Source: Georgenia wutianyii
GTDB taxonomy: Bacteria; Actinomycetota; Actinomycetes; Actinomycetales; Actinomycetaceae
Reading direction: 5' to 3'
Length of the DNA: 64,000 bases
Assembly (NCBI RefSeq): GCF_006349365.1
Contig: NZ_CP040899.1
Span: forward strand, 1,426,001-1,490,000
Shown: in pieces, positions 1-64,000 of the stretch
Numbering within the stretch: position 1 is the stretch's first letter
How the letters are laid out: every line of letters starts with the position of its first letter
Position numbers and translations under genes: made by a program
The notes under the pieces: generated by a model
Seen by the model: only the letters and a program-made list of their open reading frames with translations
Told to the model about the DNA's origin: nothing
Databases searched by the model: none

Positions 1-1440
1 GAGTGGGACCGCTTCGAGTCGCGCACCCCGGCCGTGCTGCGCCTGCACGACGACGACGGCCGCCGGGTCCTGCACGTCGGTGGCAGCGAGGACCCGGCCT
101 ACCCGGCGTTGCGCGAGCGGCACGCCGAGGAGGAGCGCGGGGAGGACCTGCGCCTGCTCTACGTCGCCCTCACCCGCGCGGCCTGCCAGGTCGTCACCTG
201 GTGGGCGCCCACCCGTAACTCCGCGTCCGGGCCGCTGAGCCGGCTGCTCCTCGCCGAGCGGGCGCCCGGCGAGGTCCCTCCGCGCACCGTCCCCACCCCG
301 GCCGACGACGTCGTCGCCGCGCGCCTGGCCGCGCTGGCCGAGCGGTCGGGCGGCACGGTCGCGGTCGAGCCGGTGACCGCCGCCCCCGCCCCGGGCCGCT
401 GGGTGCCGCCCGCCGGCGAGCCGCCCGCGCTGTCGGTCGGGACGCTGCGCCGGTCGGTCGACCAGACGTGGCGGCGGCTGTCCTACTCCGGCCTCACCGC
501 CGCCGCGCACGAGCGGCTGCACGCAGGTGGGCCCGAGCCCGAGTCGCCGGGCACCGTCGACGAGGTGGACGTCGACGTCACCGGGTCGGCGGTGACGCCG
601 GCCGAGGAGGCCGCCCGGGAGATCTCGCTGCCCCTGGGCGACATGCCCGCGGGCACGACCTTCGGCACCCTCGTCCACGACGTCCTCGAGCACGTCGACA
701 CCGCCGCCCCCGACCTCCTCGCCGAGCTCCGCCGCCGGTGCGCCGAGGGCATGCGGATGCCCGGGGTCGAGCCCGAGGAGCTCGCCGAGGCGCTCCTCGC
801 CGTCCTGCGAACCCCGCTCGGCCCGGCCGCCGGCGGGCGCACCCTCGCGGACGTCGCGCCCGGCGACCGGCTCCCCGAGCTCTCCTTCGAGCTGCCGCTC
901 GCCGGCGGGGACGCCCCGACCGGCGCCGGGGCCACCCTGCCCGACCTCGCCGCGCTGCTGCGTCGCCACCTGCCGGCGGACGACCCGCTCGCCCGCTACG
1001 CCGACCTCCTCACCGGGCTCGGTCCCGCCCACCTGCGCGGGTACCTCACCGGGAGCATCGACGCCGTCCTGCGGGTTCGGGACGAGACCGGGGAGCCGCG
1101 CTACCTCGTCGTCGACTACAAGACCAACCGGCTCGCGCCGTGGGACGAGCCGCTCACCGCGTGGCACTTCCGGCCGGCCGCCCTCGCGGAGGCGATGATG
1201 GCCGCCCACTACCCGCTGCAGCTGCTCCTCTACCTCGCGGCGCTGCACCGCTACCTGCGCTGGCGCCAGCCGGGGTACGACCCCGCCCGGCACCTCGGCG
1301 GCGGCCTGTACCTCTTCGTCCGCGGGATGAGCGGCCCGCACGCCCCGGTGCTCGGCGAGGCGCCCACCGGAGTCATGGCGTGGCGGCCGCCGGCCGCGCT
1401 CGTCGTCGAGCTCTCCGACCTCCTCGAGGGGCAGCGGTGA
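1..1440 (+). CDS. recB: RecB, exonuclease V beta subunit, C-terminal part (5' end outside window)
   Basis: The reading frame is open from base 1, so the N-terminal helicase domains lie upstream of the window. What remains holds the last UvrD-type helicase motif (LYVALTRA, near base 160) and the C-terminal RecB nuclease domain: GSIDAVL near 1051-1071 and VVDYKTN near 1108-1128 supply the metal-binding Asp and the Asp-x-Lys of this nuclease family, and GGGLYLFVRGM near 1300 is the usual RecB ending. In the RecBCD complex this subunit is a 3'-5' helicase and the only nuclease, used for double-strand break repair and degradation of linear DNA. The TGA stop overlaps the recD start (GTGA), so the two are translationally coupled; recC is presumably upstream. 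Confidence 0.95.
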   Translation, partial: EWDRFESRTPAVLRLHDDDGRRVLHVGGSEDPAYPALRERHAEEERGEDLRLLYVALTRAACQVVTWWAPTRNSASGPLSRLLLAERAPGEVPPRTVPTPADDVVAARLAALAERSGGTVAVEPVTAAPAPGRWVPPAGEPPALSVGTLRRSVDQTWRRLSYSGLTAAAHERLHAGGPEPESPGTVDEVDVDVTGSAVTPAEEAAREISLPLGDMPAGTTFGTLVHDVLEHVDTAAPDLLAELRRRCAEGMRMPGVEPEELAEALLAVLRTPLGPAAGGRTLADVAPGDRLPELSFELPLAGGDAPTGAGATLPDLAALLRRHLPADDPLARYADLLTGLGPAHLRGYLTGSIDAVLRVRDETGEPRYLVVDYKTNRLAPWDEPLTAWHFRPAALAEAMMAAHYPLQLLLYLAALHRYLRWRQPGYDPARHLGGGLYLFVRGMSGPHAPVLGEAPTGVMAWRPPAALVVELSDLLEGQR

Positions 1441-3314
1441 GCGCCGTGAGGGAGTGGGCAGGGGGGCCGCCCACCGACGGCGACGCCCGCCTCGCCATCC
1501 GGGCCCCGGACCTGCTGCGACGGCACAACACCGCCGGCACCGTCTCGGCCGCCGACGTGCACGTCGCCCGGCGGCTCGGTCGGCTCACCGGGGAGGCCGA
1601 CGAGCGGGTGCTCCTCGCCGTCGCCCTCGCCGTGCGCGCCGTGCGCGGCGGCTCGGTGTGCGTGCGCCTGGACGAGCTCGACGCCCTGGCCGCCGAGTGG
1701 GACGCCGGCCCCGGCCCTGCCGCCGAGCTCCCCGAGCCGGACGCGTGGCACGCGGCGGTCACGACCAGCCCGCTCGTCGCCGTCGGTGTGGACGGCCCGG
1801 CCGACCGGCCCGCCCGCTGGGTCGACGGACGGCTCTACCTCGACCGGTACTGGCGCGACGAGCAGCTCGTCCGTCGCGAGGTCGACGCCCGGCTCGCCGC
1901 ACCGCTCGCCGCACCGCCACCGAGGCTGGGCGAGACGGTCCGCCGGCTCTTCCCCGCGCCGGCCGACGCGCGCCAGCGCCTGGCCACCGCCGCCGCCGTG
2001 ACGAGCCGGCTCACCGTCCTCACCGGTGGGCCGGGCACCGGCAAGACGACGACCGTCGCCCGGATGCTCGCCGCCCTCCAGGCGACCGTCGGCCCCGGGC
2101 TGCGGACCGCGCTCGCCGCGCCCACAGGCAAGGCTGCGGCCCGGCTCCACGAGTCGGTCCGCGCAGAGCTCGCCCGCCTCGGTCCGGCCGACCAGGCCGC
2201 GGTCGGCAGCCCCGAGGCGATGACCATCCACCGGCTGCTCGGGTGGCGCCCGGGCAGCTCGACGAGGTTCCGGCACCACGCGCGCCACCACCTGCCGCAC
2301 GACGTCGTCGTCGTGGACGAGACCTCGATGGTGTCCCTGCCCCTCATGGCGCGGTTGCTCGAGGCGCTGCGGCCCGACGCCCGGCTCGTCCTCGTCGGTG
2401 ACCCGGACCAGCTCGCCTCGGTCGAGGCCGGGGCGGTGCTCGGCGACCTCGTCGCCCGCCCGGCCGTCGCGGACGCGCTGCCCGGCGCACTGCGCGCCGT
2501 CCTGCCCGGCGACCTGCCGGCCGACGGGCCCGCGCTGGGCGCGCTGCGCAACGGCGTCGTGCGACTGGAGACCGTCCACCGCTTCGAGGCCGGCATCGCC
2601 GCCCTGGCCGAGGCCGTGCGCGCCGGTGACGTCGACGCCGCCCTCGGTGTGCTGCGGGCGGGGCTGCCGGACGTCGAGCTCGTCGAGCCGCGCGGCGAGT
2701 GGCCGTCGGACGCCGACGTCGCCGGGCTGCGCGCGGACGCGGTGGCCGCGGGGGAGCGGGTGCTCGCCGCCGCCCGGGCCGGGGACGAGCGGGCTGCCCT
2801 GGCGGCGCTCGAGGAGCACCGGCTGCTCCTCGCCCACCGGCGCGGGCCGGCGGGCGTGGCGCACTGGGCTGAGCAGGTCGAGGACTGGGTGACCGAGGCC
2901 GCCCACCTCACCCCCGAGGGGCCCTGGTACCTGGGGCGCCCGCTGCTCGTCACCGCCAACGACCGGGGCACCGGCCTGTACAACGGCGACACCGGCGTGC
3001 TCGTCGCCGACGGCGCGGGCGGCGTCGTCGCCGTCCTCGGGGACCCGGACGAGCCGGTGCGCGTCCGCCCGCACCGCCTCCCGCCGGTGGAGACCGTCCA
3101 CGCGATGACCGTCCACCGCGCCCAGGGCAGCCAGTTCGCCACCGTCTCCCTCGTCCTGCCCGAGCCGGCCTCCCCGCTGCTCACGCGTGAGCTGCTCTAC
3201 ACCGCGGTGACCCGAGCCCGGCGCAAGGTCCGGGTGGTCGGCAGCGAGGAGGCCGTCCGCGCCGCCGTCGCCCGCCCCGTCCGCCGCGCCAGCGGCCTCA
3301 TGCACCCCCAGTAG
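1437..3314 (+). CDS. recD: RecD, exonuclease V alpha subunit (5'-3' helicase)
   Basis: 625 residues. The GTG start at 1437 overlaps the recB stop by four bases and is followed directly by family-like sequence; no better start is seen. Walker A GGPGTGKTTT is at residues 197-206, Walker B/DE box VVVDETSMV around residue 292, and the SF1B end motifs VHAMTVHRAQGSQF and YTAVTRARRKV lie in the last 70 residues. RecD is the fast 5'-3' motor of RecBCD. Length is normal for the family. It is the last gene of the operon; an alpha-galactosidase gene converges on it 85 bp downstream. Confidence 0.96.
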   Translation: MSAVREWAGGPPTDGDARLAIRAPDLLRRHNTAGTVSAADVHVARRLGRLTGEADERVLLAVALAVRAVRGGSVCVRLDELDALAAEWDAGPGPAAELPEPDAWHAAVTTSPLVAVGVDGPADRPARWVDGRLYLDRYWRDEQLVRREVDARLAAPLAAPPPRLGETVRRLFPAPADARQRLATAAAVTSRLTVLTGGPGTGKTTTVARMLAALQATVGPGLRTALAAPTGKAAARLHESVRAELARLGPADQAAVGSPEAMTIHRLLGWRPGSSTRFRHHARHHLPHDVVVVDETSMVSLPLMARLLEALRPDARLVLVGDPDQLASVEAGAVLGDLVARPAVADALPGALRAVLPGDLPADGPALGALRNGVVRLETVHRFEAGIAALAEAVRAGDVDAALGVLRAGLPDVELVEPRGEWPSDADVAGLRADAVAAGERVLAAARAGDERAALAALEEHRLLLAHRRGPAGVAHWAEQVEDWVTEAAHLTPEGPWYLGRPLLVTANDRGTGLYNGDTGVLVADGAGGVVAVLGDPDEPVRVRPHRLPPVETVHAMTVHRAQGSQFATVSLVLPEPASPLLTRELLYTAVTRARRKVRVVGSEEAVRAAVARPVRRASGLMHPQ

Positions 3315-3350
3315 GACCCCGGCCCGCGCCCCGCGCCGCGCCCCATCCCG

Positions 3351-3372
3351 CCGAGCGCTGGATCCTGCACGG
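3351..3372. repeat. Single-arm copy of a dispersed intergenic repeat
   Basis: Twenty of 22 bases match one arm of the long inverted repeats at 26221-26300 and 34210-34285 (core CTGGATC-TGCACGG). It lies between the convergent 3' ends of recD and the alpha-galactosidase gene, the same kind of position as the other copies. A convincing second arm is not seen here, so this copy may be decayed. Confidence 0.5.
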
Positions 3373-3399
3373 GCTGGGCGTGCGGGAGACGGGGACGCG

Positions 3400-5553
3400 T
3401 CAGGGCGTCGTGAGGTGGAGGAGGACGAGCTGCTCGGGGTTGAGGACGGGGGCCTGGACCCCGACGGCGGCGAGCACGCGACCGGTGAGCACGGCCGGCT
3501 CGTCCCACCACGGCGCGGGCCCGTGGCCGGCGCGGCCCGTGGTGACGTCTCCGGGTGGCAGCGGCGCCACCCGGTAGGTGAGGTCGTCGGCGAGCCCGGG
3601 CAGCCGCACGCGCCCCACCGGTGAGGCCACCGGCGTACGCGCCTGGACGACGGCGAAGATCGCCTCCCGCCGGTCCGGCGCGACGACGCCGTGCACCCAC
3701 AGCGACGGCTCCTGGTGGTCGGCGTGGACGACGGTCCCGGTGTGGAGCAGCCGGCGGTGACGCTTGTGCACCGCCACCCACTCGGCGAGCCGTTCGCGCT
3801 CCTGCGGGCTCGCCGTCCGCACGTCCCACTCGATGCCGAGGTGGGAGAAGAACGCCGTCCCCGCCCGGAAGTCGAGGCTGTGCGCGCGGCCCGTCGTGTG
3901 GCTCACCGGCGAGCCGACGTGCGAGCCGATGAGCTCGGGCGGGAGCAGCAGCCGCGTGCCCGTCTCGATGAGCTGGCGCTCGAGCGGGTCGATGCAGTCC
4001 GAGGCCCACACGCGGTCGGTGCGCGCGAGGATCCCGAGGTCGGCGCGGCCACCTCCGCCGGCGCACGACTCGATCTCCAGGCCCGGGTGCGCCGCCCGCA
4101 CCTCCTCGAGCAGGCGGTAGACCGCCAGGGTCTGCTCGTGCGCCCCCGCCCGCCCGGTCGGCTGGTGCCCCGGCTCGACGAGGTCGCGGTTGTAGTCCCA
4201 CTTGACGTAGTCGATCTCGTGCTCGGCGAGCACCGCGAGCAGCCGGGTGCGCACGTGGTCGTACGCCGCGGGGTTCGCGAGGTCGAGGACCTGCTGGTGA
4301 CGGGCCGGCACCGGCACCCGGCCCCCGGCGGACAGGATCCAGTCCGGGTGGGCGCGGTAGAGGTCGGAGTCGGGGTTGACCATCTCCGGCTCGAACCACA
4401 GCCCGAACTGCATGCCGAGCGCGTGGACGTGGTCGACGAGGGGGGCCAGGCCCTGCGGCCACACGTCGGGGGAGACGTACCAGTCGCCCAGGCCGGAGGT
4501 GTCGTCCCGGCGCGAGGCGAACCAGCCGTCGTCCAGGACGTAACGCTCGACGCCGATCGCGGCCGCGACGTCGGCGAGCTCGGACAGCCGCTCGAGGTCG
4601 TGCCCGAAGTACACGGCCTCCCACACGTTGAGCGTCACGGGCCGCGGGGAGCGGGGGTGCTCGGGCCGGGCACGCAGGAATCGGTGGAAGCGCCCGGCGA
4701 GCTCGTCCAGACCCTCACCGTGCGAGGCGTACACCCAGGGTCCGGTGTAGGTCTCGCCCTCGGCGAGCCGGACCTCCCCGGCGAGGAGGAGCTCCCCGCC
4801 CGCGAGCATCGAGCTGCCGAGGTTCGTCCGCTCCGCGTAGCACCGGGTGTTGCCCGACCAGGCGACGTGGACCGCGTGCACCTCACCGGACCGGTGGCCG
4901 AACCCGGCGACGCCCGCGGCGAGCACGAGGCTCGCGTCGTGCCCGCGCGCCCGGCGTGACTCGCGCAGGTGGGTGCCGAGGGTGAGCTCGTGGCGCTGGA
5001 CGGCCCGCTCGCGCAGGTGCCTGCCGGTGAGGTCGAGGACCTCCGCCGCCGAGCGCGGCACCGGCAGCGCGAGGTCGAGGGAGCCGACGTCGAACACCCC
5101 CGGTGCCTCGTTCCGCAGCGACGCGCGCATCCGCAGCAGCCCGGAGGGCAGCAGCTCCAGGACGATCCAGATGCGCAGCCCCGCGACGTCGTCGGCCGCC
5201 TCCACCTTCACCCGGGCGGCGACGTCGTCCTGCGGCGCCGGGTCCTGGACCTCGAGGGACCGCACGACGAAGGCCGTGCTGAAGTCGGTGCCGGCGCGGT
5301 GGCCGGTGAGGCCGGGGGTCCCCATCCAGCCGCTCGAGTGCTCGGCGAGGAGCGCGAGGGGGACGACGACGTCGAGCTGGCCCGAGACGAGCGGCGGCTC
5401 GCTCACCCGGACGAGGTCGACGAGCACGTGGCGGTCGACGTCGCCCAGGTCGGGTCCCCAGTGCAGGACCTGGGGCAGCGCGGTGCCGGCGGTGGCGAGG
5501 ACGACCGACGTCCCGCCCGCGCGCAGGTGGTGGACCGTCCCCGCGTTGCTCAC
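3400..5553 (-). CDS. Alpha-galactosidase, GH36 family
   Basis: 717 residues from a GTG at 5553, the normal size for bacterial GH36 enzymes; the frame is open far upstream but without family-like sequence. An N-terminal beta-supersandwich precedes the TIM barrel. The barrel shows LDDGWF, the nucleophile motif YVKWDYNRD (Asp at about residue 453) and WASDCIDPLERQ with the acid/base Asp at about residue 519. No signal peptide, so it probably acts in the cytoplasm on alpha-1,6-galactosides such as melibiose or raffinose. The divergent sugar ABC importer (5687-8750) is its likely substrate source. The start has no ribosome-binding site, but a TACAAC box ends six bases before it (5560-5565), consistent with a leaderless mRNA. 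Confidence 0.93.
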   Translation of the reverse strand: MSNAGTVHHLRAGGTSVVLATAGTALPQVLHWGPDLGDVDRHVLVDLVRVSEPPLVSGQLDVVVPLALLAEHSSGWMGTPGLTGHRAGTDFSTAFVVRSLEVQDPAPQDDVAARVKVEAADDVAGLRIWIVLELLPSGLLRMRASLRNEAPGVFDVGSLDLALPVPRSAAEVLDLTGRHLRERAVQRHELTLGTHLRESRRARGHDASLVLAAGVAGFGHRSGEVHAVHVAWSGNTRCYAERTNLGSSMLAGGELLLAGEVRLAEGETYTGPWVYASHGEGLDELAGRFHRFLRARPEHPRSPRPVTLNVWEAVYFGHDLERLSELADVAAAIGVERYVLDDGWFASRRDDTSGLGDWYVSPDVWPQGLAPLVDHVHALGMQFGLWFEPEMVNPDSDLYRAHPDWILSAGGRVPVPARHQQVLDLANPAAYDHVRTRLLAVLAEHEIDYVKWDYNRDLVEPGHQPTGRAGAHEQTLAVYRLLEEVRAAHPGLEIESCAGGGGRADLGILARTDRVWASDCIDPLERQLIETGTRLLLPPELIGSHVGSPVSHTTGRAHSLDFRAGTAFFSHLGIEWDVRTASPQERERLAEWVAVHKRHRRLLHTGTVVHADHQEPSLWVHGVVAPDRREAIFAVVQARTPVASPVGRVRLPGLADDLTYRVAPLPPGDVTTGRAGHGPAPWWDEPAVLTGRVLAAVGVQAPVLNPEQLVLLHLTTP

Positions 5554-5559
5554 CCGGCC

Positions 5560-5565
5560 GTTGTA
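5560..5565 (-). promoter_or_regulatory. Candidate -10 box for leaderless alpha-galactosidase mRNA
   Basis: Read on the minus strand this is TACAAC, six bases before the GTG at 5553. A transcription start seven bases after the box would fall on the GTG itself. No good -35 hexamer is seen. Confidence 0.4.
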
Positions 5566-5686
5566 CCGCGCCTCACCGCCGGCCGCACGGGCGCGCAGGC
5601 CAGGGCCGGGCCCTCCGGTGGCGGGCGACACCCGTCCTCGGATAATGGGCATCGTCCAAGGCAGGGCTGCTTCCGGGGGGACCGCA

Positions 5687-6949
5687 GTGACCAGAGCGAC
5701 GCGCACCGTGGCGGCCGGGGCCGTCGTGGCCTCCCTCGCGCTCGCGGCCTGTTCCGGAGCCTCGGGCGAGGGCCGCACCGAGATCGTCTTCTTCCAGTTC
5801 AAGCCGGAGGCGGTGGACTTCTTCACCGAGGCCGCCGCCCGCTTCGAGGAGGAGAACCCGGACATCCGGGTGACGGTGGACAACGTGCCGAGCGCGGAGA
5901 CCGCGATGCGGATCCGGCTCGTCAAGGAGGACGCGCCCGACGTCCTCACCTTCAACGGCAACGGCACCTTCGGGGAGTTCGCCTCCGCCGGGGTCTTCGC
6001 CGACTTCGCCGACAGCCCGCTGCTCGACGGCATCACCCCCGCCTACGTCGACGTCGTCCAGAGCCTCGGGGCCGACACCCCGGGTGCCGTCAACGGCATC
6101 CCGTTCGCCGCCAACGCCTCCGGCGTCCTGTACAACGTCGAGCTGTTCGCCGAGCACGGGCGCGAGGTCCCGACGACGTGGACCGAGCTCATCGAGACCG
6201 CCCAGTACTTCGAGGGCGAGGGCATCTACCCGTTCTTCGGCATGCTCGCCGACGCGTGGACGGCGCAGTCACCGCTCGCCCCGCTCACCGCCCAGACGCA
6301 GCCCGAGGGGTTCTTCGAGGACCGGTTCGCGGGGGAGGTGACGTTCCTCGCCGGCTGGGCCGAGGCCATCGAGAAGGAGGGGACCCTCTTCGAGTACACG
6401 CAGCCCGACCCGGCGGCCTTCGGCTACGAGGAGGGCACCCGCGCGTTCGCGGCGGGGGAGTCGGCGATGCTCCTCATCGGCAGCTACGCCGTCCCGCAGA
6501 TCCGCTCCTTCGACCCCGAGTTCACCGTCGGCACCTTCGCCCTGCCCGCCACCGACGACCCGGCACGCACGACGCTCGTCTCCGGCGTCGACGTCGTCCT
6601 GTCCGCCTCCGTGGACACGCCCCACCGCGAGGAGGTCGACCGGTTCCTCGCCTTCCTCCTCGAGCCCGAGCTCGTCGAGGAGTACGCCGAGCAGCAGGTC
6701 GCCATCCCCACCCTCGAGGGCCTGAGGAACGACGACCCGGCGCTCGCCGGCATCCAGTCCTACATCGAGGAGGGGCGGATCGTGGGCTTCACCGACCACC
6801 AGTTCATCCAGGCCATCCCGCTCGGCCCGCTGCTCCAGCAGTACCTCATCGACCGCAACGCCGAGGCCTTCCTCGAGGGCCTGGACGACAACTGGGACCG
6901 CGTGGCGCAGCGCCGCACGTGGGGCCTGGGGGCGGTGGAGGACTCGTGA
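5687..6949 (+). CDS. Carbohydrate ABC transporter substrate-binding lipoprotein
   Basis: 420 residues from GTG 5687, which has a G-rich ribosome-binding site eight bases upstream. An in-frame ATG at 5645 would lengthen the N-terminus before the signal peptide and is less likely. The first 25 residues form a lipoprotein signal with lipobox LAAC; the mature part is typical of the family-1 extracellular sugar-binding proteins (MalE/UgpB class), with VDNVPSAETAMRIRL and DVLTFNGNG near the N-terminus and GESAMLLIGSY in the middle. It should capture sugar outside the membrane and hand it to the two permeases that follow, with which it overlaps by four bases (GTGA). A GATAAT sequence at 5641-5646 could be its -10 box. 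Confidence 0.92.
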   Translation: MTRATRTVAAGAVVASLALAACSGASGEGRTEIVFFQFKPEAVDFFTEAAARFEEENPDIRVTVDNVPSAETAMRIRLVKEDAPDVLTFNGNGTFGEFASAGVFADFADSPLLDGITPAYVDVVQSLGADTPGAVNGIPFAANASGVLYNVELFAEHGREVPTTWTELIETAQYFEGEGIYPFFGMLADAWTAQSPLAPLTAQTQPEGFFEDRFAGEVTFLAGWAEAIEKEGTLFEYTQPDPAAFGYEEGTRAFAAGESAMLLIGSYAVPQIRSFDPEFTVGTFALPATDDPARTTLVSGVDVVLSASVDTPHREEVDRFLAFLLEPELVEEYAEQQVAIPTLEGLRNDDPALAGIQSYIEEGRIVGFTDHQFIQAIPLGPLLQQYLIDRNAEAFLEGLDDNWDRVAQRRTWGLGAVEDS

Positions 6950-7884
6950 CCACCTCGTCCACCCCCACCCGCGACGACGCAGCCGCCGACGCACCCGCCG
7001 GTCCGCCCACGACGCGCCGCGCCCGCGGGCTGGACCGGGCCTACTACTGGATGGTCCTGCCGGCGTTCGTGCTCTTCTTCGTCCTCCACACCATCCCGGT
7101 CCTCCAGGGCATCTTCTTCAGCCTCACCGACTCCCCGGGCTACGGCGCGTGGAAGTTCATCGGCCTGTCGAACTACGCGGCGCTCTTCTCCGACCCCCGC
7201 GTGGTCGACGCCTACCTCTTCACCTTCAAGTTCGCCGCGGTGACGACGGTGCTCGTCAACGTCATCGGGCTGCTCATCGCGCTCGGGCTCAACGCGCGGA
7301 TCAGGCTGAAGAACACCCTTCGCGGGGTGTACTTCATCCCCTACGTGCTCGCGCTGCTCGTCATCGGCTACGTCTTCTCCTACATGCTCAACCAGTCGCT
7401 GCCGACGATCGGGCGGGCCCTGGGCATCGAGGCGCTGAGCAGCTCCCTGCTCGCCGACCCCGACCGCGCGTGGCTCGGCATCGTCGTCATGACGGTCTGG
7501 CAGGGCGCGGCGTTCACGATCATCATCTACCTCGCCGGCCTGCAGACCGTGCCCGCCGACCTGCACGAGGCGGCCTCGATCGACGGCGCCGGGCCGTGGC
7601 GCCGGTTCTGGAGCATCACGCTGCCGATGATCTGGGGCTTCTTCACGATCAACGTCGTCCTCGCGCTGAAGAACTTCCTCCAGGTCTTCGACCAGATCAT
7701 CGCGATGACCGGCGGCGGGCCGGGCACGTCCACCGAGTCCATCGGCGTCCTCATCTACCGGGGCGGCTTCGAGGGCGGGGAGTACGGCTACCAGCTCGCC
7801 AACGCCGTCGTCTTCATGATCGTCATCGTCGCCTTCGCCTTCTTCCAGCTACGCGTCCTGCGACGCGAGGAGGTGAGCGCCTGA
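6946..7884 (+). CDS. Carbohydrate ABC transporter permease, MalF type
   Basis: 312 residues from a GTG overlapping the preceding stop by four bases. A hydrophilic N-terminal stretch of about 35 residues precedes six predicted membrane segments. The EAA loop that docks the ATPase reads EAASIDGAGPWRRFWSITLP near residue 210. It forms the membrane channel with the next permease. The downstream start shares one base with its stop (TGATG). Confidence 0.94.
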   Translation: MTTSSTPTRDDAAADAPAGPPTTRRARGLDRAYYWMVLPAFVLFFVLHTIPVLQGIFFSLTDSPGYGAWKFIGLSNYAALFSDPRVVDAYLFTFKFAAVTTVLVNVIGLLIALGLNARIRLKNTLRGVYFIPYVLALLVIGYVFSYMLNQSLPTIGRALGIEALSSSLLADPDRAWLGIVVMTVWQGAAFTIIIYLAGLQTVPADLHEAASIDGAGPWRRFWSITLPMIWGFFTINVVLALKNFLQVFDQIIAMTGGGPGTSTESIGVLIYRGGFEGGEYGYQLANAVVFMIVIVAFAFFQLRVLRREEVSA

Positions 7885-8750
7885 TGTCCGCCGTCACCAT
7901 GCCACCGCCGCGCCGCCGCCGCCGCGGCCGCCGCGCCGGGGGCGTCAACTGGTGGCTCACCGCGCTCCTGTGCGTGCTGTCCCTCACCGTGCTCGTCCCG
8001 CTGTACTTCACCGTCGTCACCGCCCTCAAGACGCCCGACCAGCTCGGCGGCACCGGGTTCTCCCTGCCCACCGAGTGGGCGTGGGGCAACTTCGCCGAGG
8101 CGTGGCGCACCATCGACTTCCCGGCCCGCGCGCTCAACACCGCGTTCATCACCGTGGGCGCCGTCGTCCTCACGCTCGTGACGAACTCGATGGTCTCCTA
8201 CGCCATCGCCCGCCAGATGCACCGGCCGCTGTTCAAGGCGCTCTTCTACTACTTCATCGCCGCGCTGTTCATCCCGTTCCCGGTGCTCATGCTCCCGGCG
8301 GCGAAGCAGGCGGCGATCCTCGGGCTGGACAACCAGGCCGGGCTCATCCTGCTCTACACGGTCTACGGCCTGTCCTTCAACGTCTTCCTCTACACCGCCT
8401 ACATCCGCTCGATCCCCGTCGAGCTCGAGGAGGCCGCGCGGATCGACGGCGCGAGCACGTGGGGCGTCTTCTGGAAGGTGGTTTTCCCGCTCCTGTCACC
8501 GATCAACGCCACCGTCGGCATCCTCACCTGCGTGTGGGCGTGGAACGACTTCCTCCTGCCGCTCGTCATCATCTCCGACCCCGACGGCGCGACGATCCAG
8601 CTCGCCCAGTACGTCTTCCAGGGGCAGTTCAGCGCCGACTACACCCTCGCGTTCTCCTCCTACCTCATGGCGATGCTGCCGCTGCTCGTGGTCTACCTCG
8701 TCGCCCAGCGGTGGGTGATCTCCGGCGTCACGCGCGGGGCGATCAAGTGA
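7884..8750 (+). CDS. Carbohydrate ABC transporter permease, MalG type
   Basis: 288 residues; the ATG at 7884 shares its first base with the stop of the previous gene. An Arg-rich N-terminus (about 15 residues) is followed by six membrane segments, and the EAA loop reads EEAARIDGASTWGVFWKVVF. Second half of the importer pore. No ATPase gene follows, so the importer probably uses a shared MsmK/MsiK-type ATPase encoded elsewhere, as is usual for actinobacterial CUT1 systems. Confidence 0.94.
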   Translation: MSAVTMPPPRRRRRGRRAGGVNWWLTALLCVLSLTVLVPLYFTVVTALKTPDQLGGTGFSLPTEWAWGNFAEAWRTIDFPARALNTAFITVGAVVLTLVTNSMVSYAIARQMHRPLFKALFYYFIAALFIPFPVLMLPAAKQAAILGLDNQAGLILLYTVYGLSFNVFLYTAYIRSIPVELEEAARIDGASTWGVFWKVVFPLLSPINATVGILTCVWAWNDFLLPLVIISDPDGATIQLAQYVFQGQFSADYTLAFSSYLMAMLPLLVVYLVAQRWVISGVTRGAIK

Positions 8751-8859
8751 CGCGCCGGGCGGCAGGACCATCGGCCCGGACCGGCTCATAACGCCCGCGA
8801 GACGATCCTCACGGGTCGAGGTCCGGCCCGTGCACCGGGGGCCACATCTGGAGGACGTC

Positions 8860-9672
8860 ATGGAGATCGCGGGCAAGGTATTCGTCGTGACCGGGGGCGG
8901 CAACGGCATCGGACGCGCCGTCACCCTCGAGCTGCTCGCCCGAGGGGCCGAGGTCGCGGCCGTCGACATCGGGGAGGCCGCCCTCGCCGAGACCGCCGAG
9001 ATGGCCCGCAGCACCCGGCTGAGCACCCACGTCGTCGACCTCGCGGACCGTCCCGCCGTCGAGGCACTGCCCGAGGCGGTCGTCGCCGCCCACGGCCAGG
9101 TCGACGGCGTGCTCAACGTCGCCGGCATCATCCAGCGCTTCGTCCCCGTCAACGACCTCGCCTACGAGGAGATCGAGAAGGTCATGGCGGTGAACTTCTG
9201 GGGCGTGGTCCACATGTCCAAGGCGTTCCTGCCGTACCTGCTCGAGCGGCCCGCCGCCAGCCTCGTCAACGTCGCGAGCATGGGCGGGCTGTCCCCGGTC
9301 CCCGGGCAGTCGACGTACGGCGCGAGCAAGGCGGCCGTCAAGCTGTTCACCGAGGGGCTGTACGCCGAGCTGCTCGAGACACCGGTCGCCGTCACGGTGA
9401 TCTTCCCCGGCGCCATCGCCACGAACATCACGCAGAACTCCGGGGTGTCGATGGGGAGCAGCAGCGACGCGAGCGGGTCGAAGATGAAGCTGACGACGGC
9501 GCAGGAGGCGGCCCGCCAGATCGTCGCCGCCGTCGAGAAGGGCGCCTACCGGGCCACCATCGGCTCCGACGCCCGCATGGTCGACCGTCTCTCGCGGCTC
9601 ATGCCGCGCCGCACGACCGAGCTCATCGCCAAGAAGATGAGCGCGCTGCGCGCCAAGCCCGAGGCGAGCTGA
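8860..9672 (+). CDS. Short-chain dehydrogenase/reductase
   Basis: 270 residues. The ATG at 8860 has GGAGGA six bases upstream; a GTG at 8830 in the same frame lacks this and would add unmatched residues. The Rossmann glycine motif TGGGNGIG is at residues 12-19, NVAG near 87, and the catalytic Ser, Tyr and Lys are in NVASMGG and TYGASKAAV. Classical SDR with probable NAD(P) use; the substrate cannot be told. The C-terminus (MPRRTTELIAKKMSALR) is basic. It stands alone between the sugar importer and the convergent PhoD-type gene. Confidence 0.9.
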   Translation: MEIAGKVFVVTGGGNGIGRAVTLELLARGAEVAAVDIGEAALAETAEMARSTRLSTHVVDLADRPAVEALPEAVVAAHGQVDGVLNVAGIIQRFVPVNDLAYEEIEKVMAVNFWGVVHMSKAFLPYLLERPAASLVNVASMGGLSPVPGQSTYGASKAAVKLFTEGLYAELLETPVAVTVIFPGAIATNITQNSGVSMGSSSDASGSKMKLTTAQEAARQIVAAVEKGAYRATIGSDARMVDRLSRLMPRRTTELIAKKMSALRAKPEAS

Positions 9673-11441
9673 TCAGCGGCGGCGGGTGAGCCGTCGCCGC
9701 AGCCGGGCGACGAGCCCCTGCCGCCCGTCCGGGTGGACCGCGGCGAGCGGCCGCAGGTGCGCGGTGCCGGCCGGGGGCACGTCCAGCTCGAGGTTCGCCA
9801 CGACCTGGAGCCCCGGCCGGTCCTCCGGCCCACCGGCGACCCGGCCGCCGAGCCACTCGGTACGCAGCCGGCCGTCGGCGATCTCGAGCACCGCGAGGTT
9901 GTTGTCGAACCACGGGCCGGCGATCCCGTGCCACCGCCACGGCGGCTCGGCGATCCCGGCCAGGCGCAGCACCGTCCCCAGCGGCCGGGCGGCGTGCGAG
10001 CCGAGCGCCGCGAACGCGCGCAGCGCACCGGGCAGCGGGTTGCGGATGGGGGAGCACACGAGCTGGAGGATGCGGGAGCCGGACTCCCGGTGCACCTCGG
10101 TGATGTAGGAGAAGTGGACGTCACCGGAGAGGAACAGCACCGACGCCGGCGCCCCGCCGCGCCGACCCTCGGCGACCTCGGTGACCATGCCGACGACGGC
10201 GTCGAAGCTCTTCCCGAACGCCGCCCAGTGCTCGAGGTCGATCTCCTGGCGCACCTTCTCCCCGGCGCGCGCCGCCCGCCGTCCGAAGCGCCCCTCGGCC
10301 ACCGCCTCGCTCAGCGCCTCGACCCGGTGCAGGCCCATCGGCAGGAGGAAGGGCAACGACGTCGCGACGAGCAGGTGCTCGACGTCGCCGGTGAGCCGTT
10401 CGTCGAGCCAGTCCTGCTCGGCGCGGTCGAGCATCGCGCGCTCACCCGGGTCCAGGGTGCGGGCCGCGCGCGAGTCGACGACGACGAGCCGGGAGCGCCC
10501 GAGGTCCTTGGTGTAGCTCCACCGGTAGCTCGCCGGTTCGACGTCGGCCCGCTCGGCGAAGGCGTCGAGCGCGTCGGTGAGGTCGACCTCGGCCGACGGG
10601 TCGGTGTCCTGCCGGCGCTGCAGCTCGCGCCACAGCGGGTCGGCGGCCCGCTCGGTCGGGGAGAGGTTCCCCAGGTGCTGGTGGACCCAGTAGGACCCGA
10701 GCGCCGCGACGATGCGCCCGTGCCACCAGGACGTCGCCGCCATCTGCGCCCGCCACGCGGCCGAGGTGTTCCAGTCGTCGCGCACGTCGTGGTCGTCGAA
10801 GATCATGAGCGAGGGCAGCCAGGACCACAGCCAGCGCAGCGCGGGCTCGCCCCAGGCGAGGCGGTACAGGTGCGCGTACTCCTCGTAGTCGGCGAGCTCC
10901 TCGCCGGGCTCCTCGGTGATGTCGCGCCTCGCCGCGATGAACTCCTGCATCGCCTCGCTCGTCGCGTCGGCGTACACCTGGTCGCCCAGGAGGAGGAGCA
11001 GGTCGGGGGCGGCGTCGAACGGCCCGGTCTCCCCGTCGGCGAGGGCGAGCGCGTAGGTGCGCAGGGCGTCGACGCCGTGGCTGAGGTGGTGGGTGGCGTC
11101 GTGCGGCACGCTCGTGCGGCACGAGCCGAACGCGAGCCGCACCGGGTCCCCGTCGCCCGGGGTCGTCACGGTGCTCGGGGGAAGGGGGAGTCGGCCTCGG
11201 GCCAACGGACGACGTCGTCGAGGAGGACCTCGTACGTGGCGCGGCGCCCCGGCTCGAGGCCGGTGAGCTCGACGAGCGCGTAGTGGTGACCGTGGGCGGC
11301 GAACGTCGGCGCCCGCCACGTCGCGCCGTCGTCGGTGAGGCGGACGGTGACGGTCGCCGCGGCGTCGGTCTCGACCCAGACGGCGGCGGACGTCGGCTCG
11401 GTGCGGCGGAGCATGGGTCCGAGCACGAGGGAGGGGGCCAT
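9673..11441 (-). CDS. PhoD-type metallophosphatase, reading frame broken by a one-base shift
   Basis: Two frames together make one PhoD-family protein. Residues 1-91 are read from ATG 11441 and give the N-terminal fibronectin-like domain (LGPMLRRTEPTSAAVWVET) ending in ADSPFPRAP and a TGA at 11166. The sequence then continues in another frame with PPSTVTTPGDGDPVRLAFGSC and the full catalytic domain: LLLLGDQVYAD, FDDHDVRDDWN and SGDVHFSY are the metal ligands. One extra C in the runs at 11177-11181 or 11184-11188 restores a single frame of about 590 residues. It is a real deletion, an assembly error in a homopolymer, or a -1 shift site. Function is probably phosphodiester or phosphomonoester hydrolysis. 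No signal peptide is visible. Confidence 0.8.
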
Positions 11442-11516
11442 GGGCCAAGTGTGCCGCCCACGGGAGGTCCCCGGCCCTGTTCGGCGGCACGCGCGGCGCG
11501 GCGCGGGCAGGATGGC

Positions 11517-11545
11517 TGTCGAATCCGGGCGAGCCCGTTCGTGTA
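11517..11545 (+). promoter_or_regulatory. Candidate ECF42-dependent promoter
   Basis: TGTCGA at 11517-11522 is followed after 17 bases by CGTGTA (11540-11545). TGTCGA in the -35 position is what has been reported for ECF42 sigma factors in front of DGPF genes. The DGPF gene starts about 45 bases downstream, so this could be the autoregulated promoter of the 11594-13159 pair. Confidence 0.5.
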
Positions 11546-11593
11546 CATGGTGAGACGCCGGACCGGCCGGCGTCCCGAGACACGGAGACGACG

Positions 11594-11950
11594 ATGAGCC
11601 AGTACCTGCTGAGCATCTACCAGCCCTACGGCGAGACGATGGACCAGTTCCCGGGCGCCGAGGTCCTCGAGCCGATCATGCGCGAGGTCACCGCCCTCAA
11701 GGAGGACATGCGCCGCGAGGGCGTGTGGGTCTTCGACGGCGGCCTGCACGCCCCGACGACGGCCACCGTCCTGCGCACCCAGGGGGAGGACGTCGTGACG
11801 ACCGACGGCCCGTTCGCCGAGGCGAAGGAGTACCTCGGCGGCCTCACGGTGGTCGACGTCCCCGACCTCGACGCCGCGCTCCACTGGGGCGGCCGGCTGG
11901 CGCGGGCGACGACCCTGCCGGTCGAGGTCCGGCCCTTCCAGGAGGGCTGA
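11594..11950 (+). CDS. DGPF (YCII-related) domain protein
   Basis: 118 residues with the family signature TTDGPFAEAKEYLGG at about residues 75-89. This small ferredoxin-like fold protein is the usual genomic partner of ECF42 sigma factors; its biochemical role is not settled. A GGAG lies eight bases before the ATG, and the next gene begins immediately after the stop with no spacer, so the two are surely co-transcribed and probably coupled. Confidence 0.92.
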   Translation: MSQYLLSIYQPYGETMDQFPGAEVLEPIMREVTALKEDMRREGVWVFDGGLHAPTTATVLRTQGEDVVTTDGPFAEAKEYLGGLTVVDVPDLDAALHWGGRLARATTLPVEVRPFQEG

Positions 11951-13159
11951 GTGGCCACGGCCGACGACGTCGCGGGGGTCTTCCGCGCGGAGTACGGCCG
12001 CGTGGTCGCCGCCCTGGTCCGCCGCCTCGGGGACATCGACCTCGCCGAGGAGGCGGCCCAGGACGCCTTCGTCATCGCCCTGGAGCGGTGGCCGCTGACC
12101 GGGCTGCCGCCCAGCCCGGCGGGCTGGCTCATCACCACGGCCCGCCGGCGGGCGGTCGACCGGCTGCGCCGCGAGGCCACCCGCGACGCGCGGCACGCCC
12201 AGGCCGCCCTGCTGCACACCCGTGAGGAGCCGGATGAGGAGGACACCGTGCCCGACGACCGGCTGCGCCTCGTCTTCACCTGCTGCCACCCCGCGCTGGC
12301 CCCGGAGGCGCAGGTGGCGCTCACCCTCAAGCTCCTCGGCGGGCTGACCACGGCCGAGGTGGCGCGCGCCTTCCTCGTCCGGGAGCCGGCGATGGCCCAG
12401 CGCCTCGTGCGCGCCAAGGCGAAGATCCGCGACGCGCGCATCCCCTACCGGGTGCCCGCGGACGGCGAGCTGCCCGGGCGGCTGCGCGCCATGCTCGCCG
12501 TCGTCTACCTCGTGTTCAACGAGGGGTACGGCGCGAGCTCGGGGGAGCACCTCGTGCGCACCGACCTGTGCGCCGAGGCGGTCCGCCTCGCCCGGCTGCT
12601 CGTCGAGCTCATGCCCGACGAGCCGGAGGCCCGCGGCCTGCTCGCCCTCCTGCTCCTCACCGAGGCCCGCCGTCCCGCCCGGACGGCGCCCGACGGCGCT
12701 CTCGTCCCGCTCGCGGAGCAGGACCGCTCACGGTGGGACGGGCGGCTCGTCGCCGAGGGGCAGGAGCTCGTGCGGCAGTGCCTGCGGCTCGGGCGGCCCG
12801 GGCCCTACCAGCTGCAGGCCGCGATCGCCGCCGTCCACTCCGACGCTCCCGACGACGGACGGACCGACTGGCGGCAGGTCCTCGCGCTGTACGACCGGCT
12901 CCTCGCCCTCGCCCCCACGCCCGTCGTCGCGCTCAACCGGGCGGTCGCGCTGGCCGAGGTGGCGGGACCGGAGCCGGCGCTCGGGGTGGTCGACCAGCTC
13001 GCGCTGGAGGGGTACCACCCCTTCCACGCCGTGCGCGCGGACCTGCTGCGGCGGCTCGGCCGCGGGCCGGAGGCGGCCGTGGAGTACGCCGCCGCGGCGG
13101 GCCACGCCGGGAACGCCGCGGAACGCGACTTCCTCCGGGCGCGCGCCGCCGAGCTCTAG
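11951..13159 (+). CDS. ECF42-type RNA polymerase sigma factor with long C-terminal domain
   Basis: 402 residues from a GTG directly after the DGPF stop. Sigma region 2 (residues 1-80, [18 protein letters not shown] and [16 protein letters not shown]) and region 4 (residues about 110-160, [18 protein letters not shown]) are followed by about 220 further residues with [12 protein letters not shown], the DUF6596/TPR-like extension of ECF42 factors. These factors have no anti-sigma gene; the extension is thought to control activity. Linkage to a DGPF gene supports the class. The promoter at 11517 fits autoregulation. Confidence 0.92.
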
Positions 13160-13345
13160 TCCGTCCAACGGGCGACGACGACGGTGCGCACCTCACCGCC
13201 GCCGGTCTGCGGTGCCCAGACCACGCGCCCGTCACACACGACCGGGTGCGCGGCGTCGTGGGAGGGGTCACCTACGGCATGGAGTCCGTGCCCCTGCTCG
13301 CGCGGCTCTTCGCGGACGAGTCGCCCGGCAGCCCCGAGGGCTAGG

Positions 13346-14092
13346 TCAGCGGCCGCCGCGGCGTCGGCCGGGCGGCCCCTGGCGTCGTGGTCCGCTGCGA
13401 CCCCGTCCGCGACCGGGCTGGGCCACCCCGCCGCGGGCAGCGGACGGGCGCGGCTCCTCGCGGGGACGCGCGCCGTCGTCGACCGGCTGGCGCGAGCTGC
13501 GCTCGGTGCGCCCCCGGACGATGCCGATGAACGTCTCGACGCGCGGGTCCTCGTTGTCCACCAGCCAGGCGAGCCCGATGCCGGAGCCCTCCACCCCGGT
13601 GAGCGGCCGGTACCGGACGTCCTTGCGCTGGTGCAGGCGCGCCAGGGACATGGGGACGATGAGCACGCCCGCTCCGCTCGCGGCCACCTCGACGGCCTGC
13701 TCGAGGGTCATCGGGGGTGTCTCCACCCGTGTCCCGTCGCGGACCTCGTCGGCGACGGCGGCCCACGCGGGGCAGGTGGCCGGGTCCTGGAGGAGGTGCT
13801 CTCCGGCGAGGTCGGCGACGTCGAGCTCGTCGAACGCGGTGAGCGGGTGGTCCTTCGCGGCCACGACCACCGGGACCTCGGTGTAGAGGGGGATGAGGTG
13901 GAGGCCCTCGCGCTCGAGCGGCAGACGCACGAAGCACACGTCCAGCTCGCCCCCGGTGAGCAGCTCGCGCTGCTCCTCGACCTCGACGAGCCGGGGCGCC
14001 AGCGGGGAGTCGGGCAGCCGCTCCTCCCACTTGCCCAGCCACTTGCCCGGACTCACTCCGGGGACGAAGCCGACTCGGAAAGGCTCGGCCAT
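13346..14092 (-). CDS. LysR-type effector-binding domain protein without a DNA-binding domain
   Basis: 248 residues. The sequence begins at MAEPFRVGFVPGVSPGKW, which is where the periplasmic-binding-like effector domain of a LysR regulator starts; no winged helix precedes it in any frame nearby. DVCFVRLPLEREGLHLIPLY and SGAGVLIVPMSLARLH are typical of the two-lobed domain. The last 45 residues are rich in Arg, Gly and Pro and could bind nucleic acid. GAGGAG upstream of the ATG and a TAGTCT box about 30 bases further up suggest an ordinary leadered transcript. Such stand-alone proteins are commonly paired with a DUF5997 gene, present here at 14925 with a GPP34 gene in between. Confidence 0.82.
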   Translation of the reverse strand: MAEPFRVGFVPGVSPGKWLGKWEERLPDSPLAPRLVEVEEQRELLTGGELDVCFVRLPLEREGLHLIPLYTEVPVVVAAKDHPLTAFDELDVADLAGEHLLQDPATCPAWAAVADEVRDGTRVETPPMTLEQAVEVAASGAGVLIVPMSLARLHQRKDVRYRPLTGVEGSGIGLAWLVDNEDPRVETFIGIVRGRTERSSRQPVDDGARPREEPRPSAARGGVAQPGRGRGRSGPRRQGPPGRRRGGR

Positions 14093-14201
14093 CGGGGCTC
14101 CTCAGCACGGGGACGGGACGTCGCGAGACTATCGGGCCGCCGCGTCCGCAGCGGCCGCGGACACCGGGCGCGGCGCGGCCGGGTCGGGCAGGATGACGGC
14201 C

Positions 14202-14882
14202 ATGCTCATCGTCGAGGACCTCCTCCTGTGCCTGACCGCTGACGACACCGGACGCCTGCTCGTCTCCGGCCCCGAGGCGGACGTCGGCCTCGGCGGCGCG
14301 CTGCTCGTCGAGCTCGCCCTGCGCGAGCGGGTCACCGTGACGCCGGGACGCTCGGGGCGGCTCACCGTCCTCGACGCGAGCCCCACCGGCGAGCCGCTGC
14401 TCGACGACGCGCTCGCGACCCTCACGGCCAAGGAGGGGCGCCGGCCGCAGAGCGCGGTCACCGCCCTCGGCCGGGGGACCCGCGAGCAGGTCTACGCCCG
14501 GCTGGTCGAGGCCGGGATCCTCGACGCCGACGAGCGCCGCGTCCTCGGTCTGTTCCCCTCCCGCTCCTGGCCGACGGTGCAGCCCGCCCACGAGGAGTCC
14601 GTCCGCGCGCGGCTGGCGCAGGCGCTCGGCACCGGGACCACGGACGACCCCCGTCTGGCCGCGCTCGTCTCCCTCCTGCTCGCCGTCGGCGCCCTCCACA
14701 AGGTCCAGCCGCCGGACTCCATCGGCCTCACCCGGCGCGAGCTCACCGCCCGGGCACGCGGGATCGCGGAGGGGGAGTGGGCGGGCAGGGCAGTCCGTGA
14801 CGCCATCGCGGGAGCGAACGCCGCGATCATGACCGTCCTCGGTGTCGCCGTCGCGAGCGCGGGTTCCGGCTCCGGCTCCTGA
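14202..14882 (+). CDS. GPP34 (GOLPH3-like) family protein
   Basis: 226 residues. It begins MLIVEDLLLCLTADDTGRLL, the usual start of the bacterial GPP34 family, and is all-alpha with ALRERVTVT and VYARLVEAGIL typical of the fold. In eukaryotes GOLPH3 binds phosphatidylinositol-4-phosphate; bacterial roles are unknown, perhaps at the membrane. Another ATG at 14193 is in frame (adds MTA). ATG 14202 is preferred because a CAGGAT box ends seven bases before it, the spacing of leaderless genes in this window. Confidence 0.85.
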   Translation: MLIVEDLLLCLTADDTGRLLVSGPEADVGLGGALLVELALRERVTVTPGRSGRLTVLDASPTGEPLLDDALATLTAKEGRRPQSAVTALGRGTREQVYARLVEAGILDADERRVLGLFPSRSWPTVQPAHEESVRARLAQALGTGTTDDPRLAALVSLLLAVGALHKVQPPDSIGLTRRELTARARGIAEGEWAGRAVRDAIAGANAAIMTVLGVAVASAGSGSGS

Positions 14883-14912
14883 CGGGCGGCCCGGGCGCCC
14901 CCGCGCAGCCGA

Positions 14913-14918
14913 TATCCT
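14913..14918 (+). promoter_or_regulatory. Candidate -10 box, leaderless DUF5997 gene
   Basis: TATCCT ends six bases before the ATG at 14925; no ribosome-binding site lies between them. Confidence 0.45.
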
Positions 14919-14924
14919 GCGGGC

Positions 14925-15296
14925 ATGGCCACGCCGCAGATGCTCAAGCCCCTGACCGCCGCACGCAAGCTCGGGGTGCTGCTCTCGGCGACCCCGGAGG
15001 ACTTCCAGGGCCGGGACATCTCCCGCGAGGAGCTCGCCGAGCTGCAGGCCGACCCGCCCGAGTGGCTGCGTGACCTGCGCCGCAACGGTCCGCACCCGCG
15101 CCAGGAGGTCGCCCGCCGCCTCGGGGTGTCCGCCTCGGGGCTCGCCCGCGCCGGCGTCACCGAGCCGCTCACCACCGAGCAGATCAAGGAGCTCCTCGAG
15201 GCCCGGCCGGAGTGGCTGCGGGCCGAGCGGGAGACCCAGGCGAAGGTCCGTGCCGAGGAGGCGCGCCTCAAGGAGCGGCGGTCCGCGGAGGGCTGA
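14925..15296 (+). CDS. DUF5997 family protein
   Basis: 123 residues, charged and helical, with MLKPLTAARKLGVLLSATP at the N-terminus and two short HTH-like segments (EVARRLGVSASGLARAGV; LTTEQIKELLEARPEWL). The family is confined to actinobacteria and has no known function. It is often a neighbour of the stand-alone LysR effector-domain gene found here at 13346-14092, which suggests, without proof, that the two act together, possibly as separated DNA-binding and effector parts. The start follows a TATCCT box by six bases. Confidence 0.8.
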   Translation: MATPQMLKPLTAARKLGVLLSATPEDFQGRDISREELAELQADPPEWLRDLRRNGPHPRQEVARRLGVSASGLARAGVTEPLTTEQIKELLEARPEWLRAERETQAKVRAEEARLKERRSAEG

Positions 15297-15342
15297 CCCC
15301 CTCCGGATGCCGACACCTGTCGGTTCTGCGAGTCTCGCCCGC

Positions 15343-17673
<2,331 letters not shown>

Positions 17674-17676
17674 GGC

Positions 17677-18417
17677 TCAGGCGTCCCAGCGGAAGGAGCG
17701 CGTGGCGAGCAGCCCGCCCGCCACGGCCCAGGCCGCAAGGACACCGAGCGCGACCAGGTCGACCTGCCCCACGGTGCACAGGGTGCGCAGTGCCTCACCC
17801 AGTGCGCCGGGGGGCAGGTAGGCCGCGACGGCGGCGAGCGGCCCAGGCAGCGTGTCGAGCGGGAGCAGCAGGCCCCCGCCGACGACCATGAGGACGAAGA
17901 GCAGGTTGGCGATGGCGAGCACCGCCTCGGGCCGCAGCGTCCCGCCCAGGAGCAGGGCGAAGGCGACGAACACCCCCGTCCCCACGACCATGAGCACGGC
18001 CCCGCCCCCGACCTGAGCAGCGGTCACGCCGTCCGGGCGCCACCCGACGGCCAGCGCCACGCCCAGCAGCGTGAGGACCTGCACGCCGAGGACGAGCAGG
18101 ACGGCACCGAGCTTCCCGGCGAGCAGGCCGCGCGGCCCGAGCGGCGTCGTCGCCAGCATCCGCAGCACGCCCCAGCGCCGGTCGAAGGCCACCGCGATGG
18201 CCTGGGAGGTGAAGGAGGAGGCCACCGCCATCGCGAGCGCGCCACCGAGAGCGGCGTCGGCGCGCGGCTCCGGAAGCGGCACGAGGTCGGTGGTGGTGAG
18301 GACGACGAGCGCGATCGCGGGCAGCAGGATCATGAGGACCAGCTGCTCGCCGTTGCGCAGGACGGCGACGGTCTCGAAGCGGGTCTGCGCCCAGACCCGG
18401 CGGACGGTGGCGCTCAT
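17677..18417 (-). CDS. ABC-2 type transporter permease
   Basis: 246 residues with about six hydrophobic segments and the ABC2_membrane pattern (RRWGVLRMLATTPLGPRGLL in the cytoplasmic loop). The ATG at 18417 overlaps the stop of the ATPase gene (ATGA), so the two are coupled. It forms the pore of an exporter; the cargo could be a drug, lipid or peptide and cannot be told from sequence. Confidence 0.9.
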   Translation of the reverse strand: MSATVRRVWAQTRFETVAVLRNGEQLVLMILLPAIALVVLTTTDLVPLPEPRADAALGGALAMAVASSFTSQAIAVAFDRRWGVLRMLATTPLGPRGLLAGKLGAVLLVLGVQVLTLLGVALAVGWRPDGVTAAQVGGGAVLMVVGTGVFVAFALLLGGTLRPEAVLAIANLLFVLMVVGGGLLLPLDTLPGPLAAVAAYLPPGALGEALRTLCTVGQVDLVALGVLAAWAVAGGLLATRSFRWDA

Positions 18418-19376
18418 GCGGCCTCCCTCCGCAGCTCGCGGCCGGTGAGCGCGAGGAACGCGTCCTCGAGCGTGGGGCGGGCGAGGGCCACCTGGGCGGC
18501 CCGGTGCCCGGCGCGTGTGAGGGCGGTGGCGACGAGGGCGAGGTCGGCGGTGTCGAGGTCGCCCCCGTCGCCGTGGCGCACGAGGACGTCGCCGCCCTCG
18601 ACGGCGGTCACCAGTCGCGGGTGTGCGGCGAGCGCGGACCCGAGGTCCGCGGCGACGGCCGCTGCCGTGGCGCCCGGTGGGACGACGACGCGTACGTGCG
18701 GCGTCCCGCGCAGCTCGTCGGGCGTGCCGGCGGCCACGACCGACCCGCGGTCGACGACGACGACGCGGTCGGCGAGGTCCTCGGCCTCGGTCATGAGGTG
18801 GGTGGTGAGGACGATCGAGGTCCCGGCCTCGCGCAGCGAGCGGACGAGGTCCCACACCGCCAGGCGCGCCTGGGGGTCGAGGCCGGCCGTCGGCTCGTCG
18901 AGGAAGACGAGCTCGGGCTCCCCGACGATCGCGCAGGCCAGTGCGAGACGCTGGCGCTGCCCGCCGGAGAGGTGACGCACCCGCGTGCGGGCGACCGCCG
19001 TCAGACCGAGCCGCTCGAGCAGCGGCGCGGCCGCGCCGGGGCGGTCGTGCAGCCGTGCGACGTGCTCGAGGACGTCGACGGCGCGGGGCGAGAGCGGCAG
19101 CCCGCCCTCCTGGAGCATGACGCCCACCCGGCGGCGCAGCTCGGGGGCGTTCTCGGGGGCGGACCGGTCCAGGCCCAGGACGGCGACCCGGCCGCCGTCG
19201 GGGCGGCGCAGGCCCTCGCAGCACTCGATGGTCGTCGTCTTGCCGGCGCCGTTGGGGCCGAGGACGGCGGTGAGCTCCCCGCGCTCGGCACGCAGGCTCA
19301 GCCCGGTGACGACGTCACGGTCGCCGTAGCGCTTGCGCAGGTCCGCGACGAGGAGCGCGGGGGAGTCGGTGGGCAC
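18414..19376 (-). CDS. ABC transporter ATP-binding protein (exporter, DrrA-like)
   Basis: 320 residues from GTG 19376. Walker A GPNGAGKTTT is at about residues 38-47, the signature LSGGQRQRLALA near 135 and Walker B LVFLDEPTAGLD after it; a 100-residue C-terminal extension is of the DrrA/multidrug type. A TACCCT box (19383-19388, minus strand) ends six bases before the GTG and supports this start as leaderless. The suf promoter region lies divergently just upstream. Confidence 0.93.
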   Translation of the reverse strand: MPTDSPALLVADLRKRYGDRDVVTGLSLRAERGELTAVLGPNGAGKTTTIECCEGLRRPDGGRVAVLGLDRSAPENAPELRRRVGVMLQEGGLPLSPRAVDVLEHVARLHDRPGAAAPLLERLGLTAVARTRVRHLSGGQRQRLALACAIVGEPELVFLDEPTAGLDPQARLAVWDLVRSLREAGTSIVLTTHLMTEAEDLADRVVVVDRGSVVAAGTPDELRGTPHVRVVVPPGATAAAVAADLGSALAAHPRLVTAVEGGDVLVRHGDGGDLDTADLALVATALTRAGHRAAQVALARPTLEDAFLALTGRELRREAA

Positions 19377-19382
19377 GGGCCC

Positions 19383-19388
19383 AGGGTA
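19383..19388 (-). promoter_or_regulatory. Candidate -10 box, leaderless ABC exporter operon
   Basis: TACCCT on the minus strand, six bases from the GTG at 19376. Confidence 0.45.
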
Positions 19389-19462
19389 GACGGCGCCCAC
19401 GGGGGCCCCGGGAGCGGCGCCGACGGAGGGGAGTGACGCCCGACACGTGAGGTATGCCTTCC

Positions 19463-19484
19463 TTGCCGGGAACCATTTCGGCAA
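19463..19484. promoter_or_regulatory. Palindromic candidate SufR operator
   Basis: TTGCCG (19463-19468) and CGGCAA (19479-19484) are perfect inverted half-sites separated by ten bases, in the 169-bp gap upstream of sufR. The position, about 60 bases before the sufR start and overlapping where a promoter would lie (TCTAAT at 19496-19501 may be the -10), is right for an autorepressor of the suf operon. The identity of the binding protein is inferred from position only. Confidence 0.55.
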
Positions 19485-19545
19485 CGACACTGTTCTCTAA
19501 TGCGTGGGTGAGGTGTGCCCCCCGGAGAAGAAGGAAGGAGCGGTG

Positions 19546-20265
19546 ATGAGCGAGACGAACGTCGAGTCCGACGTGACGACTCAGGACCGCGTCCTGCGCC
19601 TCGTCGTCGAGCAGGGGCCGATCAGCGCCGCCGAGCTCGCCCGTCTCCTCGAGCTCACCCCGGCGGGCGTGCGCCGCCACATCGCCGCCCTCGAGCGCGA
19701 GGAGCGGATCGTCGTCCACCTGCCCACCGGGCCGGAGCAGCGCCGCCGCGGGCGGCCCGCGCGGTACTACGTCGCCACCGACGCGGGGCGGGCCGGTCTG
19801 TCCCACGCCTACTCCGACCTCGCCACCCAGGCGCTCGGGTTCATCGAGACCGTCGCCGGACCGGACGCCGTCGAGCGGTTCGCCGGGCAGCGGGTCGGTG
19901 AGCTCGAGGAGCGCTACGCGCCCGTCGTCGCAGCCGCCGGCGACGACGTCGCGGACCGCGCCCACGCGCTGGCCGGCGCCCTCACCGCCGACGGCTACGC
20001 CGCCACGGTGCGCTCTGTCGGGCCGCACGGTCTGGCCGTGCAGCTGTGCCAGGGCAACTGCCCGGTGCTCACCGTCGCCGAGTCCTACCACCAGCTGTGC
20101 GACGCCGAGACCCGGGCCTTCTCCCGCCTGCTCGGCGTGCACGTCCAACGGCTGGCTACGCTGGCCCGCGGCGAGCACGTGTGTACCACCCACATCCCCA
20201 CGGTCCAGATCGGCCGACCGAGCACGACCACGTCGCCGCGCGGTGACGCCATGGAAGGAAACTGA
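19546..20265 (+). CDS. sufR: SufR, iron-sulfur-sensing repressor of the suf operon
   Basis: 239 residues. The ATG at 19546 follows AAGGAAGGAG; a GTG three bases earlier is also possible. An N-terminal winged helix (residues 12-70, [20 protein letters not shown]) is followed by the SufR effector domain. Cysteines at about residues 168, 172, 185 and 213 (CQGNC, QLCDAE, HVCTTH) are placed as in SufR proteins that ligate an Fe-S cluster. It should repress the operon when clusters are plentiful. The stop overlaps the sufB ATG by one base, so sensor and target are co-expressed. Confidence 0.93.
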
Positions 20266-21695
20266 TGACGAGTACGACCGACACCCCGATGACCCAGGAC
20301 GAGACCATCGCCTCGATCGGGAACTACCGTTTCGGCTGGCACGACAAGGACGACGCCGGCTCCACCGCGCGTCGCGGCCTGGACGAGGCGGTCGTGCGCA
20401 ACATCTCCGCGCTGAAGGACGAGCCGGAGTGGATGCTCAAGCGCCGCCTGCGCGCCCTCAGCCTCTTCGACAAGAAGCCCATGCCGAACTGGGGCGCGGA
20501 CCTGTCGGACATCGACTTCGACAACATCAAGTACTTCGTGCGCTCGACGGAGAAGCAGGCGACCTCGTGGGAGGAGCTCCCCGAGGACATCAAGAACACC
20601 TACGACCGCCTCGGCATCCCGGAGGCCGAGAAGCAGCGACTCGTCGCCGGTGTCGCCGCGCAGTACGAGTCCGAGGTCGTCTACCACCAGATCCGCGAGG
20701 ACCTCGAGCAGCAGGGCGTCATCTTCCTCGACACCGACACCGCGCTCAAGGAGCACCCGGAGATCTTCGAGGAGTACTTCGGCACCGTCATCCCGTCGGG
20801 TGACAACAAGTTCGCCGCGCTCAACACCGCGGTGTGGTCCGGTGGCTCCTTCGTCTACGTCCCCAAGGGCGTGCACGTCGAGATCCCGCTCCAGGCCTAC
20901 TTCCGGATCAACACCGAGAACATGGGCCAGTTCGAGCGGACGCTGATCATCGCCGACGAGGGCTCCTACGTGCACTACGTCGAGGGCTGCACCGCGCCGA
21001 TCTACAAGACCGACTCGCTGCACTCCGCGGTCGTCGAGATCATCGTGAAGAAGGACGCCCGCGTCCGCTACACGACGATCCAGAACTGGTCGAACAACGT
21101 CTACAACCTCGTGACCAAGCGCGCGACCGTCGAGCAGGGCGGCACGATGGAGTGGATCGACGGGAACATCGGCTCCAAGGTGACGATGAAGTACCCGGCG
21201 GTCTACCTCATGGGCGAGCACGCCCGCGGCGAGACCCTGTCCATCGCCTTCGCCGGCGAGGGCCAGCACCAGGACACCGGCTCGAAGATGGTCCACATGG
21301 CGCCGCGCACGTCCTCCTCGATCGTGTCGAAGTCGGTCGCCCGCGGCGGTGGCCGCGCCTCCTACCGCGGCCTGGTCCAGGTGCTCGAGGGGGCGGCGCA
21401 GTCGAAGTCGACCGTCCTGTGCGACGCGCTGCTCGTCGACCTCATCTCGCGCTCGGACACCTACCCGTACGTCGACGTCCGCGTCGACGACGTCGAGATG
21501 GGCCACGAGGCCACCGTCTCCAAGGTCAGCGCCGACCAGCTCTTCTACCTCATGTCGCGCGGCATGGAGGAGCCCGAGGCGATGGCGATGATCGTCCGCG
21601 GCTTCGTCGAGCCGATCGCGCGCGAGCTGCCCATGGAGTACGCCCTCGAGCTCAACCGCCTCATCGAGCTGCAGATGGAAGGGGCGGTGGGCTGA
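20265..21695 (+). CDS. sufB: SufB, Fe-S cluster scaffold
   Basis: 476 residues, uninterrupted by an intein, unlike the mycobacterial protein. The start shares a base with the sufR stop. [20 protein letters not shown] and [20 protein letters not shown] are characteristic of the beta-helix core. With SufC and SufD it forms the SufBC2D complex on which clusters are built from sulfur delivered by SufS-SufU. Codon use and GC match the neighbours. Confidence 0.97.
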
Positions 21696-22930
21696 TGACC
21701 GCGACGACCGACACCACCAAGGGAACGACTGACGACCAGATGAAGACCGACCACTCCCGCGCCACCACGGACGCCGCCCACACCCACGGCGGCGGCACCG
21801 TCCCGGAGTCCTCCCGCGCCGACCGCGCCACCTCCTTCGAGCTCGCCGACTTCGCCGTGCCCACCGGGCGCGAGGAGGACTGGCGCTTCTCGCCCGTCGA
21901 CCGCCTCCAGGGCTTCTTCGCCGGTGCGCTCGACGGCGCCTCGCCCGACGTCACCGTCGAGGCCGCCGACGGCGTCCTCGTCGAGCGCGTGGGCCGCGAG
22001 GACTCCCGCCTCGGCCAGGTCGGCGCCCCCGGCGACCGCGCCGCGGCCGCCGCCTGGACGTCCTTCACCGAGGCCCTCGTCGTCACCGTGCCGCGGGGCC
22101 ACGCGGCGGGTGCGCCGACGATGGTCACGGTCAGCGGGACCGGCGCGCAGGGCGTCGCCGCGCAGCACGTCCTCGTGCGCGCCGAGGAGAGCAGCGAGGC
22201 GATCGTCGTCCTGGACCACCGGGGCTCCGCGAGCCTCGCCCAGACCGTCGAGATCGACGTCGAGGCCAACGCGCGCCTCACCCTCGTCAGCGTCCAGGAC
22301 TGGGAGGACGGTGCGCTGCACCTGTCCTCGCACCGCTCGCGCCTCGGCCAGGACGCCAACCTCAAGCACATCGTCGTCACCCTCGGCGGCGACGTCGTGC
22401 GCGTGACCCCGGACGCCTCCCTCGGGGCCCCCGGCGGCAACGTCGAGATGCTCGGTCTGTACTTCACCGACGCCGGCCAGCACCAGGAGCACCGCCTGTT
22501 CGTCGACCACGTGGCGCCGAACTGCGTCTCGCGGGTCACCTACAAGGGCGCGCTGCAGGGGCAGGACGCGCACTCCGTGTGGATCGGTGACGTCCTCATC
22601 CGGGCGGCCGCCGAGGGCACCGACACCTACGAGCTCAACCGCAACCTCGTCCTCACCGAGGGCGCGCGCGCCGACTCGGTGCCGAACCTCGAGATCGAGA
22701 CCGGCGAGATCGAGGGTGCCGGGCACGCCAGCGCCACCGGGCGCTTCGACGACGAGCAGCTGTTCTACCTGCGCTCGCGCGGCGTCCCGGAGGCCGAGGC
22801 CCGCCGCCTCGTCGTCCGCGGCTTCTTCGCCGAGCTCATCGCGCAGATCGGTGTCCCGGTCGTCTCCGAGCGGCTCATGAAGGCCATCGAGGCCGAGCTC
22901 GACCGCACGATGGAGCACGCGACCGCATGA
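21695..22930 (+). CDS. sufD: SufD, Fe-S cluster assembly protein
   Basis: 411 residues; the ATG shares its first base with the sufB stop. A Thr/His-rich N-terminal tail of about 45 residues precedes FAVPTGREEDWRFSPVDRL, the usual start of SufD, and the beta-helix with its C-terminal FFAELIAQIGVPVV. Pairs with SufB in the scaffold complex and is needed for iron entry. Overlaps the ferredoxin gene by four bases (ATGA). Confidence 0.96.
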   Translation: MTATTDTTKGTTDDQMKTDHSRATTDAAHTHGGGTVPESSRADRATSFELADFAVPTGREEDWRFSPVDRLQGFFAGALDGASPDVTVEAADGVLVERVGREDSRLGQVGAPGDRAAAAAWTSFTEALVVTVPRGHAAGAPTMVTVSGTGAQGVAAQHVLVRAEESSEAIVVLDHRGSASLAQTVEIDVEANARLTLVSVQDWEDGALHLSSHRSRLGQDANLKHIVVTLGGDVVRVTPDASLGAPGGNVEMLGLYFTDAGQHQEHRLFVDHVAPNCVSRVTYKGALQGQDAHSVWIGDVLIRAAAEGTDTYELNRNLVLTEGARADSVPNLEIETGEIEGAGHASATGRFDDEQLFYLRSRGVPEAEARRLVVRGFFAELIAQIGVPVVSERLMKAIEAELDRTMEHATA

Positions 22931-23274
22931 GCGCCCAGTACGTGTGCGACACCGGGGACCTCGAGCCCGGTGAGGTGATGCGCGTGGACATCGAGGACGC
23001 CGACGGACGGCCCGTCCCGGTGGCGATCGTCCGCGACACCGACGGCGAGTACCACGCCATCTCCGACACCTGCTCCCACGGCCAGGTGAGCCTCTCGGAC
23101 GGGGAGGTGGAGGACGGCGCGATCGAGTGCTGGCTCCACGGGTCGAGCTTCGACCTGCGCACCGGCAAGCCGACGAGCCTGCCGGCCACCCAGCCCGTGC
23201 CGGTCTACCCCGTCTCCGTCCAGGGCGACTCCGTGCTCGTCGACGTCACCACGACCGTCGCAGCCAACGCCTGA
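22927..23274 (+). CDS. Rieske-type [2Fe-2S] ferredoxin of the suf operon
   Basis: 115 residues. The cluster motifs CSHGQVSL (C-x-H) and CWLHGSSF (C-x2-H) sit about 18 residues apart, as in the ferredoxin components of non-heme iron oxygenases. Its constant place between sufD and sufC in actinobacteria suggests it supplies electrons during cluster assembly, though this is inference. ATGA overlap with sufD. Confidence 0.92.
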   Translation: MSAQYVCDTGDLEPGEVMRVDIEDADGRPVPVAIVRDTDGEYHAISDTCSHGQVSLSDGEVEDGAIECWLHGSSFDLRTGKPTSLPATQPVPVYPVSVQGDSVLVDVTTTVAANA

Positions 23275-23308
23275 CCCCCTGACACACCTTTTAAGGAAGA
23301 GAACACGA

Positions 23309-25881
<2,573 letters not shown>

Positions 25882-25885
<4 letters not shown>

Positions 25886-26220
25886 CCGAGTCCACCCAGA
25901 CGAACCCGAGCCCGACGACCGCCGCGGACGTCGAGGAGGCGATGCGCGACGTCATCGACCCCGAGCTCGGCATCAATGTCGTCGACCTCGGCCTGGTCTA
26001 CGGCATCACCGTGGACCAGAACAACAACGCGGTCATCGACATGACGCTGACGTCCGCGGCCTGCCCGCTCACCGACGTCATCGAGGACCAGGCCGCCCAG
26101 GCGACCGACGGCCTCGTCAACGACATGCGGATCAACTGGGTCTGGCTGCCGCCGTGGGGCCCGGAGAAGATCACCTCCGACGGCCGCGAGCAGCTGCGCG
26201 CCCTCGGCTTCAACGTCTGA
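25882..26220 (+). CDS. sufT: SufT-like DUF59 (MIP18) Fe-S assembly factor
   Basis: 112 residues: DVIDPELGINVVDLGLVYGI is the DUF59 signature, and the reactive Cys is in SAACPLTDVIEDQ. These proteins help load clusters onto targets. Last gene of the operon; a perfect hairpin (26243-26272) follows 22 bases after the stop. Confidence 0.93.
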
Positions 26221-26300
26221 GCACGATCCAGTTCTCGACGCAGACGCCCCCGCCCACCCGGGCGGGGGCGTCGCCCTTTCCCCCGAGAGCTGGATCGTGC
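26221..26300. repeat. Long inverted repeat at convergent operon ends
   Basis: Arms 26221-26237 and 26284-26300 (GCACGATCCAG ... CTGGATCGTGC) pair over 17 bases with one mismatch and enclose a second perfect hairpin. The same arm sequence occurs at 34210-34285 and once at 3351-3372. It lies between the 3' ends of sufT and kdpE and probably works as a two-way terminator. Confidence 0.7.
26243..26272. terminator. Bidirectional terminator hairpin between suf and kdp operons
   Basis: A perfect 13-base stem (GACGCCCCCGCCC with its complement at 26260-26272) and a four-base loop, followed on the plus side by GCCCTTTC. There is no long U tract, as is usual in GC-rich actinobacteria. Confidence 0.7.
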
Positions 26301-26309
26301 GCGTGCCGG

Positions 26310-26990
26310 TCAGGCCTCGAAGCGGTAGCCGGCTCCAGGGTGGGTGATGAGGTGGCGCGGGTGTGAAGGATCGACCTCGAGCTTGCGGCGCAGCTGGGCG
26401 GTGTAGACGCGCAGGTAGTTCGTCTCCGTGCCGTAACCCGGCCCCCACACCTCCCGGAGCAGCTGGGTACGGGTGACGAGCCGGCCCCTGTTGCGCACGA
26501 GCACCTCGACGATCGCCCACTCGGTGGGCGTGAGCCGTACCTCCTGCCCGGCACGCAGGACCCGTCGGCGGGCGAGGTCGACGGTGAGCTCCCCGGCCTC
26601 GACGAGGCCGTCGTCCTCGCTCGCCGGGGCCGAGCGCCGCACCGCTGCCCGCAGCCGGGCGAGGAGCTCGTTCATCGCGAACGGCTTGGTCACGTAGTCG
26701 TCCGCGCCCGCGTCCAGTGCGGCGACCTTGTCCTCGCCGTGCTGGCGGGCGGACAGGACGACGATCGGTACCCGGCTCCAGCCCCGGATGCCGGCGATGA
26801 CGTCCATGCCGGGGAGGTCCGGCAGCCCGAGGTCGAGGAGCACGACGTCGGGGTGGGCGGTCGCGGCGAGCCGCAGGGCGTGGGTGCCGTCGAGCGCCGC
26901 GGTCACCTCCCACCCGTGGGCGCGCAGGTTGATCGTCAGCGCCCGGACGAGGTCGGACTCGTCGTCGACGATGAGGACCCGAGGGCTCAC
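26310..26990 (-). CDS. kdpE: KdpE, potassium response regulator
   Basis: 226 residues from a GTG overlapping the kdpD stop. Receiver domain residues 1-120 with the acidic pair in IVDDESD, the phosphorylated Asp in VLLDLGLPD and the Lys in YVTKPF; OmpR-type winged helix from about 130 (LTPTEWAIVEVLV, ETNYLRVYTAQLRRKL). Activates kdpFABC when phosphorylated by KdpD. Being last in the same operon implies positive feedback. Confidence 0.95.
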   Translation of the reverse strand: MSPRVLIVDDESDLVRALTINLRAHGWEVTAALDGTHALRLAATAHPDVVLLDLGLPDLPGMDVIAGIRGWSRVPIVVLSARQHGEDKVAALDAGADDYVTKPFAMNELLARLRAAVRRSAPASEDDGLVEAGELTVDLARRRVLRAGQEVRLTPTEWAIVEVLVRNRGRLVTRTQLLREVWGPGYGTETNYLRVYTAQLRRKLEVDPSHPRHLITHPGAGYRFEA

Positions 26991-29524
26991 GGCGCCCGCC
27001 TCCCGGCCACCGGCACGGTGAGCACCATGGTGAGCCCGCCACCCGGGGTGTCCTCGGCGGAGATCTCCGCCCCGACCGCTCCCGCGAGACCGTGCGCGAC
27101 GGCCAGGCCCAGGCCCAGGCCGCCGGAGGAGGTGTCCCCGAGCCGCTGGAACGGCTCGAAGAGGTGCTCCTTGCGGTCCTCGCTCACCCCCGGCCCGGTG
27201 TCCACGACCCGCACCTCCACGTGCGCGTCCGTCGCCGAGGCGTTGACGAGGACCGGTGCCCCGGCCGGGGCGTGCCGCACGGCATTGGACACGACGTTGG
27301 CGATGACGCGCTCGAGCAGCCCCGGGTCGGTGAGGACGAGCGGGAGCGTCTCGGGCACGTCGAGCCGCACGGCCGCAGTGGCCAGGCCCTCGGTCGCGAG
27401 CGGGACGATCTCGTCGAGGCTCGCAGCCCGCAGGACAGGGGCCACGCTGCCGGTCTGCAGCCGGGAGAGGTCGAGCAGGTTGTCGATGAGCCGCTCGAGC
27501 CGCGCGGTCGCGTCGGCCACCGTGCGGGTGAGGTCGGCGGTGTCGGCGGCCCCGAGCCGGATGTCCGGGGCGAGCAGCCCGTCGATGGAGGTGCGGATCG
27601 TGGCCAGCGGGGTGCGCAGGTCGTGGGAGACCGCGGCGAGGAGGGCGGTGCGGGTCGCCTCGGCGTGCTCGAGGAGCCGCGCCTGCTCGGCCTGTTCACG
27701 CAGGCGGCGGTACTCCAGGATGTTGCCGGCCTGGGTGGCGAACGCCTCGAGCACCCTCCGGGCACCTGCGTGGAGGCTGTGCCCGCGCAGCGCGAGCACC
27801 CGCATCGGGTCGACCGTGGCGACCGTGTCCGCCTCCTCGGGCGAGCGCGGGGGGCTGCTCCCCGACGTCGCCACCGTGCGCCACCGGGCGCCGTCGCGGG
27901 CGAGGAGGGCGACCGACTCGAGCGTGAAAGCCTCCCGGACCCGCGAGACGAGGGACTCGGCGGTGTCCTCACCCTCGAGCACGGACCGGGCCACCTGGGC
28001 GAGGGCGCTCGCCTCCGCGCGCGCCCGGGCGGCCTGGGCGCTGCGCAGGACGGCGAGGTGGACGACCGACGCGACCGCCGCGGCGACGACGACGAAGACG
28101 CCGAGCGCGAGGAGGTTGTGTGGGTCGGCGACTGTCAGCCGTCCGGTGGGCGCGGTGAAGAAGAAGTTGAGGGCGAGGAACGCGGCGACCGCGGCGAAGA
28201 GCGCCGGCCACAGGCCTCCGACGAGCGCGACGCCCACGGTGAGTGCGAGGTAGAGCAGGATCTCGGTGCTGAGCCCGGCGGACTCGGGCACCAGGTGCAG
28301 CACCGCAGTGAGGGCGACCGGACCGGCGACGGCCAGCGCCCAGCCCGCCAACGTCCGGGAGAACGGCAGCCGCGCCTCTCGGTTGGGCCTTCGCCGGCCG
28401 CGACGGGCCTGCTCGTGGGTGACGAGGTGGACATCGACCGTCTCCGCGAGCCGGGCGATCTCGGTGCCGACGGACTCGGTGAGCACCCGGACCCACCGGC
28501 TGCGTCGCGAGACGCCGACGACGATCATCGTCGCGTTCACCGCCGCCGCGAAGTCGACGACCGCAGCCGCCGTGTCCTCCCCGATGACGGTGTGGAAGCT
28601 CCCGTCGAGCTCCTCGACCAGCCGGCGCTGGGCCTCGAGCGTCGCGGGGGCTGCGGCCGGCAGGCCGTCGCCGGACAGGACGTGGACCGCGAGCAGCTCG
28701 CTGCCCGCGGCGCGCTGGGCGATACGGGCTCCGCGCCGGATGAGCGTCTCGCTCTCCGGTCCGCCGGTCACGGCGACGACGACCCGCTCGCGCGTCGGCC
28801 AGGTCCGCGAGATCGCGTGCTCGCGCCGGTAGCTGATGAGGGCGTCGTCGACGCGGTCGGCCAGCCACAGCAGGGCGAGCTCGCGCAGCGCGGTGAGGTT
28901 GCCGAGGCGGAAGTAGGAGGACAGCGAGGCGTCGATCTGGTCGGCGCGGTAGATGTTGCCGTGGGCCAGCCGGCGGCGCAGCGCCTCCGGGGCGAGGTCG
29001 ATGAGCTGGATCTGGTAGGCCTGGCGGACGACGTGGTCGGGCACCGTCTCGCGCTGGCGCACCCCGGTGACCGCCTCGACATCGTCGTTGAGGGACTCCA
29101 GGTGCTGGACGTTGACGGTGGTGACGACGTCCATCCCCGCGTCGAGCAGCTCCTCGACGTCCTGCCACCGCCTGGCGTGCGCCGAGCCGGGGACGTTGGT
29201 GTGCGCGAGCTCGTCGACGAGCACGACCCGGGGGCTGCGGCGCAGGACGGCCTGCGTGTCGAGCTCGGTGAAGCTCTGCCCGCGGTAGGTGAGCTCCTGG
29301 CGTGGGAGCACCTCCAGGCCCTCGAGGAGCGCCACGACCGGCGCGCGCCCGTGCGTCTCGACGTAGCCGACGACGACGTCCACGCCGCGCGTGCGGCGCC
29401 GGTGCGCCTCGTCGAGCATGGCGTAGGTCTTGCCGACTCCCGGCGCGGCGCCGAAGTAGACCGTGAGTCGGCCTCGTCGCCCCGGCGGTGGGCCGGGGCG
29501 CGGGGTGGACGGGGTGTCGTTCAC
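26987..29524 (-). CDS. kdpD: KdpD, potassium/turgor sensor histidine kinase
   Basis: 845 residues from GTG 29524. The N-terminal KdpD domain shows Walker A GAAPGVGKTYAML and VDELAHTN, followed by a universal-stress-protein domain, four membrane segments (residues about 390-490) and the kinase core with H-box SHDLRTPLATIR and ATP-binding DTGPGVSEDRKEHLF and GLGLGLAVAHGLAG. Senses low potassium and phosphorylates KdpE. Overlaps kdpC and kdpE by four bases each. Confidence 0.96.
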   Translation of the reverse strand: MNDTPSTPRPGPPPGRRGRLTVYFGAAPGVGKTYAMLDEAHRRRTRGVDVVVGYVETHGRAPVVALLEGLEVLPRQELTYRGQSFTELDTQAVLRRSPRVVLVDELAHTNVPGSAHARRWQDVEELLDAGMDVVTTVNVQHLESLNDDVEAVTGVRQRETVPDHVVRQAYQIQLIDLAPEALRRRLAHGNIYRADQIDASLSSYFRLGNLTALRELALLWLADRVDDALISYRREHAISRTWPTRERVVVAVTGGPESETLIRRGARIAQRAAGSELLAVHVLSGDGLPAAAPATLEAQRRLVEELDGSFHTVIGEDTAAAVVDFAAAVNATMIVVGVSRRSRWVRVLTESVGTEIARLAETVDVHLVTHEQARRGRRRPNREARLPFSRTLAGWALAVAGPVALTAVLHLVPESAGLSTEILLYLALTVGVALVGGLWPALFAAVAAFLALNFFFTAPTGRLTVADPHNLLALGVFVVVAAAVASVVHLAVLRSAQAARARAEASALAQVARSVLEGEDTAESLVSRVREAFTLESVALLARDGARWRTVATSGSSPPRSPEEADTVATVDPMRVLALRGHSLHAGARRVLEAFATQAGNILEYRRLREQAEQARLLEHAEATRTALLAAVSHDLRTPLATIRTSIDGLLAPDIRLGAADTADLTRTVADATARLERLIDNLLDLSRLQTGSVAPVLRAASLDEIVPLATEGLATAAVRLDVPETLPLVLTDPGLLERVIANVVSNAVRHAPAGAPVLVNASATDAHVEVRVVDTGPGVSEDRKEHLFEPFQRLGDTSSGGLGLGLAVAHGLAGAVGAEISAEDTPGGGLTMVLTVPVAGRRAP

Positions 29525-30168
29525 CGGCCCATTGTCGCCAGCGCGAGGTTGAGCGTCAGGACGTTGACCCGCGGCGCGCCGAGGATCCCGAGGTCGCGTC
29601 CGGCACTGTGCTCGGCCACGAGGCCGCGCACCTGCTCGAGCGTCAGCCCGCGGGCCGCGGCGACGCGCGCCACTTGGAGCTCGGCGTACTCGGGGGAGAC
29701 GTGCGGGTCCAGGCCGGAGGCCGAGGCGGTGACGGCGTCGGGCGGGACGGTGCCGGCAGGCACGCCCTCACGACTCGCCAACGTCTCGCGCCGCTCGACC
29801 ACCGTCCTGAGGAGGTCCGGGTTCAGCGGGCCGAGGTTGGACCCGCCGGAGGCGAGGGTGTCGTGCCCCTCGCCGGCGGCCGACGGCCTGGGGTGGAACC
29901 ACTCCGGCCCGGTGAAGGGCTGGCCGACGAGCGCGGAGCCGACGGCGGCCTCCGCCGACAGGGTCCGTTGCCCGGTGGCGGTGAGCAGGGAGCCGTTCGC
30001 CTGCCAGGGGAGCAGGACCTGGGCGACGCCGGTGACGGCCAGCGGGTAGGCGATCCCGAGGACGGCGGTGAGGACGAGCAGCACGCGCAGGCCCGCGCTG
30101 CAGTGCCGCAGGAGCGTCGTCGTGGTGGCGGCGGCGCCGGTGCGCCGCCGGCTCTGGGTGGTGGTCAT
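29521..30168 (-). CDS. kdpC: KdpC, potassium ATPase subunit C
   Basis: 215 residues, one N-terminal membrane segment ([19 protein letters not shown]), then the periplasmic domain with [11 protein letters not shown] and [13 protein letters not shown]. Stabilises the KdpFABC complex and assists potassium binding. ATG overlaps kdpB stop. Confidence 0.95.
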
Positions 30169-32303
30169 GAGGCGATCCCGGGGATGAGGGAGACGACGAG
30201 GTCGATGAGCTTGATCCCGACGAACGGGACGACCAGCCCGCCGAGGCCGTAGACGAGGAGGTTGCGGCGCAGCAGCCGGGCGGCGGACGCCGGCCGGTAG
30301 CGCACCCCGCGCAGGGCGAGGGGGATGAGCGCGAGGATGACGAGGGCGTTGAAGACGACGGCGGACAGGATGGCCGACTCGGGGCTCGCCAGGCGCATGA
30401 CGTTGAGGGCGTCGAGCTGGGGCAGCACACCGGCGAACATCGCGGGCAGGATCGCGAAGTACTTCGCGACGTCGTTGGCGATGGAGAACGTCGTCAGCGC
30501 CCCGCGGGTGATGAGCAGCTGCTTGCCGATCTCGACGATCTCGATGAGCTTGGTCGGGTCGGAGTCGAGGTCGACCATGTTGCCGGCCTCCTTCGCGGCG
30601 GTCGTGCCGGTGTTCATCGCGACCCCGACGTCGGCCTGGGCGAGCGCGGGCGCGTCGTTCGTGCCGTCCCCGGCCATCGCGACGAGGCGCCCGCCGCTCT
30701 GCTCGTGGCGGATGAGGGCGAGCTTGTCCTCCGGCGTGGCCTCGGCGAGGACGTCGTCCACGCCGGCCTCCGCCGCGATCGCCCGCGCGGTGAGCTCGTT
30801 GTCGCCGGTGACCATGACGGTGCGGATCCCCATCGCGCGCATGGCGTCGAACCGATCCCGCAGGCCGTCCTTGACGACGTCCTTGAGGTGGATGACGCCC
30901 AGCGCCCGGGCGGGCCGGTCCCCGAGCTGCTCGGCGACGAGCAGGGGAGTCCCGCCGGAGGCACTGATCTCGTCCGCGGCGGCCGTGACGTCCGGCCCGG
31001 TGTGCCCGCCGGTCGAGGCGACCCACTCGGCGACGGCGCCGGCGGCCCCCTTGCGGATGCGCCGGGGCCCACCGCCCTCGCCGGGGAGGTCGAGCCCGCT
31101 CATCCGGGTGCGGGCGGCGAATGGGACGAGGACGGCGCCGGGCAGCTCACCGCTCTCGCGGGCCCGCAGCCCGAAGGTCTCCTTGACGAGGACGAGCACG
31201 CTACGGCCCTCTGGCGTCTCGTCGGCCATCGAGGACAGCTGTGCGGCGTCGGCGAGGTGGGCGGGGTCGGTCCCGGCGGCGGGCAGCAGGGCGGCCGCCT
31301 GCCGGTTGCCGAGCGTGATCGTGCCGGTCTTGTCGAGGAGGAGGGTGTCGACGTCCCCGGCCGCCTCGACGGCCCGGCCCGACATCGCGAGCACGTTGCG
31401 CCGCACGAGGCGGTCCATGCCGGCGATGCCGATCGCGGAGAGCAGCGCCCCGATCGTCGTCGGGATGAGGCACACGAGGAGGGCGACGAGCACGAGCAGC
31501 GGCTGCGGCTGCCCGGACCAGGTGGCGAAGGGCTGCAGGGTGAGGACGACGAGCACGAAGACGACGGTGAGGACGGTGAGGAGGACGTCCAGCGCCTGCT
31601 CGTTCGGGGTGCGCCGGCGGTCGCTGCCCTCGACGAGGGCGATCATCCGGTCGACGAACGTGTGCCCCGCGGGCGCGGTGATCCGCACGACGACCCGGTC
31701 GGAGAGCACCCGGGTCCCTCCGGTGACCGCGGAGCGGTCCCCTCCGGACTCGCGGATGACGGGCGCCGACTCCCCGGTGACCGCCGACTCGTCGACGCTC
31801 GCGATGCCCTCGACGACGTCGCCGTCGCCCGGGACGAGCTCCCCGGCGGTGACGACGACGAGGTCGCCCACGCGCAGCTCGGTCGAGGCGACCTCCTCGG
31901 TCGGCAGCTCGGCGAGCGGGCCGCCGGTGACGGTGCCGGGGAGGCGCCTGGCCGTGGTCTGGCGCTGGGTGGCGCGCAGGCTCGCGGCCTGCGCCTTGCC
32001 GCGCCCCTCGGCGACCGACTCGGCGAGCGTCGCGAAGAGCACCGTGCCCCACAGCCAGAGGGTGACGAGGACGGCGAAGACGCTGGGGTCGAGGACCGAC
32101 AGGACGGTGCACAGCGCGGCGCCGGCCTCGACGACGAGCAGCACCGGCTCGCGGTGGAGGGTGCGCGGGTCGAGCTTGGTGAGGGCGCCGGGGACTGCGG
32201 CGAGCAGCTGGCGCGGGCCGAGCGGGGCGCCGGGGACCGTGACGCGCGGGGCGTGGGCGGTGGCCTGGGCGGCGGGCCCGGGGCGGGTGGGGGCGAGGGT
32301 CAT
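30165..32303 (-). CDS. kdpB: KdpB, P-type potassium-transporting ATPase
   Basis: 712 residues from ATG 32303. The phosphorylated Asp is in [43 protein letters not shown] and [18 protein letters not shown] are the other P-type motifs. It hydrolyses ATP to power uptake through KdpA. Start overlaps the kdpA stop (ATGA). Confidence 0.97.
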
Positions 32304-33967
32304 GAGAGCGACTCCGTGACTGGGCCGAGCGCGAGGACCGGGACGAACGTCAGCGCCACCATGACGAGCGTGACGCCGACGAGGAGGACGACGAACAGCG
32401 CCCCCTGGGTCGGCAGCGTGCCCGCCCCGGCGGGGACGGTGCGCTGGGCGGCGAGCCGCCCGGCGAGCGCGAGGACGAGGGCGATGGGGACGAACCGGCC
32501 CAGGAGCATCGCCAGGCCGAGGAGCGTGTTGTAGAACGGCGTGGAGACGGTGAGCCCGGCGAAGGCGCTGCCGTTGTTGTTGCCGGCCGAGGCGACGGCG
32601 TAGAGCATCTCCGACAGCCCGTGCGGGCCCGCCTCCTGGATGCCCGCCCGGCCGGCCGCCGTCGAGATGGCGAGCGCGGCGCCGAGGAGCACGACGGCGG
32701 GCATCGTGAGGATGTTGAGCGAGGCGAGCGTCATCTCGCCGGGGCCGATCTTCTTGCCGAGCAGCTCCGGGGTGCGCCCGACCATGAGGCCGGCGACGAA
32801 GACGGCGACGACCGCGAGGACGAGCATGCCGTAGAGCCCCGACCCGACCCCGCCGGGGGAGACCTCGCCGAGCAGCATGTTGAGCATGACGACCCCGCCA
32901 CCGGGCGCCGTGAGCGAGTCGTGCATGGAGTTGACCGCGCCGGTCGAGGTCGCGGTCGTGCTCGCCGCGAACAGCGCGCTGGCCGCGGTGCCGAAGCGCT
33001 GCTCCTTGCCCTCCATGGCGCCGCCGGCCGCCTCGGGGACGAGCCCGGGCCCGGACATCTCCGCCCACGTCACCAGGGCCACCGACCCCAGCCACAGGAC
33101 GCCCATCGCGGCAAGGACCGCCCAGCCCTGGCGCTTCGAGCCGACCATGAGCCCGAACGCGCGCGGGAGGGAGAAGGGGATGAGGAGCATGAGGAGGACC
33201 TGGAGCAGGTTGCTCACCGGTGTCGGGTTCTCCAGCGGGTGTGCGGCGTTGGCATTGAAGAAGCCCCCACCGTTCGTCCCGAGCTGCTTGATGACCTCCT
33301 GGGAGGCCACCGGGCCGCCGAGCGCGTGCTGGCTCGCCCCGCCGAGGGTCGTGAGCTCCGCGGGTCCGGCGAGGTTCTGCACGACACCTGTTGCGACGAG
33401 GAGGAGGGCGCCGACGAACGCGACGGGGAGCAGCACCCGGCCGACAGTGCGGACGAGGTCGGCCCAGAAGTTGCCCACCCGGTGGTCGGCCGCGGAGCGC
33501 GCGAACCCGCGCACGACGGCGACCGCGACGGCGATCCCCACCGCGGCGGACAGGAAGTTCTGCACGGCGAAGCCGCTCATCTGGAGCAGGTGCCCGGCGG
33601 CCTGCTCGCCGGAGAACCACTGCCAGTTCGTGTTCGTCACGAAGGAGACGGCGGCGTTCCAGGCGCCCGCGGGCTCCATGGGGTCGGCGCCCAGCGACAT
33701 GGGCAGGAGGTGCTGGAGGCGGGCCAGCCCGTAGAGCAGGAGCACCGAGGCGAGCGAGAACCCGAGGACCGAGAAGAGGTAGGTGTTCCACCGCTGGTCG
33801 GCGTCGGGGTCCACCCGCATGAGGCGATAGGCGGCTCGCTCCACGCGCAGGTGTCGCGGTGACTGCAGCGCCCACACGAGGTAACTGCCGACGGGCCGCT
33901 GGAGGACGAGCAGCACCGCGACGAGCAGGGCGAGCTGCCCGGCGGCGGCGGCGACCTCATCGTTCAT
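32300..33967 (-). CDS. kdpA: KdpA, potassium-channel-like subunit
   Basis: 555 residues, about ten membrane segments, with four degenerate selectivity-loop repeats such as [17 protein letters not shown] and GNNNGSAF. High-affinity potassium binding and translocation. Its ATG lies 11 bases inside the end of kdpF. Confidence 0.96.
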
Positions 33968-34046
33968 GACGCTCCGCCCTGCGTGCGGCGAGCGCGACGA
34001 GGGCGATGACCGCGACCGTCAGCACGACGTAGGCCAGGTCGGCCAT
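33957..34046 (-). CDS. kdpF: KdpF, small membrane stabiliser
   Basis: Only 29 residues: one hydrophobic helix (LAYVVLTVAVIALVALAAR) with a charged C-terminal tail. GGAAGGGG lies a few bases before the ATG at 34046. Size, position before kdpA and shape match KdpF. Easily missed by automatic annotation. Confidence 0.9.
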   Translation of the reverse strand: MADLAYVVLTVAVIALVALAARRAERHER

Positions 34047-34140
34047 GGGGGACCCCTTCCAGGTGGTCGCGCCGGGAGCCGGCGCGGACGAGTTCGACCG
34101 CCTAGTTCTAGACCCGGCCGCGCCCTCGGACGGCCCTCTT

Positions 34141-34178
34141 TGACGGGTCCCTGACGGTCGGGCGGCCGATCCTGACGC
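34141..34178. promoter_or_regulatory. Candidate KdpE binding region (phased hexamers)
   Basis: TGACGG at 34141, TGACGG at 34152 and TGACGC at 34173 are spaced 11 and 21 bases apart, on one face of the helix, as OmpR-family half-sites usually are. They lie about 95-130 bases upstream of kdpF, before a TAGAAC box (minus strand, 34105-34110) that has no good -35, as expected of an activator-dependent promoter. Confidence 0.5.
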
Positions 34179-34209
34179 GTCCCGTGCGGCCCCGACCGGG
34201 AAAGGGCCG

Positions 34210-34285
34210 CCGTGCACGATCCAGCTCTCGGCGGGAAGGGGCCCCTCCGGGGACCTTCCTGCGCCGAGAGCTGGATCGTGCACGG
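34210..34285. repeat. Long perfect inverted repeat with nested stem
   Basis: Arms 34210-34233 and 34262-34285 are perfect 24-base inverse copies; inside, GGAAGG (34234) can pair with CCTTCC (34254). It shares the arm with the repeats at 26221 and 3351. It follows the 3' end of the small export-protein gene and precedes the kdp promoter, so it may end that transcript. Together with 34047-34209 it fills the 306-bp gap between kdpF and 34353. Confidence 0.75.
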
Positions 34286-34352
34286 TCGTGGGTGGTCGGT
34301 CTCGGGGCGGGGCGGCAGGGCCGTGGCGGCCGGCTCCCCACAGGGGCGGGGG

Positions 34353-34910
34353 TCAGGAGACACCGACCACGTAGGTGAGGGCTGCCCACACCGAGACGGT
34401 GCTGATGGTCGTCCAGAGCACGATGGCGACGGCCTGCCAGAGCAGGACCCAGCGCCGCGAGGTCCCGCCGCCGACGAGGATCGCCGACGTGACCTGGGTC
34501 GGGACGGCGAGCGGGCCGAGGATGCTCGCGCCGGGCACTCCGAACCGCAGGAGCCACCTGTTGAAGCGGGCACGTCCCTTGGACTGCGGCCTCGCGGGCG
34601 TCTCCTCGAGGGCCGACGCCGGCATCGCGCCCGCACCGACCGGCACCGGCCGCAGCCGCCGGTCGACGACCGCGGTCCTCGCCCGTGCGGTCACCGCCAC
34701 GACGACGAGGACGCTGAGGAAGTTCCCGGTCGCGGCGGCGACGCCCGCGACGATCGGGTTGATCCCGCCGGCGATGCCGATCAGGGAGGCGACCTCGCCC
34801 TCGACGAACGGGATCACTCCCGCGAGCGCGACGATGAGCGGTTGCAGGGCCTCGGGCACCTGGGCGACGAGCTCCTGGAAGTTGATGATGAGTCGTTCGA
34901 TGGCATTCAT
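34353..34910 (-). CDS. Small integral membrane protein, small multidrug-export (PF06695-like) family
   Basis: 185 residues with four or five membrane segments. The N-terminal half (PFVEGEVASLIGIAGGINP) resembles the small multi-drug export family, where Glu-Gly-Glu follows a membrane turn; a basic loop sits mid-protein (PQSKGRARFNRW). GAGGAACGACC precedes the ATG at 34910. A transport role is a family label, not proven; a DedA-like role is an alternative. Confidence 0.65.
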   Translation of the reverse strand: MNAIERLIINFQELVAQVPEALQPLIVALAGVIPFVEGEVASLIGIAGGINPIVAGVAAATGNFLSVLVVVAVTARARTAVVDRRLRPVPVGAGAMPASALEETPARPQSKGRARFNRWLLRFGVPGASILGPLAVPTQVTSAILVGGGTSRRWVLLWQAVAIVLWTTISTVSVWAALTYVVGVS

Positions 34911-35172
34911 GGTCGTTCCTCTCGTGTGTCGTGTGGCTGGACGGACGTGCGGCGCCGGGGGGACGAGCCGGGCGGCCGGTGGTGGCCGGTCTCCCGGGGT
35001 GATCCGTGGCGATGCCGCCACGTTCGCAGCGGGCGACCGTCGCTCGCGTCGGTGACAACCACCTACGCAGGCACGGTCGTGCGGCCCCGCGGACCGGGCC
35101 ACCTCCTCCCACCGGAACCGCTACGGTTGGCGGCGAACCGGCCGTGGACGGGGGGACGACCTGACTGATCTC

Positions 35173-37890
35173 GTGGGCCGGCGCGCCGAGCGCGACACGG
35201 TCGAGAAGCTGCTGTCCCTGGCGCGCGCCGGGCACAGCGGCTGCCTCGTCGCCCGCGGCGAGGCAGGCATCGGCAAGACCGCCCTGCTCGAGCACGCGCG
35301 GCGGTCGGCGCTCGCCTCGGGGTTCCGGGTGGAGGACCTCGTCGGCGTGGAGTCCGAGGCGCAGCTCGCGTTCGCGGGTCTCCACCAGCTGTGCGCCACC
35401 CTCCTGGACCGCACCGACACGCTGCCGGAGCCGCAACGCGCCGCTCTCGGCGTCGCGTTCGGCATCCACGGCGGCGCTGCCCCGGACCTGTTCCTCGTGG
35501 GGCTGGCCGTCCTCACGCTCCTGGCCGAGGCCGCCGAGGACGGGCCCGTGCTCTGCCTCGTCGACGACGCGCAGTGGCTGGACGAGGCCTCGGCGCAGGT
35601 CCTGGCCTTCGTGGCCCGCCGCCTGGGCGCCGAACGACTGGCGATCCTGCTCTCGGTGCGCGACCCGGACGAGGGTGGGGCGCGCGCGTTCTCCGGCCTG
35701 CCCGAGCTCCGGCTGGAGCCGCTCGGGGAGCCCGAGGCCCGGGCGCTGCTCGACGGAGCGGTGCGCGCACCGCTGGACGACGAGGTGCGTCTGCGGATCC
35801 TCGCCGAGGCGCACGGCAACCCGCTCGCCCTCCTCGAGCTGCCCCGCACCATGGGCCCGGACGGCCTCGCGGGCGGGTTCGGGCTGCCCGGTGCGCGCAG
35901 CGTCCCCCGCCGCGTCGAGGAGAGCTTCCGGCGCCGCTCGCACGGGCTTCCCAGCGAGACGCAGCAGCTGCTCCTCGTCGCCGCTTGCGAGCCGACCGGT
36001 GACGTGGCGCTGCTGTGGCGCGCGGTCGAGCACCTCGGTGTCGCCCGCGAGGCGGCGACCCCGGCGGAGGCCGCCGGGCTGCTGGAGATCGGCTCGCGGG
36101 TGCGCTTCCGGCACCCGCTGGTGCGGTCGGCGGTCTACGGGGCCGCCTCAGCGCCCGATCGCCGCCGGGCCCACGGCGCGCTGGCCGAGGTCACCGACCC
36201 CGCGACGGACCCGGACCGCCGCAGCTGGCACCGTGCCCTGGCGGTGCTCGGGCCCGACGAGGAGGCCGCCGAGGCGCTGGAGGTCTCCGCCGCCCGGGTG
36301 CGCGCCCGCGGCGGGCCGGCCGCCGCGGCCGCGTTCCTGCAGCGCGCGGCCGAGCTCTCCACCCACCCCGCCGACCGTGCGAGGCGGGCGCTGGACGCCG
36401 CCTACGCCAAGCACGAGGCAGGTGCCCCCGACGCCGCGCTGGAGCTGCTGGCCCTGGCCGGGGCGGGCCCGCTGGACGACCTCGCACGATCTCGTCTCGA
36501 GCTGCTCCGCGCCCAGGTCGGGCTGTACCGGAGCCGGGACGGTGACGTGCCCGGGTCCCTGCTCCGGGCCGCACAGGCACTCGCGCCGCTCGACGCGAGC
36601 CTCGCTCGGGAGACCTACCTGCACGCGCTGGACGCGGCACTCGTCACCGGAGGTACCGCGCACGGCGCGGTGGAGGTGGCGACGGCCGCCCGGGAGGCAC
36701 CGGCACCGGCCGGGCTGCCCAGGCCTGCCGACCTCCTGCTCGACGGGCTCGTGACGACGCTGACGAGCGGGCACGCGGCGGGCACGCCCGCGCTGCGCCG
36801 GGCCCTGGAGGCGTTCTGCGTCGACGGGCAGTCGGACCCCAGCGGTGACCGCTGGCTGCGGCTCGCGGGCCGGAACGCGGTGGCGATCCTCGACGACGAG
36901 CTCGTGCACACGCTGGCCACCCGCCACGTGCGGCTGGCGCGCGAGGCCGGCGCGCTGACCGCCCTGCCCGACGCGCTGCGGTTCCTGTCCATCGTGTCGG
37001 TCCTCATGGGGCAGCTCGCGCGGGCCGGCGAGCTCGCCACCGAGGCGACGGCGATCACGCAGGCCACGGGTGGTGCCCAGCTGCGTCACGCCCACGTCAT
37101 CCTCGGTGCCTGGCGCGGGGACCAGGCGGGGACCGCCGAGCTCCACGTCCATGCCCTCCACGACCCCGCCGGTGGCGGCACGGAGGCCGCCCTGGCCGAG
37201 TACGCGCTCGCAGTGCTCCACAACGGGTCGGGAGGCTACGCGCTCGCGCAGGACGCCGCGGAGCGGGCGCTGACGTCGCAGGAGCTGGCGCTGTCCAACC
37301 TCGCCCACATCGAGCTCGTCGAGGCGGCGGCCCGTGCCGGGCGGCCCGAGGCCGCGAGTGCGGTGCTCGAGCAGCTGTCCGTCCGCGCCAGGGCGAGCGG
37401 CACCGCGTGGGCCGCCGGGATGGCGGCACGGTCCCAGGCCCTGACGAGCACCGGAGCAGCCGCCGAGGACGGGTACCGCGAGGCCCTCGACCAGCTCGTG
37501 CGGACCCGGATGGGCGGGTACCTCGCCCGTACCCACCTCGTCTACGGCGAGTGGCTGCGCCGCGAGGGCCGCCGCCGCGACGCCCGGGAGCACCTGCGCA
37601 CGGCCCACGAGCTCCTCCTCGACATGGGCGCCGACGGGTTCGCCGCCCGCGCCGCCCGCGAGCTCAAGGCGACGGGCGAGCACCCGCGCGCGCGGTCCGC
37701 GCAGCCGGTCGACGAGCTCACCACCCAGGAGCTGCACGTCGCGCGGCTCGTGGCGACGGGAGCGACCTCACGGGAGGTCGGCGCGCAGCTGTTCCTCAGC
37801 CCGCGGACCGTCGAGGCCCACCTGCGCACCATCTTCCGCAAGCTCGGGATCACCTCGCGTCGCCAGCTCAGCACGCTCGACCTGCCCTGA
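35173..37890 (+). CDS. LuxR-family regulator with N-terminal AAA ATPase (LAL type)
   Basis: 905 residues. Walker A GEAGIGKTALLEHA near residue 27 and Walker B VLCLVDDAQWLDEA near 130; a long helical repeat region (about 300-830); C-terminal LuxR helix-turn-helix LTTQELHVARLVATGATSRE. The start is uncertain: GTG 35173 gives VGRRAERDTV, but a CTG at 35161 would give the more family-like LTDLVGRRAE and has a G-rich Shine-Dalgarno at the proper distance. Likely activator of unknown genes; the NAD(P)-binding gene downstream is a candidate. Confidence 0.9.
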   Translation: MGRRAERDTVEKLLSLARAGHSGCLVARGEAGIGKTALLEHARRSALASGFRVEDLVGVESEAQLAFAGLHQLCATLLDRTDTLPEPQRAALGVAFGIHGGAAPDLFLVGLAVLTLLAEAAEDGPVLCLVDDAQWLDEASAQVLAFVARRLGAERLAILLSVRDPDEGGARAFSGLPELRLEPLGEPEARALLDGAVRAPLDDEVRLRILAEAHGNPLALLELPRTMGPDGLAGGFGLPGARSVPRRVEESFRRRSHGLPSETQQLLLVAACEPTGDVALLWRAVEHLGVAREAATPAEAAGLLEIGSRVRFRHPLVRSAVYGAASAPDRRRAHGALAEVTDPATDPDRRSWHRALAVLGPDEEAAEALEVSAARVRARGGPAAAAAFLQRAAELSTHPADRARRALDAAYAKHEAGAPDAALELLALAGAGPLDDLARSRLELLRAQVGLYRSRDGDVPGSLLRAAQALAPLDASLARETYLHALDAALVTGGTAHGAVEVATAAREAPAPAGLPRPADLLLDGLVTTLTSGHAAGTPALRRALEAFCVDGQSDPSGDRWLRLAGRNAVAILDDELVHTLATRHVRLAREAGALTALPDALRFLSIVSVLMGQLARAGELATEATAITQATGGAQLRHAHVILGAWRGDQAGTAELHVHALHDPAGGGTEAALAEYALAVLHNGSGGYALAQDAAERALTSQELALSNLAHIELVEAAARAGRPEAASAVLEQLSVRARASGTAWAAGMAARSQALTSTGAAAEDGYREALDQLVRTRMGGYLARTHLVYGEWLRREGRRRDAREHLRTAHELLLDMGADGFAARAARELKATGEHPRARSAQPVDELTTQELHVARLVATGATSREVGAQLFLSPRTVEAHLRTIFRKLGITSRRQLSTLDLP

Positions 37891-37964
37891 CCACCCGGCA
37901 ACCGGACCACGCTAGGTGGCTCCTACCGACGCGGAGCCGGGCGGCGACGGGGAAGCCTGGACCG

Positions 37965-38651
37965 ATGGACACCGACCTCCTCACCCGCCCCGCGGGCGGA
38001 CCGCTGAGGGTCTTCATCATCGGCGTGAGCGGGACGGTCGGGAGGCTCCTCGTGGGACACCTCCTCGACCGGGGCGACGACGTCGTGGGACTGGTCCGAC
38101 GGGAGGAGCAGCGGGCGGCGTTCTCCGCGCTGGGGGTCACCGTGCACGTGGGCCAGCTCGCCGACCTGACCGCCGACTCGCTCGCGCCCATGCTCAGCCG
38201 CACCGACGTCCTCGTCTACGCCGCCGGCTCGAACGGGGTCTCACGCCAGGCGGCGGCCGCCGTCGACGGCCAAGGTGTGGTGACGGCCCTGGAGGCGGCG
38301 GGCCTGGCCGGCGTCAACCGCTTCACCCTGGTCTCCGTGCTTCCCGAGGCCCGCCGCGCGCAGCACCTCGGGGAGGACGTCGAGTTCTACTTCGCCGTGA
38401 AGAAGCTCGTCGACGTGACGGTGAGCGCGAGCGACCTGGACTGGCTGATCCTGCGCCCGTCGCAGCTCGTCGACCGCGCCGGGACCGGGGGGATCGCGCT
38501 CGGCCCCGCCCAGCCGGACGACGAGGTCCCGCGTGAGGACGTGGCCGCCACGCTCGCCGAGCTGCTCCACGAGCCCAGGGTCCGCAGGCGCATCCTCGAG
38601 GTCACCCAGGGCCTGACAACCGTCGCGCGCGCGGTGGCCGACCTCCTGTGA
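37965..38651 (+). CDS. NAD(P)-binding Rossmann protein, NmrA/SDR-atypical type
   Basis: 228 residues. RVFIIGVSGTVGRLLVGHLL at residues 15-34 is the dinucleotide motif; VYAAGSNG, VNRFTLVSV and DLDWLILRPSQLVD fit the atypical SDR5/NmrA group (YwnB-like). Substrate unknown. Its last seven codons plus 18 bases beyond the stop form the left copy of the 39-bp direct repeat (38631-38669), and a decayed second copy of its 3' part lies at 48163-48222. Confidence 0.85.
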   Translation: MDTDLLTRPAGGPLRVFIIGVSGTVGRLLVGHLLDRGDDVVGLVRREEQRAAFSALGVTVHVGQLADLTADSLAPMLSRTDVLVYAAGSNGVSRQAAAAVDGQGVVTALEAAGLAGVNRFTLVSVLPEARRAQHLGEDVEFYFAVKKLVDVTVSASDLDWLILRPSQLVDRAGTGGIALGPAQPDDEVPREDVAATLAELLHEPRVRRRILEVTQGLTTVARAVADLL

Positions 38652-38669
38652 CGAGCCCGCCCGGTGCTG
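38631..38669 (+). repeat. Left copy of 39-bp direct repeat flanking the tubulin/vWA cassette
   Basis: Exactly identical to 48202-48240. It starts GCGGTGGCCGACC, runs through the TGA of the NAD(P)-binding gene and continues 18 bases past it, so protein conservation alone cannot explain it. The copies are 9571 bases apart and enclose exactly the four-gene operon. Confidence 0.9.
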
Positions 38670-38694
38670 GAACGGCCCGGACCGTGATCTGCAG

Positions 38695-41550
38695 TCAGAG
38701 GAAGGTGTCCTGCGTCGCCGCGGCCTGGGCGGTCCGGTGCTTGTCCCATGACTGTGGCGACACGAAGATGGCGAGGTCCTGCGGTGGGATGCGCCGCGAG
38801 AGGTCCACCCGGACTGCGGTCGCGGCCTCGGCAGGCTCGACTGCGACCCTCGAGCTGCGGTTCCGTGTCGCATGGCTGTGCGCGCTCTGTGGCAGCCACA
38901 CTGTCACGTGGCCGGCGTAGTGGCGGTTCTGCGTCCTCGCGACCGAGCCGAAGACGTCGAGGGCGAAGGTCGTCTCGCTCGTCGCCAACGCGGCGAAGTA
39001 CTCCGGCTCGTCGCGCCACACGTTGTCCGAGTGAGGGCCGATCCGCTCGACCCGGCGCAACGGCAGCACGAGGTCGCCGCCGAGCACGGCCTCCCGGAGG
39101 CGGCCCGCCTGGATCTCTCCGAGCATCGCGCGGGCACTCCCGGACTGCCACATCTCCAGGAGCCGGCCCCGCGGCGAGATGGCGCTGGGTGACATGTCCA
39201 CGTCGACATCGAGGTAGCCGCTCGAGGCGGTGAGCAGCTCCTGGCCGGCAAGCCGCTCGTAGGCTGCGTCGAAGGCCTGCTGTGCCCATCCCTCGCGGTA
39301 GACCGCGCCGTAGGCGCGGGCGAGGAGCGTTGCGGGCAGGTCGAGCTGCTCCTCCTGCTGACGTGCCGCTGCCATCGCCGCGGGCAGCTTCCCCACGACC
39401 TCCTCCGCGAGCTCGTGGACCTGGACCGCCGGGGGTTCCCACGGCCGGTGCACGACCTCCGCGATGACCTCCGTCCAGTCCCGCCAGCCCTGGTACAGCA
39501 CGGCGAGCCGGCCGCGCTCCTTGCCCCGCCAGAGGAACGTCGCTGCTTCGGCGCGCTGCCGTGCCAGGGCGGTCCTCACCTCCCATTCGTACCGCCGGAA
39601 CGCCTTGTAGAACACGTGGTTGAACAGGGCCAGCAGGCCGACCGTCGTGACGACGATCCCCGTCGTCCACCAGGCCACGGTGCCCCAGTCGGGGCTCTCC
39701 TGCTCCTGCACGACGAGTCCCAGCACGACGAGGGCGAGGACACCGAGGCCCGACGTGACCCACCAGCGGCGCAGAAGCCGCCTCTTCGCGGCATCGAGCG
39801 AGGCGGTGGCGGGCGCCGTGACTCTCTCTGTCCCGTCCCAAGCCCGACGGCCGTCCTCGCAGGCGGCGAGCCGCCGCGCGACGTCGTCCCCGACCTGCCA
39901 GAGGACGCTGCACGCCTGGTCGGCGAACCACTCCCGGAACGTGGCCAGCTCGGTCCCGACCCGCTCGGCCTCGTCCTCGGCAGCCCGTAGCCGCTCGAGG
40001 ACGGCCGTCCGGTCCGCCTCCCAACGCTCTCGCGCCGCCGCGAGCGGGTCCACCGCGTCGTCGTCCGCTCCAGTAGCGCCCGGTCCGGTCGTCGCCGTCG
40101 GGTCCGACACTCCGGGCGGCAGGTCCCGCTCTGCGGCGTCCCGGAGCCGACGCAGCTCGCCGACCTCGTCCTTGCGCTCGCGCAGCTGTGCTTCGAGATC
40201 CGCGAGGTAGGACCGCATGGCCGGCGGGTCCGTCGCCGCGACCATTCTGCCGTCGAGCGCCGTGTGAGCGGAACCGGGCCGAGGGCCGACTTCACGCGGC
40301 CCGAGGACCTCTCGCTGCCCCAGCTGGCGTGGTGTGTCCATCCCGTCGACCGGGCCGCCGTCGGCGAGCGCGAAGCACAGCTGCCGCAACGTGCTCCACG
40401 TGGTCGGTGCCGGTGGTGCGCCGCGGGTCGCCTCGTAGGTCAGCGCCTCGGCCAGCTGGGACCGCTTGGCGGTGAGGATCGCGGTGGCGACCTCGCTCAT
40501 CGAGTCGACGGCGCGCGGCCCCAGGGTGACGACGGACCCGACGTCCGCACCGACGACCTGCCGGGTCGCCGTGCGCTCCGCGGCGTCCCGACCGCGACCG
40601 AAGGTCCACGCGGCCACGGCGCCCACCGTGTGGAGGCTGAACCGTGCAGCCCGGCCGAAGGCACCGGCCAGCGCCACCTGCTCCGGCTGCGGCTCCGCAC
40701 GGTCGGGTTCCGGCGTGGGCGCCCACTCTGGGGTCGTGAGGATCGCGTTCGCGGCGCGCCGGACGAGGAGCTCGGGGTCGCTCGCGGGCGTGGCCCACCC
40801 GACCACCTGGCCGGGACCGACCGGGGCGAGGGTCTCGGGGTCCAGCGTCCGGCGGCCGAGGACGTCGAGCACGTCCTCACCGACGACGGTGCGGATGGCG
40901 ACACGTGCGACGACGACGTCGTCCGGTCGGGTGGAGGAGTCGGTGCCCACCCTGTCGAAGACGCCGCCGGGGACACCTCGGACGAGGCCCGCGGCTGCCG
41001 CGACGGCGGCTGCGGCGTGGCCGGCGTAGTTGGTGGCCGGCCTGACGAACACCGAGGAGCGGTCGAGGTCCGGCCGGTCCTCGGGGGAGACGACGACGTT
41101 GGCCTCCCAGCTGGGCAGCAGGACTCTGCTGTCGATGTCCCTCACGTCGGTCGCCGGCACGAGGAGCAGGGTGCGGTGCAGGCTCGTCAGGTCGGTGCCC
41201 GACGGGTCGCGGGGCAGTGCCTGCCGGACGAGGTCTGCGACGAGCTCACCGACCGCCGAGACCTTGGGGTCGGCCTCCTCGGTCGTCGCCGCCAGCTGGG
41301 TGACGACGATGCGGACCCGGTCGAGCCGGAACCGGCCGAGGTGAGCGAAGAGGTCCACCCTCTCCTCGCCGTCGGGGTCGACGAGCCACGCGAAGACCTG
41401 CGGCGGCTGACCGTCGGAACGCACCATGTCCGCCTCCCGGACCCACAGGGACGGTTCGGTGATCCGCACCCGGGTCCACTCCGCGACCAGGGAGCGGACC
41501 GCGGTGGCGGTGGGGGTGTCGCCCGTGACGACGACGCTGATCGAGCGCAT
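38695..41550 (-). CDS. Large coiled-coil membrane protein of the tubulin-like/vWA operon
   Basis: 951 residues, not recognised. N-terminal 430 residues look globular and soluble (MRSISVVVTGDTPTATAVRS; repeated use of VVVxRVAIR-type strands). Charged heptad-like segments suggest coiled coils around residues 440-470 and 500-530. Two membrane segments lie near 590-612 (GLGVLALVVLGLVV) and 620-645 (GIVVTTVGLLALFNHVFY), leaving a C-terminal 300-residue soluble domain. The ATG shares one base with the stop of the tubulin-like gene, so they are coupled. Both soluble parts probably face the cytoplasm, where they could anchor the tubulin-like filament to the membrane; this is inference. No catalytic motif was seen. 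Confidence 0.8.
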   Translation of the reverse strand: MRSISVVVTGDTPTATAVRSLVAEWTRVRITEPSLWVREADMVRSDGQPPQVFAWLVDPDGEERVDLFAHLGRFRLDRVRIVVTQLAATTEEADPKVSAVGELVADLVRQALPRDPSGTDLTSLHRTLLLVPATDVRDIDSRVLLPSWEANVVVSPEDRPDLDRSSVFVRPATNYAGHAAAAVAAAAGLVRGVPGGVFDRVGTDSSTRPDDVVVARVAIRTVVGEDVLDVLGRRTLDPETLAPVGPGQVVGWATPASDPELLVRRAANAILTTPEWAPTPEPDRAEPQPEQVALAGAFGRAARFSLHTVGAVAAWTFGRGRDAAERTATRQVVGADVGSVVTLGPRAVDSMSEVATAILTAKRSQLAEALTYEATRGAPPAPTTWSTLRQLCFALADGGPVDGMDTPRQLGQREVLGPREVGPRPGSAHTALDGRMVAATDPPAMRSYLADLEAQLRERKDEVGELRRLRDAAERDLPPGVSDPTATTGPGATGADDDAVDPLAAARERWEADRTAVLERLRAAEDEAERVGTELATFREWFADQACSVLWQVGDDVARRLAACEDGRRAWDGTERVTAPATASLDAAKRRLLRRWWVTSGLGVLALVVLGLVVQEQESPDWGTVAWWTTGIVVTTVGLLALFNHVFYKAFRRYEWEVRTALARQRAEAATFLWRGKERGRLAVLYQGWRDWTEVIAEVVHRPWEPPAVQVHELAEEVVGKLPAAMAAARQQEEQLDLPATLLARAYGAVYREGWAQQAFDAAYERLAGQELLTASSGYLDVDVDMSPSAISPRGRLLEMWQSGSARAMLGEIQAGRLREAVLGGDLVLPLRRVERIGPHSDNVWRDEPEYFAALATSETTFALDVFGSVARTQNRHYAGHVTVWLPQSAHSHATRNRSSRVAVEPAEAATAVRVDLSRRIPPQDLAIFVSPQSWDKHRTAQAAATQDTFL

Positions 41551-44500
41551 CAGATGAAGGCGCTGTCGGCGTCGGCGCGGAAGTCGTCGACGGCGTGGTG
41601 GAGGTCGCGCAGCGCCGCCCGGATGAGGTGGCGCAGGTCGAAGGAACCGGGGTATCCGAGGATGTCGTGGCGTGCTTCGAGCGCCTCGAAGTGCCTGGCG
41701 AACGCGGCGGCCACCTTCTCGACCTGCTGGCGCGCCGCGGCCTGGCGGTCGGCAGCGGTGCGGGGGTCGGGTGACGGGTCCTGCGCCCGGTGTCCCGCCT
41801 CGATCCAGGTCCTGAGCTCCTGGGGCAGCGTGCCGGACTCGCTCGTGCCGAGGTCGAGCAGACGGAGGTAGGGACGCACGGGATCGAGCGACTCCTGGGT
41901 GTTCACCCGAAGGAGCGCGAGGACGAGTGACTCGAGGACGGCAGGCAGCACCTCCGGGCCCTGGCTGTTGCCCACGAGGAGCGGGTCGTCGAACGGGACG
42001 AAGCCCGCGGAGCCGCTCGAGCTGGCCGGGACGTAGACCGCGACGGCCGGGTCCTGCTGTACTTGGCCGAGCAGGCCCGCGGCGAACCACCCGCGGATCA
42101 GCTGAGTGAGCGTCTCGGGGTGGAGCGGGACCGCCTCCTGGAGGGGGCGGGCGCGGCGCCACCGCCAGAACTCCTCCCGTCCCTCGACCGACGCCTTCCG
42201 AGCGCCCCAGTCGCTCGCGATCGGGCGCATGAGGCTGTCGAAGACCACCGGCTCGTAAGGCTCGCCGAGGACCGTGAAGATGTCGATGAACCCCGCCTCG
42301 GAGTCGGAGAAGGACTGCTCGACGGTGGCCCCGAACTGGCCGCGGCCCTGCAGGGTCCGGACGAACGACTCCCGTGCCGCCGACCGCTCCGGGAACGGGA
42401 TCTCGCTGAACTTCTGCTGGTACGTGACGTTCGAGCGCCCGTGGACCCGGGTCAGCACCGAGGTGTTGATGCTCACGAGGGGCGCGCCCGCGTTGAGCGC
42501 GGCGACGAGCTGGCCCTCGAAGGCGCGCAGCCGCTCCGCGAGCTCGCTCGGCGCCGCCGCGCCCTCGGAGAGGTAGGCCCGCAGCCCTTCGTCGAGGTAC
42601 TTGCCGATCATCGTGCCGGGCCGGGTCACCCAGGCGGTCGCGCGGTGGAGGATCTGCGACGAGTTCCCGGCGACGCTGATCGTGGCACGCGTCGCCGCCT
42701 GCATGGAGCTGCGGTGGAGCCGCGCGTCGGCCGGGACCCACGGCTTGTCGATGGTGATCAACCGCTGGCGCTCGCCGTACACGGCCCCGAGGAGAACCTG
42801 ACGCTCGGCCGCGACGCGGGAGACCTGCGGCGTCTCCCCGCCCACGGTCCGGGCGACGACGTCCTCGAGGATCTGGGGGAAGGAGTCGACGCTCGAGAGG
42901 AGGAACTCGTTCGGCGCGGGCTTGAGACGGCTGGGGACGACGTCGCCCTCCGGCCACATCGAGATGAGGGACCCGCGCCCGTCCAGTCCGCCGGTCCGCT
43001 CGACGGCGAGCCCGTCGACGGCGTGGTCGACGGCCTCGGTGAGCGGCTCGAGGAAGTTCCGGCGCAGGTCGGGGATGAGGGCGACCGCCAGGTCGCGGGT
43101 GTCGGCTTCCTGCTCCCACTCGAGCGTCTGGATCGCGCGGTCGACGGCGAGCTCGATCTCGGCCTCGGTCACGCTCTTCCGCGTGCCGCCGAGGACGCCG
43201 GAGATCTCGTCCTCGAGGTTTGCCGCCCACCGCCGGCGGTGCTCGGCCTCGGCGTGCAGCTCCTCGGAGACCTCGTCGAGCTCGGTGACGAGGCGGCGCA
43301 GCATGACCGCGGCCACCCGGCCCCCGTGCTTGACCACGGCATCCGCAGCCGTGTCGACCACCCGGCGCTGGATGGTCTCGACCCACTCGACCGCCTGGCG
43401 CTCGCGCGACTCCCGCTGCTCGGCCGCGAAGCGGGACCGGCGGTCCAGCACCTCGTTCCGGACCCGGATGCGGACGTCGTCCGTCGTCAGGCCCTTGGCG
43501 GGCGACGCGGCGCGAACAGCGTCGAGGACCTGGGCACCGAGCTCCTGCCCGGCCCTGGTGAGCTTCGCCTGGTCGTGCAGGGCGTCGAGGACGGTGTTGC
43601 GGTCCTCGCCGCGCTCGTCGAGGCCGGTCTGGACGAGGAAGGCACCGAAGGCGTCGCTCGCCTGCTCCTGGACGAGCTGTGTCGCCGGCCGCTCGTCCCC
43701 TCGGGCGCGGAGCTCCTCGTGACGGTCCAGGACCATCTCGACGGCCGTCCGGGCGAGGTGCTCCGCGGCATAGGTCCGGAACCGGTCGCGGCCCAGGCCC
43801 ACCCGTGAGGAGCCCAGCGCCGTGAACGGCGTCTCCGTGCCACCGGGGTGGAGGCGCAGGTGGTCCGGCACAGCCCCCGACGTCGACGCCCACTGGGCGT
43901 GGAGATAGCCGGCCATGCTGTCCTGGAGCGCTGTGCTCGCCACCCACGACGCGATGGAACGGCCCATGGCCCGGTAGACGTCGTTCTGCGTCTTGTAGGT
44001 CACCGCCTCGTTCCGAGCACCGACGAGGAACGGGTAGCGAGGGCCGAGGCGCCGGCTGGCACCGGTGGACACCCCGGCCGCCTGGAACAGCTCGCTCGTG
44101 CTCTCACTGGGACCCTGAGCGTTCCAGTAGCCGCTCATCACCTCGGCGAGCGCGGCGAGGGAGTTGGCGCGGACGCCACGGCGGAGGGACTCGTCGATGT
44201 CGTCGAAGACGTCGGGGCAGTAGAGGATCCCGACGCTCTCCGACGCCCACTTGTCCGGCAGCCCGCGGATGACGTCGCACACGTCGATGATGGCGCCGGA
44301 GCCGCTGCCTCCCGCGATCGAGGAGATGACGACGACCTCCGGTGCCGGGGCGGTCGTACGGGGCTCCCCACCGAGTTTCTCGGTGAGGCTCTGCAGCACA
44401 CCGGTCACCTCGGCACCGGTGATCCGCCGGCGGGCCTCGCGCACCGCGTGGTCGATGCGGCTGAGCTGGGACAGGGTGATGACCCGGCCGAGCGCCCGGA

Positions 44501-44855
44501 ACTGGCCGGCCCCCTTGCTCGCGGGCACGTTGACCCGGTCGCGGTCGGGGCGCCACCCGCCGAGCGCATCACGCGCGTGGGTGCCGGCGGTCTGGAGCAG
44601 GGAGTCGTCGACCGTCCGGTAGTCGATCCCCGAGCCGATGAGGCCCTGGTACTCCCGCTCCGGGAGCTGACCGGGCAGGTCCGGCTCGTTGCCGTCCGCC
44701 GTCGTCGGCACGTCGATGTGGAGGAACTGCCAGGCGTCGGGGATACCGCGTGTCCAGCCGGCCTGCTGAAGGCGGCGCTCGAGGTCCTCGCGCACGACGC
44801 GGAGCGTCTTGCCGCCGGACCCGCCGACACCGACGAGAAGGAAGGGACGAAGCAT
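41550..44855 (-). CDS. Tubulin/FtsZ-superfamily protein (Tubulin_2 / FtsZl1-like)
   Basis: 1101 residues from ATG 44855 with GAGG seven bases upstream. LLVGVGGSGGKTLR at residues 6-19 matches the first nucleotide loop, and VVVISSIAGGSGSGAIID, with GGSGSGA at about 180-186, matches the tubulin signature (canonical GGGTGSG), followed by a partly FtsZ-like region to about residue 400. The remaining 700 residues are helical and unmatched. This is the profile of the large prokaryotic tubulin-like proteins proposed to remodel membranes together with a vWA partner, which is encoded just upstream. GTP binding is likely; polymerisation is inference. Confidence 0.82.
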   Translation of the reverse strand: MLRPFLLVGVGGSGGKTLRVVREDLERRLQQAGWTRGIPDAWQFLHIDVPTTADGNEPDLPGQLPEREYQGLIGSGIDYRTVDDSLLQTAGTHARDALGGWRPDRDRVNVPASKGAGQFRALGRVITLSQLSRIDHAVREARRRITGAEVTGVLQSLTEKLGGEPRTTAPAPEVVVISSIAGGSGSGAIIDVCDVIRGLPDKWASESVGILYCPDVFDDIDESLRRGVRANSLAALAEVMSGYWNAQGPSESTSELFQAAGVSTGASRRLGPRYPFLVGARNEAVTYKTQNDVYRAMGRSIASWVASTALQDSMAGYLHAQWASTSGAVPDHLRLHPGGTETPFTALGSSRVGLGRDRFRTYAAEHLARTAVEMVLDRHEELRARGDERPATQLVQEQASDAFGAFLVQTGLDERGEDRNTVLDALHDQAKLTRAGQELGAQVLDAVRAASPAKGLTTDDVRIRVRNEVLDRRSRFAAEQRESRERQAVEWVETIQRRVVDTAADAVVKHGGRVAAVMLRRLVTELDEVSEELHAEAEHRRRWAANLEDEISGVLGGTRKSVTEAEIELAVDRAIQTLEWEQEADTRDLAVALIPDLRRNFLEPLTEAVDHAVDGLAVERTGGLDGRGSLISMWPEGDVVPSRLKPAPNEFLLSSVDSFPQILEDVVARTVGGETPQVSRVAAERQVLLGAVYGERQRLITIDKPWVPADARLHRSSMQAATRATISVAGNSSQILHRATAWVTRPGTMIGKYLDEGLRAYLSEGAAAPSELAERLRAFEGQLVAALNAGAPLVSINTSVLTRVHGRSNVTYQQKFSEIPFPERSAARESFVRTLQGRGQFGATVEQSFSDSEAGFIDIFTVLGEPYEPVVFDSLMRPIASDWGARKASVEGREEFWRWRRARPLQEAVPLHPETLTQLIRGWFAAGLLGQVQQDPAVAVYVPASSSGSAGFVPFDDPLLVGNSQGPEVLPAVLESLVLALLRVNTQESLDPVRPYLRLLDLGTSESGTLPQELRTWIEAGHRAQDPSPDPRTAADRQAAARQQVEKVAAAFARHFEALEARHDILGYPGSFDLRHLIRAALRDLHHAVDDFRADADSAFI

Positions 44856-44896
44856 GGAGGGACCTCGGTTCTGGGGAGGAGGGACAAGGGTGGGGG

Positions 44897-47617
44897 TCAG
44901 CGGCGGGGCGGAGGAGGGGGCGGGGTACCGCTGCGCCCGGGCGAGGGCGGAGGTGGTGCGTCCTGACCACCAACGCGGCGCCGACCGTTCTCCGGGACGC
45001 GCTCGCGAGGCGGCGGTGGACCGTCCGAGCGACCGCGGGGCGGGGGAGCGGACACGGACGGGACATCGCGGCGGGGAGGAGGTGCGGACCCGCCGCCGGC
45101 CGGCACGGGACGTGCGGGCGTCGTCGTCCCGTCGCCGTCCTGCGACAGGTGTGGACGAGTGCCGGACGCACCGGTCACGGCTGCGCCCGACGCGACCTGC
45201 TCCCAGGCAGCGCGCGCGCGTGCGACCTCCCTGGCCCACGGCACCCGGGCCAGCTCCGCCAGGCGGTGGGGCAGCAGGCTCGCGACGCTCTGCTGCCCGG
45301 GGTCGATGACCATGACGAGCGTGCCCCGGAGATCGCCCTCCGGCGTCGTCGGCCGCTCCGTCGCGACGACGAAGCCAACACTTCCCGGGAGCTCGGTCTG
45401 CCGGGTCCACGGACCGCGCCGTCCCTTGACGACGTGCGTCACGGGCACTCGCCCGGGGACGGTGACGAGAGCCTGGGGCTCCGCGAGCGGGTTCCACGGG
45501 TACCTCACCACGTGGCGCACCGGGCCCGCCTGGAAGGAACGGACCCTACCGTGGACCGGGAGGTGGCGGAACTCCTCGGACGAGAGGAGGGCGGTGGCGC
45601 CGTCCGTGCGTTCGAGCCCACGCTCGGTCATCCGGACCGGCACCTCGGCGTACTTCGTCTGCGGGCCGAGCCGGAAGCGGCCCAGCAGGCGCCGCGCGAC
45701 GACCGCGCTCAGGTAGGCAAGCCCGAGGGCGAGCCCGGTGAGCACGGCGACGAGCGAGAGCTGCGCCGCGACGTCGACAGGTCGCACCATGGTCCCGGTG
45801 ACGCGCACCTGCGCCTCGATCTGATCGCCGTCGACGCCCTGAAGCGTGACAGGCAGCGTGCCGTTGATGCGGCCGTCCGCCTGCTCCTGTGCGTCGAGGT
45901 CGACGGCCACGTCGACCGACGCGTCCGCCTCGATCTCGACGCACTCGGTGGCGGTGCCCAGTCGGACGGCGCCGGCCTGCTCCGGTGCCGACACCGTCCC
46001 GGCCCCGAAGCATGCGCGCGTCGGACCGCGCTCCGCCCCGGTCAACGTGAGGACGGCCCGGGCAGTAGTCGCACCGTCGAGACGGCCGAAGTCGAGCTCC
46101 GCCGGCGCGATGACCGGGAACGACGGGGGGAACTGGGTGCTGAGCACCTGCTCGACCGTCACCGGCCCGAGCTGGATCCCCCCAGGCGTCGTCACGGCCG
46201 TCGCCCGGCCGCTCACCGTGAGGGAGGAGACCGCGACGTCGGTCGGGACCGTGACCTCGCCGAGCCAGCCGTCGCCGTCGGCGCGGAAGTCGGACGCCTC
46301 GCCGTCGACCGTCGCCTCCATGACCGCGGACCCGTAGACGTCGAGCGGGACGGGGGAGCCGTCCGCCGTGCGCGGCACGATCCGCAGCCGGCTCGGCTCG
46401 CCGATCACCACCCCGTCCGGCGCCTCGACGGTGAGGGTCACGCCCCAGAAGTGGTAGAGGTCGATGACGGTCGTCGCCGTCGGGTCGGTGACGAGCGTCC
46501 ACGTCCCGGTGTCGGCCCCGACGTCCCGGACGTCGACGGTCGTGAGACTGCTGCTCGTGAGGACACTGACGCCCGCGCCGCCGACCTCGGCTGTCGGAGC
46601 GTCGAGCACCGAGGTGCTCCCGTCGGGTGCCACGAGCTGCATGGGGGCAGCACCGGCCGAGCTCTGGGCGACGATACGGAAGCCTCCGAGGCCGGGGTCC
46701 ACCGGGATGGCGAGGCGCCCCTCCGTGCAGTCCCGGGGGCACTCGGCAGTGCCGGTCGACGTGAACCGCTCCAGCAGCGCCCCCATATGTGCGAACAGCC
46801 TCGCAAGGGCGCCGGCGTCGTCCGCGTTGAGGAACGCCCCGTTCGTGACGTCGGCCGGGACGGGCACAGACCCGCACGACTCCCCGCCGGCACTTCCTTC
46901 GGCGATCGCCTGCAGGCGATCGCGGTCCACCGGCGTGGCGGCACCCTCTCCCTCGGAGGTCATGAGGCCCATGGCGATGACGGCGACGTCGTCGGCGCGG
47001 ATGCCGTCGACCGTCCCGCCGGGCTCGCACAGCTCGAGGCGGGCGGCCTCGGTCGCCGGGCGGTCGCCACGCCCGTCGACGTCGAGCTTCCCGTCGGTGA
47101 GCCAGAGGACGAGCTTGCACGACGTGCCGCCGACCTCACCTGCGCGCTCGTCCAGAGCCGTCTGGGCGTCCCCGAGCGCTCGACGGTAGTCCGTGAGGCG
47201 GGCCCCGTCCCGCGAGGGGAGCTCCTCGCGCACGGCGGACCGCAGGTCCTCGGCGTGCTCGCCGCTGACAGCGCCCCAGCCGACGAGCTCGGTGCTCGTC
47301 TCACCGAACACGGAGAGCCGGGCCTGGACGTCGAGGGCGCCGCCGCTGTTCGCCGCGAGGCGCTCGAGAGAGTCCAGCGCCGTGTCGATCGCCCCGACGC
47401 GGAGGTCGTCCGGGTCGGTCGCGCGCAGGCTGAGCGACTCGTCGACGACGACGGCGGCGAGGAGGTGGTCGGCCTCCGCAGCGCACGCGGCGACGGCCGA
47501 GACGCTCTGCGACCCGACCGGTGAGATGTCACCGACCGCGGCGGCGGGCCCGGTACCCAGGACGACCGCGGCGAGCAGGCAGGCGACGGCGGCCCACCAC
47601 CCGGCGGCGCGCCTCAC
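44897..47617 (-). CDS. Membrane-anchored von Willebrand A protein with proline-rich tail
   Basis: 906 residues from a GTG at 47617 that overlaps the previous stop (GTGA); an ATG at 47665 is in frame but would overlap by 52 bases. Signal sequence residues 1-28; vWA domain with complete MIDAS: Asp59-x-Ser61-x-Ser63 (VVDESLS), Thr in LTDYRRAL and Asp in LWLTDGKLD. Beta-rich extracellular domains follow with paired Cys (ECPRDC), then one membrane helix near 612-640 (LSLVAVLTGLALGLAYLSAVV) and a cytoplasmic part ending in about 70 residues rich in Pro, Gly and Arg. It could bind a ligand outside and signal or connect to the tubulin-like protein inside. Confidence 0.85.
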   Translation of the reverse strand: MRRAAGWWAAVACLLAAVVLGTGPAAAVGDISPVGSQSVSAVAACAAEADHLLAAVVVDESLSLRATDPDDLRVGAIDTALDSLERLAANSGGALDVQARLSVFGETSTELVGWGAVSGEHAEDLRSAVREELPSRDGARLTDYRRALGDAQTALDERAGEVGGTSCKLVLWLTDGKLDVDGRGDRPATEAARLELCEPGGTVDGIRADDVAVIAMGLMTSEGEGAATPVDRDRLQAIAEGSAGGESCGSVPVPADVTNGAFLNADDAGALARLFAHMGALLERFTSTGTAECPRDCTEGRLAIPVDPGLGGFRIVAQSSAGAAPMQLVAPDGSTSVLDAPTAEVGGAGVSVLTSSSLTTVDVRDVGADTGTWTLVTDPTATTVIDLYHFWGVTLTVEAPDGVVIGEPSRLRIVPRTADGSPVPLDVYGSAVMEATVDGEASDFRADGDGWLGEVTVPTDVAVSSLTVSGRATAVTTPGGIQLGPVTVEQVLSTQFPPSFPVIAPAELDFGRLDGATTARAVLTLTGAERGPTRACFGAGTVSAPEQAGAVRLGTATECVEIEADASVDVAVDLDAQEQADGRINGTLPVTLQGVDGDQIEAQVRVTGTMVRPVDVAAQLSLVAVLTGLALGLAYLSAVVARRLLGRFRLGPQTKYAEVPVRMTERGLERTDGATALLSSEEFRHLPVHGRVRSFQAGPVRHVVRYPWNPLAEPQALVTVPGRVPVTHVVKGRRGPWTRQTELPGSVGFVVATERPTTPEGDLRGTLVMVIDPGQQSVASLLPHRLAELARVPWAREVARARAAWEQVASGAAVTGASGTRPHLSQDGDGTTTPARPVPAGGGSAPPPRRDVPSVSAPPPRGRSDGPPPPRERVPENGRRRVGGQDAPPPPSPGRSGTPPPPPPRR

Positions 47618-47967
47618 CACTTGGCCAGCTCCGTCGCGACGAGGTAGCCGCAGAAGAGCCCGCACGCCAGGCCGGCCACGGCCAGGCCGAGGGACGCGCG
47701 GTCCAGCAGCGGACGTCGCAGGAAGTGCTTGCTCCGCCGTAGCGAGCTGAGCGACCGGTAGAGCGTCAGGAGGAAGACGGCGACGACGGCGCCCAGCACG
47801 TAGCCGACGACGGCGAGCTCCCAGGGGGCTTCCCTCGCGGCGACGAGCCAGCCGAGCACCGCAGCCGCGGCAACCGCACCACCCTGGAGGGCAACCGGCC
47901 AGTACGGCGGGACGGTGGGCTGGACGGCCGTGGCCGTCACTCCGTCCACCCGTGGTGGCGCGAACAT
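47614..47967 (-). CDS. Small three-helix membrane protein, first gene of the tubulin/vWA operon
   Basis: 117 residues with hydrophobic segments near 28-45 (GGAVAAAAVLGWLVA), 52-70 (AVVGYVLGAVVAVFLLTLY) and 92-112 (LGLAVAGLACGLFCGYLVA), and a basic loop (LRRSKHFLRRPLLDR). Unrecognised. The ATG at 47967 lacks a clear ribosome-binding site; GTG 47940, with GGTGG before it, would give 108 residues. The TGA stop overlaps the vWA start. Confidence 0.7.
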   Translation of the reverse strand: MFAPPRVDGVTATAVQPTVPPYWPVALQGGAVAAAAVLGWLVAAREAPWELAVVGYVLGAVVAVFLLTLYRSLSSLRRSKHFLRRPLLDRASLGLAVAGLACGLFCGYLVATELAKW

Positions 47968-48162
47968 CTCGAACGGCGCACCGTGATCACGTCTTCAGCG
48001 GTCATCTTCGCCCCATGCAACGGTTGTCGGTGGCTCGAGGTGATCGGAGCCTGGAGCTGAACGTATGGGCGGAATACTCACGCCTGTCGATGAACCGTGG
48101 CGAAGGGGCGGATGATCGCTCACGGCGCACGGGGTGACTGAGGGTGAACCTGGCGCCCAGTC

Positions 48163-48222
48163 GGCCGCCGCCCTCGACGGCGGATGGTCATGGCCCTGGA
48201 GGCGGTGGCCGACCTCCTGTGA
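48163..48222 (+). pseudogene. Relic of the NAD(P)-binding gene with an internal deletion
   Basis: 48163-48201 resembles 38252-38297 of the gene at 37965-38651 (GCCGCC-CTCGACGGC, then GGCCCTGGAGGCGG), with small indels; it then joins directly to the 3' end of that gene, whose last codons and following bases are identical. About 340 bases that separate these parts in the intact gene are missing. The surviving last codons read MVMALEAVADLL before TGA. Confidence 0.7.
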
Positions 48223-48240
48223 CGAGCCCGCCCGGTGCTG
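48202..48240 (+). repeat. Right copy of 39-bp direct repeat
   Basis: Base-for-base identical to 38631-38669, same orientation. Divergence starts immediately after it on the right and, on the left, passes into the degenerate gene relic. Confidence 0.9.
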
Positions 48241-48290
48241 CCGGGGAGTGCCGCGCCTCACCTGCCGGGAAAGGGCTGGCAGCCCCGCCG

Positions 48291-48296
48291 TAGACT
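48291..48296 (+). promoter_or_regulatory. Candidate -10 box of the ABC-F gene
   Basis: TAGACT about 65 bases upstream of the GTG at 48361; no clear -35. The leader would be about 58 bases long. Confidence 0.3.
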
Positions 48297-48360
48297 GATG
48301 GGCGCCGCGCGACCGTCGTCGGCGGCACCCACCCCACGCACCAGGTTCTGAGGTCTGCCC

Positions 48361-49974
48361 GTGATCACCGCCCACGACGTCTCCATGCGCATCGGCGCCC
48401 GCGAGCTGATCCACTCGGCGACCTTCCGCGTCGACGCCGGGATGCGCATCGGCCTGGTCGGGCGCAACGGCGCTGGGAAGACGACCCTCACCAAGCTCCT
48501 CGCGGGACAGGACGCGACCTCCGGCGTCGTCCAGCACACCGGGACGATCACCCGCACCGGCGAGATCGGCTACCTCCCGCAGGACCCGCGGACCGGCGAC
48601 CTCGACGTCCTCGCCCGGGACCGGGTCCTGTCCGCCCGCGACCTCGACGGCATCCTGCGCCGCATCCGCAAGGCCGAGACGGACATGGCGACGAAGACCG
48701 GGGACGCCCAGGAGAAGGCGATCGAGCGCTACTCCCGGCTCGACGCGGAGTTCTCGGCCCAGGGCGGCTGGGCCGCGGAGTCCGAGGCCGCGCGCTTCAC
48801 CTCCAACCTCGGCCTGCCCACCCGGGTCCTGGACCAGCCGCTGCACACCCTCTCGGGTGGTCAGCGACGCCGGGTCGAGCTCGCCCGCATCCTCTTCTCC
48901 GGTGCGCAGACGCTGCTCCTCGACGAGCCGACCAACCACCTCGACCACGACTCGATCGTCTGGCTGCGGGACTACCTCAAGTCCTACTCCGGCGGCCTCA
49001 TCGTCATCAGCCACGACGTCGAGCTGCTGCGCGAGACCATCAACACCGTCTTCCACCTCGACGCGAACCGCGGTGAGCTCGACGTCTACAACCTCGGCTG
49101 GGACGCCTACCTCAAGCAGCGGGAGCAGGACGAGCGCCGCCGTCGCAAGGAGCGCGCGAACGCGGAGAAGAAGGCCTCCGTCCTCCTCGCCCAGGCGGAC
49201 AAGATGCGTGCCAAGGCCACCAAGGCCGTCGCCGCGCAGAACATGATCCGGCGCGCCGAGCGGATGGTCGCCGGGCTGGAGCAGAGCCGCCAGGCGGACA
49301 AGGTGGCCCACCTGCGCTTCCCCGACCCCGCCCCGTGCGGGAAGGTCCCGCTCACCGCCGAGGGCCTGTCGAAGTCCTACGGCTCCCTCGAGGTCTTCAC
49401 CGACGTCGACCTCGCCATCGACCGGGGCGCCAAGGTCGTCGTCCTCGGCCTCAACGGCGCCGGCAAGACGACGCTGCTGCGCATCCTCGGCGGGGTGGAG
49501 AAGCCGGACACCGGCGAGGTGGTGCCCGGGCACGGCCTGAAGATCGGGTACTACGCCCAGGAGCACGAGACCCTCGACGTCGAGCGCACCGTCGTGGAGA
49601 ACATGCGCTCCGCGGCGCCCGACCTCACCGACACGCAGGTGCGCTCGGTGCTGGGCTCCTTCCTCTTCTCCGGGGACGACGCCGAGAAGCCCGCCAAGGT
49701 CCTGTCCGGCGGGGAGAAGACGCGCCTCGCGCTCGCCGTCCTCGTCGTCTCGTCGGCCAACGTCCTGCTCCTGGACGAGCCGACGAACAACCTCGACCCG
49801 GCGTCCCGTGAGGAGATCCTCGGCGCGCTGCGGACCTTCACCGGCGCCGTCGTCCTCGTCACCCACGACGAGGGTGCGGTCGAGGCGCTCGAGCCCGACC
49901 GCGTCCTCCTCCTGCCCGACGGCGACGAGGACCTCTGGAGCGACGCCTACTCCGAGCTCATCGCCCTGGCGTGA
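48361..49974 (+). CDS. ABC-F family ATPase
   Basis: 537 residues from GTG 48361. Two ABC domains: Walker A GRNGAGKTTL and GLNGAGKTTL, signatures LSGGQRRRVELA and LSGGEKTRLALA, joined by a basic coiled linker (QREQDERRRRKERANAEKK) that reaches into the ribosome in this family. No membrane segments. Such proteins act on translation (EttA-like) or protect ribosomes from antibiotics; nothing here decides which. Stop overlaps the next start (GTGA). Confidence 0.94.
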   Translation: MITAHDVSMRIGARELIHSATFRVDAGMRIGLVGRNGAGKTTLTKLLAGQDATSGVVQHTGTITRTGEIGYLPQDPRTGDLDVLARDRVLSARDLDGILRRIRKAETDMATKTGDAQEKAIERYSRLDAEFSAQGGWAAESEAARFTSNLGLPTRVLDQPLHTLSGGQRRRVELARILFSGAQTLLLDEPTNHLDHDSIVWLRDYLKSYSGGLIVISHDVELLRETINTVFHLDANRGELDVYNLGWDAYLKQREQDERRRRKERANAEKKASVLLAQADKMRAKATKAVAAQNMIRRAERMVAGLEQSRQADKVAHLRFPDPAPCGKVPLTAEGLSKSYGSLEVFTDVDLAIDRGAKVVVLGLNGAGKTTLLRILGGVEKPDTGEVVPGHGLKIGYYAQEHETLDVERTVVENMRSAAPDLTDTQVRSVLGSFLFSGDDAEKPAKVLSGGEKTRLALAVLVVSSANVLLLDEPTNNLDPASREEILGALRTFTGAVVLVTHDEGAVEALEPDRVLLLPDGDEDLWSDAYSELIALA

Positions 49975-50699
49975 GCGTCCACGTCGGCACGTCCGGCTGG
50001 AGCTACGACCACTGGGCCGGCGTGCTGTACCCCCACGGCCTGCCCCCGCACGAGCGGCTGGGCCGCTACGTCCAGGCGTTCGGCACGGTCGAGCTCAACG
50101 CGAGCTTCTACCGCTGGCCGCGGGACGCGACGTTCGCGGGCTGGGACCGGCGCACCCCCGAGGGCTTCGTCCTGTCGGTCAAGGCGCCGCGGGGCCTGAC
50201 CCACGCCAAGCGGCTCTACGCACCCGAGCGGTGGGTGGAGCGGATCTCCGGCGCGTGGCACGAGCTCGGTACGACCCGTGGGGTCCTGCTCGTCCAGCTC
50301 GGGCCGGGACAGGAGCGCGACGACGCACGCCTGGACTACTTCCTCTCCCGCCTGCCGTGGTGGGTGCGGGTGGCCGTCGAGCTGCGCCACCCCAGCTGGC
50401 ACGACGAGGGCGTCTACCGGCTCCTCGAGGCCCGCGGCGCGGCCTACTGCGTGATGAGCGGGGCGAACCTGCCCTGCGTGCTGCGCGCCACCGCCCCGTT
50501 CGTCTACGTGCGGCTGCACGGGCCGGACCACCACCACCTCTACGGCGGGTCCTACGACGAGGACTCCCTGCGCTGGTGGGCCGACCGGGTGCGCGAGTGG
50601 GAGGGGTCCGGGCGCGACGTGCTCGTCTACTTCAACAACGACGGCGACGGCAACGCGGTGCGCAACGCCGGCCGGCTGCGCGAGCTGCTGGGCCGCTGA
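49971..50699 (+). CDS. DUF72 domain protein
   Basis: 242 residues from a GTG overlapping the ABC-F stop. VHVGTSGWSYDHWAGVLYP is the family opening, VELNASFYRWP and VAVELRHPSW follow; TIM-barrel fold. Function unknown. Converges on the MFS gene with 12 bases between stops. Confidence 0.92.
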   Translation: MSVHVGTSGWSYDHWAGVLYPHGLPPHERLGRYVQAFGTVELNASFYRWPRDATFAGWDRRTPEGFVLSVKAPRGLTHAKRLYAPERWVERISGAWHELGTTRGVLLVQLGPGQERDDARLDYFLSRLPWWVRVAVELRHPSWHDEGVYRLLEARGAAYCVMSGANLPCVLRATAPFVYVRLHGPDHHHLYGGSYDEDSLRWWADRVREWEGSGRDVLVYFNNDGDGNAVRNAGRLRELLGR

Positions 50700-50711
50700 G
50701 CCCGCGGGCCC

Positions 50712-51914
50712 TCAGTCGACGAAGCGCGGCCGGCAGGCGAACCACCCGGCGACCACCCCCGGCACGGCCGTCGCCGCGAGCACGAGGAGCGGCACCGACC
50801 AGGAGCCGGTCGCCTCGCGCAGCAGTCCCAGCCCGACCGGACCGACGCACGCCAGCCCGTAGCCGATGCCCTGGACGAAGCCGGACACCGCCGAGGCGGA
50901 CTGTGCCGTCCTCGTGCGGCGGTTGACGAGGGTGAGGCACAGCGGGAACGTGCTCACCCCGATCCCCAGCGCGCACACCCACACCGCGGTGCCCTCGAGC
51001 GGGGAGAGGAGCAGTCCGAGGTACCCGCCCACGAGCACCACGGAGCACGCGACGACGACGGGGAACGGGTTGGTCATGCGGGTCGCGACGTGGGGGACCA
51101 CCAGCGCCGCGAGGACGCCCCACGCCGAGTACAGGCCGACCATGGACCCGCCGAGCTCCGCGCTGCCGCCCGCGTCGGTGAGCACGGCCGGCACCCAGGT
51201 GATGATCGCGTAGTTCGACAGCGACATCATCGCGAAGAGCACGACCAGGCCCCAGACGGTGCCGGACCGGCTGATCCGCGACGTCGGACGCGTCGCGGTG
51301 GCTGCGGGCGTGTGGTGGTCGGCAGGCAGCCGCAGGGTGAGGACGAGCCAGACGACCGCGGCCAGCGCGATCGGTCCGGCCCAGATCCCCACCGAGAGCC
51401 GCCAGCCGGCGGCCTGGGCCACCGGCACCGCGAGCAGCGGGGCGACGAACTGTCCGGTCTGCAGGAGCAGCAGGTAGCACGAGGTCCACAGGGCGACGCG
51501 ATCGGCGAACCAGGCCTTGACGAGCGGGACGATGACGACGTTCGCCGCGCCGATCCCGCCCAGCGCGAGGACGGTCGAGACCACGACGAGCGCCGGGGTC
51601 GGGGAGGCCGCCCGTGCGAGCAGCGACACGGCGGTGAGCGCGAGCGCCGCCGCCGCGGTCCGCTCGAGCCCGAACCGTCGCGTCACGGCAGGTGCGAGGA
51701 ACCCGAAGACGCCGAAGGTGGCCGCAGGGATCGTGCCGAGCACGCCGGCGAGGACGACCCCGAAGCCGAGGTCGGCACCGATGGTCTCCAGGAGCGGGGT
51801 GAAGCCGGTGACGGCCGTGCGCAGGTTGATCGCGGTGAGGGCGATGGCGAGCCCGGCGAGGACGGTGAGGCGCCCGCGCGCCGCGGTGGTCCGGTCGGGG
51901 GAGAGGGTCCTCAC
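50712..51914 (-). CDS. MFS transporter, CynX/NimT family
   Basis: 400 residues from GTG 51914, twelve predicted membrane helices. ALTAINLRTAVTGFTPLLETI near the N-terminus is typical of CynX/NimT (cyanate, nitroimidazole) transporters. The substrate is unknown. The divergent GntR gene 48 bases away is its likely regulator. A TACAAT box on the minus strand (51948-51953) could be its -10. Confidence 0.9.
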   Translation of the reverse strand: MRTLSPDRTTAARGRLTVLAGLAIALTAINLRTAVTGFTPLLETIGADLGFGVVLAGVLGTIPAATFGVFGFLAPAVTRRFGLERTAAAALALTAVSLLARAASPTPALVVVSTVLALGGIGAANVVIVPLVKAWFADRVALWTSCYLLLLQTGQFVAPLLAVPVAQAAGWRLSVGIWAGPIALAAVVWLVLTLRLPADHHTPAATATRPTSRISRSGTVWGLVVLFAMMSLSNYAIITWVPAVLTDAGGSAELGGSMVGLYSAWGVLAALVVPHVATRMTNPFPVVVACSVVLVGGYLGLLLSPLEGTAVWVCALGIGVSTFPLCLTLVNRRTRTAQSASAVSGFVQGIGYGLACVGPVGLGLLREATGSWSVPLLVLAATAVPGVVAGWFACRPRFVD

Positions 51915-51947
51915 GTAGACTCCACACTGAGATCGACGGATGATGGG

Positions 51948-51957
51948 ATTGTAGGAT
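51948..51957. promoter_or_regulatory. Overlapping divergent -10 boxes, MFS/GntR
   Basis: Minus strand TACAAT (51948-51953) serves the transporter; plus strand TAGGAT (51952-51957) ends five bases before the GntR GTG and would give a leaderless mRNA. The boxes overlap by two bases, so the two genes probably compete for polymerase. Confidence 0.45.
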
Positions 51958-51962
51958 GAATC

Positions 51963-52670
51963 GTGGCTGAGTCTGGCACGGCGCGACCGCTGCGTCGAGA
52001 GGGTCTCGTCGGGCAGGCGGCCGCACGCTTCCGCGAGGAGGTCGTCTCCGGGCGCTGGCCCGTCGGGGACAAGATCCCCACCGAGGCGGACCTCGCGGCG
52101 ACGTTCGGGATCGGGCGCAACACGGTGCGCGAGGCGGTGCAGTCCCTCGTCCACGCCGGGCTGCTGCGCCGCGAGCAGGGCCGCGGCACCTACGTCATCT
52201 CGAGCTCGGAGCTCAGCGGCTCACTGGAGCGTCAGCTCGCCGGCGGCACGCGCAGGCACTACCTCGAGCTGCGCCTCGCCCTGGACAGCACGGCGGCGTC
52301 CCTCGCCGCCCAGCACCGCACCGACGCCGACGTCGAGCTGCTCCGTCGCCTGCGCGACCGGCGCGAGGCGGCCTGGGCGAGTGACGACGTCGACCTCCGG
52401 ACCGCCGCGGACCTCGACCTGCACCGCGCGATCGTCGCCTCGACCCACAACCCGCTGTACGTCCGGCTCTACGACGACATGCTCGACGTCTTCGCCCGGC
52501 ACATGCGCGACGACGAGGGCGCCGACGAGGCGTCGGTACACCGGCTCCACGACGAGCTCGTCGAGGCCGTCGCGGCTCAGGACGCCGGGCGCGCCGCCGC
52601 TCTCGTCTCCGCGATCGTCGAGCCGTTCATGGGCCGACCGGCGGGCCCTGGCGCAGCTGCGCCTCGATGA
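51963..52670 (+). CDS. GntR-family transcriptional regulator (FadR subfamily)
   Basis: 235 residues from GTG 51963. Winged helix residues 15-80 (KIPTEADLAATFGIGRNTVR); C-terminal all-helical FCD domain with metal/ligand residues in DLHRAIVASTHNP and HDELVEAV. Divergent from the MFS transporter, so probably an effector-released repressor of it. Its last 44 bases overlap the 3' end of the convergent SURF1 gene. Confidence 0.92.
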   Translation: MAESGTARPLRREGLVGQAAARFREEVVSGRWPVGDKIPTEADLAATFGIGRNTVREAVQSLVHAGLLRREQGRGTYVISSSELSGSLERQLAGGTRRHYLELRLALDSTAASLAAQHRTDADVELLRRLRDRREAAWASDDVDLRTAADLDLHRAIVASTHNPLYVRLYDDMLDVFARHMRDDEGADEASVHRLHDELVEAVAAQDAGRAAALVSAIVEPFMGRPAGPGAAAPR

Positions 52671-53448
52671 GCGCGTCCTCCTCGTCCGCGTCGGTGCGCC
52701 GGCGCGACGGGCGGGCCGGCTGGGCCGGCGCGCTGCCCTCGGCCGCCTCCCGCCGGGCCAGGACGACGAACCCGACGAGCGTGCCCACGGCGAACACCCA
52801 CCACTGGAACGCGTAGGACAGGTGGGATCCCGGCGTCGTCCCAGGGCGCGGGAAGGCGTGCAGGCCGGCGGGCGCCGCCCCGTCCTCGCTCGTCGCCATG
52901 ACGTACCCGTCGAGCAGGTCCGCGCCCTCGACGCCCGCGGCGGCGGCGACCGTCGCCGGGTCGATGCTGTACACCTGCCCCTCCGGGGCGGTCCGCGCGT
53001 CCGGGCTCTCCGCCTGGCGCACGCGCCCGACGAGGTCGACCTCGCCCGCCGGGTACGGGGGCGGGACCGGGGCACCGTCACCGAGGGGCAGCCAGCCGCG
53101 GTCGACGACGACGAGGCCGCCGTCGTCGGTGCGCAGCAGGGCGAGGACGCGGGCCGCAGCGTTCCCGTCGACGGGACGGTTGCGCACCGTCACCTGCTCC
53201 CCGACGTAGCTGCCCTCCAGGGCCACGCTGCGCCAGACGGCGTCGGCGGGGACCGCGCCGTCGGCCACGTCCGCGAGGGGGGCCGTGTGCAGGTCGTAGT
53301 TCGTCGTCACGAGGTCGTTCGCGGCGGCGCGGGTCTCGTGCCGGTCGAGCTGCCAGCGTCCCAGGAGGACGCACGCCGTGGCGACGACGACGGCGATCGC
53401 CGCCACCCCGAGCCAGCGGCGCGTGCGCAGGAAGGCCCAGCGGCTCAT
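52627..53448 (-). CDS. SURF1 family cytochrome oxidase assembly protein
   Basis: 273 residues with two membrane helices, one at the N-terminus (WLGVAAIAVVVATACVLLGRWQ) and one near residue 215 (YAFQWWVFAVGTLVGFVVL); VVVDRGWLPL and HLSYAFQWW are the family signatures. Assists heme insertion into cytochrome c oxidase. A charged 45-residue C-terminal tail is extra. ATG overlaps the preceding stop. Confidence 0.93.
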   Translation of the reverse strand: MSRWAFLRTRRWLGVAAIAVVVATACVLLGRWQLDRHETRAAANDLVTTNYDLHTAPLADVADGAVPADAVWRSVALEGSYVGEQVTVRNRPVDGNAAARVLALLRTDDGGLVVVDRGWLPLGDGAPVPPPYPAGEVDLVGRVRQAESPDARTAPEGQVYSIDPATVAAAAGVEGADLLDGYVMATSEDGAAPAGLHAFPRPGTTPGSHLSYAFQWWVFAVGTLVGFVVLARREAAEGSAPAQPARPSRRRTDADEEDALIEAQLRQGPPVGP

Positions 53449-53666
53449 GTCTCGCTGACCGGCACGACCTCACGCAGGAAGGAGCGCTTCCCGAGGAAGG
53501 TCTCGAGGTGCTCGCGGTGCCCGTCGCAGGCCAGCCACGTCTTGCGGCGGTCCTCGGTGTGCAGCTTGGGGTTGTTCCACAGCAGGGCCCACCGAGCGGT
53601 CTCGCGGCAGCCCTTGGCGCTGCACACCCGCTCGTCCGGGCCCTCGGACGCGGCGAACGCGCTCAC
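53445..53666 (-). CDS. Small conserved zinc-finger-like protein
   Basis: 73 residues from GTG 53666. Cys15, Cys20, Cys47 and His50 (C-x4-C ... C-x2-H) could bind a metal. WALLWNNPKLHTEDRRKTWLA is strongly conserved-looking. It is a frequent actinobacterial neighbour of SURF1; role unknown. Overlaps genes on both sides by four bases. Confidence 0.8.
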   Translation of the reverse strand: MSAFAASEGPDERVCSAKGCRETARWALLWNNPKLHTEDRRKTWLACDGHREHLETFLGKRSFLREVVPVSET

Positions 53667-53989
53667 CTCAGGTAGCCACCTCTCAGGTCGACGGGCGGGA
53701 AGGTCCGGCGGGGTGCCCCGACCTCCGGCGCGCCCGGTGTCCCGATCAGGGTATCGGCTTCCTTCGGGCGCTCGGTCCCGGCGTTGGCGAGGACGACCGC
53801 GACGTACGGAACGAAGATCGCTCCCGCGGCCATGACCCAGCGCAGCCACCCCTCGGTGAAGTAGATCCCCACGAAGCAGCCCGTGCGGATCGACATCGAG
53901 ATGAGGTAGCGGACGGCGCGCCCGTGGACGTCCTCGCTCAGCGACCTCCGCGCCGAGGTGATCGCGTGGACGCGGGCCTTCCTGCTCAC
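53663..53989 (-). CDS. DUF3099 family membrane protein
   Basis: 108 residues: HAITSARRSLSEDVHGRAVR is the family motif, then two membrane helices (ISMSIRTGCFVGIYF; RWVMAAGAIFVPYVAVVL). Function unknown. The GTG at 53989 lies six bases after a TACCCT box (minus strand, 53996-54001), so the operon 53989-52627 probably begins leaderless. Confidence 0.85.
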   Translation of the reverse strand: MSRKARVHAITSARRSLSEDVHGRAVRYLISMSIRTGCFVGIYFTEGWLRWVMAAGAIFVPYVAVVLANAGTERPKEADTLIGTPGAPEVGAPRRTFPPVDLRGGYLR

Positions 53990-53995
53990 TTGGCA

Positions 53996-54001
53996 AGGGT
54001 A
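53996..54001 (-). promoter_or_regulatory. Candidate -10 box, leaderless DUF3099/SURF1 operon
   Basis: TACCCT on the minus strand, six bases from the GTG at 53989. Confidence 0.45.
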
Positions 54002-54071
54002 GTCCTCGGACGCCTCCGCCGCTCCGGTGCTCCGGTCGGCTACCGTTCGACCGGGACACGGAGGAGGACAC

Positions 54072-54788
54072 ATGAACGACACCGAGCCACGCAGCGTGCT
54101 CGTCACCGGCGCCAGCCGGGGGATCGGCCGCGCCGTCGCCGAGGCGTTCGTCGCCGCGGGGGACCGCGTCGCGACGATCCACCGGGGCGGCGACCTGCCC
54201 GACGGTGTGCTCGGCGTGCGCGGCGACATGCGTGACACCGCCGCCGTCGACGCCGCGATCAGCGAGATCGAGGAGGCGCACGGCCTCGTCGAGGTGCTCG
54301 TCGCCAACGCCGGGATGACCCGCGACCAGCTCCTCATGCGGATGAGCGACGAGGAGTTCGAGGAGGTCCTCGACGTCAACCTCACCGGGGTCTTCCGCTG
54401 CGTGCGGCGCGTGTCCAAGGGCATGATCCGCAAGCGCGGCGGGCGGATCGTCCTCATGGGCTCGGTCGTCGGGATGTACGGCAACGCCGGCCAGGTGAAC
54501 TACTCCGCGACGAAGGCGGGGCTCATCGGCATGGCGCGGTCCATCACCCGCGAGCTCGGCTCGCGCAACATCACCGCCAACGTCATCGCCCCCGGCTTCA
54601 TCGACACCGACATGACCCGGGCGCTGCCCGACGCGCAGCAGGAGAAGCTGCGCGCCGCCATCCCCGCCGGCCGCTTCGGCGACGTCTCCGACATCGTCGG
54701 GGCCGTGCAGTACCTCGCCTCGCCCGCCGCCGCCTACGTCTCCGGGGCCGTCATCCCCGTCGACGGCGGACTCGGCATGGGCCACTGA
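54072..54788 (+). CDS. fabG: FabG, 3-oxoacyl-ACP reductase
   Basis: 238 residues. TGASRGIGRAV binds NADPH; catalytic Ser in LMGSVVGMYG and Tyr-x3-Lys in NYSATKAG; ends IPVDGGLGMGH. Second step of the fatty acid elongation cycle. GGAGGA precedes the ATG at 54072. Linked to the enoyl reductase 23 bases downstream, as mabA-inhA in mycobacteria. Confidence 0.95.
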   Translation: MNDTEPRSVLVTGASRGIGRAVAEAFVAAGDRVATIHRGGDLPDGVLGVRGDMRDTAAVDAAISEIEEAHGLVEVLVANAGMTRDQLLMRMSDEEFEEVLDVNLTGVFRCVRRVSKGMIRKRGGRIVLMGSVVGMYGNAGQVNYSATKAGLIGMARSITRELGSRNITANVIAPGFIDTDMTRALPDAQQEKLRAAIPAGRFGDVSDIVGAVQYLASPAAAYVSGAVIPVDGGLGMGH

Positions 54789-54811
54789 CCCCCGACAAGG
54801 AGACACACACC

Positions 54812-55579
54812 ATGGGCCTTCTCGACGGCAAGACGCTGCTCGTCACCGGCGTGCTCAAGGACAACTCGATCGCCTTCCACGTCGCGCGCCTCGCCCAGGA
54901 GGAGGGCGCGACCGTCATCCTCACCTCCTTCGGCCGCCAGCTGCGCCTCACCCAGGTGACCGCCCGGCGCCTGCCGGTCGAGGCGCCCGTCGTCGAGCTC
55001 GACGTCACGAGCTCCGAGGACCTCGCCGCGCTGGCCGAGCGGGTGCGTGAGCACACCGACCACCTCGACGGCGTCGTCCACTCCATCGGCTTCGCGCCCC
55101 AGTCGGTCATGGGCGGCAACTTCCTCGCGGGGGAGTGGGCCGACGTCGCCACGGCGATGGAGGTCTCGGCGTTCTCCCTCAAGTCCCTGGCGGTGGCGAC
55201 GCAGCCGCTGCTCACCCGGGGCGCGGGGATCGTCGGCCTCACCTTCGACGCGTCCTTCGCGTGGCCGGTGTACGACTGGATGGGCGTGGCCAAGGCCGCG
55301 TTCGAGTCCACGGCGCGCTACCTCGCCCGTGACCTCGGCCCCGAGGGGATCCGCGTCAACCTCGTCTCCGCCGGCCCGATCCGCACGACCGCCGCCACCT
55401 CCATCCCCGGCTTCGAGCAGATGGAGAGCGTCTGGGCCGAGCGCGCGCCGCTCGGCTGGGACGTCAAGGACGCAGAGCCGACCGCCCGGGCCGTCGTCGC
55501 GCTGTGCTCGGACTGGTTCCCCGCGACGACCGCGGAGATCGTCCACGTCGACGGCGGCGTCCACGCGATGGGGCAGTAG
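54812..55579 (+). CDS. inhA: Enoyl-ACP reductase, InhA/FabI type
   Basis: 255 residues. LLVTGVLKDNSIAFHVARLA and SIGFAPQSVMGGNF fit InhA; catalytic Tyr, Met and Lys are in YDWMGVAKAAF, spaced as Tyr158, Met161 and Lys165 of InhA. NADH-dependent last step of elongation. AAGGAGA precedes the ATG. Confidence 0.94.
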   Translation: MGLLDGKTLLVTGVLKDNSIAFHVARLAQEEGATVILTSFGRQLRLTQVTARRLPVEAPVVELDVTSSEDLAALAERVREHTDHLDGVVHSIGFAPQSVMGGNFLAGEWADVATAMEVSAFSLKSLAVATQPLLTRGAGIVGLTFDASFAWPVYDWMGVAKAAFESTARYLARDLGPEGIRVNLVSAGPIRTTAATSIPGFEQMESVWAERAPLGWDVKDAEPTARAVVALCSDWFPATTAEIVHVDGGVHAMGQ

Positions 55580-56086
55580 GTGACGGGCCGCACGCTCGTG
55601 CTGCTGCGCCACGCGCACGCCGAGCCGGAGACCAGCCTCGGCGACGCGCGGCGCACGCTGTCCGCCCACGGCCGGCGCCAGGCGGCGGCCCTCGGTCCGG
55701 TCCTCGCCGAGCAGCTGGGCCACGTCGACGTCGCGCTCGTCTCGAGCGCGCTGCGCACGACCGAGACCTACAAGCTCGTCGCGAGCGGCCTGCCGGAGGC
55801 ACCCGCCGCGGACGTGCGCGAGGAGCTCTACGCGGCCGGCCCTCGCGAGGTGCTCGCGCTCCTCGCGGAGGTCCCCGAGGACGTGGAGCAGGTGCTCGTC
55901 GTCGGCCACGAGCCGACGATCTCCTCCCTCGCGCACCTCCTCGACGGTGAGCGCAGCGCCCTGGCCGAGATGCTGTTCCTGGGGATCAGCACCGCCAACG
56001 CCGCCGTCCTCGAGGTGCCGGTGCCGTGGGCGGACCTCGACCGCTCGACGGCCCGCCTCGTCAGGATCCTGCGTCCCGAGCCCTGA
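55580..56086 (+). CDS. SixA-type histidine phosphatase
   Basis: 168 residues from a GTG right after the inhA stop. VLLRHAHAEP is the RHx phosphatase motif and VGHEPTISSL holds the second His. A small histidine phosphatase; in E. coli SixA dephosphorylates PtsN-relay or ArcB proteins, the substrate here is unknown. Spacing implies co-transcription with fabG-inhA. Confidence 0.9.
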   Translation: MTGRTLVLLRHAHAEPETSLGDARRTLSAHGRRQAAALGPVLAEQLGHVDVALVSSALRTTETYKLVASGLPEAPAADVREELYAAGPREVLALLAEVPEDVEQVLVVGHEPTISSLAHLLDGERSALAEMLFLGISTANAAVLEVPVPWADLDRSTARLVRILRPEP

Positions 56087-56195
56087 GCGCGGCCCCCGGC
56101 GGGATGTGCGCGCCGGTCCCGCGGAGGGACTGCTGATCGACACCTGTCCCGGCGTGTCGCCCCGTGTCTCCGACTTCGCGCAGACCGTCGGCCCG

Positions 56196-57068
56196 CTAGG
56201 AGGACGGTGTGTCCGCGAGGAAGTCGCTCAGCACCCGTGCGAGGTGGTCGGGGACGTGCTCGGCCATGTGGTGCCCGGACTCGATGCCGTGCCCGGTGAC
56301 GTGCTCGGCCCAGCTCCGCCAGATTGCCAGGACATCGCCGTACAGGTCCTCGAGGTCGTCCTGGAGGGACCACAGCACCAACAGTGGTTGCTGAACACGC
56401 CGCCCGGCCTCCCGGTCGGCGCGCTCGTGGCCGGCATCGACGGTCAGCCCGGCCCGGTAGTCCTCCACCATGCCCCGGACAACCTCCGGGTCGTGGATCG
56501 CAGCCCGCCACTCGGCGTAGTTCTCGGTCCCCATCGACCGTGGGTCGCCGCGGTACCAGGAGTCCGGGTCTGCGGTGATGACGCGCTCCGGCACCTCGGG
56601 CTGAGCGTAGAAGAACCAGTGCCACCACGCGGTCGCGAAGCGGGCATCGGCACGGTCGAGGTGCTCGCTGATGGGCAAGCTGTCCAGCAGGGCGGCCCGG
56701 GTAACCCGGTCGGGGTGGTCCAAGGCCATCCGCAGGGCGACGTAGCTGCCACGGTCGTGCCCGACGACGGCGAACCGCCCGTGCCCGAGCCGCTCCATCG
56801 CGGCCACCAGGTGCCGGGCACTGGCCCTCTTGGAGTGTGCCGCGTGGTCCGGCGCTGGTGGGGGCTTCCCGGACCGGCCGTAGCCGGGGAGGTCGGCGCA
56901 GACGACGGAGAATCCCTGCTCGACCAGCAGCGGCGCGACCAGGTGCCAGGTGGCGGAGGTACGGGGATGGCCGTGCAGCAGGAGGACGGCCGGACCGTCA
57001 CCGCCGTGGCGCACGAACAGGTCCAGCCCGGCGGCCTCGACCAGCTCAGCGCGGAACCCCTCGAACAC
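56196..57068 (-). CDS. Alpha/beta hydrolase, fluoroacetate-dehalogenase-like
   Basis: 290 residues from GTG 57068. Close in pattern to haloacetate dehalogenases: HGHPRTSATWH, nucleophile Asp105 in GHDRGSY, acidic Asp in LLDSLP, HWFFYAQP, VEDYRAG and His266 in ESGHHM. Of the two Arg that hold the substrate carboxylate in the rhodopseudomonad enzyme, the first is kept (106) and the second is Tyr109, so activity may be epoxide or ester hydrolysis instead. No linked genes suggest a pathway. A CAGGGT box ends six bases before the start. Confidence 0.82.
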   Translation of the reverse strand: MFEGFRAELVEAAGLDLFVRHGGDGPAVLLLHGHPRTSATWHLVAPLLVEQGFSVVCADLPGYGRSGKPPPAPDHAAHSKRASARHLVAAMERLGHGRFAVVGHDRGSYVALRMALDHPDRVTRAALLDSLPISEHLDRADARFATAWWHWFFYAQPEVPERVITADPDSWYRGDPRSMGTENYAEWRAAIHDPEVVRGMVEDYRAGLTVDAGHERADREAGRRVQQPLLVLWSLQDDLEDLYGDVLAIWRSWAEHVTGHGIESGHHMAEHVPDHLARVLSDFLADTPSS

Positions 57069-57141
57069 GCCAACACCCTGGCCCGCACCCGTCAGCTGTG
57101 CAACAGGCCGCGAGGGCTGCGCGGCCTGGGAGCGCCGGGCC

Positions 57142-58032
57142 TCAGCCGCCGAGGAGGCCGAGCACCGCGTCGAGGCGCGGGAAGGTGACGGCCGCGCGCG
57201 CCTGCTCCTGCACCACGGGCTTGGCGCAGTAGGCGACGCCGAGGCCGGCGGCGGCAAGCATGTCGAGGTCGTTCGCCCCGTCCCCGACGGCGACGACGCG
57301 GGCGAGCGGCACGCCGTCGGCCTGCGCCCACGCGCGCAGGTGGCGCTCCTTGGCCGCCCGGTCGACGACCGGCCCGGTCGTGCGGCCCGTGAGCCGTCCG
57401 CCGTCGACCTCGAGCCGGTTCGCCTCGACGTGGTCGATGCCGAGCTCCGCGGCCAGCGGGCCGACGACCTCGAGGAAGCCTCCCGACACGAGCCCGACCC
57501 GCCCGCCGCGCTCCTGCACGGCGGCGACGAGCTCGCGCGCACCGGCCGACAGCTCGACGGCGGCGCGCACCTCCTCGAGCACCGCGACGTCCAGCCCGGC
57601 GAGGGTCGCCACCCGCTCCCGCAGGCTGGCGGCGAAGTCGAGCTCCCCGCGCATCGCCCGCTCGGTGACCTCGGCGACCTGCTCGCGGGTGCCGGCGTGC
57701 TCGGCGAGCAGCTCGATGACCTCGGCGGTGATGAGCGTGGAGTCGACGTCCATGACGAGCAGCCCGACGCCGTCGGCGGCCAGCGGCCCGGCGCTCACCC
57801 CGACGTCCACGCCCAGCGCCGTCGCCGGGGCGCGCAGCTCGGCGGCCAGGGCGACGTCGACGTCGGCCGCGGCACCGGCCAGCGGCACCCCGGTGAGCGC
57901 CACCCCGGACCAGCCGGGACGGGAGGTGTCGGAGGCGAGGACGTCGCCGGCGACCGTGCCGAGCAGCGCTCTCGCGTGCTCGACGAGGGACGGCGGGACG
58001 GGGCGGGCGGAGACGAGACCGATACGGATCAC
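57142..58032 (-). CDS. serB: SerB, phosphoserine phosphatase
   Basis: 296 residues from GTG 58032. HAD motifs: LLVMDVDSTLI, LVSGGFLEVV and VAVGDGANDLDM; the first 90 residues are an ACT-like domain, weakly conserved. Last step of serine synthesis. A TAGCCT box (minus strand 58040-58045) ends seven bases before the start. Confidence 0.94.
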   Translation of the reverse strand: MIRIGLVSARPVPPSLVEHARALLGTVAGDVLASDTSRPGWSGVALTGVPLAGAAADVDVALAAELRAPATALGVDVGVSAGPLAADGVGLLVMDVDSTLITAEVIELLAEHAGTREQVAEVTERAMRGELDFAASLRERVATLAGLDVAVLEEVRAAVELSAGARELVAAVQERGGRVGLVSGGFLEVVGPLAAELGIDHVEANRLEVDGGRLTGRTTGPVVDRAAKERHLRAWAQADGVPLARVVAVGDGANDLDMLAAAGLGVAYCAKPVVQEQARAAVTFPRLDAVLGLLGG

Positions 58033-58039
58033 GCGCCAC

Positions 58040-58045
58040 AGGCTA
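58040..58045 (-). promoter_or_regulatory. Candidate -10 box, leaderless serB
   Basis: TAGCCT on the minus strand, seven bases from the GTG at 58032. Confidence 0.45.
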
Positions 58046-58076
58046 CGGCGAACCGCACCCCGCCCGCGCCCGTGCC

Positions 58077-59333
58077 TCACCGCCGGACGGTGGCCCCCTT
58101 CGGCACGACGGTGATGCCCGACTCGGTGACGACGAACCCGCGCTCGAGGTCGCGCTCGAGGTCCACGCCCACCTGGGCGCCGTCGGCGATCCGCACGTTC
58201 TTGTCGATGATCGCCCGGTGGACGACGGCGTTGCGCCCGACGTCGACGTTGTCGAAGACCACCGAGTCGCGCACCGAGGACCACGAGTTGATCTTCGTCC
58301 CGGGGGAGATCACCGAGCCCATGACCTCACCGCCGGAGACGATGACGCCGGGGGAGACGAGGGAGTCCAGAGCGTGCCCGAGGCGCTCCCGGTGGCCGTA
58401 GACGAACTTCGCCGGCGGCAGCCCGGCGTTGCCGGTGAACAGCGGCCAGTCCTGGTTGTAGAGGTTGAACACCGGGGAGACCGAGATGAGGTCCTGGTGG
58501 GCGTCGTAGTACGCGTCGATGTTCCCCACGTCGCGCCAGTAGCCGTGGTCCCGCTCGGACACGCCGGGCACGAGGTTGTCCTTGAAGTCGTAGACGCCGG
58601 CCTGGCCGCGCTCGACGAACCACGGCACGAGGCTGCCGCCCATGTCGTGCGCGGAACCCTGGTCCTCCGCGTCCACCCGCAGGGCCTCGATGAGCGCGTC
58701 GGTCGACAGGACGTAGTTGCCCATCGAGGCGAGCACCTCGCCCGGGGAGTCGGGCAGGCCCTCGGGGTCCTGCGGCTTCTCGAGGAACGCCCGGATCCGG
58801 CGCGGGTCGGCCGGGTCGACGTCGATGACGCCGAGCTGGTCGGCCAGGGCGATCGGCTGGCGGATGCCCGCGACCGTCATCGCGGCCCCCGAGTCGATGT
58901 GCTGCTCCACCATCTGGGAGAAGTCCATGCGGTAGATGTTGTCCGCACCGACGATGACGACGATGTCGGGCTGCTCGTCGTCGATGAGGTTGAGCGACTG
59001 GTAGATCGCGTCGGCGCTGCCGAGGAACCAGTGCTTGCCCACCCGCTGCTGCGCCGGCACCGGCGCCACGTAGTTGCCGAGGTGGGTCGACAGCCGCCAC
59101 GTCTTGGAGATGTGGCGGTCCAGGCTGTGCGACTTGTACTGCGTGAGGACGACCACACGCAGGTAGCCGGAGTTGACGATGTTCGACAGGGCGAAGTCGA
59201 TGAGCCGGTAGATCCCGCCGAACGGGACTGCGGGCTTGGCCCGCTCCTCGGTGAGGGGCATGAGTCGTTTGCCCTCACCTCCGGCGAGGACGATCGCGAG
59301 GACACGGGGCGAGTGGGGGCGCCGAGGGGACAT
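58077..59333 (-). CDS. glgC: GlgC, glucose-1-phosphate adenylyltransferase
   Basis: 418 residues from ATG 59333. [30 protein letters not shown] and FLEKPQ are the nucleotidyltransferase motifs; a left-handed beta-helix ends the protein. Makes ADP-glucose for glycogen or maltose-1-phosphate synthesis. Divergent from glgA, 70 bases apart. TAGAGT on the minus strand (59341-59346) lies seven bases before the start. Confidence 0.96.
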
Positions 59334-59340
59334 GAGGCCG

Positions 59341-59346
59341 ACTCTA
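59341..59346 (-). promoter_or_regulatory. Candidate -10 box, leaderless glgC
   Basis: TAGAGT on the minus strand, seven bases before the ATG at 59333. Confidence 0.4.
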
Positions 59347-59403
59347 GGGCTGCTTAGATGGTCATGCAGACATTTGAGCCGTTGCCAGGCCGAGGAGGTC
59401 ACG

Positions 59404-60618
59404 ATGCGAGTCGACATGCTCACCCGGGAGTACCCCCCGCAGGTGTACGGCGGTGCCGGTGTCCACGTCACCGAGCTCGCCCGGGTGCTGGGCACCCGCG
59501 CGGACGTTCGTGTCCACTGCTTCGGCGGTCCTCGCGAGGACGCCGGGGACCAGGTGCGCGGCTACTCCGACGTCACCGAGCTCGCCGGCGCGAACCCCGC
59601 GCTGCAGACCTTCGGCGTGGACCTCGAGATGGCCGACGGCGTCCGTGGGACCGACATCGTCCACTCCCACACCTGGTACGCGAACCTCGCCGGGCACCTC
59701 GGCGGGCTGCTCCACGGCGTGCCGCACGTGCTCTCGGCGCACTCCCTCGAGCCGCTGCGCCCGTGGAAGGCCGAGCAGCTGGGCGGCGGCTACGCGCTGT
59801 CCTCCTGGGCCGAGCGCACCGCCTACGAGGGCGCGGACGGGATCATCGCGGTGAGCGCCGGCATGCGCGAGGACATCCTGCGCGTCTACCCGTCGGTGGA
59901 CCCGGAGAAGGTCGCCGTCATCCACAACGGCATCGACCTCACCGGCTGGCAGCGGCCCACGGGCGAGGAGGCGGAGCACGCCGAGCGGGTCGCCCGCAGC
60001 CACGGCATCGACCCGAGCCGCCCCGCCGTCGTCTTCGTCGGGCGCATCACCCGCCAGAAGGGCCTGCCGCACCTGCTGCGCGCCGCCCGCTCCCTGCCCG
60101 CGGACGTCCAGCTCGTCCTGTGCGCCGGCGCGCCGGACACCCCGGCCCTCGCGGCCGAGGTCCGGGCCGGCGTGGAGGAGCTGCGCGCGACCCGCTCGGG
60201 CGTGGTCTGGATCGACACCATGCTCCCGCGGCGCGACCTCATCGCGGTCCTCACCGCGTGCACCGTCTTCGTCTGCCCCTCGGTCTACGAGCCGCTCGGC
60301 ATCGTCAACCTCGAGGCGATGGCCGTGGGCCTGCCCGTCGTCGGCAGCGCGACCGGCGGCATCCCCGAGGTCGTGGACGACGGCGTCACCGGCGTCCTCG
60401 TCCCCATCGACCAGGTCTCCGACGGCACCGGCACCCCCGTGGACCCGGAGCGTTTCGAGGCGGACCTCGCCGCCGCGCTCACCGCCGTCGCCGGCGACGA
60501 GCAGCGCGCCCGCGAGATGGGCGCCGCGGGCCGTCGCCGCGCCGAGGAGCACTTCTCGTGGGAGGCGATCGCCGAGCGGACCCTGGAGTTCTACGCGAGC
60601 GTGCTCGCCCGCCGCTGA
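59404..60618 (+). CDS. glgA: GlgA/GlgM, GT4-type ADP-glucose glycosyltransferase
   Basis: 404 residues. [31 protein letters not shown] and [19 protein letters not shown] define a GT4 enzyme of the actinobacterial glycogen synthase group. The mycobacterial counterpart, also divergent from glgC, was shown to make maltose-1-phosphate (GlgM), so that product is possible here. GAGGAGGTC precedes the ATG at 59404. Confidence 0.92.
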
Positions 60619-60622
60619 CACG

Positions 60623-61444
60623 TCAGCGGGCGCGGACCACGCCCCCGGAGACGTGGCTGACGCTCGCCGCGGCGAGCGCCCGCCGGGCCGTGTGCTCCAG
60701 GCCGCGCAGCACCTCGGCGCGTGCCGCTCCCTGCCGGGCCAGCACCGCGCCGCCGTCGTCCTCCAGCGCGAGCTGGACGATCGACAGCAGCCGCGCCGCC
60801 CGGACGAGCACCTCGACCCGCGCCGGCTCCAGGCCGGGCGGCAGCAGGTCGGTGGACAGGTCGTCGTGGAGCAGGTGCGCCGCCTGGCGCGCCACGTCCG
60901 GCCGCCAGCTCGCGAGGTCGAGGGCCTCGAGCGCCTCACCGGCCGTGACGAGGGCCTTGGCGATCTCCTGGCGCGCCTGGCGCAGCGAGCCGACGAGGCC
61001 GAGCAGCGTCGGCACCGGGCGCTCGGCGAACGGGAAGGGGTGGAGCACCCAGCGCACGAGGGTGCCGGGCTCGAGGTCGCTGCCGAAGGACTCGACGTGC
61101 GGCACGACCGCCCACGAGCCGCCCTCGGTGCGGATGAGCAGGCACTGCCCGGCGTCGACGGCGTCGAGCAGCGCCACCCCGGGCAGGCCGGTGACGTGCC
61201 CGGGCACGGGCAGGACGGCGCCGACGTCGGTGACGCCCTGCCCCACGATCCGCCCGACCATCTCCCGCAGCGAGCGGACCGCGCCGTCGGGCCGGTCCAT
61301 GACGTGGGTGTCGGAGCCTGCGACGGCCCGCAGGGCCGCCTCCATGAGCTGGTCGGGCACCTCACCGCTGCGTTCACCCGCGATGGTCACCGGAGGGAGC
61401 CAGAGTGCGGCGAGGACGGCGTGGGGGAGGACGAGTTCGGGCAC
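60623..61444 (-). CDS. Conserved-looking protein of unknown function
   Basis: 273 residues from GTG 61444. Not recognised. First half mixed alpha/beta (VVPHVESFGSDLEPGTLVRWVL); second half largely helical (LVGSLRQARQEIAKALVTAGEAL, VEVLVRAARLLSIVQLAL). No signal peptide, membrane segment or motif. TACCGT on the minus strand ends six bases before the start. Converges on glgA with four bases between stops. Confidence 0.75.
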   Translation of the reverse strand: MPELVLPHAVLAALWLPPVTIAGERSGEVPDQLMEAALRAVAGSDTHVMDRPDGAVRSLREMVGRIVGQGVTDVGAVLPVPGHVTGLPGVALLDAVDAGQCLLIRTEGGSWAVVPHVESFGSDLEPGTLVRWVLHPFPFAERPVPTLLGLVGSLRQARQEIAKALVTAGEALEALDLASWRPDVARQAAHLLHDDLSTDLLPPGLEPARVEVLVRAARLLSIVQLALEDDGGAVLARQGAARAEVLRGLEHTARRALAAASVSHVSGGVVRAR

Positions 61445-61450
61445 GCCCCC

Positions 61451-61487
61451 ACGGTAGACGCCCGGCGGGGGACGTGGCGGATAGGCT
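61451..61487. promoter_or_regulatory. Divergent leaderless promoter pair
   Basis: Minus strand TACCGT (61451-61456) serves 61444; plus strand TAGGCT (61482-61487) ends six bases before ATG 61494. Only 49 bases separate the two start codons, so the -35 regions must overlap. Confidence 0.45.
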
Positions 61488-61493
61488 CGGAGC

Positions 61494-62282
61494 ATGAGCA
61501 ATGTGCTGCGCCTGGCGGACGTGACCCTGCGACGAGGAGCGAAGACGATCCTCGACGGCGTGGACTGGTCGGTGGACGACGGCCAGCGCTGGGTGGTGCT
61601 CGGCCCCAACGGCGCGGGCAAGACGACCGTGCTCCAGCTGGCCGCCGCGCGGATGTTCCCCACCGAGGGCTCCGTGGAGATCCTCGGCGACCGCCTCGGC
61701 ACCGTCGACACCTCCGAGCTGCGCACCCGCATCGGCCTCGCCTCCGCGGCCCTCGCCGACCGGATCCCCGGGCGGGAGCGGGTGCTCGACGTCGTCCTCA
61801 CCGCCTCCTACGGCGTCACCGGCCGCTGGCGGGAGAGCTACGACGAGTACGACACCTCCCGCGCCCGCGACCTGCTCGCCGCCTTCGCCGTCGACCAGCT
61901 CGTCGACCGCCACTTCGGCTCGCTGAGCGAGGGCGAGCGCAAGCGCGTGCAGATCGCCCGCGCCCTCATGGCCGACCCCGAGCTGCTCCTCCTCGACGAG
62001 CCCGCCGCAGGGCTGGACCTCGGGGGCCGCGAGGAGCTCGTCGCGGCGCTCTCCGAGCTCGCGGGCGACCGGCGCTCACCCGTCATCGTCCTCGTCACCC
62101 ACCACGTCGAGGAGATCCCGCCGGGCTTCGGCCACGCGCTGCTCCTGCGCTCGGGCACCGTCGAGGCGGCCGGACCGCTCGAGGAGGTCCTCACCCCGCA
62201 GCACCTCTCGCGCACCTTCGGCCTCGACCTCGAGGTCGAGCGGCACCGTGGGCGCTGGAGCGCCCGCGCGGCCGGTCGCTGA
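61494..62282 (+). CDS. Stand-alone ABC ATPase (YlmA-like)
   Basis: 262 residues: Walker A GPNGAGKTTV, signature LSEGERKRVQIARAL (Glu in place of the second Gly), Walker B LLLLDEPAAGLDL, and switch His in VTHHVEEI. No permease gene adjoins it. Similar single-domain ATPases exist widely with no known partner. Probably leaderless. Confidence 0.88.
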   Translation: MSNVLRLADVTLRRGAKTILDGVDWSVDDGQRWVVLGPNGAGKTTVLQLAAARMFPTEGSVEILGDRLGTVDTSELRTRIGLASAALADRIPGRERVLDVVLTASYGVTGRWRESYDEYDTSRARDLLAAFAVDQLVDRHFGSLSEGERKRVQIARALMADPELLLLDEPAAGLDLGGREELVAALSELAGDRRSPVIVLVTHHVEEIPPGFGHALLLRSGTVEAAGPLEEVLTPQHLSRTFGLDLEVERHRGRWSARAAGR

Positions 62283-62317
62283 GCCGGAAGTCCGGCCCGG
62301 GGACCCGCCCCGGTCGG

Positions 62318-62323
62318 TAGGAT
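62318..62323 (+). promoter_or_regulatory. Candidate -10 box of the nfeD-SPFH pair
   Basis: TAGGAT, about 20 bases before ATG 62344, with GAGGAGG between; an ordinary leadered promoter. Confidence 0.4.
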
Positions 62324-62343
62324 CGAGCGCGAGGAGGACGACG

Positions 62344-62790
62344 ATGGCGTGGTTGTGGTGGTTGGGCGGAGCCCTGGTGCTCGGCGTCGTGGAGATGCTC
62401 ACGGTCGACCTCATCTTCCTCATGTTCGCCGGCGGTGCGCTGGCGGGCGGGGGAGTGGCGCTGCTCGGCGGCCCGCTGTGGGCGCAGATCGCCGCCTTCG
62501 CCGTCGTGTCGACCGTCCTGCTCGTCGCCGTGCGCCCCTGGGCGATCGGCTACCTCAAGCGCTCCACCCCCGACACCGTGACCAACGTCGCCGCGCACGT
62601 CGGGCGCACCGCCGAGGTGCTCATGGACGTCACCGACCGCGCCGGGCGGGTCAAGCTCGTCGGTGAGGTCTGGACGGCCCGCACCGCGGAGCCCGGCACC
62701 GTGCTGCCGACCGGCACCACCGTCCAGGTGGTGCGCATCGACGGGGCGACGGCGATCGTCGCGCCCGTGCCTGTCACCTACCCCGAATAG
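62344..62790 (+). CDS. NfeD-like membrane protein
   Basis: 148 residues. Three hydrophobic segments in the first 75 residues, then a beta-barrel OB-fold domain (GRTAEVLMDVTDRAGRVKLVG; TTVQVVRIDGATAIVAP). NfeD proteins accompany SPFH proteins, encoded seven bases downstream, and are thought to help organise membrane microdomains. Confidence 0.9.
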   Translation: MAWLWWLGGALVLGVVEMLTVDLIFLMFAGGALAGGGVALLGGPLWAQIAAFAVVSTVLLVAVRPWAIGYLKRSTPDTVTNVAAHVGRTAEVLMDVTDRAGRVKLVGEVWTARTAEPGTVLPTGTTVQVVRIDGATAIVAPVPVTYPE

Positions 62791-62797
62791 GAGCCTC

Positions 62798-64000
62798 GTG
62801 ACCGACAACCCCGGTGGCCTCGTGCTCACCGTCGTCCTCGTCCTGCTCGCCCTGTTCGTCGTCGTCGCGATCTGGCGGGCGGTCCGGATCGTGCCGCAGG
62901 CCGTGGCGCTCATCGTCGAGCGGCTGGGCAAGTTCAACACCGTGATGTACGCGGGCCTGCACTTCCTCATCCCGTTCGTCGACCGGGTCCGCGCCGGTGT
63001 CGACCTCCGCGAGCAGGTCGTCTCCTTCCCCCCGCAGCCGGTGATCACCTCCGACAACCTCGTCGTGTCGATCGACACGGTCATCTACTTCCAGGTGACC
63101 GACCCCAAGGCCGCGACCTACGAGATCGCCAACTACATCACCGGTATCGAGCAGCTGACGGTGACGACGCTGCGCAACGTCATCGGCTCGATGGACCTCG
63201 AGCAGACCCTCACCAGCCGCGACCAGATCAACGGCCAGCTGCGCGGGGTGCTCGACGAGGCGACCGGCCGCTGGGGCATCCGCGTCAACCGGGTCGAGCT
63301 CAAGTCGATCGACCCGCCGCAGAGCATCCAGGGCGCGATGGAGCAGCAGATGCGCGCCGAGCGGGACCGCCGCGCCGCCATCCTCACCGCCGAGGGCGTC
63401 AAGCAGTCCCAGATCCTCACCGCCGAGGGCGAGAAGCAGTCCTCGATCCTGCGGGCCGAGGGCCAGGCGCAGTCCGCGATCCTCCGGGCGCAGGGTGAGT
63501 CCCGCGCGATCCTCCAGGTCTTCGACGCCATCCACCGGGGCAAGCCCGACTCCAAGCTCCTCGCCTACCAGTACCTGCAGATGCTGCCGGAGCTGGCGAA
63601 CAAGGAGTCGAGCAAGTTCTTCGTCATCCCGACCGAGTTCACCGCGGCGCTGGGCGCCATCTCCAAGGGCTTCGGTGGCGGTGGGCCGGTCGGCGGCCCC
63701 GACGACGACTCCGGCCCGAGGCCCGAGGTCGACTTCGGGCCCCACGGCAGCTCCATGGCGGCCGGCCTGGCCGCTGCGAGCCTCCAGGACCCGGACGAGG
63801 CGCTGGCCCAGGCCCGCAGCGAGGCGCAGCAGGCCACCTCGGAGGCGAACGCCGCGGGGGAGCGCTCGGGCCGGCCCTTCTCCGGCCCCGCCGAGCGCGG
63901 CCAGCGGCCGGCGGAGGACGAGCCGCAGGCCCGTGGCCGCCGTGCCGCCGACCAGTCGCGCTTCGCCCCGCCCCCGCCGCCCACCGGCACGCCCGCGCCG
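62798..64000 (+). CDS. SPFH/band-7 protein (QmcA/paraslipin type), 3' end outside window
   Basis: Open from GTG 62798 to the last base, at least 401 codons. N-terminal membrane helix (VVLVLLALFVVVAIW), SPFH domain residues about 30-200 (IVERLGKFNTVMYAGLHFLIP; FQVTDPKAATYEI), a coiled stretch with repeated AEGxKQSxIL units at 215-250, and a Pro/Gly/acidic tail that continues beyond the window. Scaffolds membrane microdomains and protease complexes; partner of the NfeD-like protein. Confidence 0.9.
   Translation, partial: MTDNPGGLVLTVVLVLLALFVVVAIWRAVRIVPQAVALIVERLGKFNTVMYAGLHFLIPFVDRVRAGVDLREQVVSFPPQPVITSDNLVVSIDTVIYFQVTDPKAATYEIANYITGIEQLTVTTLRNVIGSMDLEQTLTSRDQINGQLRGVLDEATGRWGIRVNRVELKSIDPPQSIQGAMEQQMRAERDRRAAILTAEGVKQSQILTAEGEKQSSILRAEGQAQSAILRAQGESRAILQVFDAIHRGKPDSKLLAYQYLQMLPELANKESSKFFVIPTEFTAALGAISKGFGGGGPVGGPDDDSGPRPEVDFGPHGSSMAAGLAAASLQDPDEALAQARSEAQQATSEANAAGERSGRPFSGPAERGQRPAEDEPQARGRRAADQSRFAPPPPPTGTPAP

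Follow-up and report, generated by a model that had tools for sequence, protein, structure and literature searches.

Four packed genes on the minus strand

The window, by which we mean the whole 64,000-nucleotide stretch of Georgenia wutianyii DNA that was analysed, comes from a genome of one 3.45-Mb contig and carries four minus-strand genes packed across positions 47967-38695. The ORFs of the window agree here with a preliminary description of the DNA, which had placed four overlapping or tightly spaced leftward genes at these positions. In the order of transcription they encode a 117-aa membrane protein, a vWA protein, an 1101-aa tubulin and a 951-aa protein. Genes 1 and 2 overlap, 41 nt separate genes 2 and 3, and genes 3 and 4 overlap in the sequence TGATG; these overlapping or near-touching ends suggest one transcription unit. 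The genes and the features placed within them are as follows.

47614..47967, minus strand: 117-aa membrane protein, no Pfam family; a homologue lies 5' of the vWA gene in other loci
Residues 24-44, 47-76 and 91-115 of the 117-aa protein, minus strand: three helices predicted by hydropathy
44897..47620, minus strand: vWA protein, 907 aa in database copy P0135 and 922 aa from the furthest start, the frame being open from 47665
47429..47443, minus strand: MIDAS DxSxS motif (DESLS), kept in aligned rows
47192-47194 (Thr) and 47093-47095 (Asp), minus strand: further MIDAS codons, kept in aligned rows
45692..45781, minus strand: single membrane helix of the vWA protein by hydropathy, residues 629-658 of the 922-aa frame P0003
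41550..44855, minus strand: Tubulin_2/FtsZl1-family protein, 1101 aa, from Pfam match and predicted structure
44805..44831, minus strand: T1 loop GVGGSGGKT, residues 9-17, from row conservation
44292..44315, minus strand: T4 tubulin signature AGGSGSGA, residues 181-188, from row conservation
About 42786..43712, minus strand: probable long-helix insert within the tubulin fold, about residues 382-690, from the secondary structure of the model and the end points of structural matches
38695..41550, minus strand: membrane-hairpin protein, 951 aa, mostly cytoplasmic, with neither a Pfam family nor a P-loop
39622..39768, minus strand: two membrane helices and turn of the 951-aa protein by hydropathy, residues 595-616 and 625-643

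The proposed membership of the 1101-aa protein in the FtsZl1/Tubulin_2 family is supported by a profile search, in which Pfam Tubulin_2 (PF13809) matched residues 6-372 with an E value of 4.7e-56 and 191 bits against a cut-off of 27. Both motifs on which the proposal was built, GVGGSGGK and AGGSGSGA, are present, and each of their glycines is conserved in between 83 and all 96 of the aligned rows: G9, G11, G12, S13, G14, S179, G182 and G185 are identical in all 96, and the other loop glycines G15, G183 and G187 are found in 92, 95 and 83 rows, respectively. The possibility that GVGGSGGK is a second P-loop was set aside, and it is read as the tubulin T1 loop. GTP binding is very likely, and the protein may also hydrolyse GTP and polymerise. 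The T7 catalytic acid is not clear from the alignment; D312 is a candidate only, being Asp in 62/96 rows and Glu in 7/96.

The absence of a tubulin fold from the predicted structure had been named as grounds for giving up the assignment. The model (mean pLDDT 93.9, pTM 0.87) is tubulin-like at high confidence and matches the folds of CetZ, tubulin, FtsZ and TubZ, with CetZ giving the best structural matches. Only two PDB rows reached an E value of 0.001 or better in the Foldseek search, and target-normalised TM-scores lay between 0.28 and 0.45 among the 50 rows listed. In the model the fold seems not to be confined to the first 400 residues, and a second tubulin domain appears to be present, split by the large insert, which is less conserved than the flanking parts up to residue 990. 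The prediction is of a cytoplasmic tubulin homologue in which both tubulin domains are present and a long helical stretch is inserted. Hydropathy finds no membrane helix in it; among 79 relatives, 32 have one or two stretches flagged by the same test. The nearest named relative, from Georgenia muralis, is 83% identical, and a metagenome protein is 90% identical. When the tubulin profile was compared with the sequences of solved structures, no tubulin appeared at an E value of 1 or better, and the rows returned were helical proteins and a few others. The protein was rejected as a canonical FtsZ, since the sole PF00091 match of the genome sits outside the operon; we read the operon as an accessory system and not as a division machine.

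The vWA protein was described as having a signal, a vWA domain with all MIDAS residues, one membrane helix and a proline-rich tail, and hydropathy and row conservation agree with this. Its layout comprises a signal-like segment, the vWA domain, a further region, the membrane helix, a cytoplasmic part and the tail. The length of 906 residues given earlier refers to the same gene and differs from the 907 aa of P0135 by the choice of start codon only. Among 66 rows, the five MIDAS residues D, S, S, T and D are conserved in 65, 65, 65, 66 and 66, and four cysteines are kept in all 66, in line with a folded extracytoplasmic domain that carries disulphides. Pfam VWA_2 matches with an E value of 4.8e-4 and 21.2 bits, below its cut-off of 27. 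Matches of the vWA profile to solved vWA domains are weak, the best being a bacterial secreted protein at 3.1e-4, and those to the vWA domains of Plasmodium TRAP have E values of 0.0019-0.0092. The tail is frequent among relatives (in 43/67, proline makes up 20% or more of the final 90 residues) and variable in sequence (PPP within the last 15 residues in 29/66).

For the two remaining products, hydropathy recovered the two membrane helices of the 951-residue protein and the three helices of the 117-residue protein that had been noted earlier. Across relatives the simple hydropathy test gives a less uniform topology than in the window: 33 of the 58 proteins related to the 951-aa one show two stretches, and 32 of the 67 related to the 117-aa one show three. 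A scan of 35 relatives of the 951-aa protein gave weak holin-type Pfam matches in five, the best at an E value of 0.0015. None of the four products reached the cut-off of an NCBIfam model.

Conservation and genomic setting of the four genes

Loss of the four-gene order in other genomes had been named as a further ground for abandoning the proposal, and the order was found to be widely kept. A scan of genome contigs with a 26-row tubulin alignment gave 151 confirmed loci, the best 80 of which were used together with the window. Eighteen of these 81 loci were cut too short on at least one side and were left out; in 59 of the other 63, the window included, the genes for the small, vWA, tubulin and 951-aa proteins follow in that order on one strand, as counted with four profiles that had themselves been derived by iteration from those 80 loci and the window. 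The conserved order of all four long ORFs rules out chance reading frames. Among the exceptions, L072 and L087 have no recognised small gene, L071 is a tandem array, and L073 has no recognised 951-aa relative and carries an unscored 934-aa frame at that place. A separate survey of the class found Tubulin_2 in 27 of 393 genomes. The 26 genomes other than that of the window contributed 27 loci, 10 of them (from 9 genomes) of the window's type and 17 not. Five of the ten window-type loci (L126-L135), namely L126, L127, L132, L134 and L135, match contigs already counted in length and probably come from the same genomes. The independent complete loci L128-L131 have all four genes in order in 4/4 cases, and L133 is an independent fragment carrying three.

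The distribution is patchy. Tubulin_2 is found in 17 of 297 genomes of the order and, among the four genomes drawn from the genus, only in that of the window. Three other genomes of the genus were compared. The counterparts of positions 26222 and 48259 of the window are 1.1 kb apart in L143 and 2.75 kb apart in L144, and in L142 a LuxR-type gene adjoins the conserved ABC-F gene. The operon thus belongs to a variable stretch, in the company of kdp genes and a LuxR-type regulator. A discrete mobile island was considered and rejected: the window contains no tRNA gene, no integrase was found among the proteins scanned, and the G+C content is even. That the operon shares its variable stretch with the kdp genes and the LuxR-type regulator was also counted against such an island.

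The GTPase half and related tubulin systems

In Mycobacteriales, the four window-type genes are followed by a 682-aa gene, a GAP1-N2 gene (PF20013), a 315-aa gene and a DO-GTPase2 gene (PF19993; the match in L082 is below cut-off). Among loci with at least 6.5 kb of sequence past the 951-aa gene, the window included, GAP1 and GTPase genes are present in 22/22 from Mycobacteriales versus 0/35 from others; the profiles for both were derived from the Mycobacteriales loci, and that for GAP1 recovers L127, L128, L129 and L131 as well. Loci were assigned to Mycobacteriales by their record titles. At the level of whole genomes, neither GAP1-N2 nor DO-GTPase2 (83/83 candidates scored) has a match in the genome of the window (G000). 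The same holds for the window-type genomes G091, G332, G065, G241 and G297, DO-GTPase2 scoring being partial in G091 (71/76 candidates) and G332 (71/112). Both are found in G158 (where DO-GTPase2 is below cut-off), G256 and G337, and G347 has GAP1-N2 alone. The GTPase half is therefore optional, and the four genes are the constant core of the window's type. In a tubulin tree from a quick search with SH-aLRT support only, Mycobacteriales and members of family f31 form one clade (SH-aLRT 100) among members lacking the GTPase half, although the placement of this clade is weak (82). Given the long outgroup branch, either one gain or several losses of the GTPase half would fit.

The survey loci of the other type (L109-L125) have a tubulin much more distant from that of the window. 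Gene-by-gene examination of 8 of these 17 loci found a long gene 5' of the tubulin in the six where the upstream gene was resolved; all four of the long genes that were scanned have Pfam vWA matches, two being below cut-off. A membrane gene lies 3' of the tubulin in 8/8 and is unrelated by profile to the 951-aa protein. Comparison of the two types with hhalign gave probabilities of 99.8% for the upstream and vWA proteins and 97% for the tubulins; a relationship of the downstream gene to the 951-aa protein is unsupported (0.5%, eight sequences). In 9 of the 17 genomes the tubulin has a DO-GTPase2 match no more than about 7.5 kb away, two of the nine being below cut-off, and L118 also shows a weak kinase match that falls short of its cut-off.

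Two published proposals bear on these genes. According to Makarova and Koonin 2010 (PMC2875224), FtsZl1 proteins carry a coiled coil and are linked in operons to a vWA protein with an intact MIDAS and to membrane-bound, lineage-specific partners, all of which the window shares. A linked P-loop GTPase, kinase or OmpA-family gene is described there as frequent and not universal; a Pfam scan found none among the four products of the window operon, and the OmpA-family matches of the genome lie in only two places, both unlinked to it. The same paper mentions an actinobacterial FtsZl1 clade, a reviewer names a Corynebacterium glutamicum vWA protein with a signal peptide, and the four-gene set may already be included among the gene contexts catalogued there. 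The authors could identify neither the T6-H7 elements nor a second tubulin domain, which our model appears to reveal. For actinobacteria, Kaur et al. 2020 (PMC7159879) report tubulin systems in which GAP1-N2 and a DO-GTPase occur with an FNIII-HRDC protein and an FNIII-vWA membrane protein, and they propose the tubulin-vWA-DO-GTPase-GAP1-N2 loci as biological-conflict systems with highly variable effectors. The window has in common with these a membrane-bound vWA protein and a single tubulin whose C-terminal part is helical, and its Mycobacteriales relatives adjoin the GAP1-N2 and DO-GTPase2 genes that are unmatched in its own genome. The earlier suggestion of an actinobacterial version lacking the GTPase and OmpA components thus holds for the missing parts; an actinobacterial clade and a tubulin-vWA system with GTPases had already been described, so such a version is not new in itself, and the distinct feature is a branch without the GTPase half. 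Among the literature matches listed, none was an experimental study of FtsZl1 proteins, known since 2010, and most used 'tubulin2' in another sense.

CetZ provides the best structural matches of the 1101-aa model, but identity in the structural alignments is 11-14%. To our knowledge, CetZ has neither the long insert nor a vWA operon. Single-pass vWA receptors with a cytoskeletal partner, of the TRAP or integrin type, offer a working analogy for the vWA protein; beyond the weakly matched vWA domain the likeness would be one of analogy only.

A proposed membrane-linked tubulin system and its possible purposes

Gene content and order, conservation, the intactness of the motifs and the predicted fold were observed or computed; as to how the four proteins contact one another, what the ligand is and which purpose is served, we propose the following. 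We consider it about an even bet (probability roughly 0.5) that the operon encodes a four-part, membrane-linked and receptor-linked tubulin system in which ligand binding by the vWA protein recruits or triggers tubulin assembly at the inner face of the membrane. The topology, the co-inheritance of the genes and the conservation of the motifs support such a receptor-linked, membrane-bound system. The vWA protein would display its intact MIDAS domain outside the membrane and reach the cytoplasm by way of one helix, the 951-aa protein would be a cytoplasmic partner held by its membrane hairpin, and the 117-aa protein would serve as a small membrane subunit. A wall, surface or foreign ligand could be bound by the vWA domain, which would then act through the two membrane partners to make the tubulin-like protein assemble, and the assembly might change the membrane or wall locally. 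A link of this kind between an outside ligand and a cytoplasmic polymer fits the topology. The uncertain T7 acid, the small number of strong Foldseek rows, the less uniform topology across relatives, the large insert and the patchiness were counted against this explanation.

A more specific arrangement, which we hold as tentative and somewhat improbable, would make the operon a tubulin-fold pair. An active 1101-aa member would be joined by a degenerate 951-aa one lacking the nucleotide loop, with a coiled coil and membrane hairpin inserted in its second domain near the site of the helical insert of the active one, as a built-in membrane anchor or cap. The vWA protein would control assembly from outside, and no separate GTPase or anchor would be needed. 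The 951-aa protein has no P-loop, and its hhalign comparison with the Tubulin_2 profile gave a probability of 0.2%, with segment comparisons at 0.6% or less. If this partner were a membrane-anchored pseudo-tubulin, it would be a distinctive way to attach a tubulin polymer to the membrane; we know of no other system that does so.

The operon might act against invaders, the vWA side sensing an invader and the tubulin assembly containing it or disrupting the membrane, with the window as the form without the GTPase switch. In favour of this are the position of the same four genes directly 5' of GAP1-N2 and DO-GTPase2 in Mycobacteriales, the patchy distribution and the fact that three genomes of the genus lack, at this place, the stretch that holds the operon; the holin-type matches would fit membrane disruption but may reflect the hairpin only. 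We nevertheless regard it as unlikely: the window's genome has no match to either of the defining switch proteins, PADLOC models give no hit to the four proteins at an E value of 0.1, a Pfam scan found no nuclease or protease domain in the four products, and 59/63 loci have no swapped component, in contrast to the highly variable effectors described for conflict systems. The missing GTPase-GAP1 switch lowers the chance of membership in the system described in 2020, not that of a similar way of working. A general membrane-remodelling or vesicle system with no sensory role (Makarova and Koonin 2010) we judge improbable to a similar degree. Membrane segments in 3 of the 4 products and a tubulin fold with CetZ as nearest match would suit it, whereas the conserved MIDAS of the ectodomain points to ligand binding and the distribution is patchy. 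These two alternatives concern purpose and are compatible with a receptor-linked tubulin system. Less probable is a GTP-switch adaptor complex without filaments, in which a tubulin-fold dimer or small ring sits between the vWA and 951-aa proteins. The long insert, which could hinder filaments, and the uncertain T7 residue would be in keeping with it, and a 951-aa partner without a nucleotide loop could cap assembly. However, a second tubulin domain appears to be present, and all characterised proteins of the FtsZ-tubulin superfamily form filaments according to Makarova and Koonin 2010.

The receptor-linked tubulin system remains our preferred reading. Sensing by the vWA protein and assembly of the tubulin are its inferred elements, and the membrane remodelling suggested in 2010 and the containment of invaders suggested in 2020 remain candidate purposes of the operon. 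The model speaks to the question raised in 2010 of a second tubulin domain, which appears to be present and split by a large insert. The locus is the smallest conserved unit of one actinobacterial form, with four genes versus eight in Mycobacteriales. With only these four genes, in a genome without a match to the GTPase half, it offers a simple system in which to study the function of these proteins and their possible polymerisation.

Window operon and its surroundings

The kdp genes and a LuxR-type regulator lie beside the four-gene operon, in the same variable stretch of the window, which is absent or rearranged in same-genus genomes. Within the operon's 1101-aa tubulin, a strongly conserved block sits close to where the inferred tubulin fold stops and is perhaps a contact surface.

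Window 26310-37890: kdp genes (KdpD kinase and its response regulator, KdpA) and LuxR-type AAA regulator
Window 42141-42170, minus strand: FWxWRRARPL block, tubulin residues 896-905

Loci with doubtful taxon labels

One contig with Tubulin_2 relatives carries a tandem array:

L071 1-12824: tubulin end, tubulin, small gene, vWA gene and tubulin, in that order

The contig is titled as a Bifidobacterium breve MAG; its tubulin groups with uncultured actinobacteria in the tree, and this bin title is probably wrong. The actinobacterial operon or its tubulin is also present in loci titled Planococcus (L058), Luminiphilus (L050) and Saprospiraceae (L063), and in a Rhodococcus record that is placed under Cyanobacteriota (L096): cases of misbinning or contamination or, for L050, possibly of transfer.

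Additional and alternative components

Mycobacteriales loci add genes alongside GAP1-N2 and DO-GTPase2:

L082 16206-22850: extra genes of 682 and 315 aa

Neither gene had a match in a Pfam scan of L082; the L107 counterpart of the 315-aa gene gave a weak vWA-TerF-like match, under that model's cut-off. In the second actinobacterial type, between two and five hydrophobic stretches, mostly mid-chain, occur in the protein downstream of the distant tubulin (L109, L112, L114, L116, L118, L122, L123 and L125). A Pfam scan of four such proteins returned no match. This downstream protein might be a functional counterpart of the 951-aa protein. Close behind the 951-aa relative in three loci within or near Acidimicrobiia is a Pro/Arg-rich open frame, a possible fifth component in that lineage:

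L065 16190-17302: Pro/Arg-rich frame
L066 16842-17885: Pro/Arg-rich frame
L074 8275-9633: Pro/Arg-rich frame
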